Shown here one piece after another: positions 1-64,000 of a stretch of DNA of 64,000 nucleotides. Positions within the stretch are counted from its first letter, which is position 1. Each line of letters begins with the position of its first letter. Both the position numbers and the translations under genes were made by a program. Source of the DNA: Geomonas agri (GTDB lineage Bacteria; Desulfobacterota; Desulfuromonadia; Geobacterales; Geobacteraceae); assembly GCF_020179605.1 (NCBI RefSeq), contig NZ_JAINZO010000002.1, positions 1,612,001-1,676,000 on the forward strand. Direction: 5' to 3'. The notes under the pieces were generated by a model. That model saw only the letters and a list, made by a program, of their open reading frames with translations, did no database searches and was not told the origin of the DNA.

Positions 1-1022
1 TGCGGCAGCTCGCCGGCATGACCCGCGTCGCCATCGTCTTCGGTGCCGACCTGGTCCGGAGCGCCGACGCCTCCACCAAGATCGCCGCTCTCGCCGATCT
101 CGCTGTCCTCACCGGTTCGGCCAGCGAGCAGGGTGGCGGCATCTTCCCGGTCGACGCCAAGAACAACACCGTGGGCATGCTCGACATGGGGATCGCACCG
201 GGCGCCGACGGCAAGGACATCTGGGGCATCGTGGACGGGATCGAGCAGGGGAGCATCAAGGCGCTCTACCTACTGGGTTGCGACCTGTCCGGCCTTCCGG
301 ACAACCAGCGTATCCGCAAGGCGCTCGGCAAGCTGGAGCTGTTGGTGGTCCAGGACGTCTTCCAGGGTGACTCCCTCGACTACGCCCACGTGGTGCTTCC
401 GGCAGGCGCCGCCGCCGAGAAGAGCGGCTCCTTCACTTCGCTTGATAACCGAATTCAGGCCATCTTCAAGGCCGTGGACGCACCGGGGCAGGCCAAGGAA
501 GACTGGGCCATCCTGGCCGATCTCTACAACAGGCTGACCGGCAACGTCCAGCGCATCACCCCGGCGAGCGTCATGGCCGAGATCAAGGAGTCAACCAAAG
601 GGTACCAGCCCTTCGACGGCTCCCGCGGCGGCGCCATCAAGGGTGGCAGCGCGGTAAGAACGGACGCCCCGCTGGCGCCGATCGCCAAGCCTGCGGCACC
701 CGCTCAGCCGAAGTTCCAGCTCTTGGTCGGCCCCATCGGGTTCCACAACGGCACCTCGACCACCCGCTCGGACGCCAATCTTGACGTGGCGCCGGCCGGC
801 TTCGTGGAACTGCACCCGACCGACGCGGCCGCGCTCGGCATCGCCGAAGGGGCGAGCGTCAAGCTCTCCTCCGGCACCGGCGCTCTTACCGCAGCGGCGA
901 AGATCAGCGACAAGCTGCAGCCGGGTTTGCTCTTCGCTCCCTCGCACTTCCGCGACCTGAACGCCAACGCGCTCCTCAAGGGGAACTGCAACCTGGTGGA
1001 AGTGAAGGTCGAAAAAGCGTAA
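1..1022 (+). CDS. NuoG-like molybdopterin oxidoreductase, C-terminal part (5'-truncated)
   Basis: The frame is open to the left edge (reading from base 3), so the true start lies outside the window. About 340 residues are visible. They resemble the C-terminal molybdopterin-oxidoreductase-like half of complex I subunit G or a related formate dehydrogenase alpha chain, including the usual segment on a protein taken over as a paired unit with a glycine-rich stretch (EQGGGIFPVDAKNN) and the motif VLPAGAAAEKSGSFTSLDNR, where NuoG and FdhA bind or once bound the dinucleotide cofactor. An Ala/Pro linker near residue 220 leads to a C-terminal beta-barrel-like domain. The gene is followed directly by a strong terminator rather than by nuoH, so it ends its transcription unit. 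This suggests a secondary nuo or NADH-dehydrogenase-like cluster, or a rearranged one. The family is clear; the exact enzyme is not, because the Fe-S part is missing from view. Confidence 0.8.
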   Translation, partial: RQLAGMTRVAIVFGADLVRSADASTKIAALADLAVLTGSASEQGGGIFPVDAKNNTVGMLDMGIAPGADGKDIWGIVDGIEQGSIKALYLLGCDLSGLPDNQRIRKALGKLELLVVQDVFQGDSLDYAHVVLPAGAAAEKSGSFTSLDNRIQAIFKAVDAPGQAKEDWAILADLYNRLTGNVQRITPASVMAEIKESTKGYQPFDGSRGGAIKGGSAVRTDAPLAPIAKPAAPAQPKFQLLVGPIGFHNGTSTTRSDANLDVAPAGFVELHPTDAAALGIAEGASVKLSSGTGALTAAAKISDKLQPGLLFAPSHFRDLNANALLKGNCNLVEVKVEKA

Positions 1023-1050
1023 TACGCCGCAACGGCGTGACTGATGAAGA

Positions 1051-1082
1051 GGCCCCGTCCCATGGTACGGGGCCTTTTTTTT
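1051..1082 (+). terminator. Rho-independent terminator after the NuoG-like gene
   Basis: GGCCCCGT (1051-1058) pairs with ACGGGGCC (1067-1074) across an 8-base loop, followed by a run of eight T. It lies 29 bases after the NuoG-like stop codon. Confidence 0.9.
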
Positions 1083-1163
1083 ATGGCGGCCGCAAGCGGA
1101 TGATGCTAGTCTTCTGCCTCAGCGGCAGACCACTCTATAGCTATTTTTCAAGGGGAGATCCCC

Positions 1164-1400
1164 ATGGACGACAAACTTGCGCAGATAGCCGCGCTGGCGG
1201 GAAAGAACGACAAGATCGCCGAAAAGTTGGAACAGATGCTCACCGGCCCCAATGACCGTGCCTACGTGGTCTGCAGCTTCGACGACTGCAAGTTGCACGA
1301 AAAGGGGCGCTGCACCATCTATACGGTGCTCGACGTGCCGCGCATGAAGACCGGACAGCCCTGCAGCGGCTACGAAAAGGTGAGTGCGGCGGAGAACTGA
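1164..1400 (+). CDS. Small Cys-containing hypothetical protein
   Basis: This 78-residue protein starts at an ATG preceded by AGGGGAG. The N-terminal half is charged and helical (DDKLAQIAALAGKNDKIAEK). The C-terminal half carries four cysteines in the pattern C-x4-C-x6-C-x16-C (CSFDDC, GRC, QPC), which could hold a metal ion or form disulfides. There is no signal peptide and no membrane segment. It lies alone between the terminator at 1051-1082 and the convergent end of redox cluster 1, only 9 bases from the opposite stop codon, and no terminator is visible between the two. I do not recognise the family. Ribosome binding site, codon use and composition are those of a real gene. Confidence 0.7.
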   Translation: MDDKLAQIAALAGKNDKIAEKLEQMLTGPNDRAYVVCSFDDCKLHEKGRCTIYTVLDVPRMKTGQPCSGYEKVSAAEN

Positions 1401-1409
1401 GGGGGGAGG

Positions 1410-1970
1410 TCAGTCGTAGAGGGAATCTTCGTCTTCCTCGGGGGGCATGCGGCCGTTTCGTTCCAGGAAGGCGAGTTGCTCACTGCGCTTGACAATCTGG
1501 TCGTTGCAGAAAGTCCAGATCCGGTAGCTTTCCAGGCACAGGATGGTGAAGCCGGCACCGAAAACGGCCCAGTAGTTGTCCTGGAGCCCTTCAGCGAAAT
1601 AGTAGAAGAGGTAGAAGCCGGCCAGGTAGCCGACGTGGCAGAAGCTGCTGGGATGACGTATGCCGGCCATCATGCGCGACAGGCTCAGTATGATCGCCGA
1701 AAAGGTGTAGAGCACCAGCACCAGGCTGATCATGAGCGGTTTGGGCGCCGCTCCCAGTGTCGCCACCACCTCCTGGGGGCGGGGCAGGAACCAGAACTCA
1801 CGCCAGGCGACGGTGCTCAAAAGCAGAAACAGGGACAGCGCCCAAAGCCCCCGGTTGGAGAACCTTTTCAGCCTCCCTATCTCATCCAGAAGTCCCTGGC
1901 GCAACTGCCCCTGCGCGTCGCGCGCCAGTTCCCCCACGGTCCCCGCCTTGTTGTTTTCCGCCTGCTCCAT
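1410..1970 (-). CDS. Four-helix membrane protein of redox cluster 1 (paralogue of 16306-16851)
   Basis: This 186-residue protein is the last gene of cluster 1. The start at 1970 (MEQAENNK) is preferred because the upstream in-frame ATG at 2066 lies inside the preceding gene. An N-terminal soluble helix (about residues 1-38) is followed by four hydrophobic segments, then a charged tail rich in Glu/Asp. The pattern N/R-RGLW-x-L-x-LFL in helix 1 and H-x-VG...FY-x-x-Y in the loop and helix 3 recurs in the protein at 16306-16851 of cluster 2, so the two are paralogues occupying the same last position in two different redox operons. I infer a structural or assembly partner of the quinol oxidoreductase. 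No cofactor motif is visible, apart from a conserved His in the helix 2-3 loop. Confidence 0.75.
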   Translation of the reverse strand: MEQAENNKAGTVGELARDAQGQLRQGLLDEIGRLKRFSNRGLWALSLFLLLSTVAWREFWFLPRPQEVVATLGAAPKPLMISLVLVLYTFSAIILSLSRMMAGIRHPSSFCHVGYLAGFYLFYYFAEGLQDNYWAVFGAGFTILCLESYRIWTFCNDQIVKRSEQLAFLERNGRMPPEEDEDSLYD

Positions 1971-2004
1971 TGATCGCTCGCTGACTTTCACGCCACTGGA
2001 AAAG

Positions 2005-2847
2005 CTACTTGTGTTGGCAGACCGGGCCGCGTTCCTTGGTGTTGAGAGGCTGTTTCTCAATTTCACTTAATTTGGCTCTGATAAAGTAGTAGGATTGTGC
2101 GATCTTGTCAAGCTCATAGGGGAGCCTCGGCGGACGGGTGGTCCCACTTCCTTCCTCATTGCTTTCAGTGTACTCCTGCAACTTCCTCATCGGAACCAGT
2201 ACGATCATCTTTAACAGTGTGATGACTCCCGCGATGGTGAGGAACAGGGTCAGGATGGAGAAGATCAGCATCTGCATCTTGATCAGCGCCAAAGAGTGCA
2301 AGGTCGCTTCCTGTGACAGCCCGATGTCCAGCGTTCCCAGTACCCGCTGTTCGGCGGGGTGGAAGTGGCAGGCGGCGTTGGCGCATTCCGGCTCGTTGTA
2401 GATCGGGGCCGTGATGGCCAGGATCTCGTCGCCGGCGGCATTCTTAAAGGTGCGCGCCTTCTGCATGGTCCCCAGCGTAGTGATGGGGGCCGCCTTCTCG
2501 TGGCAGACCACGCACCCTTCCGCCTTCTTGTCCACCTGGCGGTTCACCTCTTCAGGCTTGGAAGAAAAGGCCACTACCCCCCTCTTGTTGAAGATGCGTA
2601 CGTGCTGAACACCGTTTTGGGCGCTGATGTTGCGGATGATGGCGCTGTTGAGCTCCGAGTCCGACTTCATCATGGCGTAGCGGGTGGACTTCAGCACGAT
2701 GCCGGCCAGGTTGTTGGCCTGCGTGATGGAATCCCGGATCACCACCTGCTTGATGGCCGCGTAGAGGAGCACGAAGCAGACCACCAGAAATCCGGTAACC
2801 ACTATCCCTACGGGAACCAAGGCCCTTCCTGCGATCTTGTCGAACAT
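2005..2847 (-). CDS. Membrane c-heme sensor-like protein without output domain
   Basis: The 280-residue protein has a membrane helix at about residues 10-32, a periplasmic domain of about 160 residues, a second helix at about 192-216 and a HAMP-like cytoplasmic stretch that simply ends. The periplasmic part holds two heme-attachment motifs, CVVCH (112-116) and a longer-spaced C-x4-CH (155-161). This is the architecture of the PAS-type c-heme sensor domains found in Geobacter chemoreceptors and kinases, but no methyl-accepting, kinase or cyclase domain follows. It may pass a redox signal through HAMP-to-HAMP contact, or work as an electron-transfer subunit. It lies 132 bases downstream of the NrfD-like gene and 34 bases upstream of the four-helix protein, in the same direction. 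Geobacter sulfurreducens has a cytochrome in a comparable position in its Cbc5 region (recollection, not checked). Confidence 0.8.
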   Translation of the reverse strand: MFDKIAGRALVPVGIVVTGFLVVCFVLLYAAIKQVVIRDSITQANNLAGIVLKSTRYAMMKSDSELNSAIIRNISAQNGVQHVRIFNKRGVVAFSSKPEEVNRQVDKKAEGCVVCHEKAAPITTLGTMQKARTFKNAAGDEILAITAPIYNEPECANAACHFHPAEQRVLGTLDIGLSQEATLHSLALIKMQMLIFSILTLFLTIAGVITLLKMIVLVPMRKLQEYTESNEEGSGTTRPPRLPYELDKIAQSYYFIRAKLSEIEKQPLNTKERGPVCQHK

Positions 2848-2979
2848 GGCTCCATCTCCAATCTGGGTTGCCGGTGAACTACCGCCGTCAGCCCCGTAGT
2901 GCCGCTCTTGCCTCTTTGAACCAACCGTGCTTTCGGGCGCCGGCCCTGCGGCCGGCGCCCCTGTGCCATCCTTTCCGTA

Positions 2980-4335
2980 TCAATCCAGCTTGGTCATGCT
3001 GCTGTAGCTCGCCACCGGGATGCTGCTCGCTTCGCGTCTGCCCAGGGCCGGTGCCGGTACTGCCTCGGGCACGGTCTCTTCCTGCTCCTGCTGGCGCCAT
3101 TTGTACAGGATCGGCAGCCGATACAGGATGAAACGGTAGACCACGATGTAGGTGGCGAAGATGGTCAGGCTGATGATCACCTCGCGCCAGGGTGGGATCT
3201 CGCGGTGCGGCAGTTTCCAGTTGAAGGTGATCATGGCGGTGTTGACCCGGTTCAGCACGACGCCAAACACGGTCATGAAGGCGCCCAGGCGCACGATGGC
3301 CATTTTCCGGGTGTGCACGCCGTAGGTCATCAGGGTAAGCGGCAGCATGAAGCCGACGATGATCTCCAACATGAACCACTGCCCCCAGCCGGTGTCCAGG
3401 TAGGCCCACTTATTGTCATGGGCGATGGCGATCAGCTTGATGGTGATGTAGGTGGCGATCCCCATGCAGGCGCCCTTGGCGAGCGACACGGTCACCTTGT
3501 CCAGTTTCTCACGGAAGCGGCTGTCGCCGCGCCATGCCATGGTCTTGGCCGCGATGGTGCTCACCGTGATCACCATGCACAGGCCCCCCGGCAGCGAGGA
3601 GACGAAGAAGTGCAGCCACTGGAACGAGGAGGAGTACCAAAGCGGGTGCACCTTGCCCGGAGCGTAGGTGAACAGCGCACCCAGTGCACCCTGGTGCAGG
3701 GTCGACAGGATGATGCCGGAAACGGTGAGCCCCAGGGTGATCTTGCGGACCCCCCGCTTGCCTGCCGGGAACCCGATCCACTCGAAGAAGGCAGTGGAGA
3801 CCTCAGCGACCTGCACTGAGAGGTACGTCGCGACGTGCCAGGCGACCAGGAAAAGTACCGCGGCCGGACCGAAGGAAACCACCATCGGGTAGGGGAGGCG
3901 CCAGGGCTGTCCCAGGTCGGCCAGAAGGTACATGACCGCGAAGAAGTAGCCGAGGAGGCCGTTTAGAAGCGCCAGCCGCTCAATCGGTTCCAGGTCGTGC
4001 CTGCCGAAGATCTCGCAGGCGGTGCCGAGTTGGAAGCCAGAGGAGGAGAGGGGCACCATGGCGAAGAGGCCGAACCCGAGGAACAGGCCCCAGGGGTAGT
4101 CGTTGGAGCCGCTGGTGGCCCAGGCCAGTCCGAAGAAGAACCGACCGATCAGGATCGGGATCCCGATGGCGAAGATCGCGGCGAGGATCCAGTTGAAGGG
4201 GTTGCGGAAGGCCTGCAGCAGGTACTGGCTTGGGGTGAGCCCCAAAAGGAGCTTGTTAACCAGCGTGCGCTTCTTGCCGTCCTCGTCGTACGGTGAGTCC
4301 ACTATTGCCAAACCGTGCTGGATCATTTTTTTCAT
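2980..4335 (-). CDS. NrfD/HybB-like quinol-interacting integral membrane subunit
   Basis: This 451-residue, multi-helix membrane protein belongs to the NrfD/PsrC/HybB group, which binds (mena)quinol and exchanges electrons with a periplasmic ferredoxin subunit. Recognisable segments are the Gly/Trp-rich loop after helix 2 (SNDYPWGLFLGFGLFAMVPL), ADLGQPWR, and HQGALGALF followed by HPLWYSS, all typical of the HybB branch. Its ATG overlaps the stop of the ferredoxin gene by four bases (ATGA), indicating translational coupling. With the ferredoxin and the pentaheme cytochrome it forms a plausible menaquinol:periplasmic cytochrome oxidoreductase. The soluble C-terminal tail (about 40 residues) is unusually long, rich in Pro/Ala/Glu, and has no known motif. 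Confidence 0.9.
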   Translation of the reverse strand: MKKMIQHGLAIVDSPYDEDGKKRTLVNKLLLGLTPSQYLLQAFRNPFNWILAAIFAIGIPILIGRFFFGLAWATSGSNDYPWGLFLGFGLFAMVPLSSSGFQLGTACEIFGRHDLEPIERLALLNGLLGYFFAVMYLLADLGQPWRLPYPMVVSFGPAAVLFLVAWHVATYLSVQVAEVSTAFFEWIGFPAGKRGVRKITLGLTVSGIILSTLHQGALGALFTYAPGKVHPLWYSSSFQWLHFFVSSLPGGLCMVITVSTIAAKTMAWRGDSRFREKLDKVTVSLAKGACMGIATYITIKLIAIAHDNKWAYLDTGWGQWFMLEIIVGFMLPLTLMTYGVHTRKMAIVRLGAFMTVFGVVLNRVNTAMITFNWKLPHREIPPWREVIISLTIFATYIVVYRFILYRLPILYKWRQQEQEETVPEAVPAPALGRREASSIPVASYSSMTKLD

Positions 4336-5249
4336 GGCTTGGTATCCTCCTGGTTGGATTCGGTTTCGTGCCCATGCTCACCGTGCTCCTGGTTCTTGCA
4401 GAGCAGGTGGATGCCGGAGAACAGCGCCGGCCAGATGGAAAGTACCATCGGCACCATGCCGAGGAAGTCCTTCACGTTGGAAATGATGGGGTCGTTGGAC
4501 AGCGTGGTGTCGAAGCCCAGCTTGTCGAAGCCGACCGGGGCCAGGTAGAGCCAGCTGGTACCGCCCACTTCCTTCTCGCCGTAGACGTGGTCCACGTAGC
4601 GCTCGGGGGTGGCGCGGATGCGTTCGTGCGCCAGTTTGATCAGGTCGGCGCGGTGCCCGAACGTGAGCGCCTCCTGCGGGCAGATCTCGACGCATGCGGG
4701 GGGCTTGCCGTACTTGAGCCTGGTGTCGTAGCACAGGATGCACTTCTTGACGATCGGGTTGGTTGCGCTGTCGTAATCGTAGCCCGGCGCGTTGAACGGG
4801 CAGGCGATCATACAGTTGCGGCAGCCGACGCAGACCTTGGAGTTGTAGATGACCGCCCCTTCCTGGGTCTTCGTATAGGCGTTAACGAAGCAGGAGGTGA
4901 GGCAGGCCGGCTCGTTGCAGTGGTTGCACTGCACCTTGCGGTACACCGGGCCGGACGGCTGCTCTTTCTGGTAGCGGTTCACCACCGTGTAGGCCTTGGA
5001 CGTCGGGCGCCGGTCGTGTTCGAATACTGCCGGATCGTCGAACGAGGTGTCCGGTTCCGGCAGTTTCTGTTCTTTGTTGCAGGCAGCTTCGCAGCTGCGA
5101 CAGCCGATGCAGCGGGTGGTGTCGACCAGGACACCCATCGCTTCGGGGTATCCCTCAAAGGAACCGCTGGCGTAACCTTTGTTGGTCTTGCCCAGCGCTA
5201 TGGTGGTCCCGCCTATCAGGCACGCCTTCAGGAAGTTTCTTCGTTTCAT
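4332..5249 (-). CDS. HybA-like periplasmic ferredoxin, four [4Fe-4S], Tat signal, C-terminal anchor
   Basis: The 305-residue protein starts with a twin-arginine signal (KRRNFLK) and carries sixteen Cys in four groups: CIGCRSCEAAC, CNHCNEPACLTSC, CVGCRNCMIAC, and CILC...CVEIC. That is the set expected for four cubane clusters in DmsB/NrfC/HybA proteins. A hydrophobic helix at about 263-283 near the C-terminus anchors it, as in HybA. It should carry electrons between the quinol site of the NrfD-like subunit encoded immediately downstream and a periplasmic partner, here probably the pentaheme cytochrome encoded immediately upstream. A good ribosome binding site (GAGGAA) precedes the ATG at 5249. 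There is no large molybdopterin or hydrogenase subunit nearby, so the module is an electron-transfer device rather than a hydrogenase. Confidence 0.92.
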   Translation of the reverse strand: MKRRNFLKACLIGGTTIALGKTNKGYASGSFEGYPEAMGVLVDTTRCIGCRSCEAACNKEQKLPEPDTSFDDPAVFEHDRRPTSKAYTVVNRYQKEQPSGPVYRKVQCNHCNEPACLTSCFVNAYTKTQEGAVIYNSKVCVGCRNCMIACPFNAPGYDYDSATNPIVKKCILCYDTRLKYGKPPACVEICPQEALTFGHRADLIKLAHERIRATPERYVDHVYGEKEVGGTSWLYLAPVGFDKLGFDTTLSNDPIISNVKDFLGMVPMVLSIWPALFSGIHLLCKNQEHGEHGHETESNQEDTKP

Positions 5250-5295
5250 CAGCGTTCCTCCTCAATTCATGATGAGCTGCTGTAGTTGGTGCATC

Positions 5296-5820
5296 TCATT
5301 CCTCTTCTGCATGGGCGGGTTTGGCTCCCTTGCGGTTCGTGCTGTAGAAGGCTGCGCCCTCTTTGGTGCGCGGATGGCAGTCCTGGCACCCGGTCGGGCC
5401 GTTGCCCACCTTGTTGTGGCAGCCGATGCAGTTTTGGTGCATGGCCCCTTTGAGCCCCATCTTGTCCAGGTGGTAGCGCTGCTTGTCGGCGCGCTTGGCG
5501 GCGAGGGTCTCCGGGGAGAACGGGGTGGCCGAATGGCAGCCCTTGCAGGAGACCACGGCGGTCGGGCTCGAGTTCTGGTGGCAGCGGGCACAGTTGGGAT
5601 CCAGTACCAAGGTGCCGGTGGTGTGGTGGTGGCAGTCGGCGCACTCCTTGATCGACTGGATGTGCTTGGCGTGATTGAAGGTAAACGGGCTGAACAGCTT
5701 GCCGTTCTGGTTCAAGGTGATGGAGTCCGGTACCGGCGCGCACTGCAGCGCAGCAGGGGAGGACACCGAAATGGCGCCTATGGAAAGCGCGGCAACTATA
5801 AGATGTTTGTAAGAGGACAT
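5296..5820 (-). CDS. Periplasmic pentaheme cytochrome c
   Basis: This 174-residue secreted protein has a signal peptide (residues 1 to about 25) and five CxxCH motifs at residues 60-64 (CADCH), 77-81 (CARCH), 92-96 (CKGCH), 131-135 (CIGCH) and 145-149 (CQDCH). Extra histidines (FNHAKH, HHHT, YHLDKM) could be distal ligands as in class III cytochromes. ATG 5820 has AGGAGA upstream and is preferred over in-frame starts further out, which lack a signal peptide. It sits between a 58-residue membrane protein and the Tat ferredoxin in one operon and is the likely electron exit or entry point of the cluster 1 complex. The class III-like fold is an inference from heme spacing. Confidence 0.88.
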   Translation of the reverse strand: MSSYKHLIVAALSIGAISVSSPAALQCAPVPDSITLNQNGKLFSPFTFNHAKHIQSIKECADCHHHTTGTLVLDPNCARCHQNSSPTAVVSCKGCHSATPFSPETLAAKRADKQRYHLDKMGLKGAMHQNCIGCHNKVGNGPTGCQDCHPRTKEGAAFYSTNRKGAKPAHAEEE

Positions 5821-5881
5821 GTCATGTTCTCCTGGCTCTGTAGTAGTGGGGAGGCTCACTCCCTTGCTGCTAGATCCGATG

Positions 5882-6058
5882 CTAGTGGCGCGCTGCTTCC
5901 TTGGTTCCGTCCTGCTCCTTCTTATGCAGGTAGCGGTAGAACATGGGGAACCCGATGAAGAAGGCAACGCAGATCAGGTACTCCACCCCTTTGATGTACT
6001 GGTAGAAATCCACCAGCGTGAAGACTTCCTTTATTTGTCCTACGGCGTCCAGTGTCAT
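5882..6058 (-). CDS. 58-residue single-helix membrane protein
   Basis: A short open frame starts at ATG 6058 with a clear ribosome binding site (AAAGGAG, 8 bases upstream) and ends at TAG 5882. The product has a polar N-terminus (MTLDAVGQIKEVF), a hydrophobic helix (about 24-41, VEYLICVAFFIGFPMFYRY) and a charged tail. It lies 61 bases before the pentaheme cytochrome gene and 40 bases after the 82-residue protein gene, in the same direction, so it fills what would otherwise be an odd gap. I infer a small subunit of the redox complex, comparable to small membrane subunits of other respiratory complexes. It is too short for many automatic gene callers. Confidence 0.75.
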   Translation of the reverse strand: MTLDAVGQIKEVFTLVDFYQYIKGVEYLICVAFFIGFPMFYRYLHKKEQDGTKEAARH

Positions 6059-6098
6059 GGCTTGGCTCCTTTGCGATCAGGTTGAAATCCATCGCCCC

Positions 6099-6347
6099 CT
6101 AGTGGCTCTTGGCGCGGGAGGGTGACTTTTCCTGCTCCTTGCCGATTCCCTTGAGCATGCCGTAGAGCGTGATCAGTGCCGGGACCAACTGGACCACCAG
6201 CACCAGGGCGCAGAACCCGAGGAAAAGCAGGATGCCGAGCTTGCTGACAAACACCTTGCTGGTCGAGGCGGCGAAAGCGTTGGCTGTCGTCATAAGAAAA
6301 ACAATGGCTGTGTTCACTAACGCTGGCAGACGCATCTTGGTTTTCAT
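6099..6347 (-). CDS. 82-residue single-helix membrane protein, Q-x-x-P...LKG family
   Basis: The protein has a signal-like first helix (about 8-27, ending ANAFA) and a second hydrophobic helix running into QLVPALITLYGMLKGI, followed by a charged tail. The pattern hydrophobic-V/L-Q-x-x-P...LKGI recurs in the small proteins at 6926-7177 and 13421-13690, and partly at the C-terminus of the protein at 13716-14432. ATG 6347 is preceded by AAGGAGGAA. The N-terminal segment could be a cleaved signal peptide, leaving one helix. Function unknown; its constant position beside receiver-like genes and quinol oxidoreductases suggests a partner in the membrane. Confidence 0.75.
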   Translation of the reverse strand: MKTKMRLPALVNTAIVFLMTTANAFAASTSKVFVSKLGILLFLGFCALVLVVQLVPALITLYGMLKGIGKEQEKSPSRAKSH

Positions 6348-6398
6348 AACTTCCTCCTTTTGGCGCTTTGATGTGAAAGACGTGGTCGACTTATCTTC

Positions 6399-6420
6399 GG
6401 GGCCACGCGGTACCGGCCCC
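6399..6420 (-). other. Intercistronic hairpin
   Basis: GGGGCC (6399-6404) and GGCCCC (6415-6420) can pair across ten bases between the receiver gene and the 82-residue gene. No T run follows on the minus strand, so it looks like a processing or stability element rather than a terminator. Weak evidence. Confidence 0.35.
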
Positions 6421-6431
6421 CTTTGTTACCG

Positions 6432-6818
6432 TTATGCCATCTGCAACTTGAGGCTTTCGAAGGCGCACCGTACTGCCTGTCTGATCTCGGCGCGGTCCTC
6501 GGCGTTCACCGGCTTAAGCGCGTGGTAGAAGATCCCCTCGCTCCTGAGCTTCCTGGAGAGCGGCAGCGAGGTGCCGGCGGCTATCAGGATGATGGACAGC
6601 TTGCGGTTGCACTGTTTCAGAAGCGGGATGATCTCCGATGCGGAGAACTCGTCGAATTTGGTTCCCAGGAGCACTACCTGAGCGGTTCTTTTCAGGATCC
6701 CGGAAACAGCACTTTCTATCGAGTTGGTGACGATCACGTTGTAGCCGGACTCGATGAACATCTCGGCCATCTGTTTTCTGCAGTCCATGTCTTCGTCCAC
6801 GATGAGAAGTCCTTGCAT
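6432..6818 (-). CDS. Stand-alone receiver-like protein lacking the phospho-acceptor Asp
   Basis: The 128-residue protein has the response-regulator receiver fold: beta-1 with the acidic pair (LLIVDED, residues 4-10), the hydrophobic beta-3, and the conserved Lys (HALKP, K102) after beta-5. At the end of beta-3, where the phospho-accepting Asp belongs, it has Gly (VVLLGTKF, G52). It should therefore not be phosphorylated in the usual way. No output domain follows. ATG 6818 has GAGGGT upstream; longer in-frame starts give a low-complexity N-terminus without homology to receivers. The gene lies second in cluster 1, after a small membrane protein. Its counterpart in cluster 2 (13716-14432) has the same Asp-to-Gly change and is fused to membrane helices, which suggests that this one also acts at the membrane as a protein-interaction domain. 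Confidence 0.85.
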   Translation of the reverse strand: MQGLLIVDEDMDCRKQMAEMFIESGYNVIVTNSIESAVSGILKRTAQVVLLGTKFDEFSASEIIPLLKQCNRKLSIILIAAGTSLPLSRKLRSEGIFYHALKPVNAEDRAEIRQAVRCAFESLKLQMA

Positions 6819-6925
6819 AGCTTTACCCTCACACGACTGGGAGCATAGGTTCCGCTGTACGTTGGCTGCGTCGCCGACACCGGCGGGCGCACCGGCAGAA
6901 GTACGCCCCGCCAGTCGGCCAGCGG

Positions 6926-7177
6926 TCATAGGCTGGTCCTGTTGTTCTTGGCAACCTCTTTCGCGCGCTGCTCGGCTTCGGTGGAAAACATTCCTTTCAA
7001 GATGCGGAAGAACATGGCGAGGCCCGGTCCCAGTTGAAACAGGATCACCATGGCTATAAATGCGATGAAGATGATGGCAGCCAGGCCGAGGCCCCCGGTT
7101 TCAGTTGCGGCGGGAGATGCCATAGCCTGGGTTCCGTCCATCACCAGCGAGGCTGTCGTTACGGATAGAACCTTCAT
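6926..7177 (-). CDS. 83-residue single-helix membrane protein, Q-x-x-P...LKG family
   Basis: This is the first gene downstream of the sigma-54 promoter at 7244-7259. It encodes a possible cleavable N-terminus (residues 1-21), a Gly/Ala/Thr-rich linker, a hydrophobic helix (about 30-52) that runs into FQLGPGLAMFFRILKGMF, and a basic tail. The Q-x-x-P...LKG signature is shared with the 82-residue and 89-residue proteins of the two clusters. AAGGAGA precedes ATG 7177. A gap of 107 bases separates it from the receiver gene; no other good frame is visible there. Function unknown. Confidence 0.75.
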   Translation of the reverse strand: MKVLSVTTASLVMDGTQAMASPAATETGGLGLAAIIFIAFIAMVILFQLGPGLAMFFRILKGMFSTEAEQRAKEVAKNNRTSL

Positions 7178-7243
7178 GATAGTCTCCTTTCCTTTGGTGT
7201 GTCTGCGAACCTGGCTCAGCTTGCCTGCCTGATGACCTTACTT

Positions 7244-7259
7244 AGCATCCAACGTGCCA
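7244..7259 (-). promoter_or_regulatory. Sigma-54 (-24/-12) promoter of redox cluster 1
   Basis: On the minus strand the bases read TGGCAC-GTTGG-ATGCT, with GG and GC exactly ten bases apart. TGGCAC matches the -24 consensus perfectly, and ATGCT keeps the invariant GC of the -12 element. Transcription would start near 7232, about 55 bases before the first gene. Two 19-bp palindromes lie upstream at 7346 and 7448. Confidence 0.8.
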
Positions 7260-7345
7260 TTCACGAGCGAAAGTTGTAAGATGCTGTTTTTAAACGCGTT
7301 CTTTGGCGGCGTCATGGTCGCTTCGGGAGGGCTCGGGCGGCCGAA

Positions 7346-7364
7346 TGTATAGTGACCCTATACA
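7346..7364. promoter_or_regulatory. Palindromic operator A1 (TGTAT-N9-ATACA), putative enhancer site
   Basis: The bases read TGTATAGTGACCCTATACA inside a perfect 8-bp inverted repeat (ATGTATAG / CTATACAT, 7345-7365). It lies 87 bases upstream of the -24 GG of the cluster 1 promoter, a normal distance for a sigma-54 activator site. The same 19-bp pattern occurs at 7448, 18158 and 18258. Confidence 0.75.
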
Positions 7365-7447
7365 TGCTGCGTATCGCTCCGGAGGGGGATTCTGGGGGTG
7401 GTCAGTAAAAACGTAATAATTTCGGGGTTTAAGTGGGGGCGGTGCGG

Positions 7448-7466
7448 TGTATTGTTCCGGCATACA
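7448..7466. promoter_or_regulatory. Palindromic operator A2 (TGTAT-N9-ATACA)
   Basis: TGTATTGTTCCGGCATACA, within the perfect 7-bp arms GGTGTAT / ATACACC (7446-7468). Centre-to-centre distance to operator A1 is 102 bp. The rest of 7178-7737 (560 bases between the divergent cluster 1 and regulator gene) holds no gene that I can support; a promoter for the regulator gene itself is not evident. Confidence 0.7.
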
Positions 7467-7737
7467 CCAATAAATTCAGGTGAATTGGCGTGGTTACGGT
7501 CAGTCTCATGCGAAAGCGGGAGGCGAAGCAGCAGGTCTGTCACAGGCTGCGCAGTGAAAGTATTTTCATGTCTTTCTGTTGACAGAGTCTTCGTAGTAGG
7601 CTATTGATACAGCGGGCGGACTCCGTGGAGGGAGTCTCCCAATGGCAGAGGGTGACGCATGGGGCCGTCCTGCTTCAGCGGGCTCGAAAAACCGGTAGGC
7701 ACGGTGCATCCATAGCTGGATATAACATGGTGATTCT

Positions 7738-9144
7738 ATGCATATTCTAGTGGTCGATGATGAGTCTGTTATTAGGGATGGCCTGGCACGAATTCTCGAA
7801 GGAGATTCCTTTACCGTAGATGCGGCCAAGAACGGGCACGCTGCCATAGAGTTTCTGCAGCAGAAACAGTTCGACCTGATCATCACCGACCTCAAGATGC
7901 CGGGCATGAGCGGGTTTGAGGTGCTGAACGCGGTCAAGATACTGCAGCCAGACACGCCGGTGATCATGATCACGGGGTTCGCAACGGTGGAGACCGCCGT
8001 CGAGGCGATGAAAAACGGCACCGTCGACTACATCGTCAAGCCCTTCACGCCTGAGCAGATCCTGGAGAAGGTGCACCTCGCGCTGGAGCAGAAGAAGAGC
8101 ACGGTGGAAGATATCGTGGTGAAGAAGGAGATCGACTGCCACCACGGCTTCGACGAATTCGTCGGGGAAAGCCGCGAGATGCAGAAGGTTTACCGCCGCA
8201 TCATCCAGGTTGCCGCCACCGACAGCACCGTCCTGATCACCGGCGAGAGCGGCACCGGCAAAGAAGTGGCCGCCCGCGCCATCCACAAGCACAGCTCCAG
8301 GCGCGACCAGCCCTTCGTCGCCGTCGACTGCACCGCCCTCGCCGAAAATCTCCTCGAGAGCGAACTTTTCGGGCACGTCAAAGGCTCCTTCACCGGCGCG
8401 ATGCAGACCAAGATGGGGCTTTTGATGGTCGCCGACGGCGGGACGCTCTTCCTCGACGAGGTCTCCAACATCAGCCTCTCCACCCAGGCCAAACTCTTGC
8501 GCGTGCTGCAGGAGCGCCAGGTCACCCCGATCGGCGGCACCCAGCCGGTCTCCTTCAACATTCACCTCGTGGCTGCCACCAACCGTAACCTGAAGACCAT
8601 GGTGTCCGAGGGCAAGTTCCGGGAAGACCTCTTTTTCCGCCTCAACATCATTCCCCTGGAACTCCCTCCGCTGCGCGAGCGCAAAGGGGACATCCCGCTT
8701 TTGATCCGCCACTTCATGAACAAGTTCGTCGAGGAGGTCGGCAAGGACCTGCGGGGCATCTCCCCGGAGGCGATGCACTTCCTGGAGAACTACTCCTATC
8801 CCGGCAACGTGCGCGAACTGGTGAACACCATCGAGCGCGCCGTGGTCCTGTGCGAGGGGGACGTGATCCAGAAGGAAAACCTGGAACTGGGCGAAGCGGC
8901 CGAGGTATGCAGCACTGGTTTCGAGGGGTTCGTTCCGACCAGTGCCGAGGCCCTCAAGGAGATGAAGCGCCACATTCGGGACCGCTCGGTCGAGAACGTC
9001 GAGAAAGCGTTTGTGATCCAGGCCCTTAAGCGCAACAACTGGAACATCTCGCGTGCCGCCGAAGAGACGGGCATGCTGCGCCCCAACTTCCAGACCATGT
9101 TGAAACGGCTGGGTATCTCCGTTAAGGACTACTTCGGCCGCTAG
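7738..9144 (+). CDS. NtrC-family sigma-54 response regulator
   Basis: This 468-residue activator has an N-terminal receiver (VVDDES; phospho-Asp D51 in [11 protein letters not shown]), an AAA+ domain with Walker A GESGTGKE, the sigma-54-contacting loop as GSFTGA (the more common form is GAFTGA), the arginine-finger region and a C-terminal Fis-type helix-turn-helix ([14 protein letters not shown]...LKRLGI). It should turn ATP hydrolysis into open-complex formation at -24/-12 promoters once phosphorylated. It is transcribed divergently from redox cluster 1, with two palindromic sites and a sigma-54 promoter between them, so it is the best candidate activator of cluster 1 and, by shared sites, of the dodecaheme gene at 16946-17938. 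In G. sulfurreducens the sigma-54 regulator BccR is needed for the cbcBA genes (recollection); which of the two regulators here corresponds to it is open. Confidence 0.92.
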
Positions 9145-9357
9145 CAAAGCCCAGCCGGTCTCCTGTCGCAGCGCGACCATTCTCCCCTCCGACGGCCGCC
9201 ACCGTGGCCGACACTGTTTCTGCGCCGCTAGCTCATATCAGCGTTCCTCACAGCGATCTCTCTTTTATTGTGCTCCGACTCATGGCGAGCATTTTCCAAT
9301 GTGTTAAACTCAATGCGGATTTCTCTTAACGGCCGCAAACGGCAGGGGAGAGCGTGC

Positions 9358-11670
9358 ATGAAACAGATCAACAGTGAAAGAAAGCTGACTCCTCTCAATA
9401 TCTCGATTGTCTATGCCGTCGTCGGTGTCCTCTGGGGCGCTGCTTCCTGCCTGTTCCCGGCTGTCCTGGCCCACAAAAGCTCCATGTACCTCTCTGTGGA
9501 AACCCTGAACCACGCCTTCTTCATACTTGCCACGGCTGCGCTGCTGTACCTCTTGATCAGCCGCAGCGAAGGGGACGTGGTACGCGGCAGGGAGTCGCTG
9601 TTCAGGGTAAACCGGGCGCTCAAGACCTTCAGCGGCTGTAATCAGGCGCTGGTAAGGGCGACGGACGAACTGCAGCTTATGAAGGATGTCTGCCGCACTA
9701 TCGTTGCGACCGGCGGCTACAAGCTGGCTTGGGTAGGGATGGCCGAACACGATGACTGGAAGACGGTGCGCCCCGTGGCACAGTGGGGGGACCGGGGTGG
9801 CTACCTGACCAAGCTGGACATGAGTTGGGCCGACATCGACCGAGGCCGCGGTCCCACCGGCACCGCCATCAGGACCGGGACCACGCGCATTGTCCAGAAT
9901 ATCCGCTACGATGCCAGCTGGACCCTGTGGCGGGAAGAGGCGCTTAAGCATGGCTTCGCTGCGTCGATATCGCTGCCGCTGGTAAACGAAGGGCGGCCGC
10001 TGGGGGCATTGGTTATCTTCGCCGGGGAAAAGCGGGCCTTTGGCAAACAGGAGGTAAAGCTCCTGGAGCAGTTGGCGGACGATCTCTCGTTCGGCATCGC
10101 GACGCTACGCATGAACGTCGAACGTAAGAAGGCTGTACAGGAAATTATGCTGCTCGCCTCGGTGATCGAGCAGTCCAAGGAAGGACTCATCCTCTTCGAT
10201 AGCGACGGCACCATACAGTATGTAAACCCAGCCATAGAGACCATCACCGGGCATGACGCCCAATGCATCGTCGGGCGCAACGTCGCGGTCCTGGGTGACA
10301 GCGACAGCGGCGTCGAACTGTATCGTTCCGTGTGGGACGACCTGACCAAGGGGGAGCGGCGGACGGGGGGGCACTTCATCCAGAAGGGCAAAGAGGGAGA
10401 GTGCTACGAGATCGATATTACCTTCTGGTCCATCTCCGATACCAGCGGTGCAGTGAAGAATCACGCCGCCCTGGTCCGGGACGTGACCCACGAACTGCAA
10501 CTGGAACGGCAGTTGCGTCAGGCGCAGAGGATGGAAGCGATAGCCACCCTGGCCGGCGGTATCGCCCACGACTTCAACAACAACCTGGCCTCCATCATCA
10601 CCTGTACCGAGATGGCACGGGACGACGTGCCGCCGGAGAGCCCCCTGCGCGAGCTTTTGGACGTGGTGCTGAAATCGAGCTACCGGGGGCGCAAACTGGT
10701 GAAGCAGATCCTCACCTTCTGCTGCAAGGGGGAGCAGGAGCGGCAGCCGGTCCAGGTCGAGGCCATCGTGAACGAATGCCTGAACCTGATGCGCCCCTCG
10801 ATACCGTCCTCGATAACGGTCCACGCGCACCTGGAACCAGACCTCGGCATGATCATGGCCGACTCGACTCAGATCCACCAGATCATCATGAACCTGGTCA
10901 CCAACGCGAGCCATGCCATGCGGCTCAAAGGGGGGACCCTCGAACTTGCGCTGGAAAACGTCACCCTTGACGCCGACTCCCTCGCGGCCCCGGATCTCCC
11001 TCCCGGCCCTTACCTGAAGTTGACCGTGAAGGATTCGGGCCACGGCATGGACCAAAAGACCATGGAGCAGATCTTCGATCCTTTCTTCACCACCAAGGGG
11101 CACAACGAGGGGACAGGGCTCGGCCTTTCCGTGGTGCACGGCATAGTCAGGAACCACGGTGGGGGGATCACGGTGAGTAGCAGGCCGGGACTCGGGGCGA
11201 CCTTCGAGGTGTTGCTACCCCGGATCGCCGCGGTGCAGAATGATTCCCTGCTGCAGCCGGAGGCCGCTTCGATGGCCGGGAGCGGCAGGATCCTCTTCGT
11301 CGACGACGAGGAGGATGTCGTCTTCGCCGGCAAGAAGATGTTGGAGCGGCTTGGCTACCAGGTCGTTACCGGCTGCGACGGAATGGAGGCGCTGGAGATC
11401 TTCCGGGCCGACCCGGGTGCCGTCGACCTGGTCATCACGGACCAGACCATGCCGCGTATGACCGGTATAGAGTTGTCGCGTGAACTCGTCGCAGTCCGCT
11501 CCGATCTTCCGGTCATTCTCTGCACCGGCCTGGGGTCGGGGGTGGATCGCACCGCCCAGCGCGAGGAGGCTGAGCAGGCGGGGGTGCGTGAAGTAGCGTA
11601 CAAGCCGCTGGACCGCGAGGAAATGACGGCGATGATACGCCGGGTGATGGCACCGGCCGGGGAGGCATGA
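9358..11670 (+). CDS. Membrane-bound hybrid sensor histidine kinase (GAF-PAS-HisKA-HATPase-REC)
   Basis: The start at ATG 9358 is chosen because GGGGAG lies 8 bases upstream; the longer frame from 9268 has no such site. The 770-residue product has two N-terminal membrane helices (about 15-35 and 46-63) with almost no periplasmic loop, a GAF domain (about 75-240), a PAS domain (about 255-370), a HisKA domain with phospho-His H404 in GGIAHDFNNN, an ATPase domain (DSGHGMD, GTGLGLS) and a C-terminal receiver with D695 (VITDQTMP). Lack of a periplasmic sensor suggests it reads a cytoplasmic or membrane signal such as quinone state. Its stop overlaps the start of the next regulator gene (ATGA), so kinase and regulator are co-translated and probably form one pathway; the regulator at 7738 may share it. 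Confidence 0.92.
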   Translation: MKQINSERKLTPLNISIVYAVVGVLWGAASCLFPAVLAHKSSMYLSVETLNHAFFILATAALLYLLISRSEGDVVRGRESLFRVNRALKTFSGCNQALVRATDELQLMKDVCRTIVATGGYKLAWVGMAEHDDWKTVRPVAQWGDRGGYLTKLDMSWADIDRGRGPTGTAIRTGTTRIVQNIRYDASWTLWREEALKHGFAASISLPLVNEGRPLGALVIFAGEKRAFGKQEVKLLEQLADDLSFGIATLRMNVERKKAVQEIMLLASVIEQSKEGLILFDSDGTIQYVNPAIETITGHDAQCIVGRNVAVLGDSDSGVELYRSVWDDLTKGERRTGGHFIQKGKEGECYEIDITFWSISDTSGAVKNHAALVRDVTHELQLERQLRQAQRMEAIATLAGGIAHDFNNNLASIITCTEMARDDVPPESPLRELLDVVLKSSYRGRKLVKQILTFCCKGEQERQPVQVEAIVNECLNLMRPSIPSSITVHAHLEPDLGMIMADSTQIHQIIMNLVTNASHAMRLKGGTLELALENVTLDADSLAAPDLPPGPYLKLTVKDSGHGMDQKTMEQIFDPFFTTKGHNEGTGLGLSVVHGIVRNHGGGITVSSRPGLGATFEVLLPRIAAVQNDSLLQPEAASMAGSGRILFVDDEEDVVFAGKKMLERLGYQVVTGCDGMEALEIFRADPGAVDLVITDQTMPRMTGIELSRELVAVRSDLPVILCTGLGSGVDRTAQREEAEQAGVREVAYKPLDREEMTAMIRRVMAPAGEA

Positions 11671-13109
11671 CGGGTATGGCGAAGATCCTGATCATTGACG
11701 ACGAGGAGACCGTCTGCCAGTCCATGGCCCTCGTGGGCAAGCGTGCCGGGCATGAGACGAACTGCGCCAGGACGCTCGCCGCCGGCTGCCAGCTCGCGTC
11801 CGAAGGGGACTTCGACCTGGTGTTCCTCGATGTGCGGCTTCCCGACGGCAACGGCCTGGAGATGCTGCCGCGCCTGGCGCAGGCCCCGTCCAAGCCGGAG
11901 ATCGTCATCATGACCGGGTACGGCGACCCGGCCGGTGCGGAATTGGCGATTACCAGCGGCGCGTGGGATTACATCGAGAAAGGATCCTCGGTCAAGGACA
12001 TCACCCTATCTCTGGTGCGGGCCTTGGAATACCGAAAGCAGAAGCTCTCCCTCTCCGGACGGCAGGAGGTGGTTGCCTTGAAGCGGGAGAACATCATCGG
12101 CAACAGCCCTGCCCTGACCGCCTGCCTCGATGCCGTGGCGCGTGCGGCGGTGAGCGACGCAGGCGTTCTCATCCTGGGGGAGACCGGATCGGGGAAGGAA
12201 CTTTTCGCGCGGGCGGTGCACCAGAACAGCAAGCGCAGCGACAAGCCCTTCATAGTCGTGGACTGCGCCAGCTTACCGGAGACGCTGGTGGAGAGCCTGC
12301 TGTTCGGACATGAGAAGGGGGCATTCACCGGCGCCGAGAAGGCGCGCGACGGGCTGGTGAGCCAGGCCCACGGCGGGACGCTCTTCCTCGATGAGGTGGG
12401 CGAGTTGCCATTCGCCACGCAAAAGGCGTTCCTCAGGGTCCTGCAGGAGAGGCGCTATCGCCCGGTGGGGGGCGCGCGCGAACTGGAGAGCGATTTCCGG
12501 CTGGTGGCGGCCACCAACCGCAACCTGAGCCAGATGGCGGAGGCGGGAACCTTCCGCAGCGACCTCCTCTTCAGGTTGAGCACCTTCGTCATCGAACTCC
12601 CCCCGCTGCGGGAGCGCAGCGAGGACATCAAGGAGCTTGCCCGTTATTACATGGACAAGTTCTGTGAGAGTAACGGCCTGTCACCCAAGGGGAGCTGCCC
12701 CGAATTCATGGAAACCCTGCAGGCCTACAGCTGGCCCGGTAACGTACGCGAGTTCATCAACACCATCGAGCGGACCGTGCTGACCGCCCGGGAACAGCCG
12801 GTTCTTTTCGCCCAGCACCTGCCGACGCAGATTCGGGTGCAGGTGACTCAAAGCGCCGTCAACCGCCACGAGACCGCAGCCGCGGCTCCGGCTCCGGCTC
12901 CGGCTCCGGCTCAACTGGCTCCGCCCAGTCAACTCCCCAAGCTGAACGACTTCCGTGACAGCATCTATACCCAGGCCGAGAAGCAGTACCTCTACGACCT
13001 GATGGCTCTGGCCCAAAACGACATCGCCACCGCCTGCGACCTCTCCGGCCTTTCTCAGTCCCGTCTGTACGCCCTCTTGAAGATCCACGACTTGCACCGC
13101 TCGCCCTAG
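11667..13109 (+). CDS. NtrC-family sigma-54 response regulator, partner of the hybrid kinase
   Basis: The 480-residue protein has a receiver with D55 (VFLDVRLPDGNG), a AAA+ domain with Walker A GETGSGKE and a full GAFTGA loop, and a C-terminal helix-turn-helix (NDIATACDLSGLSQSRLYALLKIHDL). Between AAA+ and DNA-binding domain lies a flexible Ala-Pro linker (APAPAPAPAQ, about residue 405-420), longer than usual. ATG 11667 overlaps the kinase stop; an alternative start three codons later is possible. It lies directly upstream of redox cluster 2, whose sigma-54 promoter (13358) is preceded by nested palindromes (13142-13199); I infer it activates that operon. Together with the kinase it is the obvious equivalent of the two-component system that controls low-potential menaquinol oxidation genes in Geobacter. 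Confidence 0.92.
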   Translation: MTGMAKILIIDDEETVCQSMALVGKRAGHETNCARTLAAGCQLASEGDFDLVFLDVRLPDGNGLEMLPRLAQAPSKPEIVIMTGYGDPAGAELAITSGAWDYIEKGSSVKDITLSLVRALEYRKQKLSLSGRQEVVALKRENIIGNSPALTACLDAVARAAVSDAGVLILGETGSGKELFARAVHQNSKRSDKPFIVVDCASLPETLVESLLFGHEKGAFTGAEKARDGLVSQAHGGTLFLDEVGELPFATQKAFLRVLQERRYRPVGGARELESDFRLVAATNRNLSQMAEAGTFRSDLLFRLSTFVIELPPLRERSEDIKELARYYMDKFCESNGLSPKGSCPEFMETLQAYSWPGNVREFINTIERTVLTAREQPVLFAQHLPTQIRVQVTQSAVNRHETAAAAPAPAPAPAQLAPPSQLPKLNDFRDSIYTQAEKQYLYDLMALAQNDIATACDLSGLSQSRLYALLKIHDLHRSP

Positions 13110-13141
13110 CCAGCCGCCGTACCTCTTCCCTTCCCATCTTT

Positions 13142-13199
13142 TTTTCCTGTCCCGCAGGAACGTTCCTGCGCGGCAGGAAAAGCTGTCGACAGTTTTCCT
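13142..13199. promoter_or_regulatory. Nested inverted repeats upstream of redox cluster 2, putative enhancer sites
   Basis: A perfect 16-bp palindrome GCAGGAACGTTCCTGC (13154-13169) is flanked symmetrically by TTTTCCTG (13142-13149) and CAGGAAAA (13174-13181), giving a 40-bp dyad. A second dyad overlaps its right arm: AGGAAAA, CTGTCGACAG (13183-13192), TTTTCCT (to 13199). The unit CAGGAA therefore occurs four times in alternating orientation. The block ends about 160 bases upstream of the sigma-54 promoter at 13358. A terminator for the preceding regulator gene is an alternative for the first dyad, but no long T run follows on the plus strand. Confidence 0.6.
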
Positions 13200-13357
13200 A
13201 GATGTTGAAGTTGTGTAAGTGTATGAAAATACATGGATATGTCTGTGTGCCTGGCCGTTTCTCCTCCCGCTCCTCCTTTTCTTCCTTAGACGTTGTTCTC
13301 GTATCATGGTGTGACTAAGTCGCTGTAATTATTGGGCTTTATCATTTTTTGTGCGTT

Positions 13358-13373
13358 TGGCACCAGGGTTGCT
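13358..13373 (+). promoter_or_regulatory. Sigma-54 (-24/-12) promoter of redox cluster 2
   Basis: TGGCAC-CAGGG-TTGCT is an almost perfect -24/-12 element, with GG (13359-13360) and GC (13371-13372) ten bases apart. Transcription would start near 13384, about 37 bases before the first gene. The remaining bases of 13110-13420 hold the palindromes at 13142-13199 and no gene that I can support. Confidence 0.88.
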
Positions 13374-13420
13374 AAGTATGGGTAACCCTTCGGGGAATAA
13401 TGCGGAAAAAGGAGAGGGCC

Positions 13421-13690
13421 ATGACAAAGGAAACGAAAGAATCATTGTCCGGGAAAGTGACAAGTTGGTCGATCATCGGGGTGGTTGTGGCCGGGACGCT
13501 CCTCATCTCCGGTATAGCCGATGTCTCCGAGGGTAGCGGGCTGATGGCGAAGATATTCCTCCTCTTCATCGGCGCCATCATCGTCGTTCAGGTCATCCCT
13601 GGCGTTATGCTCTTCGGCGCCATGCTCAAGGGTATTTACGGCCTGTTTGGCAAGAAGGTGAAAGTCCCTCTGGAACAGGACAAAAAGTAG
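13421..13690 (+). CDS. 89-residue membrane protein, Q-x-x-P...LKG family (cluster 2)
   Basis: The ATG at 13421 follows AAGGAG by 8 bases; an in-frame ATG at 13400 would put the ribosome site inside the gene. The product has two hydrophobic helices (about 14-33 and 38-60) and a basic tail. The second helix runs VVQVIPGVMLFGAMLKGI, the same Q-x-x-P...LKG signature as the 82- and 83-residue proteins of cluster 1. It is the first gene of the sigma-54-driven cluster 2 operon, mirroring the position of the 83-residue gene in cluster 1. Function unknown. Confidence 0.78.
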   Translation: MTKETKESLSGKVTSWSIIGVVVAGTLLISGIADVSEGSGLMAKIFLLFIGAIIVVQVIPGVMLFGAMLKGIYGLFGKKVKVPLEQDKK

Positions 13691-13693
13691 CTG

Positions 13694-13707
13694 TCGCGAA
13701 TTCGCGA
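13694..13707. other. Perfect 14-bp palindrome next to a ribosome binding site
   Basis: TCGCGAATTCGCGA lies between two genes of cluster 2. Its 3' arm abuts GAGGTGG, the ribosome binding site of the gene starting at 13716, so a hairpin could limit access of ribosomes to it. The role is inference. Confidence 0.4.
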
Positions 13708-13715
13708 GGTGGCTT

Positions 13716-14432
13716 ATGGACGAACGGGGAATCATCATAGCGGACCGCGACGCCGAGTTCCGCAGCCAGGTAGCCGAATACTTCCGCAAGGCGGGGTACG
13801 AGGTCGAGACCACTGATTCAACAGTCCACGTGCTCTGCAGCATCCTGCAGAAGAAGACACCGGTGTTGTTGTTGGGAAGCGACTTCGACCAGAAGGTTTC
13901 GTCGTCGGATCTGATTCACCTGCTGAAGAAATGCAACCGCCACCTGAACGTCATCATGGTCTCTGACGACATGCCGCTGAACCAGGCGAGGCAAGTACGC
14001 AAGGCGGGCATCTTCTACCAGGCTATGAAGCCGACGGAGACTGGTGATACCGAGGAGCTGGGCCAGGCCGTCGAGTGCGCCTTCAAGACCTACCGCGCCA
14101 GCCGTCAGCAGGAGCGCATGGAGGCCTCGATGCGGCGCCGGGCACATAGGCGCGAAACGGTGGGAAAACAATCCGCCAGTGTGCCCAGGCGCTTCTCCTG
14201 GCTGATAGCGCTCGCCGTTCTCGTCTTCGGCACGAGCTTCCTGGCCGTCTCGGCGGCCCAGAGCATCGAGCGCGGCGGCAACCTCGGGATGTGGCTCTTC
14301 GTCGGGTTCAGCGCCCTGTTGCTGGTGGCGCAGTTCTTCCCGATCTTCCGGATCAAGTTGCCGCAGCGCATTTTGGCGCAGCGAACTGCCAAAGAGCAGG
14401 CTGCCTCATCGAACGAAAAATCATCTCACTAA
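13716..14432 (+). CDS. Phospho-dead receiver fused to two membrane helices
   Basis: The 238-residue protein begins with a receiver domain (residues 4-125): acidic pair IIADRDAE, beta-3 ending VLLLGSDF with Gly (G54) where the phospho-Asp should be, and the conserved Lys in QAMKP (K105). A basic stretch (RMEASMRRRAHRRE) leads to two membrane helices at about 163-185 and 193-213; the second resembles the small Q-x-x-P proteins (GMWLFVGF...VAQFFPIF). Cluster 1 encodes the same two parts as separate genes (6432-6818 and 6099-6347). The domain faces the cytoplasm if the positive-inside rule holds. I infer a non-phosphorylated docking or sensing domain attached to the menaquinol oxidoreductase; it has no DNA-binding or enzymatic part. 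Confidence 0.85.
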   Translation: MDERGIIIADRDAEFRSQVAEYFRKAGYEVETTDSTVHVLCSILQKKTPVLLLGSDFDQKVSSSDLIHLLKKCNRHLNVIMVSDDMPLNQARQVRKAGIFYQAMKPTETGDTEELGQAVECAFKTYRASRQQERMEASMRRRAHRRETVGKQSASVPRRFSWLIALAVLVFGTSFLAVSAAQSIERGGNLGMWLFVGFSALLLVAQFFPIFRIKLPQRILAQRTAKEQAASSNEKSSH

Positions 14433-14460
14433 AGGACGCGCTCCTTGAAAGGAGGGATAC

Positions 14461-15549
14461 GTGAAATCAGCCGACCTACAAAAGATGAGTTTCCTCGCCA
14501 AGCTGGCGCTGTGCGCCTGGGCGGTTGCCGGGCTCATCGCCCAAGCCAACGCCTGGGGATTCTCGTACGGTGACCAGAGTGGCAACAACCAGGCCTGCCT
14601 GTCCTGCCATGGCAAAACTGGCGAGGTGCCCAAGGGGACCTTCATCGACCCGCAGCGCTTCACACAGACCGCTCATGCCAACCTCGGGTGTGAAGCCTGC
14701 CACGCGACCGTCCCCGCCAACCATCCGGACGGCAACAAGGTGCCCAGGGCCGACTGCCGCGAATGCCACTCCGGCATCAGCGAGGAGTACGCCAAGGGGC
14801 TCCATGCTTCAAAGACTGCCTGCAACGGTTGCCATAACCCGCACCTGGTGCAGAACCCGAAGGACGTTTCCGGCCAGGAGATCAACATGATCTGTTCCAA
14901 CTGTCACAACTCGTTGGAGATGACGGCGAAACACGGCGAGTGGCTGCCCCAGTCGGAACTGCACCTGCGCATGCTGCCGTGCATCACCTGCCATACCGGC
15001 GCCAAGGACTATTACATCAGCATGTACATAGTCAAGAGCAAGGGTGACAGTAGGTACGGCAAGCAGGAAGTCGCCGAGTACGCAGATCTCAAAGCCATGG
15101 CCGGTGGCCGCCCCATCGTGTCCCTTATCGACACCAACCGGGACAACTACGTTTCCCTGGAAGAACTGCGCGTCTTCAACCGCACCCAGGCGTCGCTCCA
15201 TCTGCACGGGATGATGACCCCCTCCACGGTCTCGCACAAGTTCGAGATCCTCGACAGCAGGCGTAACTGCAGTTTCTGCCATACCTCGGGCTCCGGGCCC
15301 ATGCAGACCAGTTTTATAGCCGTGCCGGAAGCAGACGGCAGCTTCCTCAGAGTGCCGGTTGAGAAGGGGGCGGTCCTCGATGCCCTCTATGCCGCTCCGG
15401 ATTTCTACATGATGGGGTCCACCAAGAACGGGAAGCTGAATCAGATCGGGCTGGCCATCATCTGCTGCGGTCTCATCATGCCGGTGGGACACGGGTTCGT
15501 AAGGTTCCTGACCCGTAAAAATAGGAAACAAAAGGAGCATCAGTCATGA
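14461..15549 (+). CDS. cbcA: Membrane-anchored heptaheme cytochrome c, CbcA-like
   Basis: This 362-residue protein starts at GTG 14461 after GAAAGGAGG. It has a signal peptide (about 1-31), seven CxxCH motifs (CLSCH 46, CEACH 77, CRECH 99, CNGCH 121, CSNCH 145, CITCH 174, CSFCH 270) and a C-terminal membrane helix at about 328-347. Between hemes six and seven lies a 95-residue heme-free insert containing a perfect EF-hand-type loop (DTNRDNYVSLEE, 224-235). Seven hemes, a C-terminal anchor and a four-base overlap with a cytochrome b gene match CbcA of Geobacter, part of the CbcBA menaquinol:cytochrome c oxidoreductase used for respiration near the thermodynamic limit of Fe(III) reduction (family knowledge). 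It should pass electrons from the cytochrome b to periplasmic cytochromes. The symbol rests on architecture and context. Confidence 0.85.
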   Translation: MKSADLQKMSFLAKLALCAWAVAGLIAQANAWGFSYGDQSGNNQACLSCHGKTGEVPKGTFIDPQRFTQTAHANLGCEACHATVPANHPDGNKVPRADCRECHSGISEEYAKGLHASKTACNGCHNPHLVQNPKDVSGQEINMICSNCHNSLEMTAKHGEWLPQSELHLRMLPCITCHTGAKDYYISMYIVKSKGDSRYGKQEVAEYADLKAMAGGRPIVSLIDTNRDNYVSLEELRVFNRTQASLHLHGMMTPSTVSHKFEILDSRRNCSFCHTSGSGPMQTSFIAVPEADGSFLRVPVEKGAVLDALYAAPDFYMMGSTKNGKLNQIGLAIICCGLIMPVGHGFVRFLTRKNRKQKEHQS

Positions 15550-16268
15550 GCGAGAAAACGAGGATCTACCTACAGCCCTGGCCCATACGCATCTGGCACT
15601 GGATCAACGCCTCGGGCATCATCATCCTGATCCTGTCCGGCGCCCAGATCCGGTTTCCTGAGACTCTGAGCATCTTCACCAGCTACAAGAGCGCCATCGA
15701 GGTGCACAACACCGCCGGGATCATCGTTTCCATCTCCTTCTCGTTCTGGTTCTTCTACTACAAGATGGTGAAGAACACGCTGGACAAGTTGTACATCCCG
15801 GACGAGGAAGACATCAAGCACGGCCTGGTACGTCAGCTCCTGTATTACTGCTTCTGGTACTTCCTGGGGCGTCCGAGCCCATACCACGCTACGCCGGATC
15901 ACAAGTTCAACCCGATGCAGAAATCGGCGTACCTGGCGGTCATGTTCGTGCTCATGCCGCTGGTGGGGCTCACGGGAATCCTGCTGCTGAACGTAACCCC
16001 ACTGCGCGTGCTGATCCTGATGTGGGGCGGCATCAAGTTTATCGTCGCGCTCCATTTCCTTCTGGCCTGTTCGCTGCTCGCCTTCCTCTGCACGCACGTC
16101 TACCTGGCGACCTTGGGCGACTACATCAAGCCGATGCTGATCGGGTGGGAGGAAGTGGAAGAGCATGCAGAAGCGGAGGCGCCCACGGAAGTCGCCATTC
16201 CTGGCTACCGGCCGGTGCGTCACTACCCCGAGTACGAGCAGGAACTTCTGGAGCAGCGTCATAGTTGA
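15546..16268 (+). CDS. cbcB: Cytochrome b, di-heme quinol-oxidising subunit, CbcB-like
   Basis: The 240-residue protein is of the four-helix hydrogenase/formate dehydrogenase-type cytochrome b family. Candidate heme ligands are His in helix 1 (RIWHWINASG), helix 2 (EVHNTAG) and helix 4 (ALHFLLACSLLAFLCTHVYL). The C-terminal 45 residues are soluble and acidic. Its ATG overlaps the stop of the heptaheme cytochrome gene (ATGA), so the pair is translated together. It should take electrons from menaquinol in the cytoplasmic membrane and deliver them to the heptaheme partner. In G. sulfurreducens the equivalent genes are transcribed under a sigma-54 regulator, in line with the promoter at 13358. 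Assignment to CbcB is by family and context. Confidence 0.85.
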   Translation: MSEKTRIYLQPWPIRIWHWINASGIIILILSGAQIRFPETLSIFTSYKSAIEVHNTAGIIVSISFSFWFFYYKMVKNTLDKLYIPDEEDIKHGLVRQLLYYCFWYFLGRPSPYHATPDHKFNPMQKSAYLAVMFVLMPLVGLTGILLLNVTPLRVLILMWGGIKFIVALHFLLACSLLAFLCTHVYLATLGDYIKPMLIGWEEVEEHAEAEAPTEVAIPGYRPVRHYPEYEQELLEQRHS

Positions 16269-16305
16269 TGGACAGGGTTGCTAATTCCGGGAAAGGAGAA
16301 CGGCC

Positions 16306-16851
16306 ATGTCAGGACATCATCTTATCGAGCATTTGAAAGCGAAGCCGATGCGGGAAACGGCCCAGGTTGCGACGGGAAATGAGCTTTCCTGGAGCCGGGA
16401 ACACGTTACCAAGAACGTCGAGCAGTTGCATGTCCTGTCCCGCCGCGGGCTGTGGGGGCTGTTGCTCTTCCTGGGGCTTAGCGCCGCGGCCCTCGCTCTC
16501 AGTCAAATGAACGTGTCGTCGGTTGCCCAAGCGGAACTGGAGGGGATCATCGGTCCTCTGCCGTCGGTCGACATGCTCAACCTGGTCCTTGGGATTTCGT
16601 GGCTGTCTGCCCTGGTGTTGATCGTGGGGCGCAGGGGGAGTGACGGCAGGCCCGGGTACAGCTGGCACAACGTCGGCCTTCCCGCTGTTTTCTACCCGCT
16701 CTATGTCTTCTGTGACACGACCGGCACCTACTTCCCGATGGTGTTCCTTGCCGGCCTCGTCTTACTGCTTTTGGAACACGGCTTCGTGGTCTGCTACACC
16801 GCCAAGGCGATCAAGGAGGAAACTGCCCGCCTGGAACGCCTGCGCGATTGA
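16306..16851 (+). CDS. Four-helix membrane protein of redox cluster 2 (paralogue of 1410-1970)
   Basis: This 181-residue protein follows the cytochrome b gene by 37 bases and has AAAGGAG before its ATG. A soluble N-terminus of about 45 residues precedes four hydrophobic segments. SRRGLWGLLLFLGLS matches SNRGLWALSLFLLLS of the cluster 1 protein, and WHNVGLPAVFYPLY matches CHVGYLAGFYLFY, so both descend from one ancestor. It is the last gene before the terminator at 16884. The comparable G. sulfurreducens operon also ends with a membrane protein gene (recollection). I infer an accessory subunit shared in type, though not in sequence identity, by two different quinol-oxidising cores. Confidence 0.75.
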   Translation: MSGHHLIEHLKAKPMRETAQVATGNELSWSREHVTKNVEQLHVLSRRGLWGLLLFLGLSAAALALSQMNVSSVAQAELEGIIGPLPSVDMLNLVLGISWLSALVLIVGRRGSDGRPGYSWHNVGLPAVFYPLYVFCDTTGTYFPMVFLAGLVLLLLEHGFVVCYTAKAIKEETARLERLRD

Positions 16852-16883
16852 TCCTTCTGTGCAGGAACGGCCCTCCATGCACA

Positions 16884-16917
16884 ACCGGCCACTCGATTCC
16901 GAGTGGCCGGTTTTTTT
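16884..16917 (+). terminator. Rho-independent terminator of redox cluster 2
   Basis: ACCGGCCACTCG (16884-16895) pairs perfectly with CGAGTGGCCGGT (16900-16911) around a four-base loop, followed by a T run to 16917. It lies 33 bases after the last gene and also separates it from the convergent dodecaheme gene. Confidence 0.92.
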
Positions 16918-16945
16918 GTGCTTCGGGAGTAGAGCAGGGGGCTGG

Positions 16946-17938
16946 CTAGCCGTGCTGGTGGCAGGAATCGCAGTTGCCGTTCACGGTGAAGGCTGACTTG
17001 CCGTCGTGGCAGGCACCGCACGACTTGGCGTTTTTCATCTCGTCCATGGACACGGGCTTGCCGCCGCGTTTGGTCGGGAAGGTACCGCTGTGGCAGTCCT
17101 TGCACTTGTACATGCCCAGATGGTTGCTGTGGCTGAACTTGACGTCACCAGCATCGGCGACCTTGAACTTGATCTCCTGGACCGGGTGGCACTTGTCGCA
17201 TTGTGATACTGCGAAGGCATCCTTGGCATTGTGGCATGCCCCGCACGATTTTCCTTTCTCCATCGCCGCCATGGTGACAGGTTTGCTGGAACCGAGGGGG
17301 AACAGCTTTGTATGACAGGAACTGCAGCTGTAGATCTCGACGTGCTTGCTGTGGCTGAAGACGATGGGGCCGGTCTCCTTCACCTTGAACACGACCTGCT
17401 TGGGCGAAGGGTGGCAGCCGTCGCACTTGGCGACGCTGAAGGCTTTCTTGCCGTTGTGGCAGGCACCGCAGGATTTCCCCTTCTCCATTTCGGCCATGGA
17501 GACCGACTTGTTGGGGCCGGTCTTGTAAAGGGAGTTATGGCAGGCGTTGCACTGCATCGTTTGCAGGTGCTTGTTGTGGCTGAAGAGCACGGGACCGGTC
17601 TCTTTCACCTTGAAGGTGATGTTCTTGACCTTGTGACAGGCGGTGCACTTGGCGACGCTGAAGGCCTTGTTGCCGTTATGACACTTGCCGCACGATTTCC
17701 CCTTCTCCATGTCGGCCATGGTGTATTTCACTTTGGCCACGCGCGGATTCTCGTGGCACACCTTGCAACTGACGTTGGGGCTCTTCTCCGTTTTCTTCTT
17801 GAGGTGCTTGTTGTGGCTGAAGACCACCTTGCCTCCCCCGTCGGTCTGGTAGGTTATGTCCTTCAGTTCGATGGCGTATGCTGCGGAAGATCCTACGGCT
17901 AGCGCGGCCAGGACAATGAACGCCGGTTTGAATCTCAT
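16946..17938 (-). CDS. Periplasmic dodecaheme cytochrome c of four c7-type repeats
   Basis: The 330-residue protein has a signal peptide (residues 1-22) and twelve CxxCH motifs in four consecutive three-heme repeats. Each repeat has the order FSH-x-KH (distal ligand), C-x-x-CH, the sequence MEKGKSCGACHNGKKAFSV or a variant of it, and a final C-x-x-CH. This is the layout of GSU1996 and its relative GSU0592 of G. sulfurreducens, linear chains of c7 (PpcA-like) domains that act as molecular wires in the periplasm (family knowledge). It is transcribed towards the CbcAB-like operon, with its own sigma-54 promoter at 18067 and two palindromic sites upstream, and AAGGAGG before ATG 17938. I infer that it accepts electrons from the neighbouring quinol oxidoreductases. 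Confidence 0.93.
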   Translation of the reverse strand: MRFKPAFIVLAALAVGSSAAYAIELKDITYQTDGGGKVVFSHNKHLKKKTEKSPNVSCKVCHENPRVAKVKYTMADMEKGKSCGKCHNGNKAFSVAKCTACHKVKNITFKVKETGPVLFSHNKHLQTMQCNACHNSLYKTGPNKSVSMAEMEKGKSCGACHNGKKAFSVAKCDGCHPSPKQVVFKVKETGPIVFSHSKHVEIYSCSSCHTKLFPLGSSKPVTMAAMEKGKSCGACHNAKDAFAVSQCDKCHPVQEIKFKVADAGDVKFSHSNHLGMYKCKDCHSGTFPTKRGGKPVSMDEMKNAKSCGACHDGKSAFTVNGNCDSCHQHG

Positions 17939-18066
17939 GGTTGCCTCCTTTGACGGTAGTGGGATTGGCTTCTTATGATCACTCTGCTACGAGCTGAAAT
18001 ATCGGAGCGGGCCAGGCTGCCGCCGCGCTTTCTGCTGCCACGGATAAACCGGCACGAGTTCTCTTT

Positions 18067-18082
18067 AGCATTAGCCGTGCCT
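18067..18082 (-). promoter_or_regulatory. Sigma-54 (-24/-12) promoter of the dodecaheme gene
   Basis: On the minus strand AGGCAC-GGCTA-ATGCT, with GG and GC ten bases apart; the -12 element ATGCT is identical to that of the cluster 1 promoter. Transcription would start near 18055, leaving a leader of about 117 bases. The other bases of 17939-18370 hold two operators, a terminator for the next gene, and no gene. Confidence 0.65.
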
Positions 18083-18157
18083 GATTTTTCCACTAATCGT
18101 AACTTCCTGAAAGTACGTAGTTTTTATCCCGACCCCTGGGCAGGCGTCGTCCGCGGC

Positions 18158-18176
18158 TGTATAAAGATGCTATACA
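18158..18176. promoter_or_regulatory. Palindromic operator B1 (TGTAT-N9-ATACA)
   Basis: TGTATAAAGATGCTATACA, 76 bases upstream of the -24 GG of the dodecaheme promoter. The TGTATA arms are identical to those of operator A1 in front of cluster 1. Confidence 0.72.
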
Positions 18177-18257
18177 CCGAACCGATGCGATTGGAGGTAA
18201 GGTGTTGAAAGTAAATCTGTTTTACAGTGGGGGTGTGCGCGGTGGAGGGGCGGCTGC

Positions 18258-18276
18258 TGTATAGCAAACATATACG
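18258..18276. promoter_or_regulatory. Palindromic operator B2 (TGTAT-N9-ATACG)
   Basis: TGTATAGCAAACATATACG, one mismatch in the last base. Its centre is exactly 100 bp from that of B1, almost the same spacing as the A1/A2 pair (102 bp). Confidence 0.65.
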
Positions 18277-18302
18277 AGGCCGTGGGAGATTTTCGGCAAC
18301 GT

Positions 18303-18345
18303 GTAATCAAAAGAAGAAGGCCGCGGGAGCAAACGCCCCGCGGCC
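18303..18345 (-). terminator. Rho-independent terminator of the AspT/YidE-type transporter gene
   Basis: GGCCGCGGG (18319-18327) pairs with CCCGCGGCC (18337-18345). On the minus strand the stem is followed by TTCTTCTTTTG. It lies 25 bases after the transporter stop codon. Confidence 0.75.
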
Positions 18346-18370
18346 ATCAGAGCCGCCCACTCCGGAGGGG

Positions 18371-20017
18371 TCACAGCTGGCCCGTCGAAATCAGGATGAT
18401 GTGTACCAGGATAATCTTGCCGATGGTGGCAAACGGGAACACGCAGGCGTAGCCCTGGTCGGAAAGGTCGTTGCCAGTCTGCTCCTTGATGTAGCCGAGG
18501 CCCGGCGTGGAAGTGTGCATACCGGCGACGATACCCACCGCCAGCGTCATCGGCAGCTTCAGCACCTTGTGGGCGATGAACAGGCCGAGAAAGGCGGTGA
18601 CGGAGGTGACGCAGACGCCGGTGATGAAGATGCTGCCGCCGCCACCGTGGCTCAAGGTGGTGAGCAAGCTGTAGCCGGAGCGGGTGCCGATGCCGGCCAG
18701 GAACAGCACCAGCCCCACCTGTTTCAGCACCATGCTGGCGCTGTAGGGGAGGCTCCACACCATCTTGCCGGTCCGGCCGAAGGTGCCCAGCAGGATGCCG
18801 ACGATGAGCGGCCCACCAGCGAAGCCGAGCTGCATACTGCCGCCACCGGGAAAGGGGAAGGGAATCAGGCCCAGGATCAGCCCGATAACAAGGCCGAGGC
18901 TGAAGGTCATCACGTCCACCTCGCTGACCCGGCGGTAGGAATTGCCGAAGAAGGCGGCGACGTCATCCATACACGTCTTGTGCGCCAAGACCCTCACTAC
19001 GTCACCTAATTCCAGGACCATCTCGGCCTCTGGTAGGAACTCGTTGTCCCCGCGTCGTACCAGCGTGATCACCTCGCCGAAGCGCTGGTCCTGATGCAAT
19101 TCACCGATGGTGCGCCCGATGGCCTGGGGGCTGGAGACGAAAACCCTGCGGTACTCGTACTCGGTACGGTCCAGCCCCAGGCGCTCCTTGCTCCTCCTTT
19201 CCCCAAGCACCGTGGCGATCTTTTCGATTTCGTGCGGCGCCCCGGCGACCATGGCCAGATCCCCGGCTTGCAGCACCGTTGCGGATCCCGCAAAGAAGAA
19301 ATCATCCCCCCGTTTGATCCGGCTGAAGATTACCTCGCAGTTGTTGGATTTGTTCAGGTTTTGAACGGTGAGGTCGGGAGGGTCCACCTTCTGTACCTTG
19401 ATGGTGCAGTGCACCAGTGAGTTGCGGTCTTCGGGCTTGCGCAGTACCTTGAACTCCGCCTGGTAGTCCACCTTCCAGATTTTTTGACACACGTTGATGG
19501 TCAACATGAGGCCAATAACGCCGATGGGATAGGCGACGGAGAAGCCGACCACAGGCTCGGCGAGCAGCGTTTCCAGCATTTCCGGCGGTGCGATCTGGCG
19601 TATCGATTCCAGCGCGCCGCCCAACGCCGGCGATGCGGTCATGCTGCCGCAGAAGATGCCGGCGGCGATTCCGGGCTTGATGGCGAAGTACTTTTGCAGT
19701 GCGATGCAGAGCGCCGCAGAAGCGCAGAGCACGATGCCGGCGAGACCGTTATTCATCACCCCGTTGCGCCGAAAGGTCGAGATGAAGGAGGGGCCGGCGG
19801 AGAGACCGACGGTATAGACGAAGAGTGCCTGTCCCATGATGTACACGATGGCCGGCGCCTTCATGTCGGGGTGGAGCATACCGAAGCCGAGCCCGACGAA
19901 GAGGACGGCGCCGACGCCAAGGGTGATGCCGTACACCTTGATCTTGCCCAGGGGGTAACCCAATGCTGCGACCATGAGCAGAAGCATCAACGGGTTCTCG
20001 AGGAGTATCTTGATCAT
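18371..20017 (-). CDS. AspT/YidE/YbjL-family transporter with two RCK_C (TrkA-C) domains
   Basis: The 548-residue protein has the layout of the aspartate:alanine exchanger superfamily: five or so N-terminal membrane helices (residues 1-165), a cytoplasmic middle with two TrkA-C domains (about 205-290 and 295-375, the second with IGRTIGELHQDQRFGEVITLVRRG), then about five more helices. The two membrane halves are internal repeats (GPSFISTFRRNG...GIVLCASAA against GIGTRSGYSLL...FITGVCV). ATG 20017 follows GAGGTGG; an in-frame GTG or ATG further out adds a hydrophilic leader and is less likely. The substrate cannot be told; members exchange aspartate/alanine or dicarboxylates. It stands alone, between the regulatory region of the dodecaheme gene and a chemoreceptor gene. 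Confidence 0.85.
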   Translation of the reverse strand: MIKILLENPLMLLLMVAALGYPLGKIKVYGITLGVGAVLFVGLGFGMLHPDMKAPAIVYIMGQALFVYTVGLSAGPSFISTFRRNGVMNNGLAGIVLCASAALCIALQKYFAIKPGIAAGIFCGSMTASPALGGALESIRQIAPPEMLETLLAEPVVGFSVAYPIGVIGLMLTINVCQKIWKVDYQAEFKVLRKPEDRNSLVHCTIKVQKVDPPDLTVQNLNKSNNCEVIFSRIKRGDDFFFAGSATVLQAGDLAMVAGAPHEIEKIATVLGERRSKERLGLDRTEYEYRRVFVSSPQAIGRTIGELHQDQRFGEVITLVRRGDNEFLPEAEMVLELGDVVRVLAHKTCMDDVAAFFGNSYRRVSEVDVMTFSLGLVIGLILGLIPFPFPGGGSMQLGFAGGPLIVGILLGTFGRTGKMVWSLPYSASMVLKQVGLVLFLAGIGTRSGYSLLTTLSHGGGGSIFITGVCVTSVTAFLGLFIAHKVLKLPMTLAVGIVAGMHTSTPGLGYIKEQTGNDLSDQGYACVFPFATIGKIILVHIILISTGQL

Positions 20018-20102
20018 GATTGCCACCTCTATCGCCGGCGGGCGCTTGCGGCGCCCGCCCCTGATGAACCTCACGCCGCCCTTTTATGTCTCACGTCCCT
20101 AG

Positions 20103-22586
20103 TTATTCGCTCAGCTTGAACTGCCCCACCAGTTTTTGCTGCTCCTCAGCCAGCCGCGACAGCAACAGCGCGGACGAGGCCGACTCCTGCGCGTTCTTGG
20201 CGGTATCCTGCACCACTTCGTTGATGCTCTGGATGTTGTTGCTGATTTCCACCGTGGTGGCTGTCTGCTCCTCGGCCGCAGTGGCGATCTGGTTCACCTG
20301 CAGGGTGACCGATCCTATCTGCTGCAGGATCTCCTCCAGGGCTGCCCCGGACTTGGCCGCCTCGACCGTTCCCGCCTCGACCCGGCTCACTCCCGACTGC
20401 ATAACGTCGATAGCCCCCTTGGTCTGCTGCTGCACTGCTTTAATCATTTCCCCGATTTCACGGGTGGCGCTCGCGGTCCGCTGCGCCAGCGCGCGCACCT
20501 CGTCGGCCACTACGGCAAATCCGCGCCCCTGTTTTCCCGCACGCGCTGCCTCGATGGCGGCGTTCAAGGCCAGCAGGTTGGTCTGATCGGCGATGTCGTT
20601 GATGGTGTTGACGATGGCGCCGATCTGTTCCGACTTCTGCCCCAGGTCGCCGATGGTGACTGCTGAGGCTCGCACCTGGTCCGCAATCTGGTTCATCCCC
20701 TGAACCGTCCCCTTGACCACGTCGGCGCCGGCGACCGCAGCGTCATTGGCCTGCTTGGAGCCGGCTGCGGCCTGGGTGCAGCTGACCGCGATGTCGTTGG
20801 AGGTGGCTGCCATCTCCTCGCTGGCCGTTGCCACCGTGGCCGCCTGTTCGGCGACCCGCGCCGCCCCGGTCGCCATCTGCTCTGCTGCGCAGGAGAGTTC
20901 GGTCGAGGTGGAGGCGACCTGGGTGGTGTTGTGTGACACCCGCGAGATCACCTCGTGGAAGTGCACCACGATGTTGTTGATGCTGCTGCAGATGTCGCCG
21001 ATCTCGTCGTTGGAGCCGACCTTGATGCGCTTGGTGAGGTTGCCGTCGGCGATCTCGGCGGTGACCAGCTTGGCGTGGAAGAGGGGCTTGGTGATGGAGG
21101 CGATGATGCGCAGGCTGATCACCAGTGAGATCAGCACCACGGCGATGGAAACCGCAATCATGACATAGGAGAGCAGGGTGGCGTTGTCGACCGCGCTGCG
21201 CACGCCGGTCAGGATCTGCTGCTGGTTCTCCCCAATGCTCTTGACCTGCTCCTCGCTTCTCTGTGCCTGCTCGCGCGAAATGCCGCGCGCTGACTCGAGC
21301 GCCCTCTGCATGGCGGCGTTGCTCCGGATCACCCCCATCTTGGTGGCCTCTATCTTCTGGATCGAGGCCGAGGCGCGGCGCACTGTTTCCGATACGTCGG
21401 AGATCTTCTGAGCCAGGTCCTTCTGCCCCGATTCAAGCAGCACCTTCCCCGCCAGGACGATGTTGGTGTCGATCCGCTTGCGGGTTTGGGCCAGGGTGCT
21501 GACCAGTTTCCCCACCTCGGCGTCGGTGGCGCTGAGCATGATCTGGCGCACGCCAGAGTTAAGTTCCTTCACGTCGACGCTGATGTTGCTTCCCGCCTCC
21601 ATGACCGTATTGGCCGCATTCTGGAAGCCAAGCGAAGAGACCACCTTGTTGCGGTCCTTCACGATCTGCAGTTCGAGGGTGTCGATGGTGTTGAAGATCT
21701 TCCTGCTGTTTTCTTCCAGCGGCTTCATGATGTCGCGCGCCTTGTTGGCGTAATGTTCCGCGTCGGCCTTTTCGGGGGTGTTGAGCATCTCCAGCTTGAG
21801 CGCCACCAGCCCCCCCTCTTCGGCGCCGATCTGGTTCAGGATGTCGGTGGCCACCCCCTTGACCTCCTTGATGGCTGGGTTGTCCCCCTGGTCCACCTCG
21901 ATGTTCCGGGTTAGTTCCACCGTGTTCTTAAGGCGCTCCCGCAGCGGTGCCACCTTGAACTTGTTCTTGACCAGCTCCAGGTCGCTCAGGATGATGTTGA
22001 TGTCCTTGAGCCGGCTTTGCAGGGTGAGGAGCTTCTTGATAGAGCTGTTGACTTGGAGGTTGGCGGCTTGGGAGGAGTTGATGTTGGAGAGGGCGCTGCT
22101 CCCCATCTCGCTGATCTGCTTGCGCAATGCCACCACGCTTGCCTCGGCCTTTTGCAGCTCCGAGTTCACCGTGGCGATCTCGCTTTTAAAGAGCGTCATG
22201 TCCTTGAGCCGCTGCGAGGCCACCTGGACCACGGTCTTCTCGATGTCCCGCAGCACCGCGGTGTCTACGCCGCTGGAGGCCGCACCACCCTGGACGATCT
22301 GGTCGTTCAGCTCCTCCATCCTCTTGATGCGGGTGGTGATCGACTCCGAGAGATGGGCCACCTCGGCCGGTTCTGTGGTCATCTCCAGCCGCATGAAGTC
22401 CGCGGAAACTTTTTCCACCGTCTGCTGCAACTCCAGCATCTTCAGGTGCAGCGGAGTCGATTTACCGGTCAGGATCTCGATGCTGGACTTGACCTTGGCG
22501 ATGGAAAAGAGCCCGATCCCGGCCAGGACGGAAATGCCGACGATGGTCAGCGCGATGTTGCCCAGAAGCTTGCTTTTGACGGTCAT
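20103..22586 (-). CDS. Methyl-accepting chemotaxis protein with long helical sensor region
   Basis: This 827-residue chemoreceptor begins at ATG 22586 (GGGGGTGG upstream). Membrane helix 1 spans about 8-30, then about 410 residues of mostly alpha-helical periplasmic sequence with heptad character, helix 2 at about 440-462, a HAMP domain, and a signalling domain with the conserved hairpin tip ([19 protein letters not shown]). There is no CheR-tethering pentapeptide at the C-terminus. The sensor region is much longer than the usual four-helix bundle or Cache domain and recalls the long helical receptors. The neighbouring upstream gene encodes a periplasmic binding protein without any permease, which suggests a ligand-presenting pair. 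A terminator-like hairpin (22612-22651) lies between them, so the expression levels may differ. Confidence 0.9.
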
Positions 22587-22611
22587 TGCCACCCCCGCAG
22601 TAAGGTTGCAG

Positions 22612-22651
22612 TACCAATAAAACTGGTGCCGTGCAGAACACGGCACCGGTT
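22612..22651 (-). terminator. Hairpin/terminator between binding-protein and chemoreceptor genes
   Basis: GGTGCCGTG (22625-22633) pairs with CACGGCACC (22639-22647), extended by AACT/GGTT. On the minus strand it is followed by TTTTATTGG. It lies 21 bases after the binding-protein stop; partial read-through into the chemoreceptor gene is likely as no other promoter is evident. Confidence 0.75.
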
Positions 22652-22672
22652 ACCTGCGCTTCATGCCTTTCG

Positions 22673-23806
22673 CTACTTGAGGGAAGTGAGCTTGTCCCCC
22701 TTGACCACCTGCAGGTAGACATTGTCCTGCCCCTGGTGGTTGTCCTGGGAGAACGTCAGCTTGATACCCCCCATGTCTGCCCCTTTCATGCTCTCGTACG
22801 CCTGGATGAAGGCTGCCTGGGTAGGCGGGTTGCCGGCTTTTTCAAGCGCCATGATCATTGACTTGGCCGCCATACACCCCTCCATGCTCACCGAGTTGAA
22901 GCCGACGTCCTCAGGGTTCTTTTCGATCGCTTCCTTGCACTCCTTGGTGATGGGAAGCGACAGGTCATCCAGCTCCGGCACTACCTGGCTCATGACGATC
23001 CCCTCGGAGGCGCCCGGTCCCACCGCCTTGACCAGGTTCATGCCGCCGGCAAACGAGCCCGAGGCGAGGTAGGCACTGACCCCTTCCTTGCGCGCCATTT
23101 TGATGAACTCCGCGCCTGGCTTGTAGACGGCACCGACGATGATGGCGTCGGGCTTGCCGGCCATGATGCTGGCGAGACCGGCGGTGACGGCCACGGTGTT
23201 CCTTTCGAACGAGCCCTTGGATACCAGGCTCAGGCCATGACGCTTGACGGCATTTTCGGTGGAGGAGAGGATGTCAGTGCCCAGGCCGTCGTTCTGGTAG
23301 AAGACGGCAAAGCGCTTGGCTCCTTGCTTGACCAGCTGGTCGACGATGCGGTCCACTTCCTGCTGATAGCTCGCCCTGATGTGGAACACCTCCCGGACCA
23401 CCGGCGTGCGCAGTTCCGTCGCGCCGGTCCTCGGGTTGATGTAGGGGAGCTTGTATTCCTTGACCACCGGGAGGCTCGCCACGCAGTTGGAGGTGCCTAC
23501 CGACCCGACCACTGCGAACACCTTCTGCTCGTCGGCGAGCTTGAGCAGGCAGTCGATGGTCTTGTCGGTAAGCATCTGGTCGTCCAGGGTCACCAGTTCC
23601 ACCTTCCTGCCGTTGACGCCCCCCTTGGCGTTGACCGCCTTGAAGTACGCTTCTACCCCCACCTTCATCCCCCGTCCGGAGCCCTTGTTGGCTCCGGTCT
23701 GGTCGTTCACCATGCCGATCTTGACCACGCCGCCCACCGGCCCCGCGGCATGTGCCGTCGGAACGATCATCATCAACACCACGGTCAGGAACATCATTTT
23801 TTTCAT
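22673..23806 (-). CDS. Periplasmic branched-chain-amino-acid-type ABC substrate-binding protein (orphan)
   Basis: The 377-residue protein has a signal peptide (about 1-20) and a type I periplasmic binding fold of the LivJ/AmiC class (Peripla_BP_6): VKIGMVNDQTGANKGSGRGM, AYFKAVNAKGGVNGR, VVGSVGTSNCVASLPV. Two Cys in the C-terminal part (KECKEA, MEGCMA) may form a disulfide. The genes for permease and ATPase subunits that normally accompany such a protein are absent; instead a chemoreceptor gene follows in the same direction. In Geobacter such orphan binding proteins are common near sensor genes. The ligand is unknown. The start has AAGGAGGATG-type spacing and a good promoter at 23937-23964. 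Confidence 0.87.
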   Translation of the reverse strand: MKKMMFLTVVLMMIVPTAHAAGPVGGVVKIGMVNDQTGANKGSGRGMKVGVEAYFKAVNAKGGVNGRKVELVTLDDQMLTDKTIDCLLKLADEQKVFAVVGSVGTSNCVASLPVVKEYKLPYINPRTGATELRTPVVREVFHIRASYQQEVDRIVDQLVKQGAKRFAVFYQNDGLGTDILSSTENAVKRHGLSLVSKGSFERNTVAVTAGLASIMAGKPDAIIVGAVYKPGAEFIKMARKEGVSAYLASGSFAGGMNLVKAVGPGASEGIVMSQVVPELDDLSLPITKECKEAIEKNPEDVGFNSVSMEGCMAAKSMIMALEKAGNPPTQAAFIQAYESMKGADMGGIKLTFSQDNHQGQDNVYLQVVKGDKLTSLK

Positions 23807-23936
23807 GACATCCTCCTTCTCTCTGGTAGGGCCTGCAGGGGGCGAAGGGGACGGCGGGCGGGGAGATTTCCCTCGCTTCCTTGCCGCCTTAGCCGCGCGG
23901 TTCCCCCGGTCGGCACCGTATTAGAAAAACTTTAAG

Positions 23937-23964
23937 ATAATATCTGCTAATGATTGGTTGGCAA
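23937..23964 (-). promoter_or_regulatory. Sigma-70-type promoter of the binding-protein gene
   Basis: On the minus strand TTGCCA (23959-23964), 16 bases, TATTAT (23937-23942), five of six matches at each box. The rest of the 311-base gap 23807-24117 holds the terminator of the next gene and nothing else that I can support. Confidence 0.55.
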
Positions 23965-24053
23965 GCCGATCTCTTAGCCGGGATCAGTCGTTGTCCCGGT
24001 GCAGTCATCGCAAGCAGGGGGCGTAGTCGGCGCTGGGCGGAAAACACATGAGG

Positions 24054-24085
24054 GGAAAAAGAAAAGGCCTCATGTGATGAGGCCT
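24054..24085 (-). terminator. Rho-independent terminator of the MltG-regulator operon
   Basis: AGGCCTCAT (24065-24073) pairs perfectly with ATGAGGCCT (24077-24085) around GTG; on the minus strand TTTTCTTTTTCCCC follows. It lies 33 bases after the stop of the regulator gene. Confidence 0.88.
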
Positions 24086-24117
24086 CTGGGCGGGTCGGGA
24101 TGGTGAGGAAGCAGCTA

Positions 24118-26034
24118 TCAGCCGAAGATGCGTTTGAAAAGTCCCTTCTTCTCCGCTTCGCGACGCTCCTTGATCAGGTGCATTCCCCCCTGGGCGTGCG
24201 ACTGGTGCGGGTTCAGCTTGAGGGCCTTCTGGAATTCGCCCTCCGCCAGCCCGTCCCTCCCTTCGTCGAGCAGCATCCAGCCGCGGAAGGCGAAGGCGTC
24301 GGCGTTACGTTCGGCCTGCAGGCTCTTGGAAAGTAGCATGCGGCACTTCTCCAAGGCACCCTGGGAACGCTGGTTACCCGGGTTCTTATAGATGGACCAG
24401 GCGAGGAAGGCGCTAGTCTGGGCATCGTTGGGGTTGAGGGTGTAGGCGTCCTGCAGGGCACGCTCGGCGTTGCCGAAATCCTCCATCTCCAGGAACACCT
24501 TGCCGGACTGGAACTGGATGCGCGCCTGCAACTCGTCTTCGCGCTTGCCGCCAAGGCCAACGGTGTCGGCGTTTAGCATCTCGTCGTAGCGCTCCTTGGC
24601 GATGACGCTGGAAAGTGTGTTGTAGGCGTTGGCGTAGTGGGAAAGAACATCCTGGGCGCGTCCCAGGGTGTCGCCGGCGAGCTGCATGAACTTTTCCGGC
24701 GAGTACTCGCGGGTCTTGGCGAAGTAGGCGTCCTTCAAGGTGGCGAAGCTGAAAGTGCCCGCTGTCATGCCGAAGATCTCGTAATAGTTCTTGTTCTGGA
24801 TCGCGGCGTAGTCCCGCTGCACTTCCTGCTCGAAGTCGATTTCGCTGGCGGACAGCGGTGCTGCCATGCCTTTCTTGCCGATCACCAATTCAATCGATTC
24901 CGACACCTCGTCGACCAAGTCCGCGAAGCTGACCGCCTCCCCGCGCCGCTCCTCGACTTCCTCGATGGGACGGTTGAAGATAAGTTTCTGCGGGAAATCG
25001 GGCTGTTGGTCGGCAACTGGCGCTGCGGACATGGCTAGCATGCCGAGGCGCGCCAGGAGGTCGAGCAGTACCGCTCCCCGAGCCGGGGTGGCGCAGTCCG
25101 CAAGGACGGCTTGTACCGTTTTCCCCTGGCCCAGCTGCTGCAGCAGGTCTACCTCTTCCGGCCCCATGTTGAGCAGGTTCACCAGGCGGAAGTACTCCGT
25201 TGTGCGTGCCGGGCACAGGGTGCCGTTGCTGGCGAGGTACGGGGCGAGATCGAAGGTGGCGGCGCCGGCGGCCTGGTGCAGAAGGCGCGGCACGGAAAGG
25301 GGCGTCAGGGGGAGTTCGATGCCGGTGAGGTCGGCGGTGAAGCGGGGGGACTGGTTCTGCAGCAGCGCCTCCACGAGGGCGCGGAACAGGAACAGGCGGG
25401 ACTGCTCCTGCAGATCGTCGTAGCCGATCAAGCCGGCTTCCACCAGCGGCAAGCGTCCGGGGCGGGCCGGAGGGAACTCCGCCAGGTCGCTGCGCTGCAG
25501 GTGGTTGACCGAGACCAGGAACGGAACGAACCTTGGCGACGAGAAGCTGGCCGGCTCCCCGCCGACCACGAAGATCCTGGTCCCGCCACGCAGTTCGAGC
25601 ATGCCGTTGGCGCCGCTACGGTAGAGTTCCAGGAGCAGCCGGCCGATGTCCCTGCGGGCGGGACCATCTTCCAAGGCCCCCTGCACGGCCTTCACTAAAT
25701 CGTCCTTGCCGAACGGCTTTTCCAGGTATGCCTTTACCCCCAGCTTGGCCGCGGCGCGTGCGTAGGCTTCGCCGCGAAAGGCCCCGGTCATGATCACCAC
25801 CGGTAGCTCCTTGAGTGCCGCGCTGCGGCGCACCCGCTGCAAGAGCTCGACGCCGTTCATCCCCGGCAGCTTCAGGTCCAGCACCAGGAGGTCGAAGCGC
25901 TGCCCCTGCAAGAGCGCGAGCGCGGCATCGCCGCTGCCGGCGCACTTCACCTGGTGCCCGCGCCCCTCCAGTACGGTGCGCAGCATTGCGGTGAGTTTCT
26001 CGTTGTCCTCCACCAGCAGAATGCTGCCCGTCAT
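24118..26034 (-). CDS. Response regulator with PATAN-like, degenerate J-like and TPR domains
   Basis: The 638-residue protein has an N-terminal receiver with all key residues (LLVEDNE, phospho-Asp in LVLDLKLPGMNG, Lys in LEKPFG). Residues about 130-330 resemble the DUF4388/PATAN domain found after receivers in deltaproteobacteria and cyanobacteria. At about 415-450 lies a segment like a J domain (NYYEIFGMTAGTFSFATLKDAYF) in which the HPD tripeptide is replaced by SPEK, so it cannot stimulate DnaK in the normal way. A TPR array (about 505-620) ends the protein. There is no DNA-binding domain. The gene follows mltG with no gap. I infer a protein-protein output, for instance in motility or envelope control, but nothing in the sequence fixes the process. 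Confidence 0.85.
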   Translation of the reverse strand: MTGSILLVEDNEKLTAMLRTVLEGRGHQVKCAGSGDAALALLQGQRFDLLVLDLKLPGMNGVELLQRVRRSAALKELPVVIMTGAFRGEAYARAAAKLGVKAYLEKPFGKDDLVKAVQGALEDGPARRDIGRLLLELYRSGANGMLELRGGTRIFVVGGEPASFSSPRFVPFLVSVNHLQRSDLAEFPPARPGRLPLVEAGLIGYDDLQEQSRLFLFRALVEALLQNQSPRFTADLTGIELPLTPLSVPRLLHQAAGAATFDLAPYLASNGTLCPARTTEYFRLVNLLNMGPEEVDLLQQLGQGKTVQAVLADCATPARGAVLLDLLARLGMLAMSAAPVADQQPDFPQKLIFNRPIEEVEERRGEAVSFADLVDEVSESIELVIGKKGMAAPLSASEIDFEQEVQRDYAAIQNKNYYEIFGMTAGTFSFATLKDAYFAKTREYSPEKFMQLAGDTLGRAQDVLSHYANAYNTLSSVIAKERYDEMLNADTVGLGGKREDELQARIQFQSGKVFLEMEDFGNAERALQDAYTLNPNDAQTSAFLAWSIYKNPGNQRSQGALEKCRMLLSKSLQAERNADAFAFRGWMLLDEGRDGLAEGEFQKALKLNPHQSHAQGGMHLIKERREAEKKGLFKRIFG

Positions 26035-27081
26035 CTAGCTTCCTCCCTGCGCGGCCGCAGCAGGCGCCTTGAGATACTTTTGCACCGCCTGGTTATGGGA
26101 CGAGAGGTCGTTGGAGAACTGGTGACTGCCGTCACCCCGCCCGACGAAATAGAGGTAGGACACGGCGGCCGGGTTGAGCACCGCCTCGATGGCGTCCTTG
26201 CCCGGATTACCGATCGGGCCCGGGGGGAGGGCCGGTATGAGGTACGTATTGTACGGGGTTGGTTTCAGGATGTCGTCCCGTCTCACCTTGCCGGCGAAAG
26301 CGCGCACCCCGTACAGCGCGGTGGGATCGCTCTGCAGTCGCATGCCGAGCCGCAAACGGTTCTGGAACACTGCGGCGATGAGCGGTTTCTCGGCGGGGAG
26401 CACCGCTTCCTTCTCGACCATGGAGGCGAGGGTGAGCAGCTTCTGCACCGGGACCCCTTTGGCCTTGGCCCGGCCGTCCACCGACTCCTTCAGGAAGGCC
26501 TGCTGCCGCTGCACCATTTCGCGCACGACATCCACCTCCGTCTTGCCTGGCAGGATGTTGTAGCTCCCGGGGAAGAGGTACCCTTCAGCGCTGGCGGCAT
26601 CGATGCCGAGGTCCTTGAGCAGCGCCGTGTCGCGGCAGGCGGCCAGGAAATTTTCCTTGGTGAAGATGCCGCGTTTCTCCAGCATCTCCGCCACCTGGTA
26701 GCTGGAGTATCCCTCCGGCAGCGCGAACATGCGCTGGTAGATGTCGCCGTTGATCATCTTGGCGAGGATCTGGCTCGGACGCATGCCGTCGTCGAGCTGG
26801 TAGTACCCCGCCTTGAGCCGGGCGTCGCCTCCTTTGAGACGTGCGTAGAGGGTGAAGAGGCGGGCACTGGAAAGGATGCGGCGTGCCTCGAGGTCGCTGG
26901 CCAACGCTTTCAGCGGGCGACCCTTGCCTAGTTCGACGATCTCCACGCGTTTGCCGTCGCCGGGAGGAAACAGCAGGAACCGGGAAAAACGGGTGATGGG
27001 TACCAGGGTGACTATCAGCAGCAGTGCGAGGCAGAGTTTGCGCTGCCGCCGGAAGATATCTTTGAGGCTGGAAGCTACGAT
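26035..27081 (-). CDS. mltG: Endolytic murein transglycosylase MltG
   Basis: The product is a YceG/MltG protein, which cuts nascent glycan strands at the outer face of the membrane and sets their length. The LysM-like first part (YQLDDGMRPSQILAKMINGD) and catalytic region (MVEKEAVLPAEK...FQNRLRLGMRLQSDPTALYG, with the Glu of VEKEA as the catalytic acid) are intact. The first canonical start in frame is GTG 26946, which would lack the membrane anchor. However, the frame continues upstream to 27081 and encodes a basic segment (KDIFRRQRK), a hydrophobic helix (LCLALLLIVTLVPI) and the usual PPGDGKR linker. These belong to any MltG, but no ATG, GTG or TTG lies ahead of them; an ATC at 27081 has AGGAT 7 bases upstream. 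A rare start codon or a lost base near GTGCC (27086-27082) could explain this. The start is therefore uncertain. Confidence 0.85.
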   Translation of the reverse strand: MVASSLKDIFRRQRKLCLALLLIVTLVPITRFSRFLLFPPGDGKRVEIVELGKGRPLKALASDLEARRILSSARLFTLYARLKGGDARLKAGYYQLDDGMRPSQILAKMINGDIYQRMFALPEGYSSYQVAEMLEKRGIFTKENFLAACRDTALLKDLGIDAASAEGYLFPGSYNILPGKTEVDVVREMVQRQQAFLKESVDGRAKAKGVPVQKLLTLASMVEKEAVLPAEKPLIAAVFQNRLRLGMRLQSDPTALYGVRAFAGKVRRDDILKPTPYNTYLIPALPPGPIGNPGKDAIEAVLNPAAVSYLYFVGRGDGSHQFSNDLSSHNQAVQKYLKAPAAAAQGGS

Positions 27082-27219
27082 GGCACTATCCTATGCAATA
27101 CGATGCTTTTGCTAACTCAGCACTAGGTTTAGGGGAAATCGGCTACAGTGTCAAGGCCAAATGCCAGAGCGGGCGGAGCTAGAAAAGCTGGTTTGTGTAA
27201 TTTAATAATATTTTTTTTA

Positions 27220-27248
27220 AAGACAGTGGGGCATTTCCAATGTATCAT
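27220..27248 (+). promoter_or_regulatory. Possible sigma-70 promoter of the GH13-type gene
   Basis: AAGACA (27220-27225), 17 bases, TATCAT (27243-27248), within an AT-rich stretch. The gene starts 62 bases further on. Confidence 0.4.
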
Positions 27249-27310
27249 ATCTAGCCGTGCCGCTTGGCCCGAAGCGGTCCACCACTACAGTTGGGCAGAC
27301 GAGGTGCTTG

Positions 27311-30300
27311 ATGAAGCAGAGGTTTATTAACTCCGACTACTTCCCGTTTCAGATCCAGATTTCCGCCGCCTGCGGCGACCGCATCGAACTGCGTGGCATT
27401 CTCGAGGAACTGGGGGACGTGCCCGGCATCATTTATGCGCGCCGTGTCGCGACCAAGCTGAACAAGCAGCTCGCGCCGCACGAGCCCGCCATCATGCCGG
27501 GGCTGCTGCATCTTTATTCCATCCTGAGCCGGGTCTACCGCTATGTGATGGGGCAATACTGCGCCAAACAGCAGCCCGGCGTTATCGCGGCGCTCATGGC
27601 CCAGGCCGGTTATCCGGACTTCGGTGGCGACGCCGGGACCGCGCTGCAGCGCTTCATGGAGCTGTTCCCTTCGCAGCAGATGGTGCTGGGCGGCGACACC
27701 CCGCACGGCTTCCTGGCTGGCGACGACGAAGAGTCAACCCGCCGTCAGGCGCTTTCCGCGGAACTGCTGCTCATGCTGTTAAACGGAGAAAACCGGGCCC
27801 TGGACCAATTCCGCCGCCTGTTCGACGCCTCGCAGTTGGCCGAATCGTCCCCCTACCTCAAGGTGACCTCCGAGCTGGACCGGCGCCTGGCCCAGGCTCC
27901 CCCCGTCGAGCCGATAGGCGTTTCCCTGCCCGAGCTTCTGCGGGCGCCTATCAAAGCCTCCCCGGATTCGCTGGCCGGGCAGATCGCCTACATCAGGGAA
28001 CACTGGGGCGCCATCCTTCCCCAGGAACTGCTCACCGAGCTGGTCACCGCGCTGGACATCGTATCCCAGGAAGGACGTGCCTTCTTCGGCGGCCCCGGCG
28101 AACCCAAGGTGCTCCGTTTCGGCCGCGGCGCCCGCGGCGGCGACGATTACCCCGAATACGAGCGTTTCTCCCAGGACGCCGACTGGATGGCCAACGTGGT
28201 GATGATCGCCAAGATGGTGTACGTCTGGCTGGGGCAGCTCGCCAAGACTTACCAGACCGAGGTGCGCACCCTGGATCAGATCCCTGATGCGGAGCTGGAC
28301 CGGCTCGCCGGCTTTGGTTTTAGTGCACTCTGGCTGATCGGTGTCTGGGAGCGCTCCCCCTCCTCGCAGCAGATCAAGCGTATCGCCGGCAACCAGGAGG
28401 CGATCTCATCGGCCTACTCGCTCTACGACTACGTCATCGCCCATGACCTCGGAGGCGAGTGGGCGCTGGATAACCTGCGTCAGCGCTGCGCCGCTCGCGG
28501 CATCCGCCTGGCGAGCGACATGGTCCCTAACCACACCGGCCTTTACTCCAAGTGGACCGTCGAGCACCCGGACTGGTTCATCCAGCTCGACTACCCGCCC
28601 TACCCGGACTACCAGTTCAACGGCCCCGACCTTTCCCCGGACGGGCGCATCGGACTCTTCATCGAGGACGGCTACTGGGACAAGCGCGACGCGGCGGTAG
28701 TCTTCAAGCACCTCGATCGCGGCAACGGCCGGGTCCGCTACATCTACCACGGTAACGATGGCACCTCTACCCCCTGGAACGACACAGCCCAGCTGAACTA
28801 CCTGATCCCCGAGGTGCGCGAGGCGGTTATTGGCACCATCCTCCACGTGGCACGCCAGTTCCCCATCATCCGTTTCGATGCCGCCATGACGCTGGCCAAG
28901 AAGCATTACCAGCGCCTGTGGTACCCGCTGCCGGGGCACGGCTCCGGCGTCCCCTCGCGCGCCGAGTTTGGTATGGACCGTCCCAGCTTCGACGAGGTCT
29001 TTCCGACCGAGTTCTGGCGCGAGGTGGTGGACCGGGTGGCTGTGGAGGCACCCGACACCTTGCTGCTGGCCGAGGCCTTCTGGCTCATGGAAGGGTACTT
29101 CGTCAGGACCCTGGGCATGCACCGGGTCTACAACTCCGCTTTCATGAACATGCTGAAGATGGAGGAAAACGCCAAGTACCGGCAGACCGTGAAAAACGTG
29201 CTCGAGTTTGAGCCGGAGATCCTGAAGCGCTTCGTGAACTTCATGAACAACCCGGACGAGCGAACCGCCGTGGAGCAGTTCGGCAAGGAAGGGAAGTACT
29301 TCGGCGCCACCGTGCTCCTGGTTACCATGCCCGGCCTCCCCATGTTCGGCCACGGCCAGATCGAGGGGTTCCACGAGAAGTACGGCATGGAGTACCGGCG
29401 TGCCTACTGGGATGAACCGGTGGACCAGCACCTGGTGGCACGCCACGAAAGCGATATCTTCCCGCTCATGCGCCGGCGCCACATCTTCTCCGGCAGCGAG
29501 CAGTTCACCTTGTACGACTTCTACGCGGGGCAGAGCGTCAACGAGAACGTGTTCGCCTATTCCAACAGAAATGACGGCGAGCGCGGCCTGATCCTGTTCC
29601 ACAACGCCTTCGCCACCACCGCGGGCTGGATCCGCACCTCCTGCGCCGTTTTGAGGAAAAACGCCTCCGGCGGCAACACGCTGGCGCAGACCACCCTCGG
29701 GGATGCATTAAGCTTCAAACGGGACGGCCGCCATTACTACAGCTTCCGGGACTACGCCTCCGGCCTGTGCTACCTGAGAAACGGCCGCGACCTCTGCGAC
29801 CAGGGGCTTTACGTCGAGATGGGCGCCTACGAGTACCACGCCTTCCTCGATTTCAAGGAGCTCTATGACGACGATTACGGCACCTGGGGGACGCTCTGCC
29901 ATCGGCTCAACGGCGCCGGCGTCGAGAACCTCGACGAAGAGGTGAAAAAGGTGCGCTACGGCGCCCTGCACGAGTCGTTCAGGTTGTTCCTGGCCAAGGT
30001 GGCCGTGGTGCTGCAGGAGCCCGGTGTTGCCCCGCAGACCCGCATCGCCCCGCTGGAGCCGCTGCTTGCCTCCTTCTACAAGGCGTTGGCGCCGGAGGCG
30101 CCGGAAAAGGCGCAGCGCGCCCTGCTCGGCGTGTTCGGCACTGAATTCCTGCAGGCTCTGCAAACGGTTGGGGAAGGGGAACTGCTTCCCGCGGAGTGGC
30201 TTTTGCTGACCGCTTTCCTGGCACTGCACCGGAGTGGGGGGCTGACAAAGAGCGAGAGCGTGCAGCTGTTCGAGGAGTTCGGGCTGGTGCACCCGCTGGT

Positions 30301-30712
30301 GCAGGTCTTCCAGACCCTCCCCCCAGCGGAACCGGAACAGGTCGTCGATCTCCCCCCGCGTGCCTTCGGCAAGCTGCTTGGGCTCCTGCTGCGGCACGAG
30401 TCGTTCCTGGTTAATTGCCGCGCCATCGGGCCGACCCGCTGCTCGGCCGCCCTTTTCTCGGACAAGGTAGCCGCCAAGTTCCTGTTCCTGCACGAAAGCG
30501 ACGGCGCACAGTGGTTCAACAAGGAGCGCTTCGAGCTCCTGGTGGACTGGCTGGCACAGGTGGAGCCCTTCGCGGAGGTTCCCGCCGAAGCAAAGGCCGC
30601 CAAGACGCAGGAACTGCCGGTCAAGGCCGTGGCCAACCTCATGAAGGAGAGCGCTGCTGCAGCCGGTTACCGGCTCGACCAGCTAATGAACGTTTTGCAG
30701 ACCGGCTTCTGA
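27311..30712 (+). CDS. Very large GH13 alpha-amylase-family glycosidase/glycosyltransferase
   Basis: The 1133-residue protein starts at ATG 27311 (GAGGTG upstream). An N-terminal helical part of about 300 residues with no recognisable domain precedes a GH13 TIM barrel (about 310-730). Visible family motifs are SALWLIGVWERS, region I DMVPNHTG, region II IIRFDAAMTLAK with the nucleophile Asp, region III LLLAEAFW with the acid/base Glu and a region IV equivalent in NNPDERTA. A C-terminal part of some 370 residues follows. This is two to three times the size of an ordinary amylase and suggests a glucan-modifying enzyme such as a maltosyltransferase-like or glycogen-handling protein. There is no signal peptide, so the substrate is cytoplasmic. 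It is a single-gene unit. The GH13 assignment is firm; the specificity is not. Confidence 0.87.
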   Translation: MKQRFINSDYFPFQIQISAACGDRIELRGILEELGDVPGIIYARRVATKLNKQLAPHEPAIMPGLLHLYSILSRVYRYVMGQYCAKQQPGVIAALMAQAGYPDFGGDAGTALQRFMELFPSQQMVLGGDTPHGFLAGDDEESTRRQALSAELLLMLLNGENRALDQFRRLFDASQLAESSPYLKVTSELDRRLAQAPPVEPIGVSLPELLRAPIKASPDSLAGQIAYIREHWGAILPQELLTELVTALDIVSQEGRAFFGGPGEPKVLRFGRGARGGDDYPEYERFSQDADWMANVVMIAKMVYVWLGQLAKTYQTEVRTLDQIPDAELDRLAGFGFSALWLIGVWERSPSSQQIKRIAGNQEAISSAYSLYDYVIAHDLGGEWALDNLRQRCAARGIRLASDMVPNHTGLYSKWTVEHPDWFIQLDYPPYPDYQFNGPDLSPDGRIGLFIEDGYWDKRDAAVVFKHLDRGNGRVRYIYHGNDGTSTPWNDTAQLNYLIPEVREAVIGTILHVARQFPIIRFDAAMTLAKKHYQRLWYPLPGHGSGVPSRAEFGMDRPSFDEVFPTEFWREVVDRVAVEAPDTLLLAEAFWLMEGYFVRTLGMHRVYNSAFMNMLKMEENAKYRQTVKNVLEFEPEILKRFVNFMNNPDERTAVEQFGKEGKYFGATVLLVTMPGLPMFGHGQIEGFHEKYGMEYRRAYWDEPVDQHLVARHESDIFPLMRRRHIFSGSEQFTLYDFYAGQSVNENVFAYSNRNDGERGLILFHNAFATTAGWIRTSCAVLRKNASGGNTLAQTTLGDALSFKRDGRHYYSFRDYASGLCYLRNGRDLCDQGLYVEMGAYEYHAFLDFKELYDDDYGTWGTLCHRLNGAGVENLDEEVKKVRYGALHESFRLFLAKVAVVLQEPGVAPQTRIAPLEPLLASFYKALAPEAPEKAQRALLGVFGTEFLQALQTVGEGELLPAEWLLLTAFLALHRSGGLTKSESVQLFEEFGLVHPLVQVFQTLPPAEPEQVVDLPPRAFGKLLGLLLRHESFLVNCRAIGPTRCSAALFSDKVAAKFLFLHESDGAQWFNKERFELLVDWLAQVEPFAEVPAEAKAAKTQELPVKAVANLMKESAAAAGYRLDQLMNVLQTGF

Positions 30713-30802
30713 TTTTTCCGAGTTACCTGTTAGAATCAGAGCTGGCGCTTGATCTTCCGGAGCGCCCTTATCTATCGCATCAATGAAAGAGAGGGGAGAG
30801 CA

Positions 30803-31582
30803 ATGGCGGTCATCAATACGGCACTGCAGGACAACGTAGGGACCATCACCTTCAATGACCCCGAGCACCGCAACATGCTCAGCGGCACCATGATCGACGA
30901 GATGCTGCAGTCGATCGGCGCGCTCCAGAAGGGGAGGATGAGGGTGCTGGTGATTCGGGCCCCGAAGGGGTCCAAGGTCTGGTCGGCCGGGCACGACGTG
31001 CACGAGCTGCCGCTGCCGGGACGCGATCCGCTTTCCTATCACGACCCGCTGGTGACCGTGCTCCGCTCGATCCAGAGCCTCCCCATTCCGGTCATCGCCA
31101 TGATCGAGGGGAGCGTCTGGGGGGGCGCCTGCGACCTGGCCCTTTCCTGCGACATCCTGATCGGCAGCCCCAGCGCCTCGTTCTGCATGACCCCGGCGAA
31201 GATCGGCGTCCCCTACAACGTCTCGGGGATCCTGCACTTCATGAACATCATGGGGGTTAACTTTGCCAAAGAGATGTTCTTCACGGCGGAGCCGCTTTCG
31301 GCGGAGCAGGCGAGCAAGGCGGGACTTTTGAACCATCTGATCGAGGCGGACCAGCTGGAAGAGTTCACCTACACTATGGCCCACAAGATCACCAAGAACA
31401 GCCCGCTCTCCATTGGGGTGATCAAGGAGCAGATCCGGCTGCTAGCGAGCGCACATCCCCTTTCACCGCTCACCTTCGAGCGGGTGCAGGGGCTCAGGCG
31501 CACCGTCTACGACAGCAAGGACTACGCGGAAGGGATCAAGGCCTTCCTCGAGAAGCGCCCCCCGGTCTTCACGGGGGATTAA
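30803..31582 (+). CDS. scpB: Methylmalonyl-CoA decarboxylase (crotonase superfamily)
   Basis: The 259-residue protein is close along its whole length to E. coli ScpB (261 residues), which decarboxylates methylmalonyl-CoA to propionyl-CoA. Shared stretches include SAGHDVHELPLPGRDPLSY, MIEGSVWGGA (oxyanion hole Gly), MTPAKIGVPYN with the active-site Tyr, FTAEPLSA and RRTVYDSKDYAEGI. ATG 30803 follows GAGGGGAGAG; the in-frame ATG at 30749 has no such site. The partner enzymes of the sleeping-beauty-mutase route (ScpA, ScpC) are not in the window, so the gene may serve propionyl-CoA formation with a methylmalonyl-CoA mutase encoded elsewhere. It is followed by REP-like repeats and a bidirectional terminator. 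Confidence 0.9.
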   Translation: MAVINTALQDNVGTITFNDPEHRNMLSGTMIDEMLQSIGALQKGRMRVLVIRAPKGSKVWSAGHDVHELPLPGRDPLSYHDPLVTVLRSIQSLPIPVIAMIEGSVWGGACDLALSCDILIGSPSASFCMTPAKIGVPYNVSGILHFMNIMGVNFAKEMFFTAEPLSAEQASKAGLLNHLIEADQLEEFTYTMAHKITKNSPLSIGVIKEQIRLLASAHPLSPLTFERVQGLRRTVYDSKDYAEGIKAFLEKRPPVFTGD

Positions 31583-31616
31583 CCCGCAGCCTTCAGGCAA
31601 GACCGGTGTTAATTTA

Positions 31617-31652
31617 CTCCCTCTCCCTCCGGGAGAGGGCTGGGGTGAGGGC
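31617..31652 (+). repeat. REP-like palindromic repeat, forward copy
   Basis: CTCCCTCTCCCTCCGGGAGAGGGC followed by TGGGGTGAGGGC. CCCTCTCCCTC and GGGAGAGGG form a hairpin. A diverged inverted copy lies at 31686-31727 and the hairpin core recurs at 60094-60114. This is a common dispersed intergenic repeat type in environmental proteobacteria (family knowledge). Confidence 0.75.
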
Positions 31653-31685
31653 GATGCCCCAGGCAAAATGTCACTTCGTGGCCAG

Positions 31686-31727
31686 GCCCTCACCCGGCCT
31701 TCGCCACCCTCTCCCCGAGGGAGAAGG
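31686..31727 (-). repeat. REP-like palindromic repeat, inverted copy
   Basis: GCCCTCACCCGGCCTTCGCC followed by ACCCTCTCCCCGAGGGAGAAGG: the complement of the copy at 31617-31652 with several changes, 33 bases away, making a BIME-like pair between scpB and the terminator. Confidence 0.7.
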
Positions 31728-31735
31728 TAAAGGAC

Positions 31736-31768
31736 AAAAAAGCCCGACCGGTTGCCGGTCGGGCTTTT
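31736..31768. terminator. Bidirectional Rho-independent terminator
   Basis: AGCCCGACCGG (31741-31751) pairs with CCGGTCGGGCT (31755-31765) around TTG, with A-run before and T-run after. It can serve scpB (plus) and the RCKP gene (minus). Confidence 0.88.
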
Positions 31769-31812
31769 CATTGTTGTTCCTGTAGGGGCGAATAATCATT
31801 CGCCTGCCCCTG

Positions 31813-31923
31813 TTATTCCTCAGCCTTCTCGAAGTTCCCCTTCTCCTGGCACTGCGGGCACTTCTGCGGTTTGCAGCGACCTTCCTTGGTGAATCCACAG
31901 CTCTTGCATTTCCACGTTGCCAT
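31813..31923 (-). CDS. 36-residue RCKP-type rubredoxin-like peptide
   Basis: A short frame from ATG 31923 to TAA 31813, with a perfect ribosome binding site (AGGAGGGA). The product MATWKCKSCGFTKEGRCKPQ and onwards holds two knuckles, CKSC and CPQC, around the diagnostic RCKP, and a charged tail. Such minimal rubredoxin-like domains bind Fe or Zn through four Cys and are common in Geobacter. It lies 10 bases downstream of the M16 peptidase gene in the same direction, so it is probably co-transcribed with it, and it ends at the terminator 31736-31768. A role in electron transfer is possible but not shown. Confidence 0.85.
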   Translation of the reverse strand: MATWKCKSCGFTKEGRCKPQKCPQCQEKGNFEKAEE

Positions 31924-31933
31924 AACGTCCCTC

Positions 31934-33445
31934 CTATTTGTTGTTGTTCAGCTTGATTTCCTGCACCTTTCCGAACACAGAAAGCGGCTGGTCGAACTTC
32001 TTTTCGTCCCCGACCACGACCAGTTTCATCGCGTCGGGACGCAGGTATTGCTTGGCCACACGCAGCACGTCGGCGCGGGTGACGCGGGCGATGTTGTCCC
32101 GGTAGTTTTCCAGGTACCCCTTGGGATAGCCGTAGAACTCCAGGCGCGCCTGCTGCGCAACCACCGAACTGCTCTTCTCGAAGGCGAAGATGAAGGAGTT
32201 GATGATGGATTCCTTGGCCAGTTGCAGCTCCGCCTCGGAGACCTCGGCCTGGGTCATGCCGGTGATGATCGACTCCAGCAGCCTAATGGTGCGCGCGGTC
32301 GATTCCACCTTGGTCTCGGTCTCGGCGATGAATGGCCCCTTGAAGCGCCGCCCCGGGTCGAAGTAGGCGTCCACGTTGTAGGCGAGCCCCTGGTTGGATC
32401 GGATCTCTTGGGTGAGCCGGGAGGTGAAGCCGCCGCCGAGGATGTAATCCATCACCTTGATGGCGTACAGGTCCGGGTTGTTTTTGTCGATGCCGAGGTG
32501 TCCCATGCGGATTACCGACTGGTTCACCTCTTTTTGCACGTGCAGCACCGCCGGGGTCATCTCCTCGTTCGGTTTGGGCACCACCGGGAAGGCGGCGCTC
32601 TGGTTGGGCCAGCCGCCGAAGAGCGCCTCCAGCTTCTTGAGCAGTTCCGCCCGGTCGAAATCACCGGAAACGGCCAGGATCATGTTGGCCGGGTAGAAGT
32701 AGCGCTTGTGGAAGGCAATCAGGTCGTCGCGGGTGATGGCGTTCACCGTTGCGACGGTCGGAATGCGCCCGAGCGGGTGGCCGGCGTATATGACACGGGT
32801 CAGCTCACGCCCGGCAACCGCTTTCGGGTCGTCGTTCTGGCGCCTGATCCCCTCGATGGCGTGGCTCTTGGCGAGCTCGAAACGAGCCGGGGCGAAGGCC
32901 GGTTCCCGGACCACCTCTGCAAAGAGCGTGAGAGTGCGGTCCAGGTTCTTCGACAGCGTGGCGAAGGAGACGCTGGCGTTGTCGGAGTTCATGCCCGACT
33001 CGATGGAGGAGGCCATGAACTCCAGCTCCCGGTCCAGCTTTTCCGGCGGGGTCTTCAAGGTACCGCCGCTTCTCAGTGTGGCGCCGGTAAGGGCCGCGAG
33101 TCCTACCTTCGCGTCCGGTTCGTAAAGGCTCCCCACGTTCAGGTAGCTGGTCAGGTTCACGATCGGCAGCTCGCGGTCCTGCAGGAGGTACACGACCATG
33201 CCGTTTTTCAGTTGCACGCGCTCGGTCTTCGGGGCCTGGAACTTGAGCTGCGGGAAGGTCATGGTGCGCGGGTTCGCGGGCGCGGCTGCCTGCTGCACTC
33301 CCGATATTGCGTCACGCTTGGCTGCCGCTATGGCACTGGACCTGAAGGCGTAGGCCTCGGGAATACCGACGGCGAGCAGGAACGCGAACATGGCCAGACG
33401 GGCCAGGACAGATGTGCTGAACAAGCGCTTGCTGATTGAAATCAT
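31934..33445 (-). CDS. M16-family zinc peptidase-like subunit without catalytic motif
   Basis: The 503-residue protein has a signal peptide (about 1-32) and the two-domain M16 (pitrilysin/MPP) fold: LKNGMVVYLLQDRELPIVNLT, GHLGIDKNNPDLYAIKVMDYILGGGFTSRL. In the place of the zinc motif HxxEH (as in GLAHLLEH of the neighbour) it has GLAALTGA, so it cannot bind catalytic zinc. This matches the non-catalytic partner of heterodimeric M16 enzymes, like MPP-alpha or the second protein of the bacterial pairs. Its ATG is 3 bases after the stop of the catalytic partner. It probably supplies the glycine-rich loop that holds the substrate peptide. Location should be periplasmic. Confidence 0.87.
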   Translation of the reverse strand: MISISKRLFSTSVLARLAMFAFLLAVGIPEAYAFRSSAIAAAKRDAISGVQQAAAPANPRTMTFPQLKFQAPKTERVQLKNGMVVYLLQDRELPIVNLTSYLNVGSLYEPDAKVGLAALTGATLRSGGTLKTPPEKLDRELEFMASSIESGMNSDNASVSFATLSKNLDRTLTLFAEVVREPAFAPARFELAKSHAIEGIRRQNDDPKAVAGRELTRVIYAGHPLGRIPTVATVNAITRDDLIAFHKRYFYPANMILAVSGDFDRAELLKKLEALFGGWPNQSAAFPVVPKPNEEMTPAVLHVQKEVNQSVIRMGHLGIDKNNPDLYAIKVMDYILGGGFTSRLTQEIRSNQGLAYNVDAYFDPGRRFKGPFIAETETKVESTARTIRLLESIITGMTQAEVSEAELQLAKESIINSFIFAFEKSSSVVAQQARLEFYGYPKGYLENYRDNIARVTRADVLRVAKQYLRPDAMKLVVVGDEKKFDQPLSVFGKVQEIKLNNNK

Positions 33446-33448
33446 TGC

Positions 33449-34939
33449 TTACTGTCCCCCTTCAGCCTTGGTGAGGTAGCCGACGTTGCGGTTCTGGCGC
33501 GTGAAGTACTGCTTGGCCACGCGCATCACGTCCTCGGGCGTGATCTTGGCCACCTTCTGGCGGTGTTCGATCAGGTACCGCCACGTGCCCGCGATCGCCT
33601 CGTATTCGGTGAGATTGCGGGCGAGGCCGCCGTTGGAGGCCATCTGGCGGGACTCCTCGAACTCGAGCTGGTTCAGGATCTGCTGCAGCTCCTCGTGCGT
33701 CATCGGCTCGGTCTTCAGGCGCTCCAGTTCTTGGTAGATCGCCTGCTCCACCTCGGCCACCGTGTGCGGCGCGCGCGGGGTCGCGTTGATGATGAAGAGG
33801 TTGGGGTAGCGGCTCCCCGGTGCCCCGAAGGAGGAGACCGAGGTGACCAGCTTCTGCTCCAGGACCAGCTTCTTGTACAGCCGCGAGGTGCGGCCGTTGG
33901 TGAGCAGCATATCGATGACGTCGAAGACGTAGTCGTCGGGCGCGGGAAGGGTCGGCTTGTGGTAGCCGATCATCAGCTCGGGCTCGGCGTCGCCGATCAC
34001 CTCGGTCCGCTTCTCGCCGGCCTGCTCGGGCTCGGTAACCGCCACCGGCGGCACCGGGGTCCCCGGCTTGATATCGCCGAAGTACCTATCCACCAGGGCG
34101 ATGGTCTTCTGCGGATCGATGTCCCCGACGATGGCCACGATGGCGTTGTTAGGGGCATAGTACTTGTGCAGGAAGTTTTCGGCCTTGGTCCTGGTCAGGT
34201 TCTCGATGTCGGACATCCAGCCGATGGTGGGCTGGCCGTTGGGGTGCGCGTTGAAGGCGTCGGCGAGGAAGGTCTCCCAGAGTTTCCCTTCCGGCTCCGC
34301 GTCGTAGGAGCGACGGCGCTCCTCCATGACCACGTTGCGCTCGGTGTAAAACTCGCGGAGCACCGCGTTCTGCATCCGGTCCGACTCGATGGCCGCCCAG
34401 AGCTCCAGCTTGTTGGCCGGGATGTTGATCAGGTAGGTGGTGCCGTCCTTGCTGGTGAAGGCGTTGTAGCCGGAGCCGCCGTTACGCGAGTAGATGTCGG
34501 CGAACTCCTCTTTCACCACGTACTTTTCCGCCTCCTTCTCCAGGGCGGCCAGTTCCGCGCTCAGTTTCTCGATCACCTTGGGATCAGCCTGTTCGCGCTT
34601 GATCTTCTCGGCTATGAGCTTTTGTGCGGTCGCCTCGATCTTGTCCAGAATCGGTTTCTCGGCGGCGTAGTCCCTGGTGCCCAGGGTCTTGGTCCCCTTG
34701 AAGAGCATGTGCTCCAGGAGATGGGCGAGCCCCCGCTCGTCGCTGCGTTCATCCACGCTTCCTACCTTGAAGCGGATCCAGGCCGCTACGGTGGGTGAGT
34801 TGTGGCGCTCAACCATCAAAAGCTTCATCCCGTTTTTCAGGGTGTGCTCTTGCACCCGTTCGGCCAGTCCTTGGGCAAAGCAGGTGGCGGCGTTGACCAG
34901 GATGGCAAGGGCGACAACGCATCTTGCTACTGACTTCAT
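33449..34939 (-). CDS. M16-family zinc peptidase, catalytic subunit
   Basis: This 496-residue protein has a signal peptide (about 1-22) and an intact zinc site: HLLEH in RGLAHLLEHMLFKG, and a downstream Glu in the segment YTERNVVMEERRRS. An insertion of about 50 charged residues (EKPILDKIEATAQKLIAEKIK and onwards) separates the HLLEH helix from the NAFTSKDGTTY region; it looks like a coiled coil and is frequent in the proteobacterial secreted branch. It is encoded first in an operon with the inactive subunit and the RCKP peptide. The substrate is unknown; periplasmic peptide turnover is likely. A sigma-70 promoter candidate lies at 34980-35008. Confidence 0.9.
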   Translation of the reverse strand: MKSVARCVVALAILVNAATCFAQGLAERVQEHTLKNGMKLLMVERHNSPTVAAWIRFKVGSVDERSDERGLAHLLEHMLFKGTKTLGTRDYAAEKPILDKIEATAQKLIAEKIKREQADPKVIEKLSAELAALEKEAEKYVVKEEFADIYSRNGGSGYNAFTSKDGTTYLINIPANKLELWAAIESDRMQNAVLREFYTERNVVMEERRRSYDAEPEGKLWETFLADAFNAHPNGQPTIGWMSDIENLTRTKAENFLHKYYAPNNAIVAIVGDIDPQKTIALVDRYFGDIKPGTPVPPVAVTEPEQAGEKRTEVIGDAEPELMIGYHKPTLPAPDDYVFDVIDMLLTNGRTSRLYKKLVLEQKLVTSVSSFGAPGSRYPNLFIINATPRAPHTVAEVEQAIYQELERLKTEPMTHEELQQILNQLEFEESRQMASNGGLARNLTEYEAIAGTWRYLIEHRQKVAKITPEDVMRVAKQYFTRQNRNVGYLTKAEGGQ

Positions 34940-34979
34940 GACTACCTCGGCTCGGTGATTTTAATGTGAAGCGAGAAAA

Positions 34980-35008
34980 AAGATAACATTTGTCCTGTTG
35001 AAGCGCAA
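34980..35008 (-). promoter_or_regulatory. Possible sigma-70 promoter of the M16 operon
   Basis: On the minus strand TTGCGC (35003-35008), 17 bases, TATCTT (34980-34985). It lies between the lon terminator and the M16 start codon. Confidence 0.4.
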
Positions 35009-35021
35009 GGGGCTTGCAGAC

Positions 35022-35053
35022 AAGAAATCCCGCGGGAGGTGCTCCCGCGGGAT
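35022..35053 (-). terminator. Rho-independent terminator of lon
   Basis: ATCCCGCGGGAG (35027-35038) pairs with CTCCCGCGGGAT (35042-35053); on the minus strand TTTCTTG follows. It is 34 bases after the lon stop. Confidence 0.8.
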
Positions 35054-35087
35054 GGGGTGCGGCGCAAGGTGGTAATTGGACGACAGT

Positions 35088-37406
<2,319 letters not shown>

Positions 37407-37492
37407 GGCAGTATTTCCAGATACTTGGGTTGAGGGCGCGAATTTAAAAAGATTACTGGAGAAGCGCCCCCTGTCAACCCGGAACTGCCTGT

Positions 37493-39436
37493 TTAGATGG
37501 CCTCCCACGCCTCGTACAGTGCGGCGATTTCGGTGCTCAACTGGGCGTGACGTTCACCGGCGACGCGGGCCGCCTCGTGGTTGGCGAAGAATTCCGGGGC
37601 CGCCATTTCCTCCTCCAGCTTGGCGAGTTCCCCCTCCTTGACGCCGATCTTCTCTTCGATCTCGGAGAGTTTCCGTTCGCGGGCGCGCTCCTCCTTCTGG
37701 CGCTGCTTGTCCAACTCGCGCTGCTGCTGGCGGGACAGGCGCTGGTCCGGTTGTTCTTCAGCCGGCGCGGCCGCTTTTTCCTCACCCTTGGCGGGGGTGA
37801 GCCGTCCCAAGCCGTCCTGCCCCGGTGCTCCGGCAGCTCCTGCGGTCTTCTCCAGGTAGTATTCGTAGTCGCCGTAGAAGCTCTCCAGCTTGCCGCCGCC
37901 GACCTCGACCACCCGGGTGGCCAGACCGTCGATGAAATGCCGGTCGTGCGAGACGAAGACTACGGTGCCACCGAAGGTCTTGAGTGCCTCGAGGAGTACG
38001 TCCTTGCTGAAAAGGTCGAGGTGGTTGGTGGGCTCGTCCATCAACAGCAGGTTGGTGGGGCGCAGCAAAAGCTTGGCGAGCGCCAGGCGGTTTCTCTCGC
38101 CGCCGGAGAGGACGCCGACCTTTTTGTGGATGTCGTCGCCGGAGAAGAGGAAGGCACCCAGGATGTCGCGGAGTTGCGGCACCATGTCGTAGGGAGCGTC
38201 CGCCAGCAGTTCGTCGTACACCGAGCGGGACGCGTCCAGTTCCTGGGCCTGGTCCTGGGCGAAATAGTCCTTGATGACGTTGTGCCCGTCCTTGACGGTA
38301 CCGGAGGTGACGTCGGCGTTGGCCAGGACGCGCATCAGGGTCGATTTGCCCGCGCCGTTGTGTCCGACCAGGGCGATCCTCTCGCCGCTCTCCACGGTTA
38401 GATCGACCTGGTTTAGCACCACGTTGCTGCCGTAGGCCTTGACCACGCCGGTAAGCTCCATCACTGTCTTTCCGCTCTTGGGCGCGGAGGGGAAGCGGAA
38501 GTGGATCTTCTTGCGCTCCGGCGGGAGCACGATGCGCTCGATCTTTTCCAGCTGCTTGATGCGCGACTGTACCATGGCGGCCTTGTCGGCCTTGTAGCGG
38601 AAGCGGGAGATGAAGTCTTCCATCTTCTCCACTTCCTCGTCCTGGCGCCGCTTGGCGTCGCGCAGGGCTGAGACCCGCTCTTCGCGTTGCACCAGGTAGT
38701 TGCTGTAGTTGCAGTGGTAGTCGGTGATGGCGTGGTTCCAGACCTCGGCAATGCGGGAGCAGACCTGGTCCAGGAAGAAGCGGTCGTGGGAAACGAGCAT
38801 CACGGAGTAGGGGTACCCCTGGAGGTAGCCTTCCAGCCAGTTGCGGGCCTCGATGTCCAGGTGGTTGGTCGGTTCGTCCAAAAGGAGCACGTTCGGTTTT
38901 TTTAGAAGCAGTTTGGCGAGGGCGATGCGCATCTGCCAACCGCCGGAGAACTCGCCGCACTCCTTCTCCCAATCGGCGGGGGAGAAGCCGAGACCGGTGA
39001 GGACGTTGCCTACCTCGCTCTCCATGGCGTAGCCACCCTTGAGGCGGAACTCCTCCTGGAGGTGACCGAAGCGGTCCAGGAGCTGGTCGTGGCCCGGCGC
39101 GTCGTGCGGTTCGTGCTCCAGCCGGGACGTCAGTTCCGCGATCTCCCGCTCGATGTCCTGCAGCTCGGACAGTGCCGTCATCACCTCCGCGAAGAGCGGC
39201 TGGCCCTTGGCGACGATGCCATCCTGAGGCAGGTAGCCGACCGTGCCGCCGCGGGTGATCTGGATCTCGCCGCTGCTGCTCTCGACCTCGCCGGCAATGA
39301 TGCGCATGAGCGTCGACTTGCCGGCGCCGTTTTCGCCGACGAGGCCCACGCGCTCGCCCTTTTTCAGGTGCCAGTTGATCTCGGTGAAAAGCGGTTTGCC
39401 CGCAAAGTCCTTGGAGAGTTTCTTCAGGTGCAGCAT
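37493..39436 (-). CDS. ABC-F family ATPase (translation factor type)
   Basis: The 647-residue protein has two fused ABC ATPase domains with complete motifs: Walker [10 protein letters not shown] and GHNGAGKST, signatures FSGGWQMR and LSGGERNR, Walker [12 protein letters not shown] and [11 protein letters not shown]. There is no membrane domain. The linker between the domains is the long charged helical arm typical of ABC-F proteins, and a C-terminal coiled coil (about 570-640, rich in Glu/Lys/Arg) resembles that of Uup or YheS. ABC-F proteins act in the E site of the ribosome to rescue or tune translation (family knowledge). Which subfamily it is cannot be fixed by eye. It is 56 bases downstream of a large hairpin region and has no partner gene. 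Confidence 0.9.
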
Positions 39437-39464
39437 CAGTCTTCCTTCCTTCTAAAAACCGTCA

Positions 39465-39549
39465 GCCACGGAGAAAATCTGAGGAGATCTCAGAAAGACA
39501 AAAGAAGAGTCTTTCGGTTTCTCCGAAGTTCTCAGATTTTCTCCGTGGC
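39465..39549. repeat. Long inverted repeat with perfect 19-bp arms
   Basis: GCCACGGAGAAAATCTGAG (39465-39483) and its exact complement CTCAGATTTTCTCCGTGGC (39531-39549) enclose 47 bases, within which AAAGAC/GTCTTT can form a second stem. The unit lies between the ABC-F and HNH genes. It has no T run, so it is not a plain terminator, and it resembles a small dispersed palindromic element. Confidence 0.8.
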
Positions 39550-39562
39550 CAATGGTTTGGGT

Positions 39563-39895
39563 TTACTTTTTGTCCTTCCCCTCGAGGTAATCCGCGAGGA
39601 TGGTACGGCTGTGTTCGTCGTCGTGACAGTAGACGCAGAGGTTTTCCCAGTTACTGCCGTCGGGCGGATTGTAGTTGTGGTTGCCGTCTTTGTGGTGCAC
39701 GGTCAACAGGTGCAGGTTGGCAAGCTCGAACTCCCGCCCGCACTTGGCGCAGATCCAGCCATGCATCTTGAGAGATTTCTCCCGGTAATTCTCGGGACGC
39801 TGCTGCTCACCACGCATCTTGCGCACCAGTTCGTCTATCTCCTCGGCGCTCTTGGGCGGGACGTTCCTAGGACCGCGCGGACGAAATGCAGACAT
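39563..39895 (-). CDS. YajD-type HNH nuclease-like protein
   Basis: The 110-residue protein has the HNH zinc-finger layout: CAKCG, then HLLTVHHKDGNHNYNPPDGSN with the catalytic His pair, NLCVYCHDDEH. This arrangement is that of E. coli YajD. It has no signal peptide and no companion methylase or restriction subunit, so it is probably a housekeeping HNH protein of unknown role rather than part of a restriction system. It is preceded by GGAGGTTG and lies 11 bases downstream of the HD-domain gene, likely in one unit. Confidence 0.85.
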   Translation of the reverse strand: MSAFRPRGPRNVPPKSAEEIDELVRKMRGEQQRPENYREKSLKMHGWICAKCGREFELANLHLLTVHHKDGNHNYNPPDGSNWENLCVYCHDDEHSRTILADYLEGKDKK

Positions 39896-39906
39896 GGGGC
39901 AACCTC

Positions 39907-40482
39907 CTAAAGATTCCCTTTGAGCCCGATGGCCTCGGCCTCGGTCTTCATCCCCTCGATGGTGTCGGCGATCAATTCGTTCAACTCGACGCCCATCATG
40001 GCGGCACCCTTCTCGATGATGGAACGGTCGGCGCCGGCAGCGAATGCTTTATCTTTCCACTTCTTGGTGACGCTCTTTACGGGAAGGTCGAGGATGCTCT
40101 TTGAGGGGCGCACCAGCGCGGAGGCTGCCACCAGACCGGTCAGCTCGTCGATGGTGAACAGCGTCTTCTCCAGGTTGGTGAGCGGCTCAACGTCACTGCA
40201 GATTCCCCAGCCGTGGGAAACGACCGCGCGGATGTAGTCCTCCGGCCACCCGACGTTCTTCAGGATCTCCGGTGCCTTGTGGCAGTGTTCTTCCGGATGG
40301 CGCTCGTAGTCGATGTCATGTGCCAGGCCGATCAGGCCCCACATCTCTTCATCTTCGCCGTACTTCTTCGCCATGTGGCGCATCACTGCTTCCACCGCAA
40401 GCGAGTGTCTTCTCATCTGGTCGCTGGGCAGGTATTCCTCGACAAGTTTCCAGGTCGCTTCCCTGGTCGGTTTACTACTCAT
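39907..40482 (-). CDS. HD-domain phosphohydrolase-like protein
   Basis: This 191-residue protein starts at ATG 40482 (GGGAGG 9 bases upstream). It has the HD superfamily motif set: H in RRHSLAVEAVM, HD in IGLAHDIDYERHPEEH, and a further Asp in TIDELTGL. Small stand-alone HD proteins of this type (about 190 residues, often called hydrolases or tRNA-nucleotidyltransferase-like HD proteins) are metal-dependent phosphohydrolases in general; the substrate is not known. It is the middle of three closely spaced minus-strand genes. Confidence 0.85.
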   Translation of the reverse strand: MSSKPTREATWKLVEEYLPSDQMRRHSLAVEAVMRHMAKKYGEDEEMWGLIGLAHDIDYERHPEEHCHKAPEILKNVGWPEDYIRAVVSHGWGICSDVEPLTNLEKTLFTIDELTGLVAASALVRPSKSILDLPVKSVTKKWKDKAFAAGADRSIIEKGAAMMGVELNELIADTIEGMKTEAEAIGLKGNL

Positions 40483-40552
40483 AAAAGCGTGCCTCCCTGA
40501 TGATTGGTCCAGCCTTGGGATCGTAGTCAAAACAGCCAACGATGTCAATTAG

Positions 40553-41053
40553 CTAAGCCTTGGGCTCCAAGCGTGCGATCTTCGGCTCGTGCCCCTTCTT
40601 GTACACCATCAGCGTCCGCTTGAAGCTGATCACGATGTCGCCGTTTTGGGTGAAGCCGGTGGTCTTGACCGTGACGATGCCAAGGTTCGGCCGCGACTTC
40701 GACTCTCTCTTTGCGAGCACCTCCGACTGGGAGTACAGGGTGTCCCCCTCGAAGAGCGGGTTGGGTAGGGTGACCTCGTCCCAGCCGAGGTTCGCGAAGA
40801 CGTTCTGGGAAATGTCCGTGACGCTTTGGCCGGTGACGATGGCCAGGGTGAGGGTGGAATCCACAAGCGGTTTGCCGAACTCGGTCTGCTCGGAGTAGTG
40901 TTGATCGAAGTGGATCGGCGCCGTGTTCTGGGTCAGCAGCGTGAACCAGATATTGTCCGTCTTGGTGATGGTGCGCCCCAGGGGGTGCGGATAGACGTCG
41001 CCTACCTCAAAATCCTCGAAGAACCTGCCGCGCCAACCTTCCTTGATTGCCAT
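40553..41053 (-). CDS. MaoC-like acyl-CoA dehydratase
   Basis: The 166-residue hot-dog-fold protein shows the MaoC hydratase pattern: FEDFEVGDVYPHPLGRTIT, then NTAPIHFDQHYSEQTEFGKP with the catalytic Asn/Asp/His segment, and VDSTLTLAIVTGQS. It is similar to beta-methylmalyl/mesaconyl-CoA hydratase-type proteins that act on (R)-hydroxyacyl-CoA. GGAGGTCG lies before the ATG. No other acyl-CoA gene is adjacent, so the substrate stays open. The scpB gene about 9.5 kb away is the only other CoA enzyme of this region. Confidence 0.87.
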   Translation of the reverse strand: MAIKEGWRGRFFEDFEVGDVYPHPLGRTITKTDNIWFTLLTQNTAPIHFDQHYSEQTEFGKPLVDSTLTLAIVTGQSVTDISQNVFANLGWDEVTLPNPLFEGDTLYSQSEVLAKRESKSRPNLGIVTVKTTGFTQNGDIVISFKRTLMVYKKGHEPKIARLEPKA

Positions 41054-41103
41054 CTCGACCTCCGGTTTCTCTGTAGTAGGAGCGGCGTCCGCCGCGGATC
41101 ATC

Positions 41104-42045
41104 TCAATCTGCTGCCGTCTGTGACCTCACGTAGAGGATCAGCCCGACTAGGGAAAGAGCTACGCCGACCATCCCCGCCGCACCCGGCCATGCTCCGCCC
41201 AGGAAAAGGATCTCGCCCAGCAACGAGAAGATCACCTCGGTTGATTGGGTGGCGTCAACGGCGGAAAGCTCGAAAGGCGTTGTAGCCAAGTGGCGCGCCT
41301 TATAAAAAAGTGTGGTGGCTATGACGCCGGAGAAGACGGCGACCACCGCCGTGTTGATCATCTGTCCTCCCGAAGGGGGAGGGGGCTGCACGCAGAGGGT
41401 CAGCACGATCCAGAACGGGATCGATCCAAGGACCATGATCAGCACCCGGGCCACGCTGTCTTCGAGAACCGCCGAGCTACTCTCCGGGATCCTGGCGATC
41501 CTGCCGTGGCGTGCCTCCCAGATCAACTGGTTCCCGAGCGGGTAGGCGAACGCCGCCACCAGCACGGGCACGACGCCCAGGATCGTTTCCCGCAGCGATG
41601 CCGCCGATGCTTGTTCGCAGGTGACCAGCACGATGCCGAGGAAGATGAGGGCGGTGAACATGATGCCGCGCATCGGCACCCGTTTGCCGAACAGCAGCAA
41701 TACCAGCGGCGTCGCAAGTATGGTGGACTGCCATGTGGTGGCCACGACCCAGCCGGGGGCGAAGGAGGAGCTGAAGGTAAGCAGCGAGTAGAAGACCCCG
41801 AATCCGATGCTGCCGGCCATGGTCCAGAAGCACCAGTTGTTGCGAAAAGCTATGAACACGGCTTTAAGCAGGCGGGACTTGCCGGCGAGCACCAACCACA
41901 GGCTCAGCATGAAAAACATGTAGAAGTAGCGCAGGCTGGCCGTCCAGATCCAGTGGCCGCCCTGCAGGCTCATGGCGCGGTTGAGGACGAAGGTGCTGCT
42001 GAAGAAGAGGGCCGAACAAATACCTATGAGAATTAGACGTGTCAT
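41104..42045 (-). CDS. DMT-superfamily transporter (EamA/multidrug-efflux type)
   Basis: The 313-residue integral membrane protein has ten predicted helices in two repeats of five, typical of the drug/metabolite transporter superfamily, with the conserved start GICSALFFSSTFVLNRAMS and WTASLRYFYMFFML. The second repeat ends with LGGAWPGAAGMVGVALSLVGLILYV. It resembles the putative multidrug-resistance efflux transporter group (PF13536). The substrate cannot be inferred. It is transcribed alone; the upstream gap 42046-42268 contains a palindrome (42095-42117) that may be an operator. Confidence 0.85.
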   Translation of the reverse strand: MTRLILIGICSALFFSSTFVLNRAMSLQGGHWIWTASLRYFYMFFMLSLWLVLAGKSRLLKAVFIAFRNNWCFWTMAGSIGFGVFYSLLTFSSSFAPGWVVATTWQSTILATPLVLLLFGKRVPMRGIMFTALIFLGIVLVTCEQASAASLRETILGVVPVLVAAFAYPLGNQLIWEARHGRIARIPESSSAVLEDSVARVLIMVLGSIPFWIVLTLCVQPPPPSGGQMINTAVVAVFSGVIATTLFYKARHLATTPFELSAVDATQSTEVIFSLLGEILFLGGAWPGAAGMVGVALSLVGLILYVRSQTAAD

Positions 42046-42258
42046 TAATACCCGAGATTCACGAGTTGTCCCTGCTTCTGGGTGGGCTAGATCTCTGTAT
42101 CTGAAATCGCCATACAGGTAAAGTGAAAACGATCCGCGCGGTATCCCGGCATCATCCTCTTGCCCCTGTCACAAGCTCCTGTTTGTCTGCCTGTGGTAAA
42201 CGCCACAAACTAGCGCAAACACAGGTGTGAGAGGCTTTCGCACTGGGGCCATTCTGCG

Positions 42259-42287
42259 TTGACAATAGTTGTCTATGATGATACTTT
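42259..42287 (+). promoter_or_regulatory. Sigma-70-type promoter of the TPR/repeat-domain gene
   Basis: TTGACA (42259-42264, perfect), 17 bases, TACTTT (42282-42287). Transcription would start near 42294, which rules out the in-frame start codons at 42269-42278. Confidence 0.55.
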
Positions 42288-42334
42288 CCGACACGTTCAA
42301 CGCTTTATACCTTATGCCCGGAAAGGTTCAACAC

Positions 42335-44623
42335 GTGCATCTTTATAAGATTTTCCGTGCCTCATTCTCGAAAATTCCAGTCGTCCTGCTGCTCATAGCG
42401 CTTCTTCTGCCTGCGCCCGCCTTTTCTCTCGATTCTGACGATTCGCAAATCTTCATCACTGGGTTCAATGCTTATCAGAAAAGAGACTACAAAACCGCGA
42501 TCGACAACATGTCCGGCCTGCTCAAGAAGTACCCGGATACGCCGCTCAAGGATATGGCGATCTTCTGGCTTGCCAGGGCACACTACAAGGTCGGCAACAA
42601 TGCTGAGGCCGGCAAGTACATGGCCCAGTTCCTCCACGACTATCCCGAGAGCCCGCTTAAAGCCACCGTTGAGGATGAACTGCTCCGGCTTGCTGATCAA
42701 TACCAGAAGGGGCAGCCGATCGCTGCAGCGCCGAAAACCGTTGCGCAGCCGTCTATAGACAAGGCTGCCGCCGAGAAAGCTGCTGCAGAGAAAGCTGCTG
42801 TAGAGAAAGCTGCTGCAGACCAGGCCGCCGCCGCTCAAAATGATGCCGCTGATAAAGCTGCTGCCGAAAAGAGTGCCGCTGAGAAAGTCACTGCCGAAAA
42901 GGCAACGACTGAGAAAGCCATTGCCGAGAAGGTCGCTGTCGAGAAAGCCGCGCAGAAAGCCGAGGTAAAGAAATCAGCCAAGGCCAAAAAGCCGGCTGCA
43001 GAAAAGGGTAAGTCAGCCGCGCTTCGTAAGAAGGCCATCGCAGCTTACAAGGATGTCATCAATCGTTATCCCGGCTCCCCGGCTGCCTCCAATGCATCGG
43101 CGAAACTGATGCAGATGGGGATCCAGTACCCCGCCATCAAGGGTACGGGCGCGTCTGCCGCGGCGGGGGAAGTGACCCAGGTTTTCGAGATCGAGGTGGC
43201 CCAGTTCGCCGATGTCGATGTCGAGCTCGGACCTGCCGCAGAGACCTCGGAAGCAGGCAAATCCTTCGCGATCCCCATGGTAATCGTCAACAGGGGTAAC
43301 GGCAGCGACAGCTTCAGCCTCCAATCAGGCTTCCCGCCTGAGTACGGCTTCTACTTCGCCACCGCAGCCACTCCGGATGCCGCCATCACGAAAACCCCAA
43401 CTTTGGACGTTGGTGAGAAGTTCAGGCTGGTCGGAGTCGGCACTGTTCCGCGCGCCAATATCGACGGTCAGAAAAACAGCTACCCGGTAAAGGTCACCTC
43501 CTCTTTCGCCAAGGAAGCGTCGCAGACCAGGGAGGTCGCCCTGGTCACTTCGGCGCCGCTCTTGAGGGGCGTGGTGAAGACGGACAAGACCAGGCTGCTT
43601 CCGGGAGAAAAGGTCTCCTACCGTATCTCCCTGCTCAACATCGGTAGCGCGCCGGCTCGCGGCGTTACCTTCCGCCTCAATTACCCGCCGCAATACGAGC
43701 CGGTGGGACTTCCTTCGGGAGTGAAACAGGAGACGGGTGCCCTGGTCATGGACGGCATGCGGCTGAAATCCGGTGAGAGCCGGGATATCAACGTCACCTT
43801 CCGGCTCAAGGACGAAGCCCTCGCAGACCAGGAACTGTTCGTCAGGGCAGACCTCGTCAACGGTGAGCTCAACAAGAAGGAATCTTTCGTCTCCGCTACC
43901 ACTGTCGTGCAGAAGGTGAGCGGGGTTACCGCCAGGACCACTTCGGGCAAACTGGTGGTCATCCCGGGACAGACCGTGTCGGTTCCGTTGATCGTCACCA
44001 ACACCGGCAACGTCAGGGAAGGCTTCTCCATCAAGGCGGCTGTCCCGGCCAATGCCACCTACAACTTCTACGAGGACGTGAACCGGGACGGCAAACGGCA
44101 GAGCAGTGAGCCGATCATTAACCACGTAGGACCGCTCTCCCCGAAAGAAGAGGCTTACGTCATTTTCGAAATCGAGACGCCGGCCAGCGCGGCCGACGGC
44201 GCCGCGGCTTCCGCTTCGGTTCGCTTCGACTCCGACAATGCGCCCGATCGCTCCGCCGCCGTCCACCTGCAACTGGCCTACTCCCGGCCGGTACTGGAGC
44301 TAGGCTTGGCCGCCCGCGGCGGCAAGCTGAAGCCGGGCGAGGTCTCCTCTCTGGAGCTCAACTGCGTTAACCGCGGTTCTAACCTGGCCAAGCAGGTCAC
44401 CGTGCAGAGTGTCCTCCCGACGCAGCTCGAACTGGTTGCGGCAGATCCGTCCTTCAGCAGGTTCGACAACGGCGTCTACGTTTGGCGCTTCGACGAGCTG
44501 GGCGCTGGCGAAAAGCGGAACATCAAGGTAACTTATCGCGTGAAGCCGGGCATTGCCGTCGGCACCAGCGTGCAGATGAAGAATTCGCTCTCCTACCAGG
44601 ATCTCCTCGGGAACAGGTACTAA
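42335..44623 (+). CDS. Secreted TPR and repeat-domain (CARDB/DUF11-like) protein with Ala-Lys-Glu stalk
   Basis: The GTG at 42335 has GGAAAGG 8 bases upstream and directly precedes a signal peptide (KIPVVLLLIALLLPAPAFS), so it is preferred to ATG 42314. The 762-residue product has two TPR-like units (about 35-110), a TolA-like stalk of AAEKAAAEKAAVEKAA repeats (about 125-225), a third TPR unit (ALRKKAIAAYKDVINRYPGS) and then four or so beta-sandwich repeats such as RLLPGEKVSYRISLLNIGSA and VIPGQTVSVPLIVTNTGNV. It ends without a sorting signal. I infer an envelope protein spanning the periplasm. The next gene, one base away, encodes a LysM/TPR protein, so the pair may tether something to peptidoglycan. 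Confidence 0.8.
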   Translation: MHLYKIFRASFSKIPVVLLLIALLLPAPAFSLDSDDSQIFITGFNAYQKRDYKTAIDNMSGLLKKYPDTPLKDMAIFWLARAHYKVGNNAEAGKYMAQFLHDYPESPLKATVEDELLRLADQYQKGQPIAAAPKTVAQPSIDKAAAEKAAAEKAAVEKAAADQAAAAQNDAADKAAAEKSAAEKVTAEKATTEKAIAEKVAVEKAAQKAEVKKSAKAKKPAAEKGKSAALRKKAIAAYKDVINRYPGSPAASNASAKLMQMGIQYPAIKGTGASAAAGEVTQVFEIEVAQFADVDVELGPAAETSEAGKSFAIPMVIVNRGNGSDSFSLQSGFPPEYGFYFATAATPDAAITKTPTLDVGEKFRLVGVGTVPRANIDGQKNSYPVKVTSSFAKEASQTREVALVTSAPLLRGVVKTDKTRLLPGEKVSYRISLLNIGSAPARGVTFRLNYPPQYEPVGLPSGVKQETGALVMDGMRLKSGESRDINVTFRLKDEALADQELFVRADLVNGELNKKESFVSATTVVQKVSGVTARTTSGKLVVIPGQTVSVPLIVTNTGNVREGFSIKAAVPANATYNFYEDVNRDGKRQSSEPIINHVGPLSPKEEAYVIFEIETPASAADGAAASASVRFDSDNAPDRSAAVHLQLAYSRPVLELGLAARGGKLKPGEVSSLELNCVNRGSNLAKQVTVQSVLPTQLELVAADPSFSRFDNGVYVWRFDELGAGEKRNIKVTYRVKPGIAVGTSVQMKNSLSYQDLLGNRY

Positions 44624-44624
44624 G

Positions 44625-45248
44625 ATGGCACCTCTTCGCATCGTCACCTTCGGCATTCTTTTTCTGCTTTGCTGCGGCAGCGCCGGGCATGCCGAAGAGA
44701 TGCTGCTCTACACCCCTAAGGAAGCGACGGGCGCGGAGGCGCCGGCGTCACCTAAGGAAGGTGTTCTGGTGCGTACGGTGACGGTACAGCGGGGCGACAC
44801 GCTGTCCAGACTCTCCCGGAAGCACATCGGCGTATCCGACTACTTCCCGCAGATGCTGGTCTTCAACAAGATAAAGAACCCGGACTTGATTCATCCGGGC
44901 GATAAGTTGCTGGTACCGGTTCCTCCGGGACAGACGGGAAAGGTCGAGAAGGCAGTCAAGGCCGGGAAGCCCGCAAAGGTAAAGGCGGCGAAGGCAGTCA
45001 AGGCCACGCCCCCACCCGCCGTCCAACGTCCCGCAGCCCTGAAAAAAGCCGTCTCCATCGAGCGGTTGCCCGTCAAGTCGGGGGAACAGGACCTGTTCCA
45101 GAGGGGGCAGCGCGCCTACCTCGATCATGACTACCGCGAGGCTTTGGCCCGCTTCAACGACTTTTTACGGAAATTCCCCCGTTCCAGGTTCGCCGCGGAT
45201 GCCTCCCTGTACCGCGCCGACTGCTTCCTGCACTTGTCCGGGGAGTAA
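44625..45248 (+). CDS. Secreted LysM-TPR protein
   Basis: The 207-residue protein has a signal peptide (about 1-23), a LysM domain (about 50-100: TVQRGDTLSRLSRKHIGVSD...IHPGDKLLVPV), a basic Ala-Lys-Val linker, and one to two TPR units at the end (FQRGQRAYLDHDYREALARF). LysM binds peptidoglycan glycan chains. Its ATG is one base after the stop of the large repeat protein, so the two are coupled. There is no ribosome site of its own that stands out. It ends with the acidic LSGE. Confidence 0.85.
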   Translation: MAPLRIVTFGILFLLCCGSAGHAEEMLLYTPKEATGAEAPASPKEGVLVRTVTVQRGDTLSRLSRKHIGVSDYFPQMLVFNKIKNPDLIHPGDKLLVPVPPGQTGKVEKAVKAGKPAKVKAAKAVKATPPPAVQRPAALKKAVSIERLPVKSGEQDLFQRGQRAYLDHDYREALARFNDFLRKFPRSRFAADASLYRADCFLHLSGE

Positions 45249-45433
45249 CTAACCGCCTCTTCCGACCACTTCCAGCCCATACCAGACACCGCGATCTACC
45301 GCCGGGGACCTGTTGCTGAAGCACCATGCTCAACCACAGACCCTGCCGCTAGAACTGCGACTGGAGGGCGGCACGGTCGATTCTCGTGTAATGATATGTA
45401 TTTATGTAATTTTTTGAATAGGAGAGTTTTGAG

Positions 45434-45916
45434 ATGCAAAAACCGATAGCGTTCCAGGTGGCGGCAGGTGCTGGTCAGGTTTTGGGGGTGTGCGAGCGGG
45501 CGGAATTTACCTGCGCCGAGCTCTACCACTACTTCGCCCACCTCTTCAAGGACGAGCGGGAGATCTTTTACATCTGGCTGAAGAGTGCGTTGGAGCGGGA
45601 AAACCGGGCCAGGCTGTTGACCCTGGTCGGCAAGCTCGCGCTGGACGATGTGATAGAGGGGGTCAACCTGGAGCTGGCGGAAGCGGAGGAGATCCTCGCC
45701 AAGGTCCGCGCCATGCTGGAGCTGGCAAAAGAAGAGCCCCCCGAGGTCCGGGAGGCTCTCCAGCTTGGTATCGATCTTGAGCGCACCCTCGATCGGATCA
45801 CCATGGAAAAGGTGGTGCAGTTCAGCGAGTCATACCAAAAGTGGTTCCTGGCCATCATGAACCGCGACCAGATGGAACTTTTACAGAACGCCTACAAGCA
45901 ACTCGGCCGGGACTAG
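45434..45916 (+). CDS. Helical protein of ferritin-like type
   Basis: This 160-residue protein has AGGAGAG before its ATG and four long helices predicted, in the style of ferritin-like/rubrerythrin proteins: Glu in FTCAELYHYFAHLFKDEREI, then LERENRARLL, and LGIDLERTLDRITMEKV. The usual EXXH metal pairs are not fully recognisable, so metal binding is uncertain. It lies alone between the LysM-TPR gene and the convergent LysM gene, 26 bases from the latter's stop. I would call it a ferritin-fold hypothetical protein. Confidence 0.7.
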   Translation: MQKPIAFQVAAGAGQVLGVCERAEFTCAELYHYFAHLFKDEREIFYIWLKSALERENRARLLTLVGKLALDDVIEGVNLELAEAEEILAKVRAMLELAKEEPPEVREALQLGIDLERTLDRITMEKVVQFSESYQKWFLAIMNRDQMELLQNAYKQLGRD

Positions 45917-45942
45917 CCGGCCGTCGTCATGCCACCACGCGG

Positions 45943-47508
45943 CTACCGGGTCTCCTGACGGTAGCCGTTCAATTTTGCCAACTCCCGCACCAGCGGATCG
46001 ACCTTGCGGTCCGTGATGAAGATCCTGCCTCCCTTGGCGTCGTTAAGCATCACGCCCGGCATGCGCACCCCGTATCCCTTCTCCCAAAGCGACCACAGTT
46101 CCTGCTCACCGTAGCGCCCGGCGATGTCCAGCCGGTTCAAAAGCTTGTCGGACAGGCTCTGCAAGTCGTCGTGATCCTGGACCGCGATGACCTGGTACCC
46201 CTTTCCTTCCAAGAGGCTGGTGAGCGAATCACCCATCGGGTCTCCCTGGAAACGCGCCAGCACGTAACGCTTGCCGTTTTTCTCGAAATAGCGGTACACC
46301 GGAATCTCCAGCCGCACGCCGTTGTTGTCGTCGGCGTATAGGTCGATGTTCCGGTCGGCCTGGAACCGGATGCCGAGGGCTTCCAACAGCGCGTCCGCGA
46401 TCCCCCGGGGATCCTTCTCCGGGATCTGGTAGAGGACGCTGTCGTCGGGCCTGCCGGTGATGATGGGGGCTGTCGAGGGTGTCTCCACCAGCTTGAAGCC
46501 GTGCGAGGCGAGTAGCCGGACCAGTGCCTGCGGCGTGGCCGGGCGTTTACCGGGGACCTTGAGAAGGGTGATGTCCTGGCGCAGCAGGCTGTCCTGGTTT
46601 TTCTCGATCTTGAAGTCGGCCTGTACGATCACCTTGCAGTCGGAGCCGAAGTCGACCAGGAAGTCCTCCTCGAAGGAATAGAACCGGGCGGCGTTCAGGA
46701 GGGCGCGGTAAAAGGCCCGGGGATTGTCGGGGCGCTCGGATACCACGCTCAACTGCGGATTTTTCTCCTGGAGCAGCGACTTGACCAGCGGGGGAAGCGT
46801 GGCCCCCGCGTCGACCAGGATGGTGCCTCCGTCCTGGGCCGCCAGCACCGGGTAACGCTGCGGATCGAGCGAGAGCGAGAAGGCGCTGGACAGGTAATCG
46901 AGCTGCGCCTTGCTGGAGGGTGCGTTGGGGACCAGCTGCGGCCAGACCTGCGCCGCGTCCTGTACCGCCGCGGGGTTGCCGGCGGCAGCCTGAACGCCTG
47001 ACGACTGCGACGCGGGCGCCCTGAAGAACATCATGGTGGCGCCCTTCGCCTCGGATGGCGCGGTCCTCCCCGCTTTGGCGGCGGCGACCTTGGCGGTGCG
47101 GCGCGTCTTGGACTTGGCGACATGTTCGGTTGGATCTATGGGGATGATGAGAGTCGTTCCCACCCGGAGCCTGCGGATGTCGGCGAGGTGATTGGCGGCT
47201 TGGACCCTGCGGGCAACCGCGTCGGCCCGGTCGCCGGTGATGCCGTACTCCCTGGCCAGCACCCGGTACAGGAAGTCGCCGCGTTTCACTTTGTAGCTGA
47301 CCGTCCCAGACGCCTTGGGTGCGGTCCCCGACGTTTTGGGCCCTGCAGGTTTCGCTTTCGGGGCGGGAGCTGCGGGCATAGGGTACTTCTTGGCCAGGAC
47401 GGCTGGTTCAATCTCGAACTTCTTGTCGATGGCATACGAGGTTAACGGAAAAGTGCCCAGCAGGATCAGGGCCAGGCCCAGTTGTTTCTTGTCGAGACAA
47501 ACCAACAT
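45943..47508 (-). CDS. Secreted LysM protein with large unknown C-terminal domain
   Basis: The 521-residue protein starts after a clear GGGGAG site, has a signal peptide (about 1-26), a Pro/Ala/Lys linker, a LysM-like domain (about 73-130: VKRGDFLYRVLAREYGITGD...LRVGTTLIIPI), a second linker and a C-terminal alpha/beta region of about 320 residues that I do not recognise. The latter has repeats of hydrophobic strands (GGTILVDAGATLPPLVKSLL, VIVQADFKIEKNQDSLLRQD). LysM suggests peptidoglycan binding. It follows the gene for a membrane protein with a receiver-like N-terminus by 74 bases in the same direction. Confidence 0.8.
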   Translation of the reverse strand: MLVCLDKKQLGLALILLGTFPLTSYAIDKKFEIEPAVLAKKYPMPAAPAPKAKPAGPKTSGTAPKASGTVSYKVKRGDFLYRVLAREYGITGDRADAVARRVQAANHLADIRRLRVGTTLIIPIDPTEHVAKSKTRRTAKVAAAKAGRTAPSEAKGATMMFFRAPASQSSGVQAAAGNPAAVQDAAQVWPQLVPNAPSSKAQLDYLSSAFSLSLDPQRYPVLAAQDGGTILVDAGATLPPLVKSLLQEKNPQLSVVSERPDNPRAFYRALLNAARFYSFEEDFLVDFGSDCKVIVQADFKIEKNQDSLLRQDITLLKVPGKRPATPQALVRLLASHGFKLVETPSTAPIITGRPDDSVLYQIPEKDPRGIADALLEALGIRFQADRNIDLYADDNNGVRLEIPVYRYFEKNGKRYVLARFQGDPMGDSLTSLLEGKGYQVIAVQDHDDLQSLSDKLLNRLDIAGRYGEQELWSLWEKGYGVRMPGVMLNDAKGGRIFITDRKVDPLVRELAKLNGYRQETR

Positions 47509-47582
47509 GCAAACTCCCCAGAAAGATGGTTAACGCGGTGTGCGACGTCATGACTGCAACACCATGACGTCGTGGTGGTGCC

Positions 47583-49070
47583 TTACTTGTGCCCCTTGTC
47601 GGGGAGCTGCAGCACGATCCCCACGATGTGCGGGTCAGACGTGCGATAAATAGCGATTTCGGCGCCGTTTTGGGCTTTCCTGGTTTCGACGGCGATGCCG
47701 TTTTGTGCCCTGGTTTCTCCGTCAGGCGGGAGATCGGCCCCGGTTGCTTCCTTGAAGTAGCGCCCTAACGTTCCCTCGTTAAGATCGTTTTTCCCCTCCG
47801 GCAGCACCTGGATCGCCCTGACCTTACCCTGTTCGCGGTAGATCCTGAATTCTTTGTGGTCACCACGGTAAAGCTCCCACCCCGGATGCGCCGCGGCGTA
47901 GGCTGCATCGGCAGGCACCTTGGGGACAAAGCCGGGGAAACTGCCAGCCGCCTGCGCAGTTGCTGTGGGGGCTGCGGGTGCCGGCGCCGTGGCTGCCGGT
48001 GTCAAGGAACGCAGCGCGGAGGGCGCAGGTTCCGGCTTGGAACGCTGCCAGACCACGACCACCAGCGCGAGCACCAGCACGCCCAGCACGGCAATCCCCT
48101 TGGTTACACTCTTGCTGCTTCCGCTACCGTGGGGCTGGGACAGCGGCGCGGCGCCATCTTCTTCCAGTTCCTGGCCGCACAGTTCAGGCGGTTTACGATA
48201 GATCTGGTCTGGAGTCGGGTACAGGGACTTCGGGGTACGCTGAGCGGACTTTGTCGGCGGCTCATGGTGTGCCGGTGCGGCAGGTGCCACCTGTGCCGGT
48301 TGCTGGGACCCCGGGGGGGGCGACATCGTCTGCGCGAGCCCATCGAGGGGTGGAGGTGGCGGGGCGACCTCGACTGCACGAGGTGCCGGAGCCGCAGGCA
48401 CATAAGGAGCGGGCTCCGCTTCCGGCAACCGTCGTGCTGGTGGCTGCGGATCGGAGACGAAAAAGCCGATCTCCTCAATGAAACCGTTTTGGCGGTCATT
48501 GGCCGGAGCCGAGGGCGCCGCCGCTCCTTTTCCCGTTGCAGTATCCTTTTCGGCCTGGTCAGGCCATAACGGGGCGAGGTGCGGTTCAAAAGCCGTGTCG
48601 TCGAAATCCGCGATCTCGAAATCCGCCTGGTTGTCCAAGGTGAAAAGGTCGGGAAGTTTGCCGAAGTCGGAGAGGTCTGAGAAGTCGGCAGGGGGCTTGG
48701 CTTGCGCGGCGACAACTACCTCGGCAGTCAGCAGCTGCATCACCTCACTGCTTAGGCGCGGCGTGGGCAGGGATAGGCTGAAGGAAGCGGCAAAGCCTGC
48801 TGGAGCAGGCGGCGCCTCGCCGTCGGCGAGCAGAATCAACTGCAGGTCGGGGGCGGTGACCAGTGCCCTGGTCTGGGCGGCGATCTCCTCTGCCGGTATT
48901 TCATCGAGGCTGCTCTGGATGAAGACGTAGTGCGGCTGCTCCTTGGGCAATCTGCCGATGGCACTGGGGAGGTCGGTCTCGAAGGTGAGGCTTTTCGGAG
49001 ACTGGATGCGCAGGCTCTCGATAAGATCGAGTGCACGTTCATCACTGGCTATAAAGAAGATCTCAGCCAT
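47583..49070 (-). CDS. Membrane protein with receiver-like N-terminus and Pro/Ala-rich linker
   Basis: The 495-residue protein begins with an alpha/beta domain (about 1-120) shaped like a receiver (AEIFFIASDERALDLIES, then YVFIQSSLDE where the phospho-Asp is replaced by Gln/Ser), followed by a 200-residue Pro/Ala-rich disordered linker, one membrane helix (about 323-345: GIAVLGVLVLALVVVVW) and a periplasmic C-terminal domain (about 390-495: GWELYRGDHKEFRIYREQGK). No known function. It is the third receiver-like protein in this window with a missing phospho-site and a link to the membrane, though not clearly related to the other two. Confidence 0.75.
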   Translation of the reverse strand: MAEIFFIASDERALDLIESLRIQSPKSLTFETDLPSAIGRLPKEQPHYVFIQSSLDEIPAEEIAAQTRALVTAPDLQLILLADGEAPPAPAGFAASFSLSLPTPRLSSEVMQLLTAEVVVAAQAKPPADFSDLSDFGKLPDLFTLDNQADFEIADFDDTAFEPHLAPLWPDQAEKDTATGKGAAAPSAPANDRQNGFIEEIGFFVSDPQPPARRLPEAEPAPYVPAAPAPRAVEVAPPPPPLDGLAQTMSPPPGSQQPAQVAPAAPAHHEPPTKSAQRTPKSLYPTPDQIYRKPPELCGQELEEDGAAPLSQPHGSGSSKSVTKGIAVLGVLVLALVVVVWQRSKPEPAPSALRSLTPAATAPAPAAPTATAQAAGSFPGFVPKVPADAAYAAAHPGWELYRGDHKEFRIYREQGKVRAIQVLPEGKNDLNEGTLGRYFKEATGADLPPDGETRAQNGIAVETRKAQNGAEIAIYRTSDPHIVGIVLQLPDKGHK

Positions 49071-49232
49071 TCAATACCCATTACTTCTGAAGGAGGTGAG
49101 TAGATCGTGTCAGGAACGCTGATTGAGCCGCACAGCTTGAATCTGAAGTGTTGGACGATGTTGTTTTTAATATAAAAAGATGCAAACGTCAAAATTATTT
49201 TAGGCTAATCAGCTGAGTAAGTGCTCATGAGG

Positions 49233-50000
49233 CTAAGGGTTTTGACTAGCAGCAGGGCGATAAAACTCTATAGCGTTTCCACAGAGAACTTTGCAGGCAA
49301 GATCGATATCGAGCGTGTCGAGAATGAGACGGAGATCCTGGTCATCGTAGGGACGCGGGGCACGGGTAGAGGGGAGGTCGGTGCCGAACATGAGGGCATC
49401 AGGGTTGGCGCGGCAGATGTCGCGCACCGCACCGGCCACGTCGAAGTCGACCCTGCCGAACCCGGTCGCCTTAACGCGCACCCCGCGCTCCACCATTGCC
49501 AGCAGGGCGGGTAGACCGATTGCGGAGAGGCCGAGGTGGTCGATGCTGACCGCGGGGAGCCCGGTGAGGACGGAGGCGAGTTCGTGGAGCTCGCGGGAGT
49601 CGATGTAAAGCTCCACGTGCCATCCCGCCAGTTCGTGGACCCGGCGTGCCATCCGGTCCAGGTGGTCCACCTTCTCGGAGCCGCCCCGCTTGATGTTGAA
49701 GCGCACTGCCCGCACCCCGAGGGCATTCAGGCGCAGCACCTCGTCGTCGCTGACAGAGGCGGGTAACTGGGTGACCCCGACGAAACGCGGCCCCATCGTA
49801 ACCAGTGCGTCTTCCAGGTAGGACTGGTCCAAGGCCTGGAACGAGCCGGAGACGATGGCACCGCCGGCGAGGTTCATGGCCTCCGTGCGGCGCAGGTAAT
49901 CATGGCAGGTGAAGTCGTCGGGGAGAAAACCCTGGTTTTCCACCAGGGGAAAGCGACGGTCGATGATGTGGAAATGGCTGTCGAAGACGGGAAGGTCCAT
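49233..50000 (-). CDS. Amidohydrolase-family metal-dependent hydrolase
   Basis: The 255-residue TIM-barrel protein has the amidohydrolase-2 start motif FDSHFHII (metal-binding HxH), later His in SIDHLGLS and the Asp in LMFGTDLPSTR. It resembles the predicted dicarboxylic or lactone hydrolases (COG3618). GGAGGAGGCAG lies before ATG 50000. It is the last gene of a three-gene unit with a DUF2721 protein and a helical protein of about 160 residues. The substrate is unknown. Confidence 0.87.
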   Translation of the reverse strand: MDLPVFDSHFHIIDRRFPLVENQGFLPDDFTCHDYLRRTEAMNLAGGAIVSGSFQALDQSYLEDALVTMGPRFVGVTQLPASVSDDEVLRLNALGVRAVRFNIKRGGSEKVDHLDRMARRVHELAGWHVELYIDSRELHELASVLTGLPAVSIDHLGLSAIGLPALLAMVERGVRVKATGFGRVDFDVAGAVRDICRANPDALMFGTDLPSTRAPRPYDDQDLRLILDTLDIDLACKVLCGNAIEFYRPAASQNP

Positions 50001-50021
50001 CTGCTGCCTCCTCCGGCGCTC

Positions 50022-50486
50022 TCAGTGGCGCCGGCTGACATCCTGGTTGGGGCCGATCTGGAGGCTCGCCTTGGCGATGAAGATCTCGCGCAGGAAGCAT
50101 ACCAGCCCGGACACCATGAGGATCATACCAACGATGAACAAAAGCGCGACCGGGAGCGAGATGTCGTAGCGCAGGTAGTCGCCGATAAAGAGCATGGCGA
50201 TGACGGTGCAGACCAGGACGGCGGTGGCGGTGCACAGGAAGATGGCGTGGCCGATCAGGTCGGCGCGGCGCTTGAGGACGGCAAGGGCAGCATGCAACCG
50301 GGGGACCGCCTCGGGCTCGGCAAGCTCCAGTTTGGACTCGTGGAAACGGGCGCGGTCGATGACCCGCGCTAACCGGTTGGTCATCACGCTCAGCATGGTG
50401 CCGATCGCGGTGAGCAGGAATACGGGGGCGACCGAGAGCTGGATGACGTGGGCCATGGTGCCGATGGTTTGAGAATCGCGCAGCAT
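50022..50486 (-). CDS. DUF2721 membrane protein
   Basis: This 154-residue protein has three hydrophobic helices (about 12-35, 80-100, 112-135) and the family-typical stretch MLSVMTNRLARVIDRAR. DUF2721 proteins are small bacterial membrane proteins without known role. AAGGAGAAC precedes ATG 50486, and the neighbours on both sides are within 26 bases in the same direction. Confidence 0.87.
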   Translation of the reverse strand: MLRDSQTIGTMAHVIQLSVAPVFLLTAIGTMLSVMTNRLARVIDRARFHESKLELAEPEAVPRLHAALAVLKRRADLIGHAIFLCTATAVLVCTVIAMLFIGDYLRYDISLPVALLFIVGMILMVSGLVCFLREIFIAKASLQIGPNQDVSRRH

Positions 50487-50512
50487 CTTTCTGTTCTCCT
50501 TGTGGATCCTCT

Positions 50513-51001
50513 TCAGGCCTCGAATCTCTGTTCCAGTTCTGATCTGAACTGGTCCATGTCGATTCCCTTCAACCTGATCAGGTCTTTCATCACGGGATCG
50601 AGCATGGCGTTGGCGGTGTTCAGCGCCGCCCTTTTGGTGCGGATTTCCCGAAGCGCCCTGTCGCGCCCCTCGTTGGTCAGCAAAAGGTCGGAGCGCTCGT
50701 TGTAGAAACGGTGGATCAGGAAGTTGCGGGCCTTGAGCGCCTTTCTGAGCTCGCGCACCGACTCGTCGGTAAAGCCCACCTTCTGCTTGATCTCCTCCAT
50801 GAGGCGCCCCATGGTCTGGGCCCCCAGCGTTTCCATGGAGCCACGGAACTGATCCTCGGTCAGATCGCCGTCGCTCAGGTCGATCAGGAGCGTCACGATG
50901 AAGGAGATGTAGAGCTCGATCCTCTGGCAGTCCTGGACAGCCGCCCCCATTTCCAGGTAGATGGGGTTCAGTGCGCTGAGGTCGATGGTGGTTTCCTGCA
51001 T
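50513..51001 (-). CDS. Helical protein with HEPN-like Rx4H motif
   Basis: The 162-residue protein begins at ATG 51001 (AAAAGG upstream). It is almost all helical (MGAAVQDCQRIELYISFIVTLL, ESVRELRKALKAR), with RNFLIHRFYNE in the second half. The Arg-x4-His pattern inside a helix followed by a Tyr/Arg/Glu turn is the signature of HEPN domains, which include RNases. No antitoxin-like gene adjoins; the next genes in the unit encode a DUF2721 protein and an amidohydrolase. I therefore call it a HEPN-like protein of unknown role rather than a toxin. Confidence 0.65.
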   Translation of the reverse strand: MQETTIDLSALNPIYLEMGAAVQDCQRIELYISFIVTLLIDLSDGDLTEDQFRGSMETLGAQTMGRLMEEIKQKVGFTDESVRELRKALKARNFLIHRFYNERSDLLLTNEGRDRALREIRTKRAALNTANAMLDPVMKDLIRLKGIDMDQFRSELEQRFEA

Positions 51002-51397
51002 GGCGATACCTTTTGGCGTGTTCCGGCCGGAAGCGGTCGAGTGATGGAATGACATAGCATAATTATTGAGCACCATAAACAGGTATTTGCGGGAGGTGAG
51101 CTGGTGGCGGAGGTGGCGGGGGCGTGCTTGCCCGGATGATGGCATCATCGGTACCGTCATTTCCCCGCCGTCACCGGCACAGCGTATATGTCGATAGATT
51201 CCTGCCGTGACGGCACCAGGCGCAACTGGTGCTGTCGTGGTAACTGCTTGAATGGGCGTGGCTTTTCATGTGTCTTGTTGCCGTCGCGTCCTCATGTGCT
51301 ACCTGCGGCTGTCCCGCCCAACGGCGGCGGGAGAGAACTGTGCCGCACAATGCCGCGTGGTCACTATGCTTTTTTATGGTGCGGGAGAAAAAATCTC
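51002..51397. other. Gene-free stretch upstream of the RNase E/G gene
   Basis: About 400 bases between two divergent genes. I see no supported gene, repeat or RNA in it; short open frames lack ribosome sites. The promoter and leader that follow are listed separately. Confidence 0.5.
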
Positions 51398-51406
51398 TGC
51401 TATAAT
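51398..51406 (+). promoter_or_regulatory. Extended -10 promoter of the RNase E/G gene
   Basis: TGC-TATAAT, a perfect -10 box with the TGn extension; no good -35 box is present, as usual for extended -10 promoters. Transcription would start near 51413. Confidence 0.65.
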
Positions 51407-51412
51407 CACTCG

Positions 51413-51571
51413 GTTTTCATTAACCTTGCCAGCCCCGATTCCTCATCGGGGATGCATATAGAGAAGACACGACCGGCCTATGCCGGCGTGACCACAAACT
51501 GGGCGCGGAAGGTGCCTCGGTCCCGAGTTGACCGGCCCCGCAGCCCCTAAAGGAAAGGGAACAACGCATAT
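51413..51571 (+). other. Structured 5' leader of the RNase E/G mRNA
   Basis: The presumed leader of about 159 bases contains three short hairpins: CCCCGAT/ATCGGGG (51433-51451), CCGGC/GCCGG (51473-51486) and CTCGG/CCGAG (51516-51527), then AAAGGAAAGGG before the ATG at 51572. In E. coli the rne leader mediates autoregulation by its own product (family knowledge); a similar role here is inference. Confidence 0.5.
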
Positions 51572-54376
51572 ATGTCAAAGAAGATGCTGATCAATGCGCT
51601 TCATGCTGAAGAGGCGCGGGTGGCGATCGTTGAGGATGGCCGCCTGGTGGACCTGGATGTCGAGATCGCCGGCAACGAACAAACGCGCGGCAATATCTAC
51701 AAAGGGGTGGTGGTCCGTGTTGAGCAGGGACTGCAGGCCGCCTTCGTGGATATCGGGCTCAAGAAGCTGGGCTTTTTGCAGATGGGTGAACTGCACCCGG
51801 AAAACTGGAAGTGGCGTGACGACATCCCCGAGGAGCAGCGTCACCGCCGCCCGCGCATCCAGGAGGTGCTGAGAAGGGGGCAGGAACTGATCGTCCAGGT
51901 GGAGAAGGGGGAGCGCGACAACAAGGGCTCGGCGCTCACCACCTACGTCTCGCTGCCGGGGCGCTACATGGTGCTCATGCCGGGAAGCGACTCGGCCGGC
52001 ATATCCCGCAAGGTGGAAGCCGAAGGGGAGCGTAAGAAACTCAAGGAAATCATTGCGGAGATGACCATCCCGGAAGGGTACGGCTACATCATCCGCACCG
52101 AGGCCATGGGGCGCACCCGCGAGGAACTGCAGAAGGACCTGGACAACCTGGTCGCGCTGTACGAGGGGATCCGCGAGAAGGGCACGGCCATGAAGGGTGC
52201 CGGCATGATCTACCAGGAGTCTGCGCTGATCATCCGCACCATCCGCGACTACTTCTCCGCCGATATCGACGAGGTCCTGGTCGACAGCAAGGACGTGTTT
52301 AAGGACGTGCGCGAGGCACTGAAGGAAATCGATCCCGCCTTTGAGAAGCTGGTGAAGATGCATCAGGAGAAGCGTCCCATCTTCTCCCGCTACCAGCTGG
52401 AAGAGCAGATTGACCTGATCTACGAGAAGAAGGTGCCGCTCAAGTCCGGGGGCTCCATCTTCATCGAACCCACCGAGGCGCTGGTCTCCATCGACGTCAA
52501 CTCCGGCAAGTCAACCGGCGAGAAGGGGGTCGAGGACACGGCGTTCAAGACCAACCTGGAGGCTGCCGAGGAGGCGGCGCGTCAGCTTCGTCTGCGTGAC
52601 TTGGGCGGACTCATCGTTATCGACTTCATCGACATGCGTGACAGAAAGCACAACGCCGAGGTGGAGAAGACCCTCAAAAACGCACTCAAGGCGGACAAGG
52701 CGCGGGTCAACGTGGCGCGCATCTCGGAGTTCGGGCTCCTGGAGATGTCCCGCCAGCGCATCCGCCAGACCCTGAACCAGGCCAGCACGCTGGAATGCCC
52801 CCACTGTGACGGCAGGGGGAAAGTGAAGTCGGTCGAGGCGATGGCCCTTTCCTTCCTGAGAAAGGTGCATGCCGCTGCCGCCAAGGGGACCATCGGCGAG
52901 GTGGTGGGGAGCCTGCCGCTCGAGGTCGCCTACTACCTGTTGAACCGCAAGCGCCACGAGCTTTCCCAGATCGAGAACGACTACGACATCGAGGTTACGG
53001 TCAAGGGTAAGCCGTCCTACCTGCTGAACCAGATGGAGCTGGAACTGGTCAAGCGGGAGAAGCTGCCGCAAGAGGACCTGCCGCCGGAAAAATCGCTCCA
53101 GGGGAAGGCGCCGGCCAAGGAAGAACAGCCGGCCGCGGAGCCCGCCGACGGGCGCAAGAAAAAGAAAAAAGGGAAGAAGGCCCAGGAGCCGGAGGCCGGA
53201 GCGCATGCCACCGAAGCTGCTCCGGCCGCAGCACCCGCTCCGGCCGAGGAGCCTGCCGGCGCCGTGCACGCTGCTACGCCGGAGGGGGAGCCGGAGGAGC
53301 ACAAGAAGAAGCGCCGGCGCAAGCGCAAGCGGGGCAAGGGTGGAGCCGCCGAGGGGGGTGCCGAGCACGCCGCTGCCGAGGCGACCGCCGAGCTTTCCGG
53401 TGCAGCTCCCGCCGAACTGCCCGAGCCGGGCGCGGTGATGGAGCAGCCTGTTGCGCACGGCGCTGAGCAGGCACACCCTGAAGGTGGCGAAGAGGTGAAG
53501 AAGAAGCGCCGCCGCAAGAGACGGCGCGGCAAAGGTGGCCACGATACGCACGCGGCAGAGCTGGCGCAGGGCGAGGTGCCGCAGGTTGCCGCAGCACCGG
53601 TTGAGGTCGTGCCGACTGCCGAGGGTGCTGCCCCGGCAGGAGAGAGCGCCGAGAAGAAGCCTGCCCGCAAGAGACGTGGGCGCGGCAAGGGAGCCGTAGC
53701 CGAGGGTGCGCCCGATGCAGCGGTTGCCAGCGTGGCGGCTCACGGCGCCCAGGCAGAGGCGCCCGCAGCACAGCCGTCGCTGTCGGCGGACTCCGCCCCT
53801 GTAGGGAGCGCGAAGCCGGAGAAGAAAGCCCGCACTCCGCGCAAGGCAAAGGCTGCCGCCGCAGCACCGGAAGCACCGGTGGCACCGGCCGCGCCCGCTG
53901 CCGCACCGGCTGTCGAGCCTGCCGCGGTCGAGAACAAACCGGCGTCGGCGAAGAAGAAAAACATCGCCAAGCCTGCGGCCGCAGGGGCGCCGGCAGCGGC
54001 TCCCGCCGTGGCCGCCGCAACCCCGGCTGCACAGCCCAAGGCTGCCAAAGCTGGCAGGAAACCCAAGGCAGCCAAAGACGCGCAAGGGGCGGAGCCCAAG
54101 GCCAGGGACGCCCAACCGGTCCAGGCCCCGGCAGAGCCGAAAAAAGCCAAGGCGGCCAAAGAGCCGAAGCCTGCTAAGGCCGTCAAAGAGCCGAAGGCTC
54201 CTAAGGCAGCGAAGGCGTCCAAGGACTCCGGCGCGGGCGCTCCCGCTGCCGAGGCGGCCCCGGCCAAGGAGAAAGCTCCCGCCAAGCGCGCCAGGAAAGC
54301 GGCGGAGCCTGCCGCAGCGGCCGAGGAGAAGCCCAAGAAGCCGCGGGCCCCGCGCAAGAAGAAAGAAGAAGCTTAG
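51572..54376 (+). CDS. Ribonuclease E/G with long basic, Ala/Pro-rich tail
   Basis: The 934-residue protein has an S1 RNA-binding domain near residue 35-125 (RGNIYKGVVVRVEQGLQAAFVDIGL), the RNase E/G catalytic core with the acidic residues of SIDVNSGKS and IVIDFIDMRD, and the Zn-link-like CPHCDGRG at about residue 409. The core ends near 500. The remaining 430 residues are low complexity, mostly Ala/Pro/Glu/Lys, with repeated Arg/Lys blocks (KKRRRKRKRGKGG, KKKRRRKRRRGKGG, RKRRGRGKG). Such arginine-rich patches in RNase E bind RNA and partner proteins of the degradosome. A GTG/ATG upstream is absent; ATG 51572 follows AAAGGAAAGGG. It initiates mRNA decay and rRNA processing. Confidence 0.92.
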   Translation: MSKKMLINALHAEEARVAIVEDGRLVDLDVEIAGNEQTRGNIYKGVVVRVEQGLQAAFVDIGLKKLGFLQMGELHPENWKWRDDIPEEQRHRRPRIQEVLRRGQELIVQVEKGERDNKGSALTTYVSLPGRYMVLMPGSDSAGISRKVEAEGERKKLKEIIAEMTIPEGYGYIIRTEAMGRTREELQKDLDNLVALYEGIREKGTAMKGAGMIYQESALIIRTIRDYFSADIDEVLVDSKDVFKDVREALKEIDPAFEKLVKMHQEKRPIFSRYQLEEQIDLIYEKKVPLKSGGSIFIEPTEALVSIDVNSGKSTGEKGVEDTAFKTNLEAAEEAARQLRLRDLGGLIVIDFIDMRDRKHNAEVEKTLKNALKADKARVNVARISEFGLLEMSRQRIRQTLNQASTLECPHCDGRGKVKSVEAMALSFLRKVHAAAAKGTIGEVVGSLPLEVAYYLLNRKRHELSQIENDYDIEVTVKGKPSYLLNQMELELVKREKLPQEDLPPEKSLQGKAPAKEEQPAAEPADGRKKKKKGKKAQEPEAGAHATEAAPAAAPAPAEEPAGAVHAATPEGEPEEHKKKRRRKRKRGKGGAAEGGAEHAAAEATAELSGAAPAELPEPGAVMEQPVAHGAEQAHPEGGEEVKKKRRRKRRRGKGGHDTHAAELAQGEVPQVAAAPVEVVPTAEGAAPAGESAEKKPARKRRGRGKGAVAEGAPDAAVASVAAHGAQAEAPAAQPSLSADSAPVGSAKPEKKARTPRKAKAAAAAPEAPVAPAAPAAAPAVEPAAVENKPASAKKKNIAKPAAAGAPAAAPAVAAATPAAQPKAAKAGRKPKAAKDAQGAEPKARDAQPVQAPAEPKKAKAAKEPKPAKAVKEPKAPKAAKASKDSGAGAPAAEAAPAKEKAPAKRARKAAEPAAAAEEKPKKPRAPRKKKEEA

Positions 54377-54390
54377 ATCGCGAGGATGCA

Positions 54391-55173
54391 ATGAGGACAC
54401 TCCTGTTCACCGTCATCGTCCTTTGCTGTGCCCTCCCTGCCGTGGCGGGAACGCTTGAAGAGCTGACGCCGTATTTTGCAACGCAGTACTTCACCTGGCA
54501 GGAAAGCATTAACGGCAGGCGCCTGTTGAAGGAAGAGGGTCCCCTCTTCTCCGCTGGGGTCCGGGTGGGCGCTGTCACCGATAGAGCCTTCACCCTGAGG
54601 GCAAAGGGAGAGCTGTTCGGCTCGGAGGTCCGCTACCGCGGGGAAACCCAAGCCCCCGACTCGGCCCCGGTACATACCCGGGTTACCTACCTCGGCACCA
54701 GCGGTGAGGCAGACTTCGGGTACCGGCTCCGCTCCGCGGCCGGCGACCTGGAGCCGTTCGGCGGCATCGGCTACCGCTACTGGCTAAGGGACCTGCAGGA
54801 CTCCAACACCCCTGATGGTACCCGGGTCTCCGGCTATACCGAGACCTGGACCATGGGCTACACACGGGTGGGAGCCCGCGCCGCGACCGCTGCGGGCGGG
54901 GTGAAACTGACCGCCTGCGGCGGCGCCAAGTATCCCTTCTACGTGGGCAATACCGTCGATTTCGCCGGCAGCGGCGATACCACCTTCCGTCCCAAGGGAA
55001 GGTGGAGCGGGTTTGCCGAGGCAGGCGCCCGCTATCGCTCCTTGAGCATGAACCTCTTCTACGAAGGGTTCCGCTTCCACCAGTCCGATCTCAAGATGGT
55101 ACAGGGGACCGCGTACTTCCAGCCCGACTCATCCTCCGACATCTTCGGGATGAGGGTGGGCTGGACCTTCTAG
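54391..55173 (+). CDS. Putative outer-membrane beta-barrel protein
   Basis: This 260-residue protein has a signal peptide (about 1-19) and then alternating polar/hydrophobic strands with many aromatic residues and Gly turns (RYRGETQ, VTYLGTSGEADFGYRLR, GGIGYRYWLRD), ending in Phe (GMRVGWTF), the C-terminal signature of outer-membrane barrels recognised by BamA. It lies 14 bases downstream of the RNase E/G gene. I do not recognise the family. Start ATG 54391 follows GCGAGGATG, a weak site that suggests coupling to the previous gene. Confidence 0.75.
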   Translation: MRTLLFTVIVLCCALPAVAGTLEELTPYFATQYFTWQESINGRRLLKEEGPLFSAGVRVGAVTDRAFTLRAKGELFGSEVRYRGETQAPDSAPVHTRVTYLGTSGEADFGYRLRSAAGDLEPFGGIGYRYWLRDLQDSNTPDGTRVSGYTETWTMGYTRVGARAATAAGGVKLTACGGAKYPFYVGNTVDFAGSGDTTFRPKGRWSGFAEAGARYRSLSMNLFYEGFRFHQSDLKMVQGTAYFQPDSSSDIFGMRVGWTF

Positions 55174-55194
55174 CTTCCGCCACTACGGTATTTC

Positions 55195-55569
55195 ATGGAG
55201 CAGGCAATCTACATAGCCCTTCTGGGCGCGCTGGGCTGCTTGTCGCGCTATTTTCTCTCCGGTTTCGTGTACCGGGTCTGCGGCAACGCCTTTCCCTATG
55301 GCACCCTTGCCGTCAACGTGATCGGCGCTTTCCTGATCGGGCTCATCATGGAGTTCTCCATCAGGAGCGCCCTCGTCCCCCCCACACTTCGTTTCGCCCT
55401 CACCGTGGGCTTTCTCGGCGGGCTTACCACATTCTCCACCTTCAGCCTGGAAACCTTCCGCCTCATCGAGGAGGGAGCGCTGCTGCTCGCCTTTGCCAAC
55501 ATCATGCTGAGCGTAGTGTCCTGCCTTGCCTGCACCTGGCTGGGCATCATGGTGGCGCGCTGGCTGTAG
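55195..55569 (+). CDS. crcB: Fluoride exporter CrcB (FluC)
   Basis: The 124-residue four-helix protein has the CrcB hallmarks: GALGCLSRYFLS, YGTLAVNVIGAFLIG with the pore Asn, and VGFLGGLTTFSTFSLE with the polar track and Phe box. Dual-topology dimers export fluoride (family knowledge). No fluoride riboswitch is visible in the 21 bases upstream, so expression depends on the preceding unit. A DUF190 gene follows, a pairing seen in many genomes. Confidence 0.92.
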   Translation: MEQAIYIALLGALGCLSRYFLSGFVYRVCGNAFPYGTLAVNVIGAFLIGLIMEFSIRSALVPPTLRFALTVGFLGGLTTFSTFSLETFRLIEEGALLLAFANIMLSVVSCLACTWLGIMVARWL

Positions 55570-55608
55570 CTTGCCGCATTTCAATACCTTTCTGCCAAGG
55601 AGCGACAT

Positions 55609-55986
55609 ATGAAGGACAGGGACATGAGCCAGGAGAATGACAGGAAAGGGATGCTCGGTGAGCAGGTGCTGCTCAGGATCTTCATTGGAGAGCGGGACAA
55701 GTACAGGCACATCCCGCTCTACGAGGCGCTGGTGGAACTGTTCCGCACCGAGGGCTTTGCCGGCGCCACCGTGCTGCGCGGCGTGGCCGGGTTCGGCGCG
55801 CACAGCATGTACCACACCGACCGGCTGCTGAGGCTCTCCACCGACCTCCCCATGGTGATCGAGGTAGTCGACGAGAGGGCACGCGTTGAGGCGGTGCTCC
55901 CCACCGTGGAGGAGATGATGGACGGTGGCATGATCACCCTGGAAAAGGTGCAGGTCTGGCGCTACGCAAAGAAACGCTCAGCTTGA
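55609..55986 (+). CDS. DUF190 protein
   Basis: This 125-residue PII-like-fold protein shows the DUF190 core: VLLRIFIGERDKYRHIPLYEALVEL and GFAGATVLRGVAGFG, then DLPMVIEVVDERARVEAVLP. AAGGAGCG precedes ATG 55609. Genes for DUF190 and CrcB often adjoin, and a role in fluoride or ion homeostasis has been proposed for the group; its exact function is not settled. Confidence 0.9.
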   Translation: MKDRDMSQENDRKGMLGEQVLLRIFIGERDKYRHIPLYEALVELFRTEGFAGATVLRGVAGFGAHSMYHTDRLLRLSTDLPMVIEVVDERARVEAVLPTVEEMMDGGMITLEKVQVWRYAKKRSA

Positions 55987-56040
55987 AAGGACGAACCCAT
56001 CTGCTACACTCTCACCTTGTTCATGAAAAGGAGCGGATAG

Positions 56041-58731
56041 ATGGGCATATTAGAAAACCTGACCCCCCAGTGGATTGAGAGTCAGTACGAGCTGTGGAAA
56101 CAGGACCCGCAGCAGCTTTCCGAGGAGTGGCGCGCATTCTTCACCGGCTTCGAGCTGGCGGAGGGGGGAGCTGCCAGCGCCGCGGCACCTGTGGGTGGTG
56201 ACGAAGCGCTGAAACAGTCCGGAGTCCAGTCACTCATTTACCGTTACCGGGACATAGGGCACCTCCTCGCCTGTACCGATCCCCTTTCCCCCTGCCAGAT
56301 CGAGCATCCTCTGCTCTCCCTTTCGGCCTTCGGGTTGGAGCCCGCCGACCTCGACAAGACTTTCGTTACCAGGCGCTTCATGAGAAGAAGCGCGACCCTC
56401 AAGGAGATCCTGCAGGTGCTGCGCAGCACCTATTGCGGCTCGGTGGGCGTCGAGTTCATGTACCTCCAGGACCCGGACGAGCGCCAATGGCTCATCGACC
56501 GTATGGAACCCGGCGGCAACCGCGGCTTCTTCACACCGGAGCAGCGCCTCTTGCTGCTGAAAAAACTGAAGGAAGCAGCCCTCTTCGAGCGCGAGCTGCA
56601 CAAGAGGTTCCCCGGACAGACCAGGTTCTCCCTCGAGGGGGGCGATATCCTGATTCCCATGCTCGATGCCGCCGTAACCAAGGCCGCTTCGCTGGGCGTC
56701 ACCGACGTCGTCTTCGGCATGCCGCATCGCGGCCGCCTGAATGTCCTGTGCAACATCTTCGGGATGCCTTACGAGAATATGTTCGCGGAGTTCGCCGACA
56801 ACGCGGAGTACGGTGTGGTGGGCGAGGGGGATGTGAAGTACCACAAGGGCTTCTCGGTTGACCTCCCTGTCGATGCGGGCGGAACCGTGCATCTCACCCT
56901 CACCTCCAACCCGAGCCACCTGGAGGCGATCGACCCGGTGGTGCAGGGGAAATGCCGTGCCCGGCAGGACCGTATCGGCGAAGAAGGGGAGGTGCGGGTG
57001 CTGCCGCTGCTGATCCACGGCGATGCTGCATTCTCAGGCCAGGGAGTAGTCGCCGAGACGCTGAACCTCTCGCAGTTGGCCGGGTACCGGACCGGCGGCA
57101 CCCTCCACATCGTGCTCAACAACCAGATCGGCTTCACCACCAGCGCCGCCGATGCCCGTTCCAGCCACTACGCCACCGACGTCGCCAAGATGGTCCAGGC
57201 ACCGGTGTTCCACGTCTACGGCGACGACGCCGAGGCCGTGGTGCATGTCACCGAACTCGCCGTCGCCTACCGGGACCGCTACCGCAAGGACGTCGTGGTG
57301 GAAGTGATCTGCTACCGCCGGCACGGGCACAACGAAGGGGACGAGCCCTACTTCACCCAGCCGCTCATGTACCAGCAGATCAAGCTCCGCCCGCAACTGC
57401 ACTCCCTCTACGAGATGGAACTGCTTGGAGAAGGGGTCCCCGAGGAGGAGTTGAAGTCGATCGAGAATGAGGTGGTGCAGCGCCTGGCTCAGGCGGGCGA
57501 ACGGCAGGCCGCGCCGGTCGAATCGGCGTTCCTTGCCCGCTGGAGCGGTATGAAGCCCGGCGTTGCCAAGGTTGCCGTCCCGACCGCCGTCGCCGCTGCG
57601 ACCCTTTTGGAGCTCTCCGAGCAGCTCGCGCGGATCCCTGAAGGATTCCAGCCGCACCCAAAGGTGGCCGCCGTGCTGCAGAAGCGCCGCGACGCCGTCA
57701 TCAAGGGCGGGCCGCTCGACTGGGGTAACGTCGAGACCCTCGCCTACGCCTCGCTTCTATCCACCGGCGTCTCGATCCGCCTTTCCGGCCAGGACGTCCG
57801 CCGCGGCACCTTCAGCCACCGCCACTCGACGCTCTTCGACCAGCAGACCGGTGAGACCTACCTGCCGCTGTGCAGCGTGCTGGACAAGGGGGCGCGCTTC
57901 TGCGCCTTCGACAGCATGCTGGCCGAGTTTTCGGTGCTCGGTTTCGAGTACGGCTACTCGTTAGAGGCCCCCGACGCGCTCACCATCTGGGAGGCGCAGT
58001 ACGGGGACTTTGTCAACGGCGCCCAGGTAATCATCGACCAGTTCCTGGTGAGTGGCGAGGCCAAGTGGGAGCGCTCCAGCGGCCTGGTCCTTATGCTGCC
58101 GCACGGCTACGAAGGGCAGGGGGCGGAGCACTCCAGCGCCCGCATCGAGCGCTTCCTCGAACTTGCCGCGGCCGGGAACATCCAGGTGGTCTACCCCACC
58201 ACGCCCGCCCAACTTTTCCACGTGCTGCGCCGCCAGATGCTGCAGCCCTTCCGCAAGCCGCTGGTCCTGTTCACCCCGAAGAGCCTGCTGCGCCATCCCG
58301 ACTGCGTCTCCCGCCTGGAGGAACTCAGTTCCGGCACCTTCCGCGAGGTCATCGCTGAGCCCGCCGTGGGGGAGTCGGTGCGCCAGGTGATCCTCTGCAG
58401 CGGCAAGATCTATTACGACCTGCTAGGGCGGATCAGGAAGGACCAGCTGCAGGGGCATGCCCTGCTGCGGATCGAGCAGCTCCATCCGCTTCCCGTCGAA
58501 CAGTTGCGGGACGAGTTGCAGCGCTACCCGGCCGGCGCCCGTTTCACCTGGGTGCAGGAGGAACCGCGCAACATGGGGGCGTGGCGTTTCATCCACGAGC
58601 CCCTCTGCGAACTCTTGGGGACGGTACCGAGGTACGTCGGGCGTCCCGATGCCGCAGCGCCCGCCTCCGGCTCGCACCGCCTGGACCGCGTTGAGCAGGA
58701 GCGCATCGTGGACGAAGCACTGAAAATCTGA
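56041..58731 (+). CDS. sucA: 2-oxoglutarate dehydrogenase E1 component
   Basis: The 896-residue thiamine-diphosphate enzyme has the SucA layout: N-terminal binding segment (GILENLTPQWIESQYELWKQD), the ThDP/Mg region (DVVFGMPHRGRLNVLCNIFG, HGDAAFSGQGVV, LNNQIGFTTS), and the C-terminal pyrimidine-binding domain (GTFSHRHSTLFDQ, LPHGYEGQGAEHSSAR). It decarboxylates 2-oxoglutarate and passes the succinyl group to the lipoyl domain of SucB, encoded 40 bases downstream. GGAG precedes the ATG. The gene begins a four-gene operon (sucA, sucB, lpd, lipB) that contains the complete complex and its lipoyl-attaching enzyme. Confidence 0.95.
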   Translation: MGILENLTPQWIESQYELWKQDPQQLSEEWRAFFTGFELAEGGAASAAAPVGGDEALKQSGVQSLIYRYRDIGHLLACTDPLSPCQIEHPLLSLSAFGLEPADLDKTFVTRRFMRRSATLKEILQVLRSTYCGSVGVEFMYLQDPDERQWLIDRMEPGGNRGFFTPEQRLLLLKKLKEAALFERELHKRFPGQTRFSLEGGDILIPMLDAAVTKAASLGVTDVVFGMPHRGRLNVLCNIFGMPYENMFAEFADNAEYGVVGEGDVKYHKGFSVDLPVDAGGTVHLTLTSNPSHLEAIDPVVQGKCRARQDRIGEEGEVRVLPLLIHGDAAFSGQGVVAETLNLSQLAGYRTGGTLHIVLNNQIGFTTSAADARSSHYATDVAKMVQAPVFHVYGDDAEAVVHVTELAVAYRDRYRKDVVVEVICYRRHGHNEGDEPYFTQPLMYQQIKLRPQLHSLYEMELLGEGVPEEELKSIENEVVQRLAQAGERQAAPVESAFLARWSGMKPGVAKVAVPTAVAAATLLELSEQLARIPEGFQPHPKVAAVLQKRRDAVIKGGPLDWGNVETLAYASLLSTGVSIRLSGQDVRRGTFSHRHSTLFDQQTGETYLPLCSVLDKGARFCAFDSMLAEFSVLGFEYGYSLEAPDALTIWEAQYGDFVNGAQVIIDQFLVSGEAKWERSSGLVLMLPHGYEGQGAEHSSARIERFLELAAAGNIQVVYPTTPAQLFHVLRRQMLQPFRKPLVLFTPKSLLRHPDCVSRLEELSSGTFREVIAEPAVGESVRQVILCSGKIYYDLLGRIRKDQLQGHALLRIEQLHPLPVEQLRDELQRYPAGARFTWVQEEPRNMGAWRFIHEPLCELLGTVPRYVGRPDAAAPASGSHRLDRVEQERIVDEALKI

Positions 58732-58770
58732 AAAATACGTCGAACGGCTTTTAAAAGAAGGGAGAAGCAC

Positions 58771-60072
58771 ATGGATATCAAGGTGCCCGCGGTCGGCGAG
58801 TCGGTGTACGAGGCGGTAATCGCCAGGTGGCTCAAGAAAAATGGAGACGTGGTCTCCAAGGACGAGGCCCTCTGCGAGATCGAGACCGACAAGATCACCC
58901 TCGAAGTCACTTCGGAGGCGGACGGTGTCTTGAGCATCACCGTAGCGGAGGGAGAAACGGTGAAGATCGGTGCCGTCATCGGCAGCATCGACGCCCGCGG
59001 CCAGGATGCCCAAGCCGCCCAGGGAGGAACCGACAGCGCCGCTGCCGCGAAGCCTGCCGGCAAACCTGCCGCAAAGCCCGAGGTCAAACCTGAGACCAAG
59101 CCGGGGACGGCCGCTCCCATGTCCCCCTCGGGTCGAAAGCTGGCGCGCGAGCTGGGGGTCGAGCCGACTGCCGTCCAGGGCAGCGGGCGCGGCGGTCGCA
59201 TCACCAACGAAGATGTCATCAAGGCACAAGGCGCAAGGGCGGATGCCGCTGAACCCGCCAAAGCTCCCACGGCACCGGCTGCTCCGGCCGCACCCGCCGC
59301 TACCCCCAAACCGGCCGCGATGCCCGAACCCGCTCAACAGCCCAAGGCTGCCGCGCCGCCGGTCGACCAATCCGGGCGCGTGCTGCGCAAGCCCATGTCG
59401 CAGATAAGAAAGCGGATCGCCGAGCGCCTGGTCTCGGTGCGCCAGCACACCGCCATGCTTACCACCTTCAACGAAGTGGACATGAGCGAGGTGATCAAAC
59501 TCAGGAAAAAGCACGGCGAGCACTTTCAGAAGCGCCATGACGTCAAACTCGGTTTCATGTCGCTCTTCGTGCGCGCCTGCTGCGCCGCCCTACAGGAGTT
59601 CCCTGACGTCAACGCCAGCATCGACGGCGATGACATCGTCTACCACAACTACTGTGACGTCGGCATCGCGGTGGGGAGCGAGCGCGGACTGGTGGTGCCG
59701 GTACTGCGGAGCGCCGAGAAACTGAGCCTTGCGCAGATCGAGCAGTCCATCGCCGGCTTTGCCGAGAAGGTCCGCACCAACCGCATCGCCCTTGCCGACC
59801 TCGAAGGGGGGACTTTCACCATCTCCAACGGCGGCATCTACGGTTCCATGCTCTCCACCCCCATCCTCAACCCGCCCCAGTCCGGCGTGCTCGGCATGCA
59901 CAACATCCAGGAGCGCGCGGTGGTGGTGGACGGTCAAGTGGTGGTCCGCCCCATGATGTACCTCGCCCTTTCTTACGATCACCGCATCGTTGACGGCCAG
60001 GGTGCGGTCGGGTTCCTGAAGCGGGTCAAGGAATACATCGAAGATCCTGAAGAGATGTTGCTGGAGTGCTAG
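58771..60072 (+). CDS. sucB: 2-oxoglutarate dehydrogenase E2, dihydrolipoamide succinyltransferase
   Basis: The 433-residue protein has an N-terminal lipoyl domain (lipoyl Lys in EIETDKITLEVTSEADG), an Ala/Pro/Lys linker, the peripheral-subunit-binding domain (PSGRKLARELGVEPTAVQGS), a second linker of Ala/Pro repeats and the catalytic domain with SYDHRIVDGQG (active-site His and Asp). It forms the core of the complex between E1 (SucA) and E3 (Lpd). GAAGGGAG precedes the ATG. The gap to lpd (95 bases) holds a REP-like hairpin. Confidence 0.95.
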   Translation: MDIKVPAVGESVYEAVIARWLKKNGDVVSKDEALCEIETDKITLEVTSEADGVLSITVAEGETVKIGAVIGSIDARGQDAQAAQGGTDSAAAAKPAGKPAAKPEVKPETKPGTAAPMSPSGRKLARELGVEPTAVQGSGRGGRITNEDVIKAQGARADAAEPAKAPTAPAAPAAPAATPKPAAMPEPAQQPKAAAPPVDQSGRVLRKPMSQIRKRIAERLVSVRQHTAMLTTFNEVDMSEVIKLRKKHGEHFQKRHDVKLGFMSLFVRACCAALQEFPDVNASIDGDDIVYHNYCDVGIAVGSERGLVVPVLRSAEKLSLAQIEQSIAGFAEKVRTNRIALADLEGGTFTISNGGIYGSMLSTPILNPPQSGVLGMHNIQERAVVVDGQVVVRPMMYLALSYDHRIVDGQGAVGFLKRVKEYIEDPEEMLLEC

Positions 60073-60092
60073 GAGCAATCATCCCCCGCATG

Positions 60093-60114
60093 CCCCTCTC
60101 CCTCCGGGAGAGGG
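60093..60114 (+). repeat. REP-like palindrome between sucB and lpd
   Basis: CCCTCTCCCTCCGGGAGAGGG (60094-60114) is identical to the hairpin core of the repeat at 31617-31652. Inside an operon it can act as an mRNA stabiliser or pause site. Confidence 0.7.
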
Positions 60115-60167
60115 AGGAAAACAGCACTAAACGGAAGAGGACTCGATTCAACGTCTGGAGGGAAAAG

Positions 60168-61574
60168 ATGTCCGAAGAAACTTTTGATCTCATCGTCATC
60201 GGCGCCGGCCCCGGCGGTTACGTCGCCGCCATCAGGGGCGCGCAACTGGGCATGAAGGTGGCCGTGGTGGAAAAGCGCGGCTCCTTGGGTGGCGTCTGCC
60301 TGAACGAAGGGTGCATCCCCAGCAAGGCGCTCCTCGATTCCAGCGAACTCTATCACCTTGCCAAGGACCGCTTCGCTGCCCACGGCATCGAGGTGCAGCC
60401 GCCGAGGCTCAACCTCGGCCAGATGATGGCGCGCAAGGAGGACGTGGTCAAAAAGCTCACCGATGGCATTGCCTTCCTGTTCAAGAAAAACAAGATCGTC
60501 AGCTTCCTCGGCACCGCCACGCTGCTCTCCCCCGAGAGCGGCACGCACCGGGTGGAAGTAAAAGGCGAGGAGACCAAGGTCATCACCGGCAAGAAGGTGG
60601 TCCTCGCCACCGGTAGCGAAGCAGTGCAGATCCCGACCCTCCCCTTCGACGGTGAGTCGGTGGTCACCGCCCGCGAGGCGCTCTCTTTCCCGGCGGTCCC
60701 GGAGCATCTCCTGGTCGTGGGGGGCGGCTACATCGGCCTTGAACTCGGTTCGGTCTGGCTGCGCCTGGGCGCCAAGGTGACCGTGGTGGAACTCCTCCCC
60801 CGGCTCGTCGCCGGCAGCGACGGCCAAGTCGCCGAGGCGCTGCTGCGTTCCCTGAAAAAACAGGGTATGACCTTCATGCTGGGCGCCAAGGTGACCGGCG
60901 TGGAAAAGAAGGGCGGCAAACTCGTGGCGCGCGTCGAGGGCGAGAGCGAGACCCAGGAGATCTCCTGCGACAAAGTGCTCGTGGCGGTCGGGCGCAGGCC
61001 GCTCACTGCCGGGCTGAACCTCGAGGGGCTCGGCGTCGTCATGGACGGCAGCCGCATCCGCGTCGATGCCGACTACGCCACCAACGTCCCCGGGATCTAC
61101 GCCATCGGCGACCTAATCGCGGGCCCCATGCTGGCGCACAAGGCGATGGAAGAGGGGGCTGTCTGCGTGGAAAGGATGCACGGCGAGCCGAGCCAGGTCG
61201 ATTACGGCTGCATCCCCGGCGTCTGCTACACCTGGCCCGAGGCGGCCTCGGTGGGCAAAACCGAGGAGGCGCTCAAGGAAGAGGGGATCGCCTACAAGAC
61301 CGGCAAGTTCAGCTTCATCGCCAACGGCCGCGCCAAGTGCATGGACGAGACCGAGGGGTTCGTGAAACTCCTTACCGAGGCGGAAGGGGGGCGGCTGCTC
61401 GGCGTGCACATCCTCGGTCCGCGCGCCTCGGACATGATCGCCGAGGCGGTAACCGTGATGGCCTTCGGCGGCAGCGGCGAAGATATCGCCCTCACCGTGC
61501 ACGGCCATCCCACCCTCTCCGAGGTGATGAAGGAGGCGGCGCTCGACTTGGACAAGCGCGCCATCCACGGCTGA
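60168..61574 (+). CDS. lpd: Dihydrolipoyl dehydrogenase (E3)
   Basis: The 468-residue flavoprotein has the N-terminal FAD motif (VIGAGPGGYVAAIRGAQLG), the redox-active disulfide CLNEGC in GGVCLNEGCIPSKALL, the NAD domain (VVGGGYIGLELGSVW) and the C-terminal interface with the His-Glu pair in VHGHPTLSEVMKEAA. It reoxidises the lipoyl groups of SucB and reduces NAD. ATG 60168 follows GGAGGGAAAAG; an open stretch back to 60066 in the same frame overlaps the end of sucB and has no ribosome site. The next gene, lipB, starts one base after its stop. Confidence 0.95.
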   Translation: MSEETFDLIVIGAGPGGYVAAIRGAQLGMKVAVVEKRGSLGGVCLNEGCIPSKALLDSSELYHLAKDRFAAHGIEVQPPRLNLGQMMARKEDVVKKLTDGIAFLFKKNKIVSFLGTATLLSPESGTHRVEVKGEETKVITGKKVVLATGSEAVQIPTLPFDGESVVTAREALSFPAVPEHLLVVGGGYIGLELGSVWLRLGAKVTVVELLPRLVAGSDGQVAEALLRSLKKQGMTFMLGAKVTGVEKKGGKLVARVEGESETQEISCDKVLVAVGRRPLTAGLNLEGLGVVMDGSRIRVDADYATNVPGIYAIGDLIAGPMLAHKAMEEGAVCVERMHGEPSQVDYGCIPGVCYTWPEAASVGKTEEALKEEGIAYKTGKFSFIANGRAKCMDETEGFVKLLTEAEGGRLLGVHILGPRASDMIAEAVTVMAFGGSGEDIALTVHGHPTLSEVMKEAALDLDKRAIHG

Positions 61575-61575
61575 C

Positions 61576-62193
61576 ATGGTCGTACGCGATGCCGGTCTGA
61601 TCGAATACCGCGAGGCGCTCGCGCTGCAGGAGAGCCTGGTCCTCGAGGTACAACAGGGAGGGGCGGAGACGCTGCTCCTGCTGGAACACCATCCCGTCTA
61701 TACCATCGGCGCCGGGGGCAATCCCGGCAACGTCCTCGATCCGGGGATAGAGGCGCATCGCGTCAATCGCGGCGGTGATGTCACCTACCACGGACTGGGG
61801 CAACTGGTGGGGTATCCCATTCTCGACCTGGGGCGGCGCGGGCGCGACCTGCACCGCTACCTTCGTTTTTTGGAGCAGTTCCTGGTGGAGCTCTGCGGCA
61901 GCTTAGGCGTCGCAGGCTTCACCGTTGCTGGCAAGACCGGCGTCTGGACCGCCCACGGCAAGATCGCCGCCATCGGCGTCGGCGTCAGGCGCTGGGTCTC
62001 CATGCACGGCTTCTCGCTCAACGCCGCTGCAGACGTGTCAGCTTTTGGTAATATCAACCCCTGCGGCATGCCCGAGTGCCGCATCACCTCGCTCACCCTT
62101 GAGCGTCGGCAGGAGATCACCGTAAAGGAATTGAAAGCCTTGGCCGGAGAACGGTTCGCAGCCATGCTCGAATCGCACCTGCCGCGCAGTTAA
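61576..62193 (+). CDS. lipB: Octanoyl-[acyl-carrier-protein]:protein octanoyltransferase LipB
   Basis: The 205-residue protein has the LipB signature RGGDVTYHGLGQLVGYPI, the catalytic Lys in HGKIAAIGVGVRRWV and the catalytic Cys in NPCGMPEC. It moves the octanoyl group from ACP to lipoyl domains, here logically those of SucB encoded three genes earlier; LipA, which inserts sulfur, is not in view. It begins one base after lpd. Start ATG 61576 is the first in frame. Confidence 0.93.
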   Translation: MVVRDAGLIEYREALALQESLVLEVQQGGAETLLLLEHHPVYTIGAGGNPGNVLDPGIEAHRVNRGGDVTYHGLGQLVGYPILDLGRRGRDLHRYLRFLEQFLVELCGSLGVAGFTVAGKTGVWTAHGKIAAIGVGVRRWVSMHGFSLNAAADVSAFGNINPCGMPECRITSLTLERRQEITVKELKALAGERFAAMLESHLPRS

Positions 62194-62222
62194 CCGTTGC
62201 AGTTGCTCGCAAGGAGGCTCCC

Positions 62223-64000
62223 ATGTCCGAAACCGATTGCCGAGTCCCCGTAGAGAAGCTCCGCTGGGTTTGCGACCCCGCCCTCTTCAATTTCAAAACC
62301 ACCGAAGACATAGCCGGTCTGGAAGGCAACATAAGCCAGGATCGGGCCCTCGCCGCCATCGAATTCGGCCTGGGCATGTCCAACAACGGCTTCAATATCT
62401 ACCTCGCCGGTGACCCCGGCACCGGGAGGACTTCCACCATCCGGCAGATACTGAAGAGGTTCGTCAAGGGCACCTGTCCCCCCAGCGACTGGTGTTATGT
62501 CAACAACTTCCACACCCCGGATGCGCCACTGGCCATCGCACTCCCCGCCGGGATGGGACGCGGCTTCGCGGCGGATATGCGCGAGCTTTTGGACTACATG
62601 CGCGCCAACGTCCCCACCGCCCTGGAGAGCAAGGAGTACGAGACCAACCGCGTCGGCATCATCGAGCGCTTCCAGGAGCGCAACGGCGAGATCTTCTCCG
62701 ACCTAGAGCAGGAGGCGGGAGAGAAGGGGTTCGCATTGCAGCGTACCGTTTCGGGGCTGGTGATCGTGCCCCAGAAGGAAGGGCGCAACTTCACCCAGGA
62801 GGAGTACGAGGCGCTCGAGAAGGATGAGCGGGACAAGCTGGACACGGTGGGGCGCGAGCTGACCGAGAAGCTGAACGACGCGTTGCGCCAAGTGCGCGAG
62901 AACGAGAAGGCGCTCAGGGACGCCCTGGCGCAGCTGGACCGGGAGTTGGGGCTGTCGGCCGTGGGGCACCACCTGAACCCGCTCAAGGAGAAGTACCAGG
63001 GCTTCGCCAAGATCCTGCAGTACCTGGAAGACGTCCAGGAGGACCTGCTCCTGAATCTGGAGGACTTCAAGCCTCAGGTCGCCCCGCCGCAGATCCCCGG
63101 ACTCAAGATCCCCAAGCAGGAGCCGACCTTCGAGCGCTACGAGGTGAACGTCCTGGTGGAGAACAACCCGGACAACGGTGCCCCCATCGTCTTCGAGTCC
63201 AACCCGACCTACAACAACCTGTTCGGGCGCATCGAGAACATCATGCAGATGGGAGGGATGGCCACCACCAACTTCACCCTGATCAAGCCCGGCGCCCTGC
63301 ACCGCGCCAACGGCGGCTACCTGATCCTGGACGCGCGCGAGGTGATGATCAACCCGTTCGCCTGGGAATCGCTCAAGCGCTGCATCAGGAACACGGAGAT
63401 CAAGATTGAGGACGTCCTGGAGCAGTACCGCTTCATGACCGTGGTCTCGCTCAAGCCAGAGCCGATTCCGCTCAACGCCAAGATCATCATGATCGGCTCG
63501 CTCTGGATCTACTATCTACTCTTCTACCTTGAGCCCGACTACCGCAAGTTCTTCAAGGTTAAGGCCGACTTCGACAGCCAGATCAACCGCACCCCCGACG
63601 TGATGCAGGATTACGCGCTGTTCGTCGCCGCCCATTGTTCCAAGGAGGGGCTGCTCCCCTTCGACCCCACCGGCGTCGCGGCGCTCTTGGAGCACGCCTC
63701 GCGCCTGGTCGAAGACCAGGACCGGCTCTCCTCCCAGTTCATGGAACTTTCGGACCTGATCCGCGAGTCGAGCTTCTGGGCCACCAGGGAGGGGGCGCAG
63801 GTCGTGGACCGCGGCTGGGTCAAGAGGGCCATCCAGGAGAAGACCTATCGCTCCAACCGCATCGAGGAAAGGATCCACGAGTACCTGGCGCAGGGGATCA
63901 TCCTGTGCGACACCAAGGGGAGCGTGGTGGGGCAGATCAACGGCCTCTCCGTGATCACCATGGGGGACTACACCTTTGGCAGGCCCTCCCGGCTCACCAT
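62223..64000 (+). CDS. Lon-family protease with AAA_32 domain (YcbZ/LonB-like), cut at right edge
   Basis: The gene starts at ATG 62223 with AAGGAGG upstream and runs open to the window edge, so about 592 N-terminal residues are visible. They match the AAA_32-containing Lon family: a N-terminal P-loop-like segment GDPGTGRTS, in which the usual Lys is Arg, a long coiled-coil insertion (about 150-285), and NLFGRIENIMQMGGMATTNF...KPGALHRANGGYLILDARE, a stretch conserved in the LonB/YcbZ group. The protease domain with its Ser-Lys pair should begin at the end: the last bases read VGQINGLSVITMGDYTFGRPSRLT, its characteristic entry. Whether this protein hydrolyses ATP is open because of the Arg. 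It is separated from lipB by 29 bases and may be co-transcribed. Confidence 0.88.
   Translation, partial: MSETDCRVPVEKLRWVCDPALFNFKTTEDIAGLEGNISQDRALAAIEFGLGMSNNGFNIYLAGDPGTGRTSTIRQILKRFVKGTCPPSDWCYVNNFHTPDAPLAIALPAGMGRGFAADMRELLDYMRANVPTALESKEYETNRVGIIERFQERNGEIFSDLEQEAGEKGFALQRTVSGLVIVPQKEGRNFTQEEYEALEKDERDKLDTVGRELTEKLNDALRQVRENEKALRDALAQLDRELGLSAVGHHLNPLKEKYQGFAKILQYLEDVQEDLLLNLEDFKPQVAPPQIPGLKIPKQEPTFERYEVNVLVENNPDNGAPIVFESNPTYNNLFGRIENIMQMGGMATTNFTLIKPGALHRANGGYLILDAREVMINPFAWESLKRCIRNTEIKIEDVLEQYRFMTVVSLKPEPIPLNAKIIMIGSLWIYYLLFYLEPDYRKFFKVKADFDSQINRTPDVMQDYALFVAAHCSKEGLLPFDPTGVAALLEHASRLVEDQDRLSSQFMELSDLIRESSFWATREGAQVVDRGWVKRAIQEKTYRSNRIEERIHEYLAQGIILCDTKGSVVGQINGLSVITMGDYTFGRPSRLT

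Follow-up and report, generated by a model that had tools for sequence, protein, structure and literature searches.

Paired palindromes upstream of two sigma-54-type promoters as a predicted common switch of cytochrome genes in Geomonas agri

In the window, i.e. the whole stretch of 64,000 nucleotides of the Geomonas agri genome that was analyzed, cytochrome cluster 1 is read leftward from 7259 and a gene for a dodecaheme c-type cytochrome leftward from 18082, with two NtrC-type response regulator genes and cluster 2 between them (Table 1). A GAFTGA loop is typical of sigma-54 enhancer-binding regulators, and the translation of the gene at 7738, read by eye, holds the variant GSFTGA, which differs in one residue. 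By its domains, the product (regulator 7738) is predicted to be an enhancer-binding response regulator of the NtrC class. The start of the first gene of cluster 1 may lie near 6818, as is suggested by several orthologues that begin at MQGLLI.

A sequence scan found -24/-12 elements of the form GG-N10-GC preceding the genes of both leftward units, and RpoN is encoded in the genome (TIGR02395, 437.8 bits with a cut-off of 277.35). Both units are accordingly predicted to be served by sigma-54-dependent promoters. For the long leader of cluster 1, a search of 5950-7400 gave no Rfam match at E-values up to 1, and the window had none at gathering thresholds; a known riboswitch or other RNA was discarded.

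Table 1. Features of the locus, in window coordinates and ordered by position.
Feature	Position	Strand	Remarks
Small protein, hydrophobic by eye; CbcE-like by position	1410-2066	-	No family match
Cache-like sensor-domain protein, one CxxCH, no kinase; CbcD-like by position	2005-2847	-	Matches below Pfam cut-off
Protein related to HmcC	2980-4335	-	Below NCBIfam cut-off; no Pfam match
Iron-sulfur protein related to HmcB	4332-5249	-	Match below NCBIfam cut-off
Multiheme c-type cytochrome, 5 CxxCH	5296-5967	-	Motif count, domain search
Receiver-domain protein, first gene of cluster 1	6432-6929	-	Domain search
-24/-12 element TGGCACGTTGGATGCT, cluster 1	7244-7259	-	87 bases from -24 GG to near palindrome edge; in 7/7 of L005-L011
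IHF-like site AAACAGCATCTTA, between pair A and promoter	7277-7289	-	1 mismatch to WATCARNNNNTTR; centre 24 bp from -24 GG
Palindrome 1, pair A, promoter-proximal, TGTATAGTGACCCTATACA	7346-7364	none	Pair in place in 7/7 close relatives (L005-L011)
Weak IHF-like site TATTACGTTTTTA, between pair A palindromes	7406-7418	-	2 mismatches, near shuffled background
Palindrome 2, pair A, promoter-distal, TGTATTGTTCCGGCATACA	7448-7466	none	Motif scan, relatives
NtrC-type response regulator (receiver, sigma-54 AAA+, Fis-type HTH)	7738-9144	+	PF00072, PF00158, PF25601, PF02954 above cut-off
GAF-PAS hybrid histidine kinase	9268-11670	+	Adjoins regulator 11667 also in L012, L154, L158, L183, L188, L189
Second NtrC-type response regulator; the TTCCTG tandem, rather than the TGTAT pairs, is proposed as its operator	11667-13109	+	Domains, co-occurrence
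Tandem operator (candidate), first half, TTCCTGTCCCGCAGGAA	13144-13160	none	Motif scan
Tandem operator (candidate), second half, TTCCTGCGCGGCAGGAA	13163-13179	none	Motif scan; 19 bp on
-24/-12 element TGGCACCAGGGTTGCT, cluster 2	13358-13373	+	Sequence scan
Cluster 2, whole	13716-16851	+	No TGTAT pair
Cluster 2 receiver protein	13716-14432	+	
Cluster 2 CbcA-like cytochrome, 7-heme	14461-15549	+	
Cluster 2 cytochrome b561, CbcB-like	15546-16268	+	
Cluster 2 small protein, hydrophobic by eye	16306-16851	+	
Dodecaheme c-type cytochrome, 12 CxxCH; CbcC/OmcQ-like by position in relatives	16946-17938	-	
-24/-12 element AGGCACGGCTAATGCT, dodecaheme gene	18067-18082	-	76 bases from -24 GG to near palindrome edge; similar element in L005-L011
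IHF-like site TTTCAGGAAGTTA, between pair B and promoter	18100-18112	-	1 mismatch; centre 24 bp from -24 GG
Palindrome 3, pair B, promoter-proximal, TGTATAAAGATGCTATACA	18158-18176	none	Motif scan, relatives
IHF-like site TTTCAACACCTTA, between pair B palindromes	18198-18210	-	1 mismatch; similar site, same place, in L005
Palindrome 4, pair B, promoter-distal, TGTATAGCAAACATATACG	18258-18276	none	Motif scan, relatives

The four copies of TGTAT-N9-ATACA/G that a first-pass annotation had listed were all recovered exactly, as two pairs (A and B), each upstream of a -24/-12 element and with both promoters on the minus strand, reading leftward. The start-to-start spacings inside the pairs (102 bp in A and 100 bp in B) and the intervals that separate the near palindrome from the -24 GG (Table 1) likewise agree with that annotation. 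In 100 dinucleotide shuffles of the window the pattern had no match, and a single site with up to two mismatches occurs four times in the window against 1.93 expected. The upstream activating sequence of NifA is TGT-N10-ACA; the window sites are spaced differently, as TGT-N13-ACA. The window scan also bore out that cluster 2 is preceded by no copy of the 19-bp palindrome. A TGTAT-N4-ATACA sequence at 13220, before cluster 2, resembles a half-spaced copy; it is missing in all 13 relatives' loci checked and was attributed to chance.

The first-pass annotation had named a frequent and randomly placed palindrome as the outcome that would count against its reading. The single relaxed site is indeed not rare, with 31 occurrences at up to two mismatches genome-wide against 26 for a reversed control, but strict pairs in the 4.68-Mb genome were found only at the two promoters, as pairs A and B (control 0). 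The strict single site TGTATN9ATACA occurs four times, three of them in the window (control 2). The 27 other near-matching sites were all examined, within 16 stretches of 1.3-1.4 kb and 3-kb loci, and a comparable partner plus a -24/-12 element at 60-115 bp was seen at none of them. Some had weak combinations with partners of three mismatches; L088 comes nearest, its elements lying at 23-25 and 125 bp. Judged by strict pairs, the proposed regulon consists of two transcription units.

Pairs are present near the regulator in all eight relatives whose regulators are 67-99% identical (L005-L012, i.e. Geomonas, Citrifermentans, uncultured Geobacter and a Desulfuromonadales MAG), and both pairs in all seven of L005-L011, where the half-sites are conserved and the inner bases vary between species. 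The remaining 72 loci of that homologue search encode more distant regulators. Throughout the order, 72 out of 141 genomes hold a strict pair, the reversed control pattern giving one match overall. All 19 genomes of the window's own genus have at least one, and 16 of these, the window's genome included, have two; G033, G034 and G036 have one each, despite a separate dodecaheme gene near the regulator (mapped in L135). A scan of 92 regulator loci of other genera (1.51 Mb, three own-genus loci left out, at most three mismatches in all) yielded 60 pairs, a few of them sharing a site, and 55 of these face a -24/-12 element at 60-115 bp. Nineteen permuted half-sites gave 0-7 pairs in the same loci, 0-1 of them with a promoter.

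Orthologues of regulator 7738 score at least 540 bits in the order, the next paralogues at most 403, and were found in 107 of the 141 genomes, among them all 19 of the own genus. Strict pairs occur in 71 of the 107 carriers and in one of the 34 non-carriers (Fisher test, p = 8e-12, shared ancestry ignored); the exception, G133, is 73% complete, and 36 carriers have no strict pair. Outside the order, where 82 out of 127 genomes carry the orthologue (E-values up to 1e-140), the corresponding numbers are 17/82 and 2/45 (p = 0.018, shared ancestry ignored), with 65 carriers lacking a strict pair. The three non-carriers with pairs in all, G133, G245 and G266, are 73-81% complete. Some carriers without a strict pair have degenerate ones (L161, L162, L164, L169), others none in the stretch examined. 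In 14 of the 17 carriers with pairs outside the order, the nearest pair lies 67-209 bp from the regulator gene, 5' of it in four and 3' in ten. The paired switch thus recurs in many related bacteria, often beside the 7738 orthologue. Covariation of the TGTAT/TGCAT half-sites with helix-turn-helix residues gave no conclusive signal among 104 aligned orthologues, in which the recognition helix is nearly invariant and the LRPNFQ stretch near-invariant. Because of the co-occurrence, the pairs beside its gene and the different operator that tracks regulator 11667 (below), the TGTAT pairs are assigned to regulator 7738, which supports the regulator that the first-pass annotation had predicted.

Another regulator might bind the four palindromes instead, e.g. 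the one encoded at 11667-13109 or a further NtrC-type protein. Regulator 11667 is encoded nearby, is a sigma-54 activator as well, and its orthologue (matched in 42 of the 141 genomes) is weakly associated with strict TGTAT pairs over the whole order, at 31/42 with it versus 41/99 without (p = 0.0005, shared ancestry ignored). Among carriers of the 7738 orthologue, however, this association is gone (30/41 versus 41/66, p = 0.29), and seven of the 19 own-genus genomes retain the pair with no 11667 match. Regulator 11667 also has a candidate operator of its own, a tandem of TTCCTG-N5-CAGGAA copies 19 bp apart, directly after its gene and before cluster 2. Allowing up to three mismatches, the tandem was found in 23 genomes of the order (control 0), namely in 22 of the 42 with the 11667 orthologue and in one of the 99 without (G069, 52% complete); within the 7738 carriers the counts are 21/41 and 1/66. 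Since the tandem tracks 11667, the two regulators can be separated, and we propose it as the conserved candidate operator of regulator 11667. A different operator at cluster 2 would also account for the lack of a TGTAT copy there. That the tandem is a terminator of gene 11667 is less likely: the copy in G121 is some 237 kb distant, those in G053 and G022 (in the latter, 11667 is matched by a fragment) are on a different contig, and by eye no T-run follows the tandem in the window. In a comparison that covers 11667 rather than each NtrC-type protein individually, we therefore consider binding of the palindromes by another regulator unlikely.

The pairs might also act mainly in repression, the regulator (by autoregulation) or another protein controlling the divergent 7738 gene, with the link to -24/-12 elements being secondary. 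A pair does lie 5' of the regulator gene in 33 of 95 regulator loci (its centre 107-394 bp away), 20 having pairs only elsewhere and 42 none. Against this stand the -24/-12 elements faced at 60-115 bp by most pairs in other genera, pair B, which has no divergent regulator gene, and the ten genomes outside the order, all of family f8, with the pair 3' of the regulator gene; we judge mainly repressive pairs to be very unlikely. Finally, the commonness of near-matching single sites would agree with coincidence or with a recently copied repeat that has no function. The shuffled windows without a match, the half-sites retained while inner bases differ between species, and the recurrence of strict pairs in the order against a single control match leave this explanation, already disfavoured, with next to no probability.

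IHF-like sites, defined as WATCARNNNNTTR with at most one mismatch, were counted over 95 non-redundant paired promoters. They lie between the palindromes in 35 promoters (mean 13.9 and maximum 24 in 100 dinucleotide shuffles) and between pair and promoter in 48 (mean 23.1, maximum 35), and are missing from these places in 60 and 47, respectively. Across the set they are thus in excess, and they also occur at preferred positions. Of 55 hits between pair and promoter, 29 lie on the same strand with their centre at a distance of 34 or 35 bp to the -24 GG, and 13 of 31 central hits in the class of pairs 99-107 bp apart lie 38-41 bp from the near palindrome, again on the same strand. In the regulator loci, a site at the 34/35-bp distance was found in 14 of 55 paired and two of 63 unpaired promoters. 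The excess at preferred positions suggests an enhancer that is split and folded by IHF. The window itself is a weaker case than the promoter set. Relative to the commonest positions, its IHF-like sites are shifted by about one helical turn: those on the promoter side fall in a 22-26 bp zone with no clear excess (5/55 paired versus 3/63 unpaired promoters), and pair B has its central site 28 bp away from the near palindrome. Distances from near palindrome to -24 GG cluster around 75, 86, 99 and 108 bp in the paired promoters, and pair spacings at 87-94 and 99-108 bp, with a few at 111-113 bp. In a Rayleigh test, periods of about 11.5 (to the promoter) and 13 (within pairs) fit better than 10.5, on rows that are not independent, so we claim only clusters of preferred distances.

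Certain gene orders recur around these pairs. The 7738 orthologue of several other genera diverges from a single pair-headed operon (L128, L131, L161, L164, L175, L196) with a receiver gene, either CbcA-CbcB or a 5-heme/HmcB-like/HmcC-like set, the dodecaheme gene, a Cache/HAMP protein and a small protein, in that order. Other arrangements occur in L154, L158, L183, L188 and L189, and L150, which has no good pair, was excluded from the pair-driven operons. In the window the dodecaheme gene is split from the operon and has its own pair B, which supports common control of both units. In the window and most of the genus, the predicted operator has stayed with the dodecaheme gene since the operon split, and it persists when the quinol-oxidizing module is exchanged.

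As for the input, a histidine kinase 392-595 residues long, with a single CxxCH in the N-terminal part, is encoded in 66 of the 95 regulator stretches. Its counterpart in the window's genome (L299:3045-4670), which lies outside the window, some 15 kb to the left of the regulator, shares 58% identity with the L161 kinase over most of the protein. There is one high-scoring match of this kind in each of the 19 genus genomes, not adjacent to the 7738 orthologue. The protein at 2005-2847 resembles the sensor part of this kinase, without the kinase. The heme-motif kinase is the likely input to regulator 7738, and we infer a redox signal through its heme.

In our judgement, with a probability of roughly 0.86, the four palindromes are upstream activating sites of regulator 7738, predicted to co-activate both leftward sigma-54 promoters; that one regulator serves two units, as the first-pass annotation had it, is well supported by the comparative evidence. 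Two dimers of regulator 7738 would occupy each pair, at sites about 100 bp apart, with DNA bends made by IHF both inside the pair and on the way to the promoter. Dimers and IHF together would give rise to the ATPase ring by which sigma-54 polymerase is opened at both -24/-12 elements. Cluster 1, with its receiver, cytochrome and quinol-oxidizing membrane complex, would thereby be co-activated with the dodecaheme cytochrome. The likely input is the sensor kinase encoded just beyond the window, whose sensor part has a c-heme motif.

A wider reading, which we offer tentatively and hold to be somewhat less probable than even, joins the IHF-folded split enhancer to a low-redox-potential switch, swappable quinol-oxidizing modules and a heme-motif sensor kinase. 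One IHF bend would join the two activator-dimer sites, 8.5-10 helical turns apart, making assembly of the activator ring dependent on folding of the DNA; another would deliver the ring to the sigma-54 promoter. The switch would serve the exchangeable modules and be read by the kinase whose sensor part holds a heme motif; a kinase-less relative of that sensor would be encoded inside the regulated operon.

Bacteria of this group swap inner-membrane cytochromes as the acceptor potential falls, and the pairs most likely mark a switch by which one regulator turns on two electron-transport cytochrome gene sets. The operator makes the regulon readable from sequence and, together with the candidate regulator, the promoter geometry and the heme-bearing kinase candidate, makes the question of sensing and switching directly testable.

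A related system is BccR/CbcBA (Cbc5) of Geobacter sulfurreducens, reportedly described by Joshi, Chan and Bond in 2021. The regulator at that region, which we take to be BccR (GSU0598), is reported to be required for expression of a bc-type cytochrome operon. In g6 genomes (L161, L164) the 7738 orthologue is divergent from a receiver gene, a 7-heme CbcA-like cytochrome, a CbcB-like cytochrome b, a dodecaheme cytochrome, a HAMP/CxxCH protein and a small protein; because this gene order matches the Cbc5 region, regulator 7738 is probably the orthologue of BccR. The published description of G. sulfurreducens gives CbcA as the heptaheme GSU0594, CbcB as GSU0593, CbcC with 12 hemes, CbcD with HAMP and two hemes, OmcQ as GSU0592 with 12 hemes and GSU0596 as a response receiver; according to it, CbcBA is induced in the absence of acceptors that are reduced more easily, and it works near -0.2 V. 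Unlike Cbc5, the pair A operon of the window carries the 5-heme/HmcB-like/HmcC-like module in place of CbcBA, the CbcBA-like genes belong to cluster 2, which has a different operator, and the dodecaheme gene stands apart, preceded by pair B.

Palindromic activator sites about 100 bp or more upstream of a -24/-12 promoter are used by NtrC, at glnA, and by NifA. The window resembles these in its palindromic sites upstream of -24/-12 promoters and in an IHF-like site between enhancer and promoter, a position that IHF takes in known sigma-54 systems according to the accessible part of PMC7962754. In contrast to NtrC and NifA, sites of the window type are not close but some 8.5-10 helical turns apart, their half-sites and spacing are others, and an IHF-like site often lies between the two palindromes. 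For the sigma-54 activator regulons of Desulfovibrio vulgaris, inverted-repeat operators were assigned comparatively to enhancer-binding proteins, with other genes and another motif (yGTCA-N6-TGACr; PMC4641369, accessible part). In a relative, G. sulfurreducens, -24/-12 promoters have been studied genome-wide as the RpoN regulon; the main text of that study (PMC2725144) names no GSU059x gene and does not contain the string "palindrom". A limited, mostly open-access literature search yielded no description of the paired TGTAT operator, nor, among the Geobacter papers listed, the name BccR. Already known, then, are the class of system, i.e. a sigma-54 activator with upstream sites, and probably the regulator itself, while the paired operator with regular IHF-like sites, spread across and beyond the order, and the arrangement of two regulators with two operators are new.

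The operon that follows a pair of TGTAT-N9-ATACA/G palindromes contains one of two modules, CbcA-CbcB or 5-heme/HmcB-like/HmcC-like, as seen when cluster 1 (window 1410-6929) was compared with the regulator loci L161, L128, L175 and L196 from other genera, and the genes flanking either module are of the same kinds throughout these loci. Judged from gene content, the two alternative modules with their like flanking genes are a putative module swap under one switch. Furthermore, two or three pair-bearing -24/-12 promoters were found per stretch in L188, L189, L242, L272 and L274, so that some other genera seem to have a more extensive regulon than the genome of the window.

Features of the two clusters (window positions)
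Feature	Position	Location
Receiver-domain protein	6432-6929	Opens cluster 1
Receiver-domain protein	13716-14432	Opens cluster 2
Cache-like sensor-domain protein with CxxCH	2005-2847	Cluster 1 member
Tandem TTCCTG-N5-CAGGAA operator	13144-13179	Directly 3' of gene 11667, before cluster 2

Compared by eye, the two receiver-domain proteins appear to be akin. A leader of ~400 bases (~6818-7244), for which an Rfam search returned no match, separates the cluster 1 promoter from the probable start of its receiver gene; leaders of similar length, 321-441 bases measured from the -24 GG, occur in several relatives. The Cache-like protein resembles the sensor half of a kinase encoded outside the window (L299:3045-4670), ~15 kb left of the regulator 7738 gene, but is devoid of the kinase part.

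The tandem before cluster 2 was found in 22 of the 42 genomes with an orthologue of gene 11667, the second NtrC-type regulator, as opposed to one out of 99 without. By its distribution among genomes, this putative operator tracks the 11667 orthologue.
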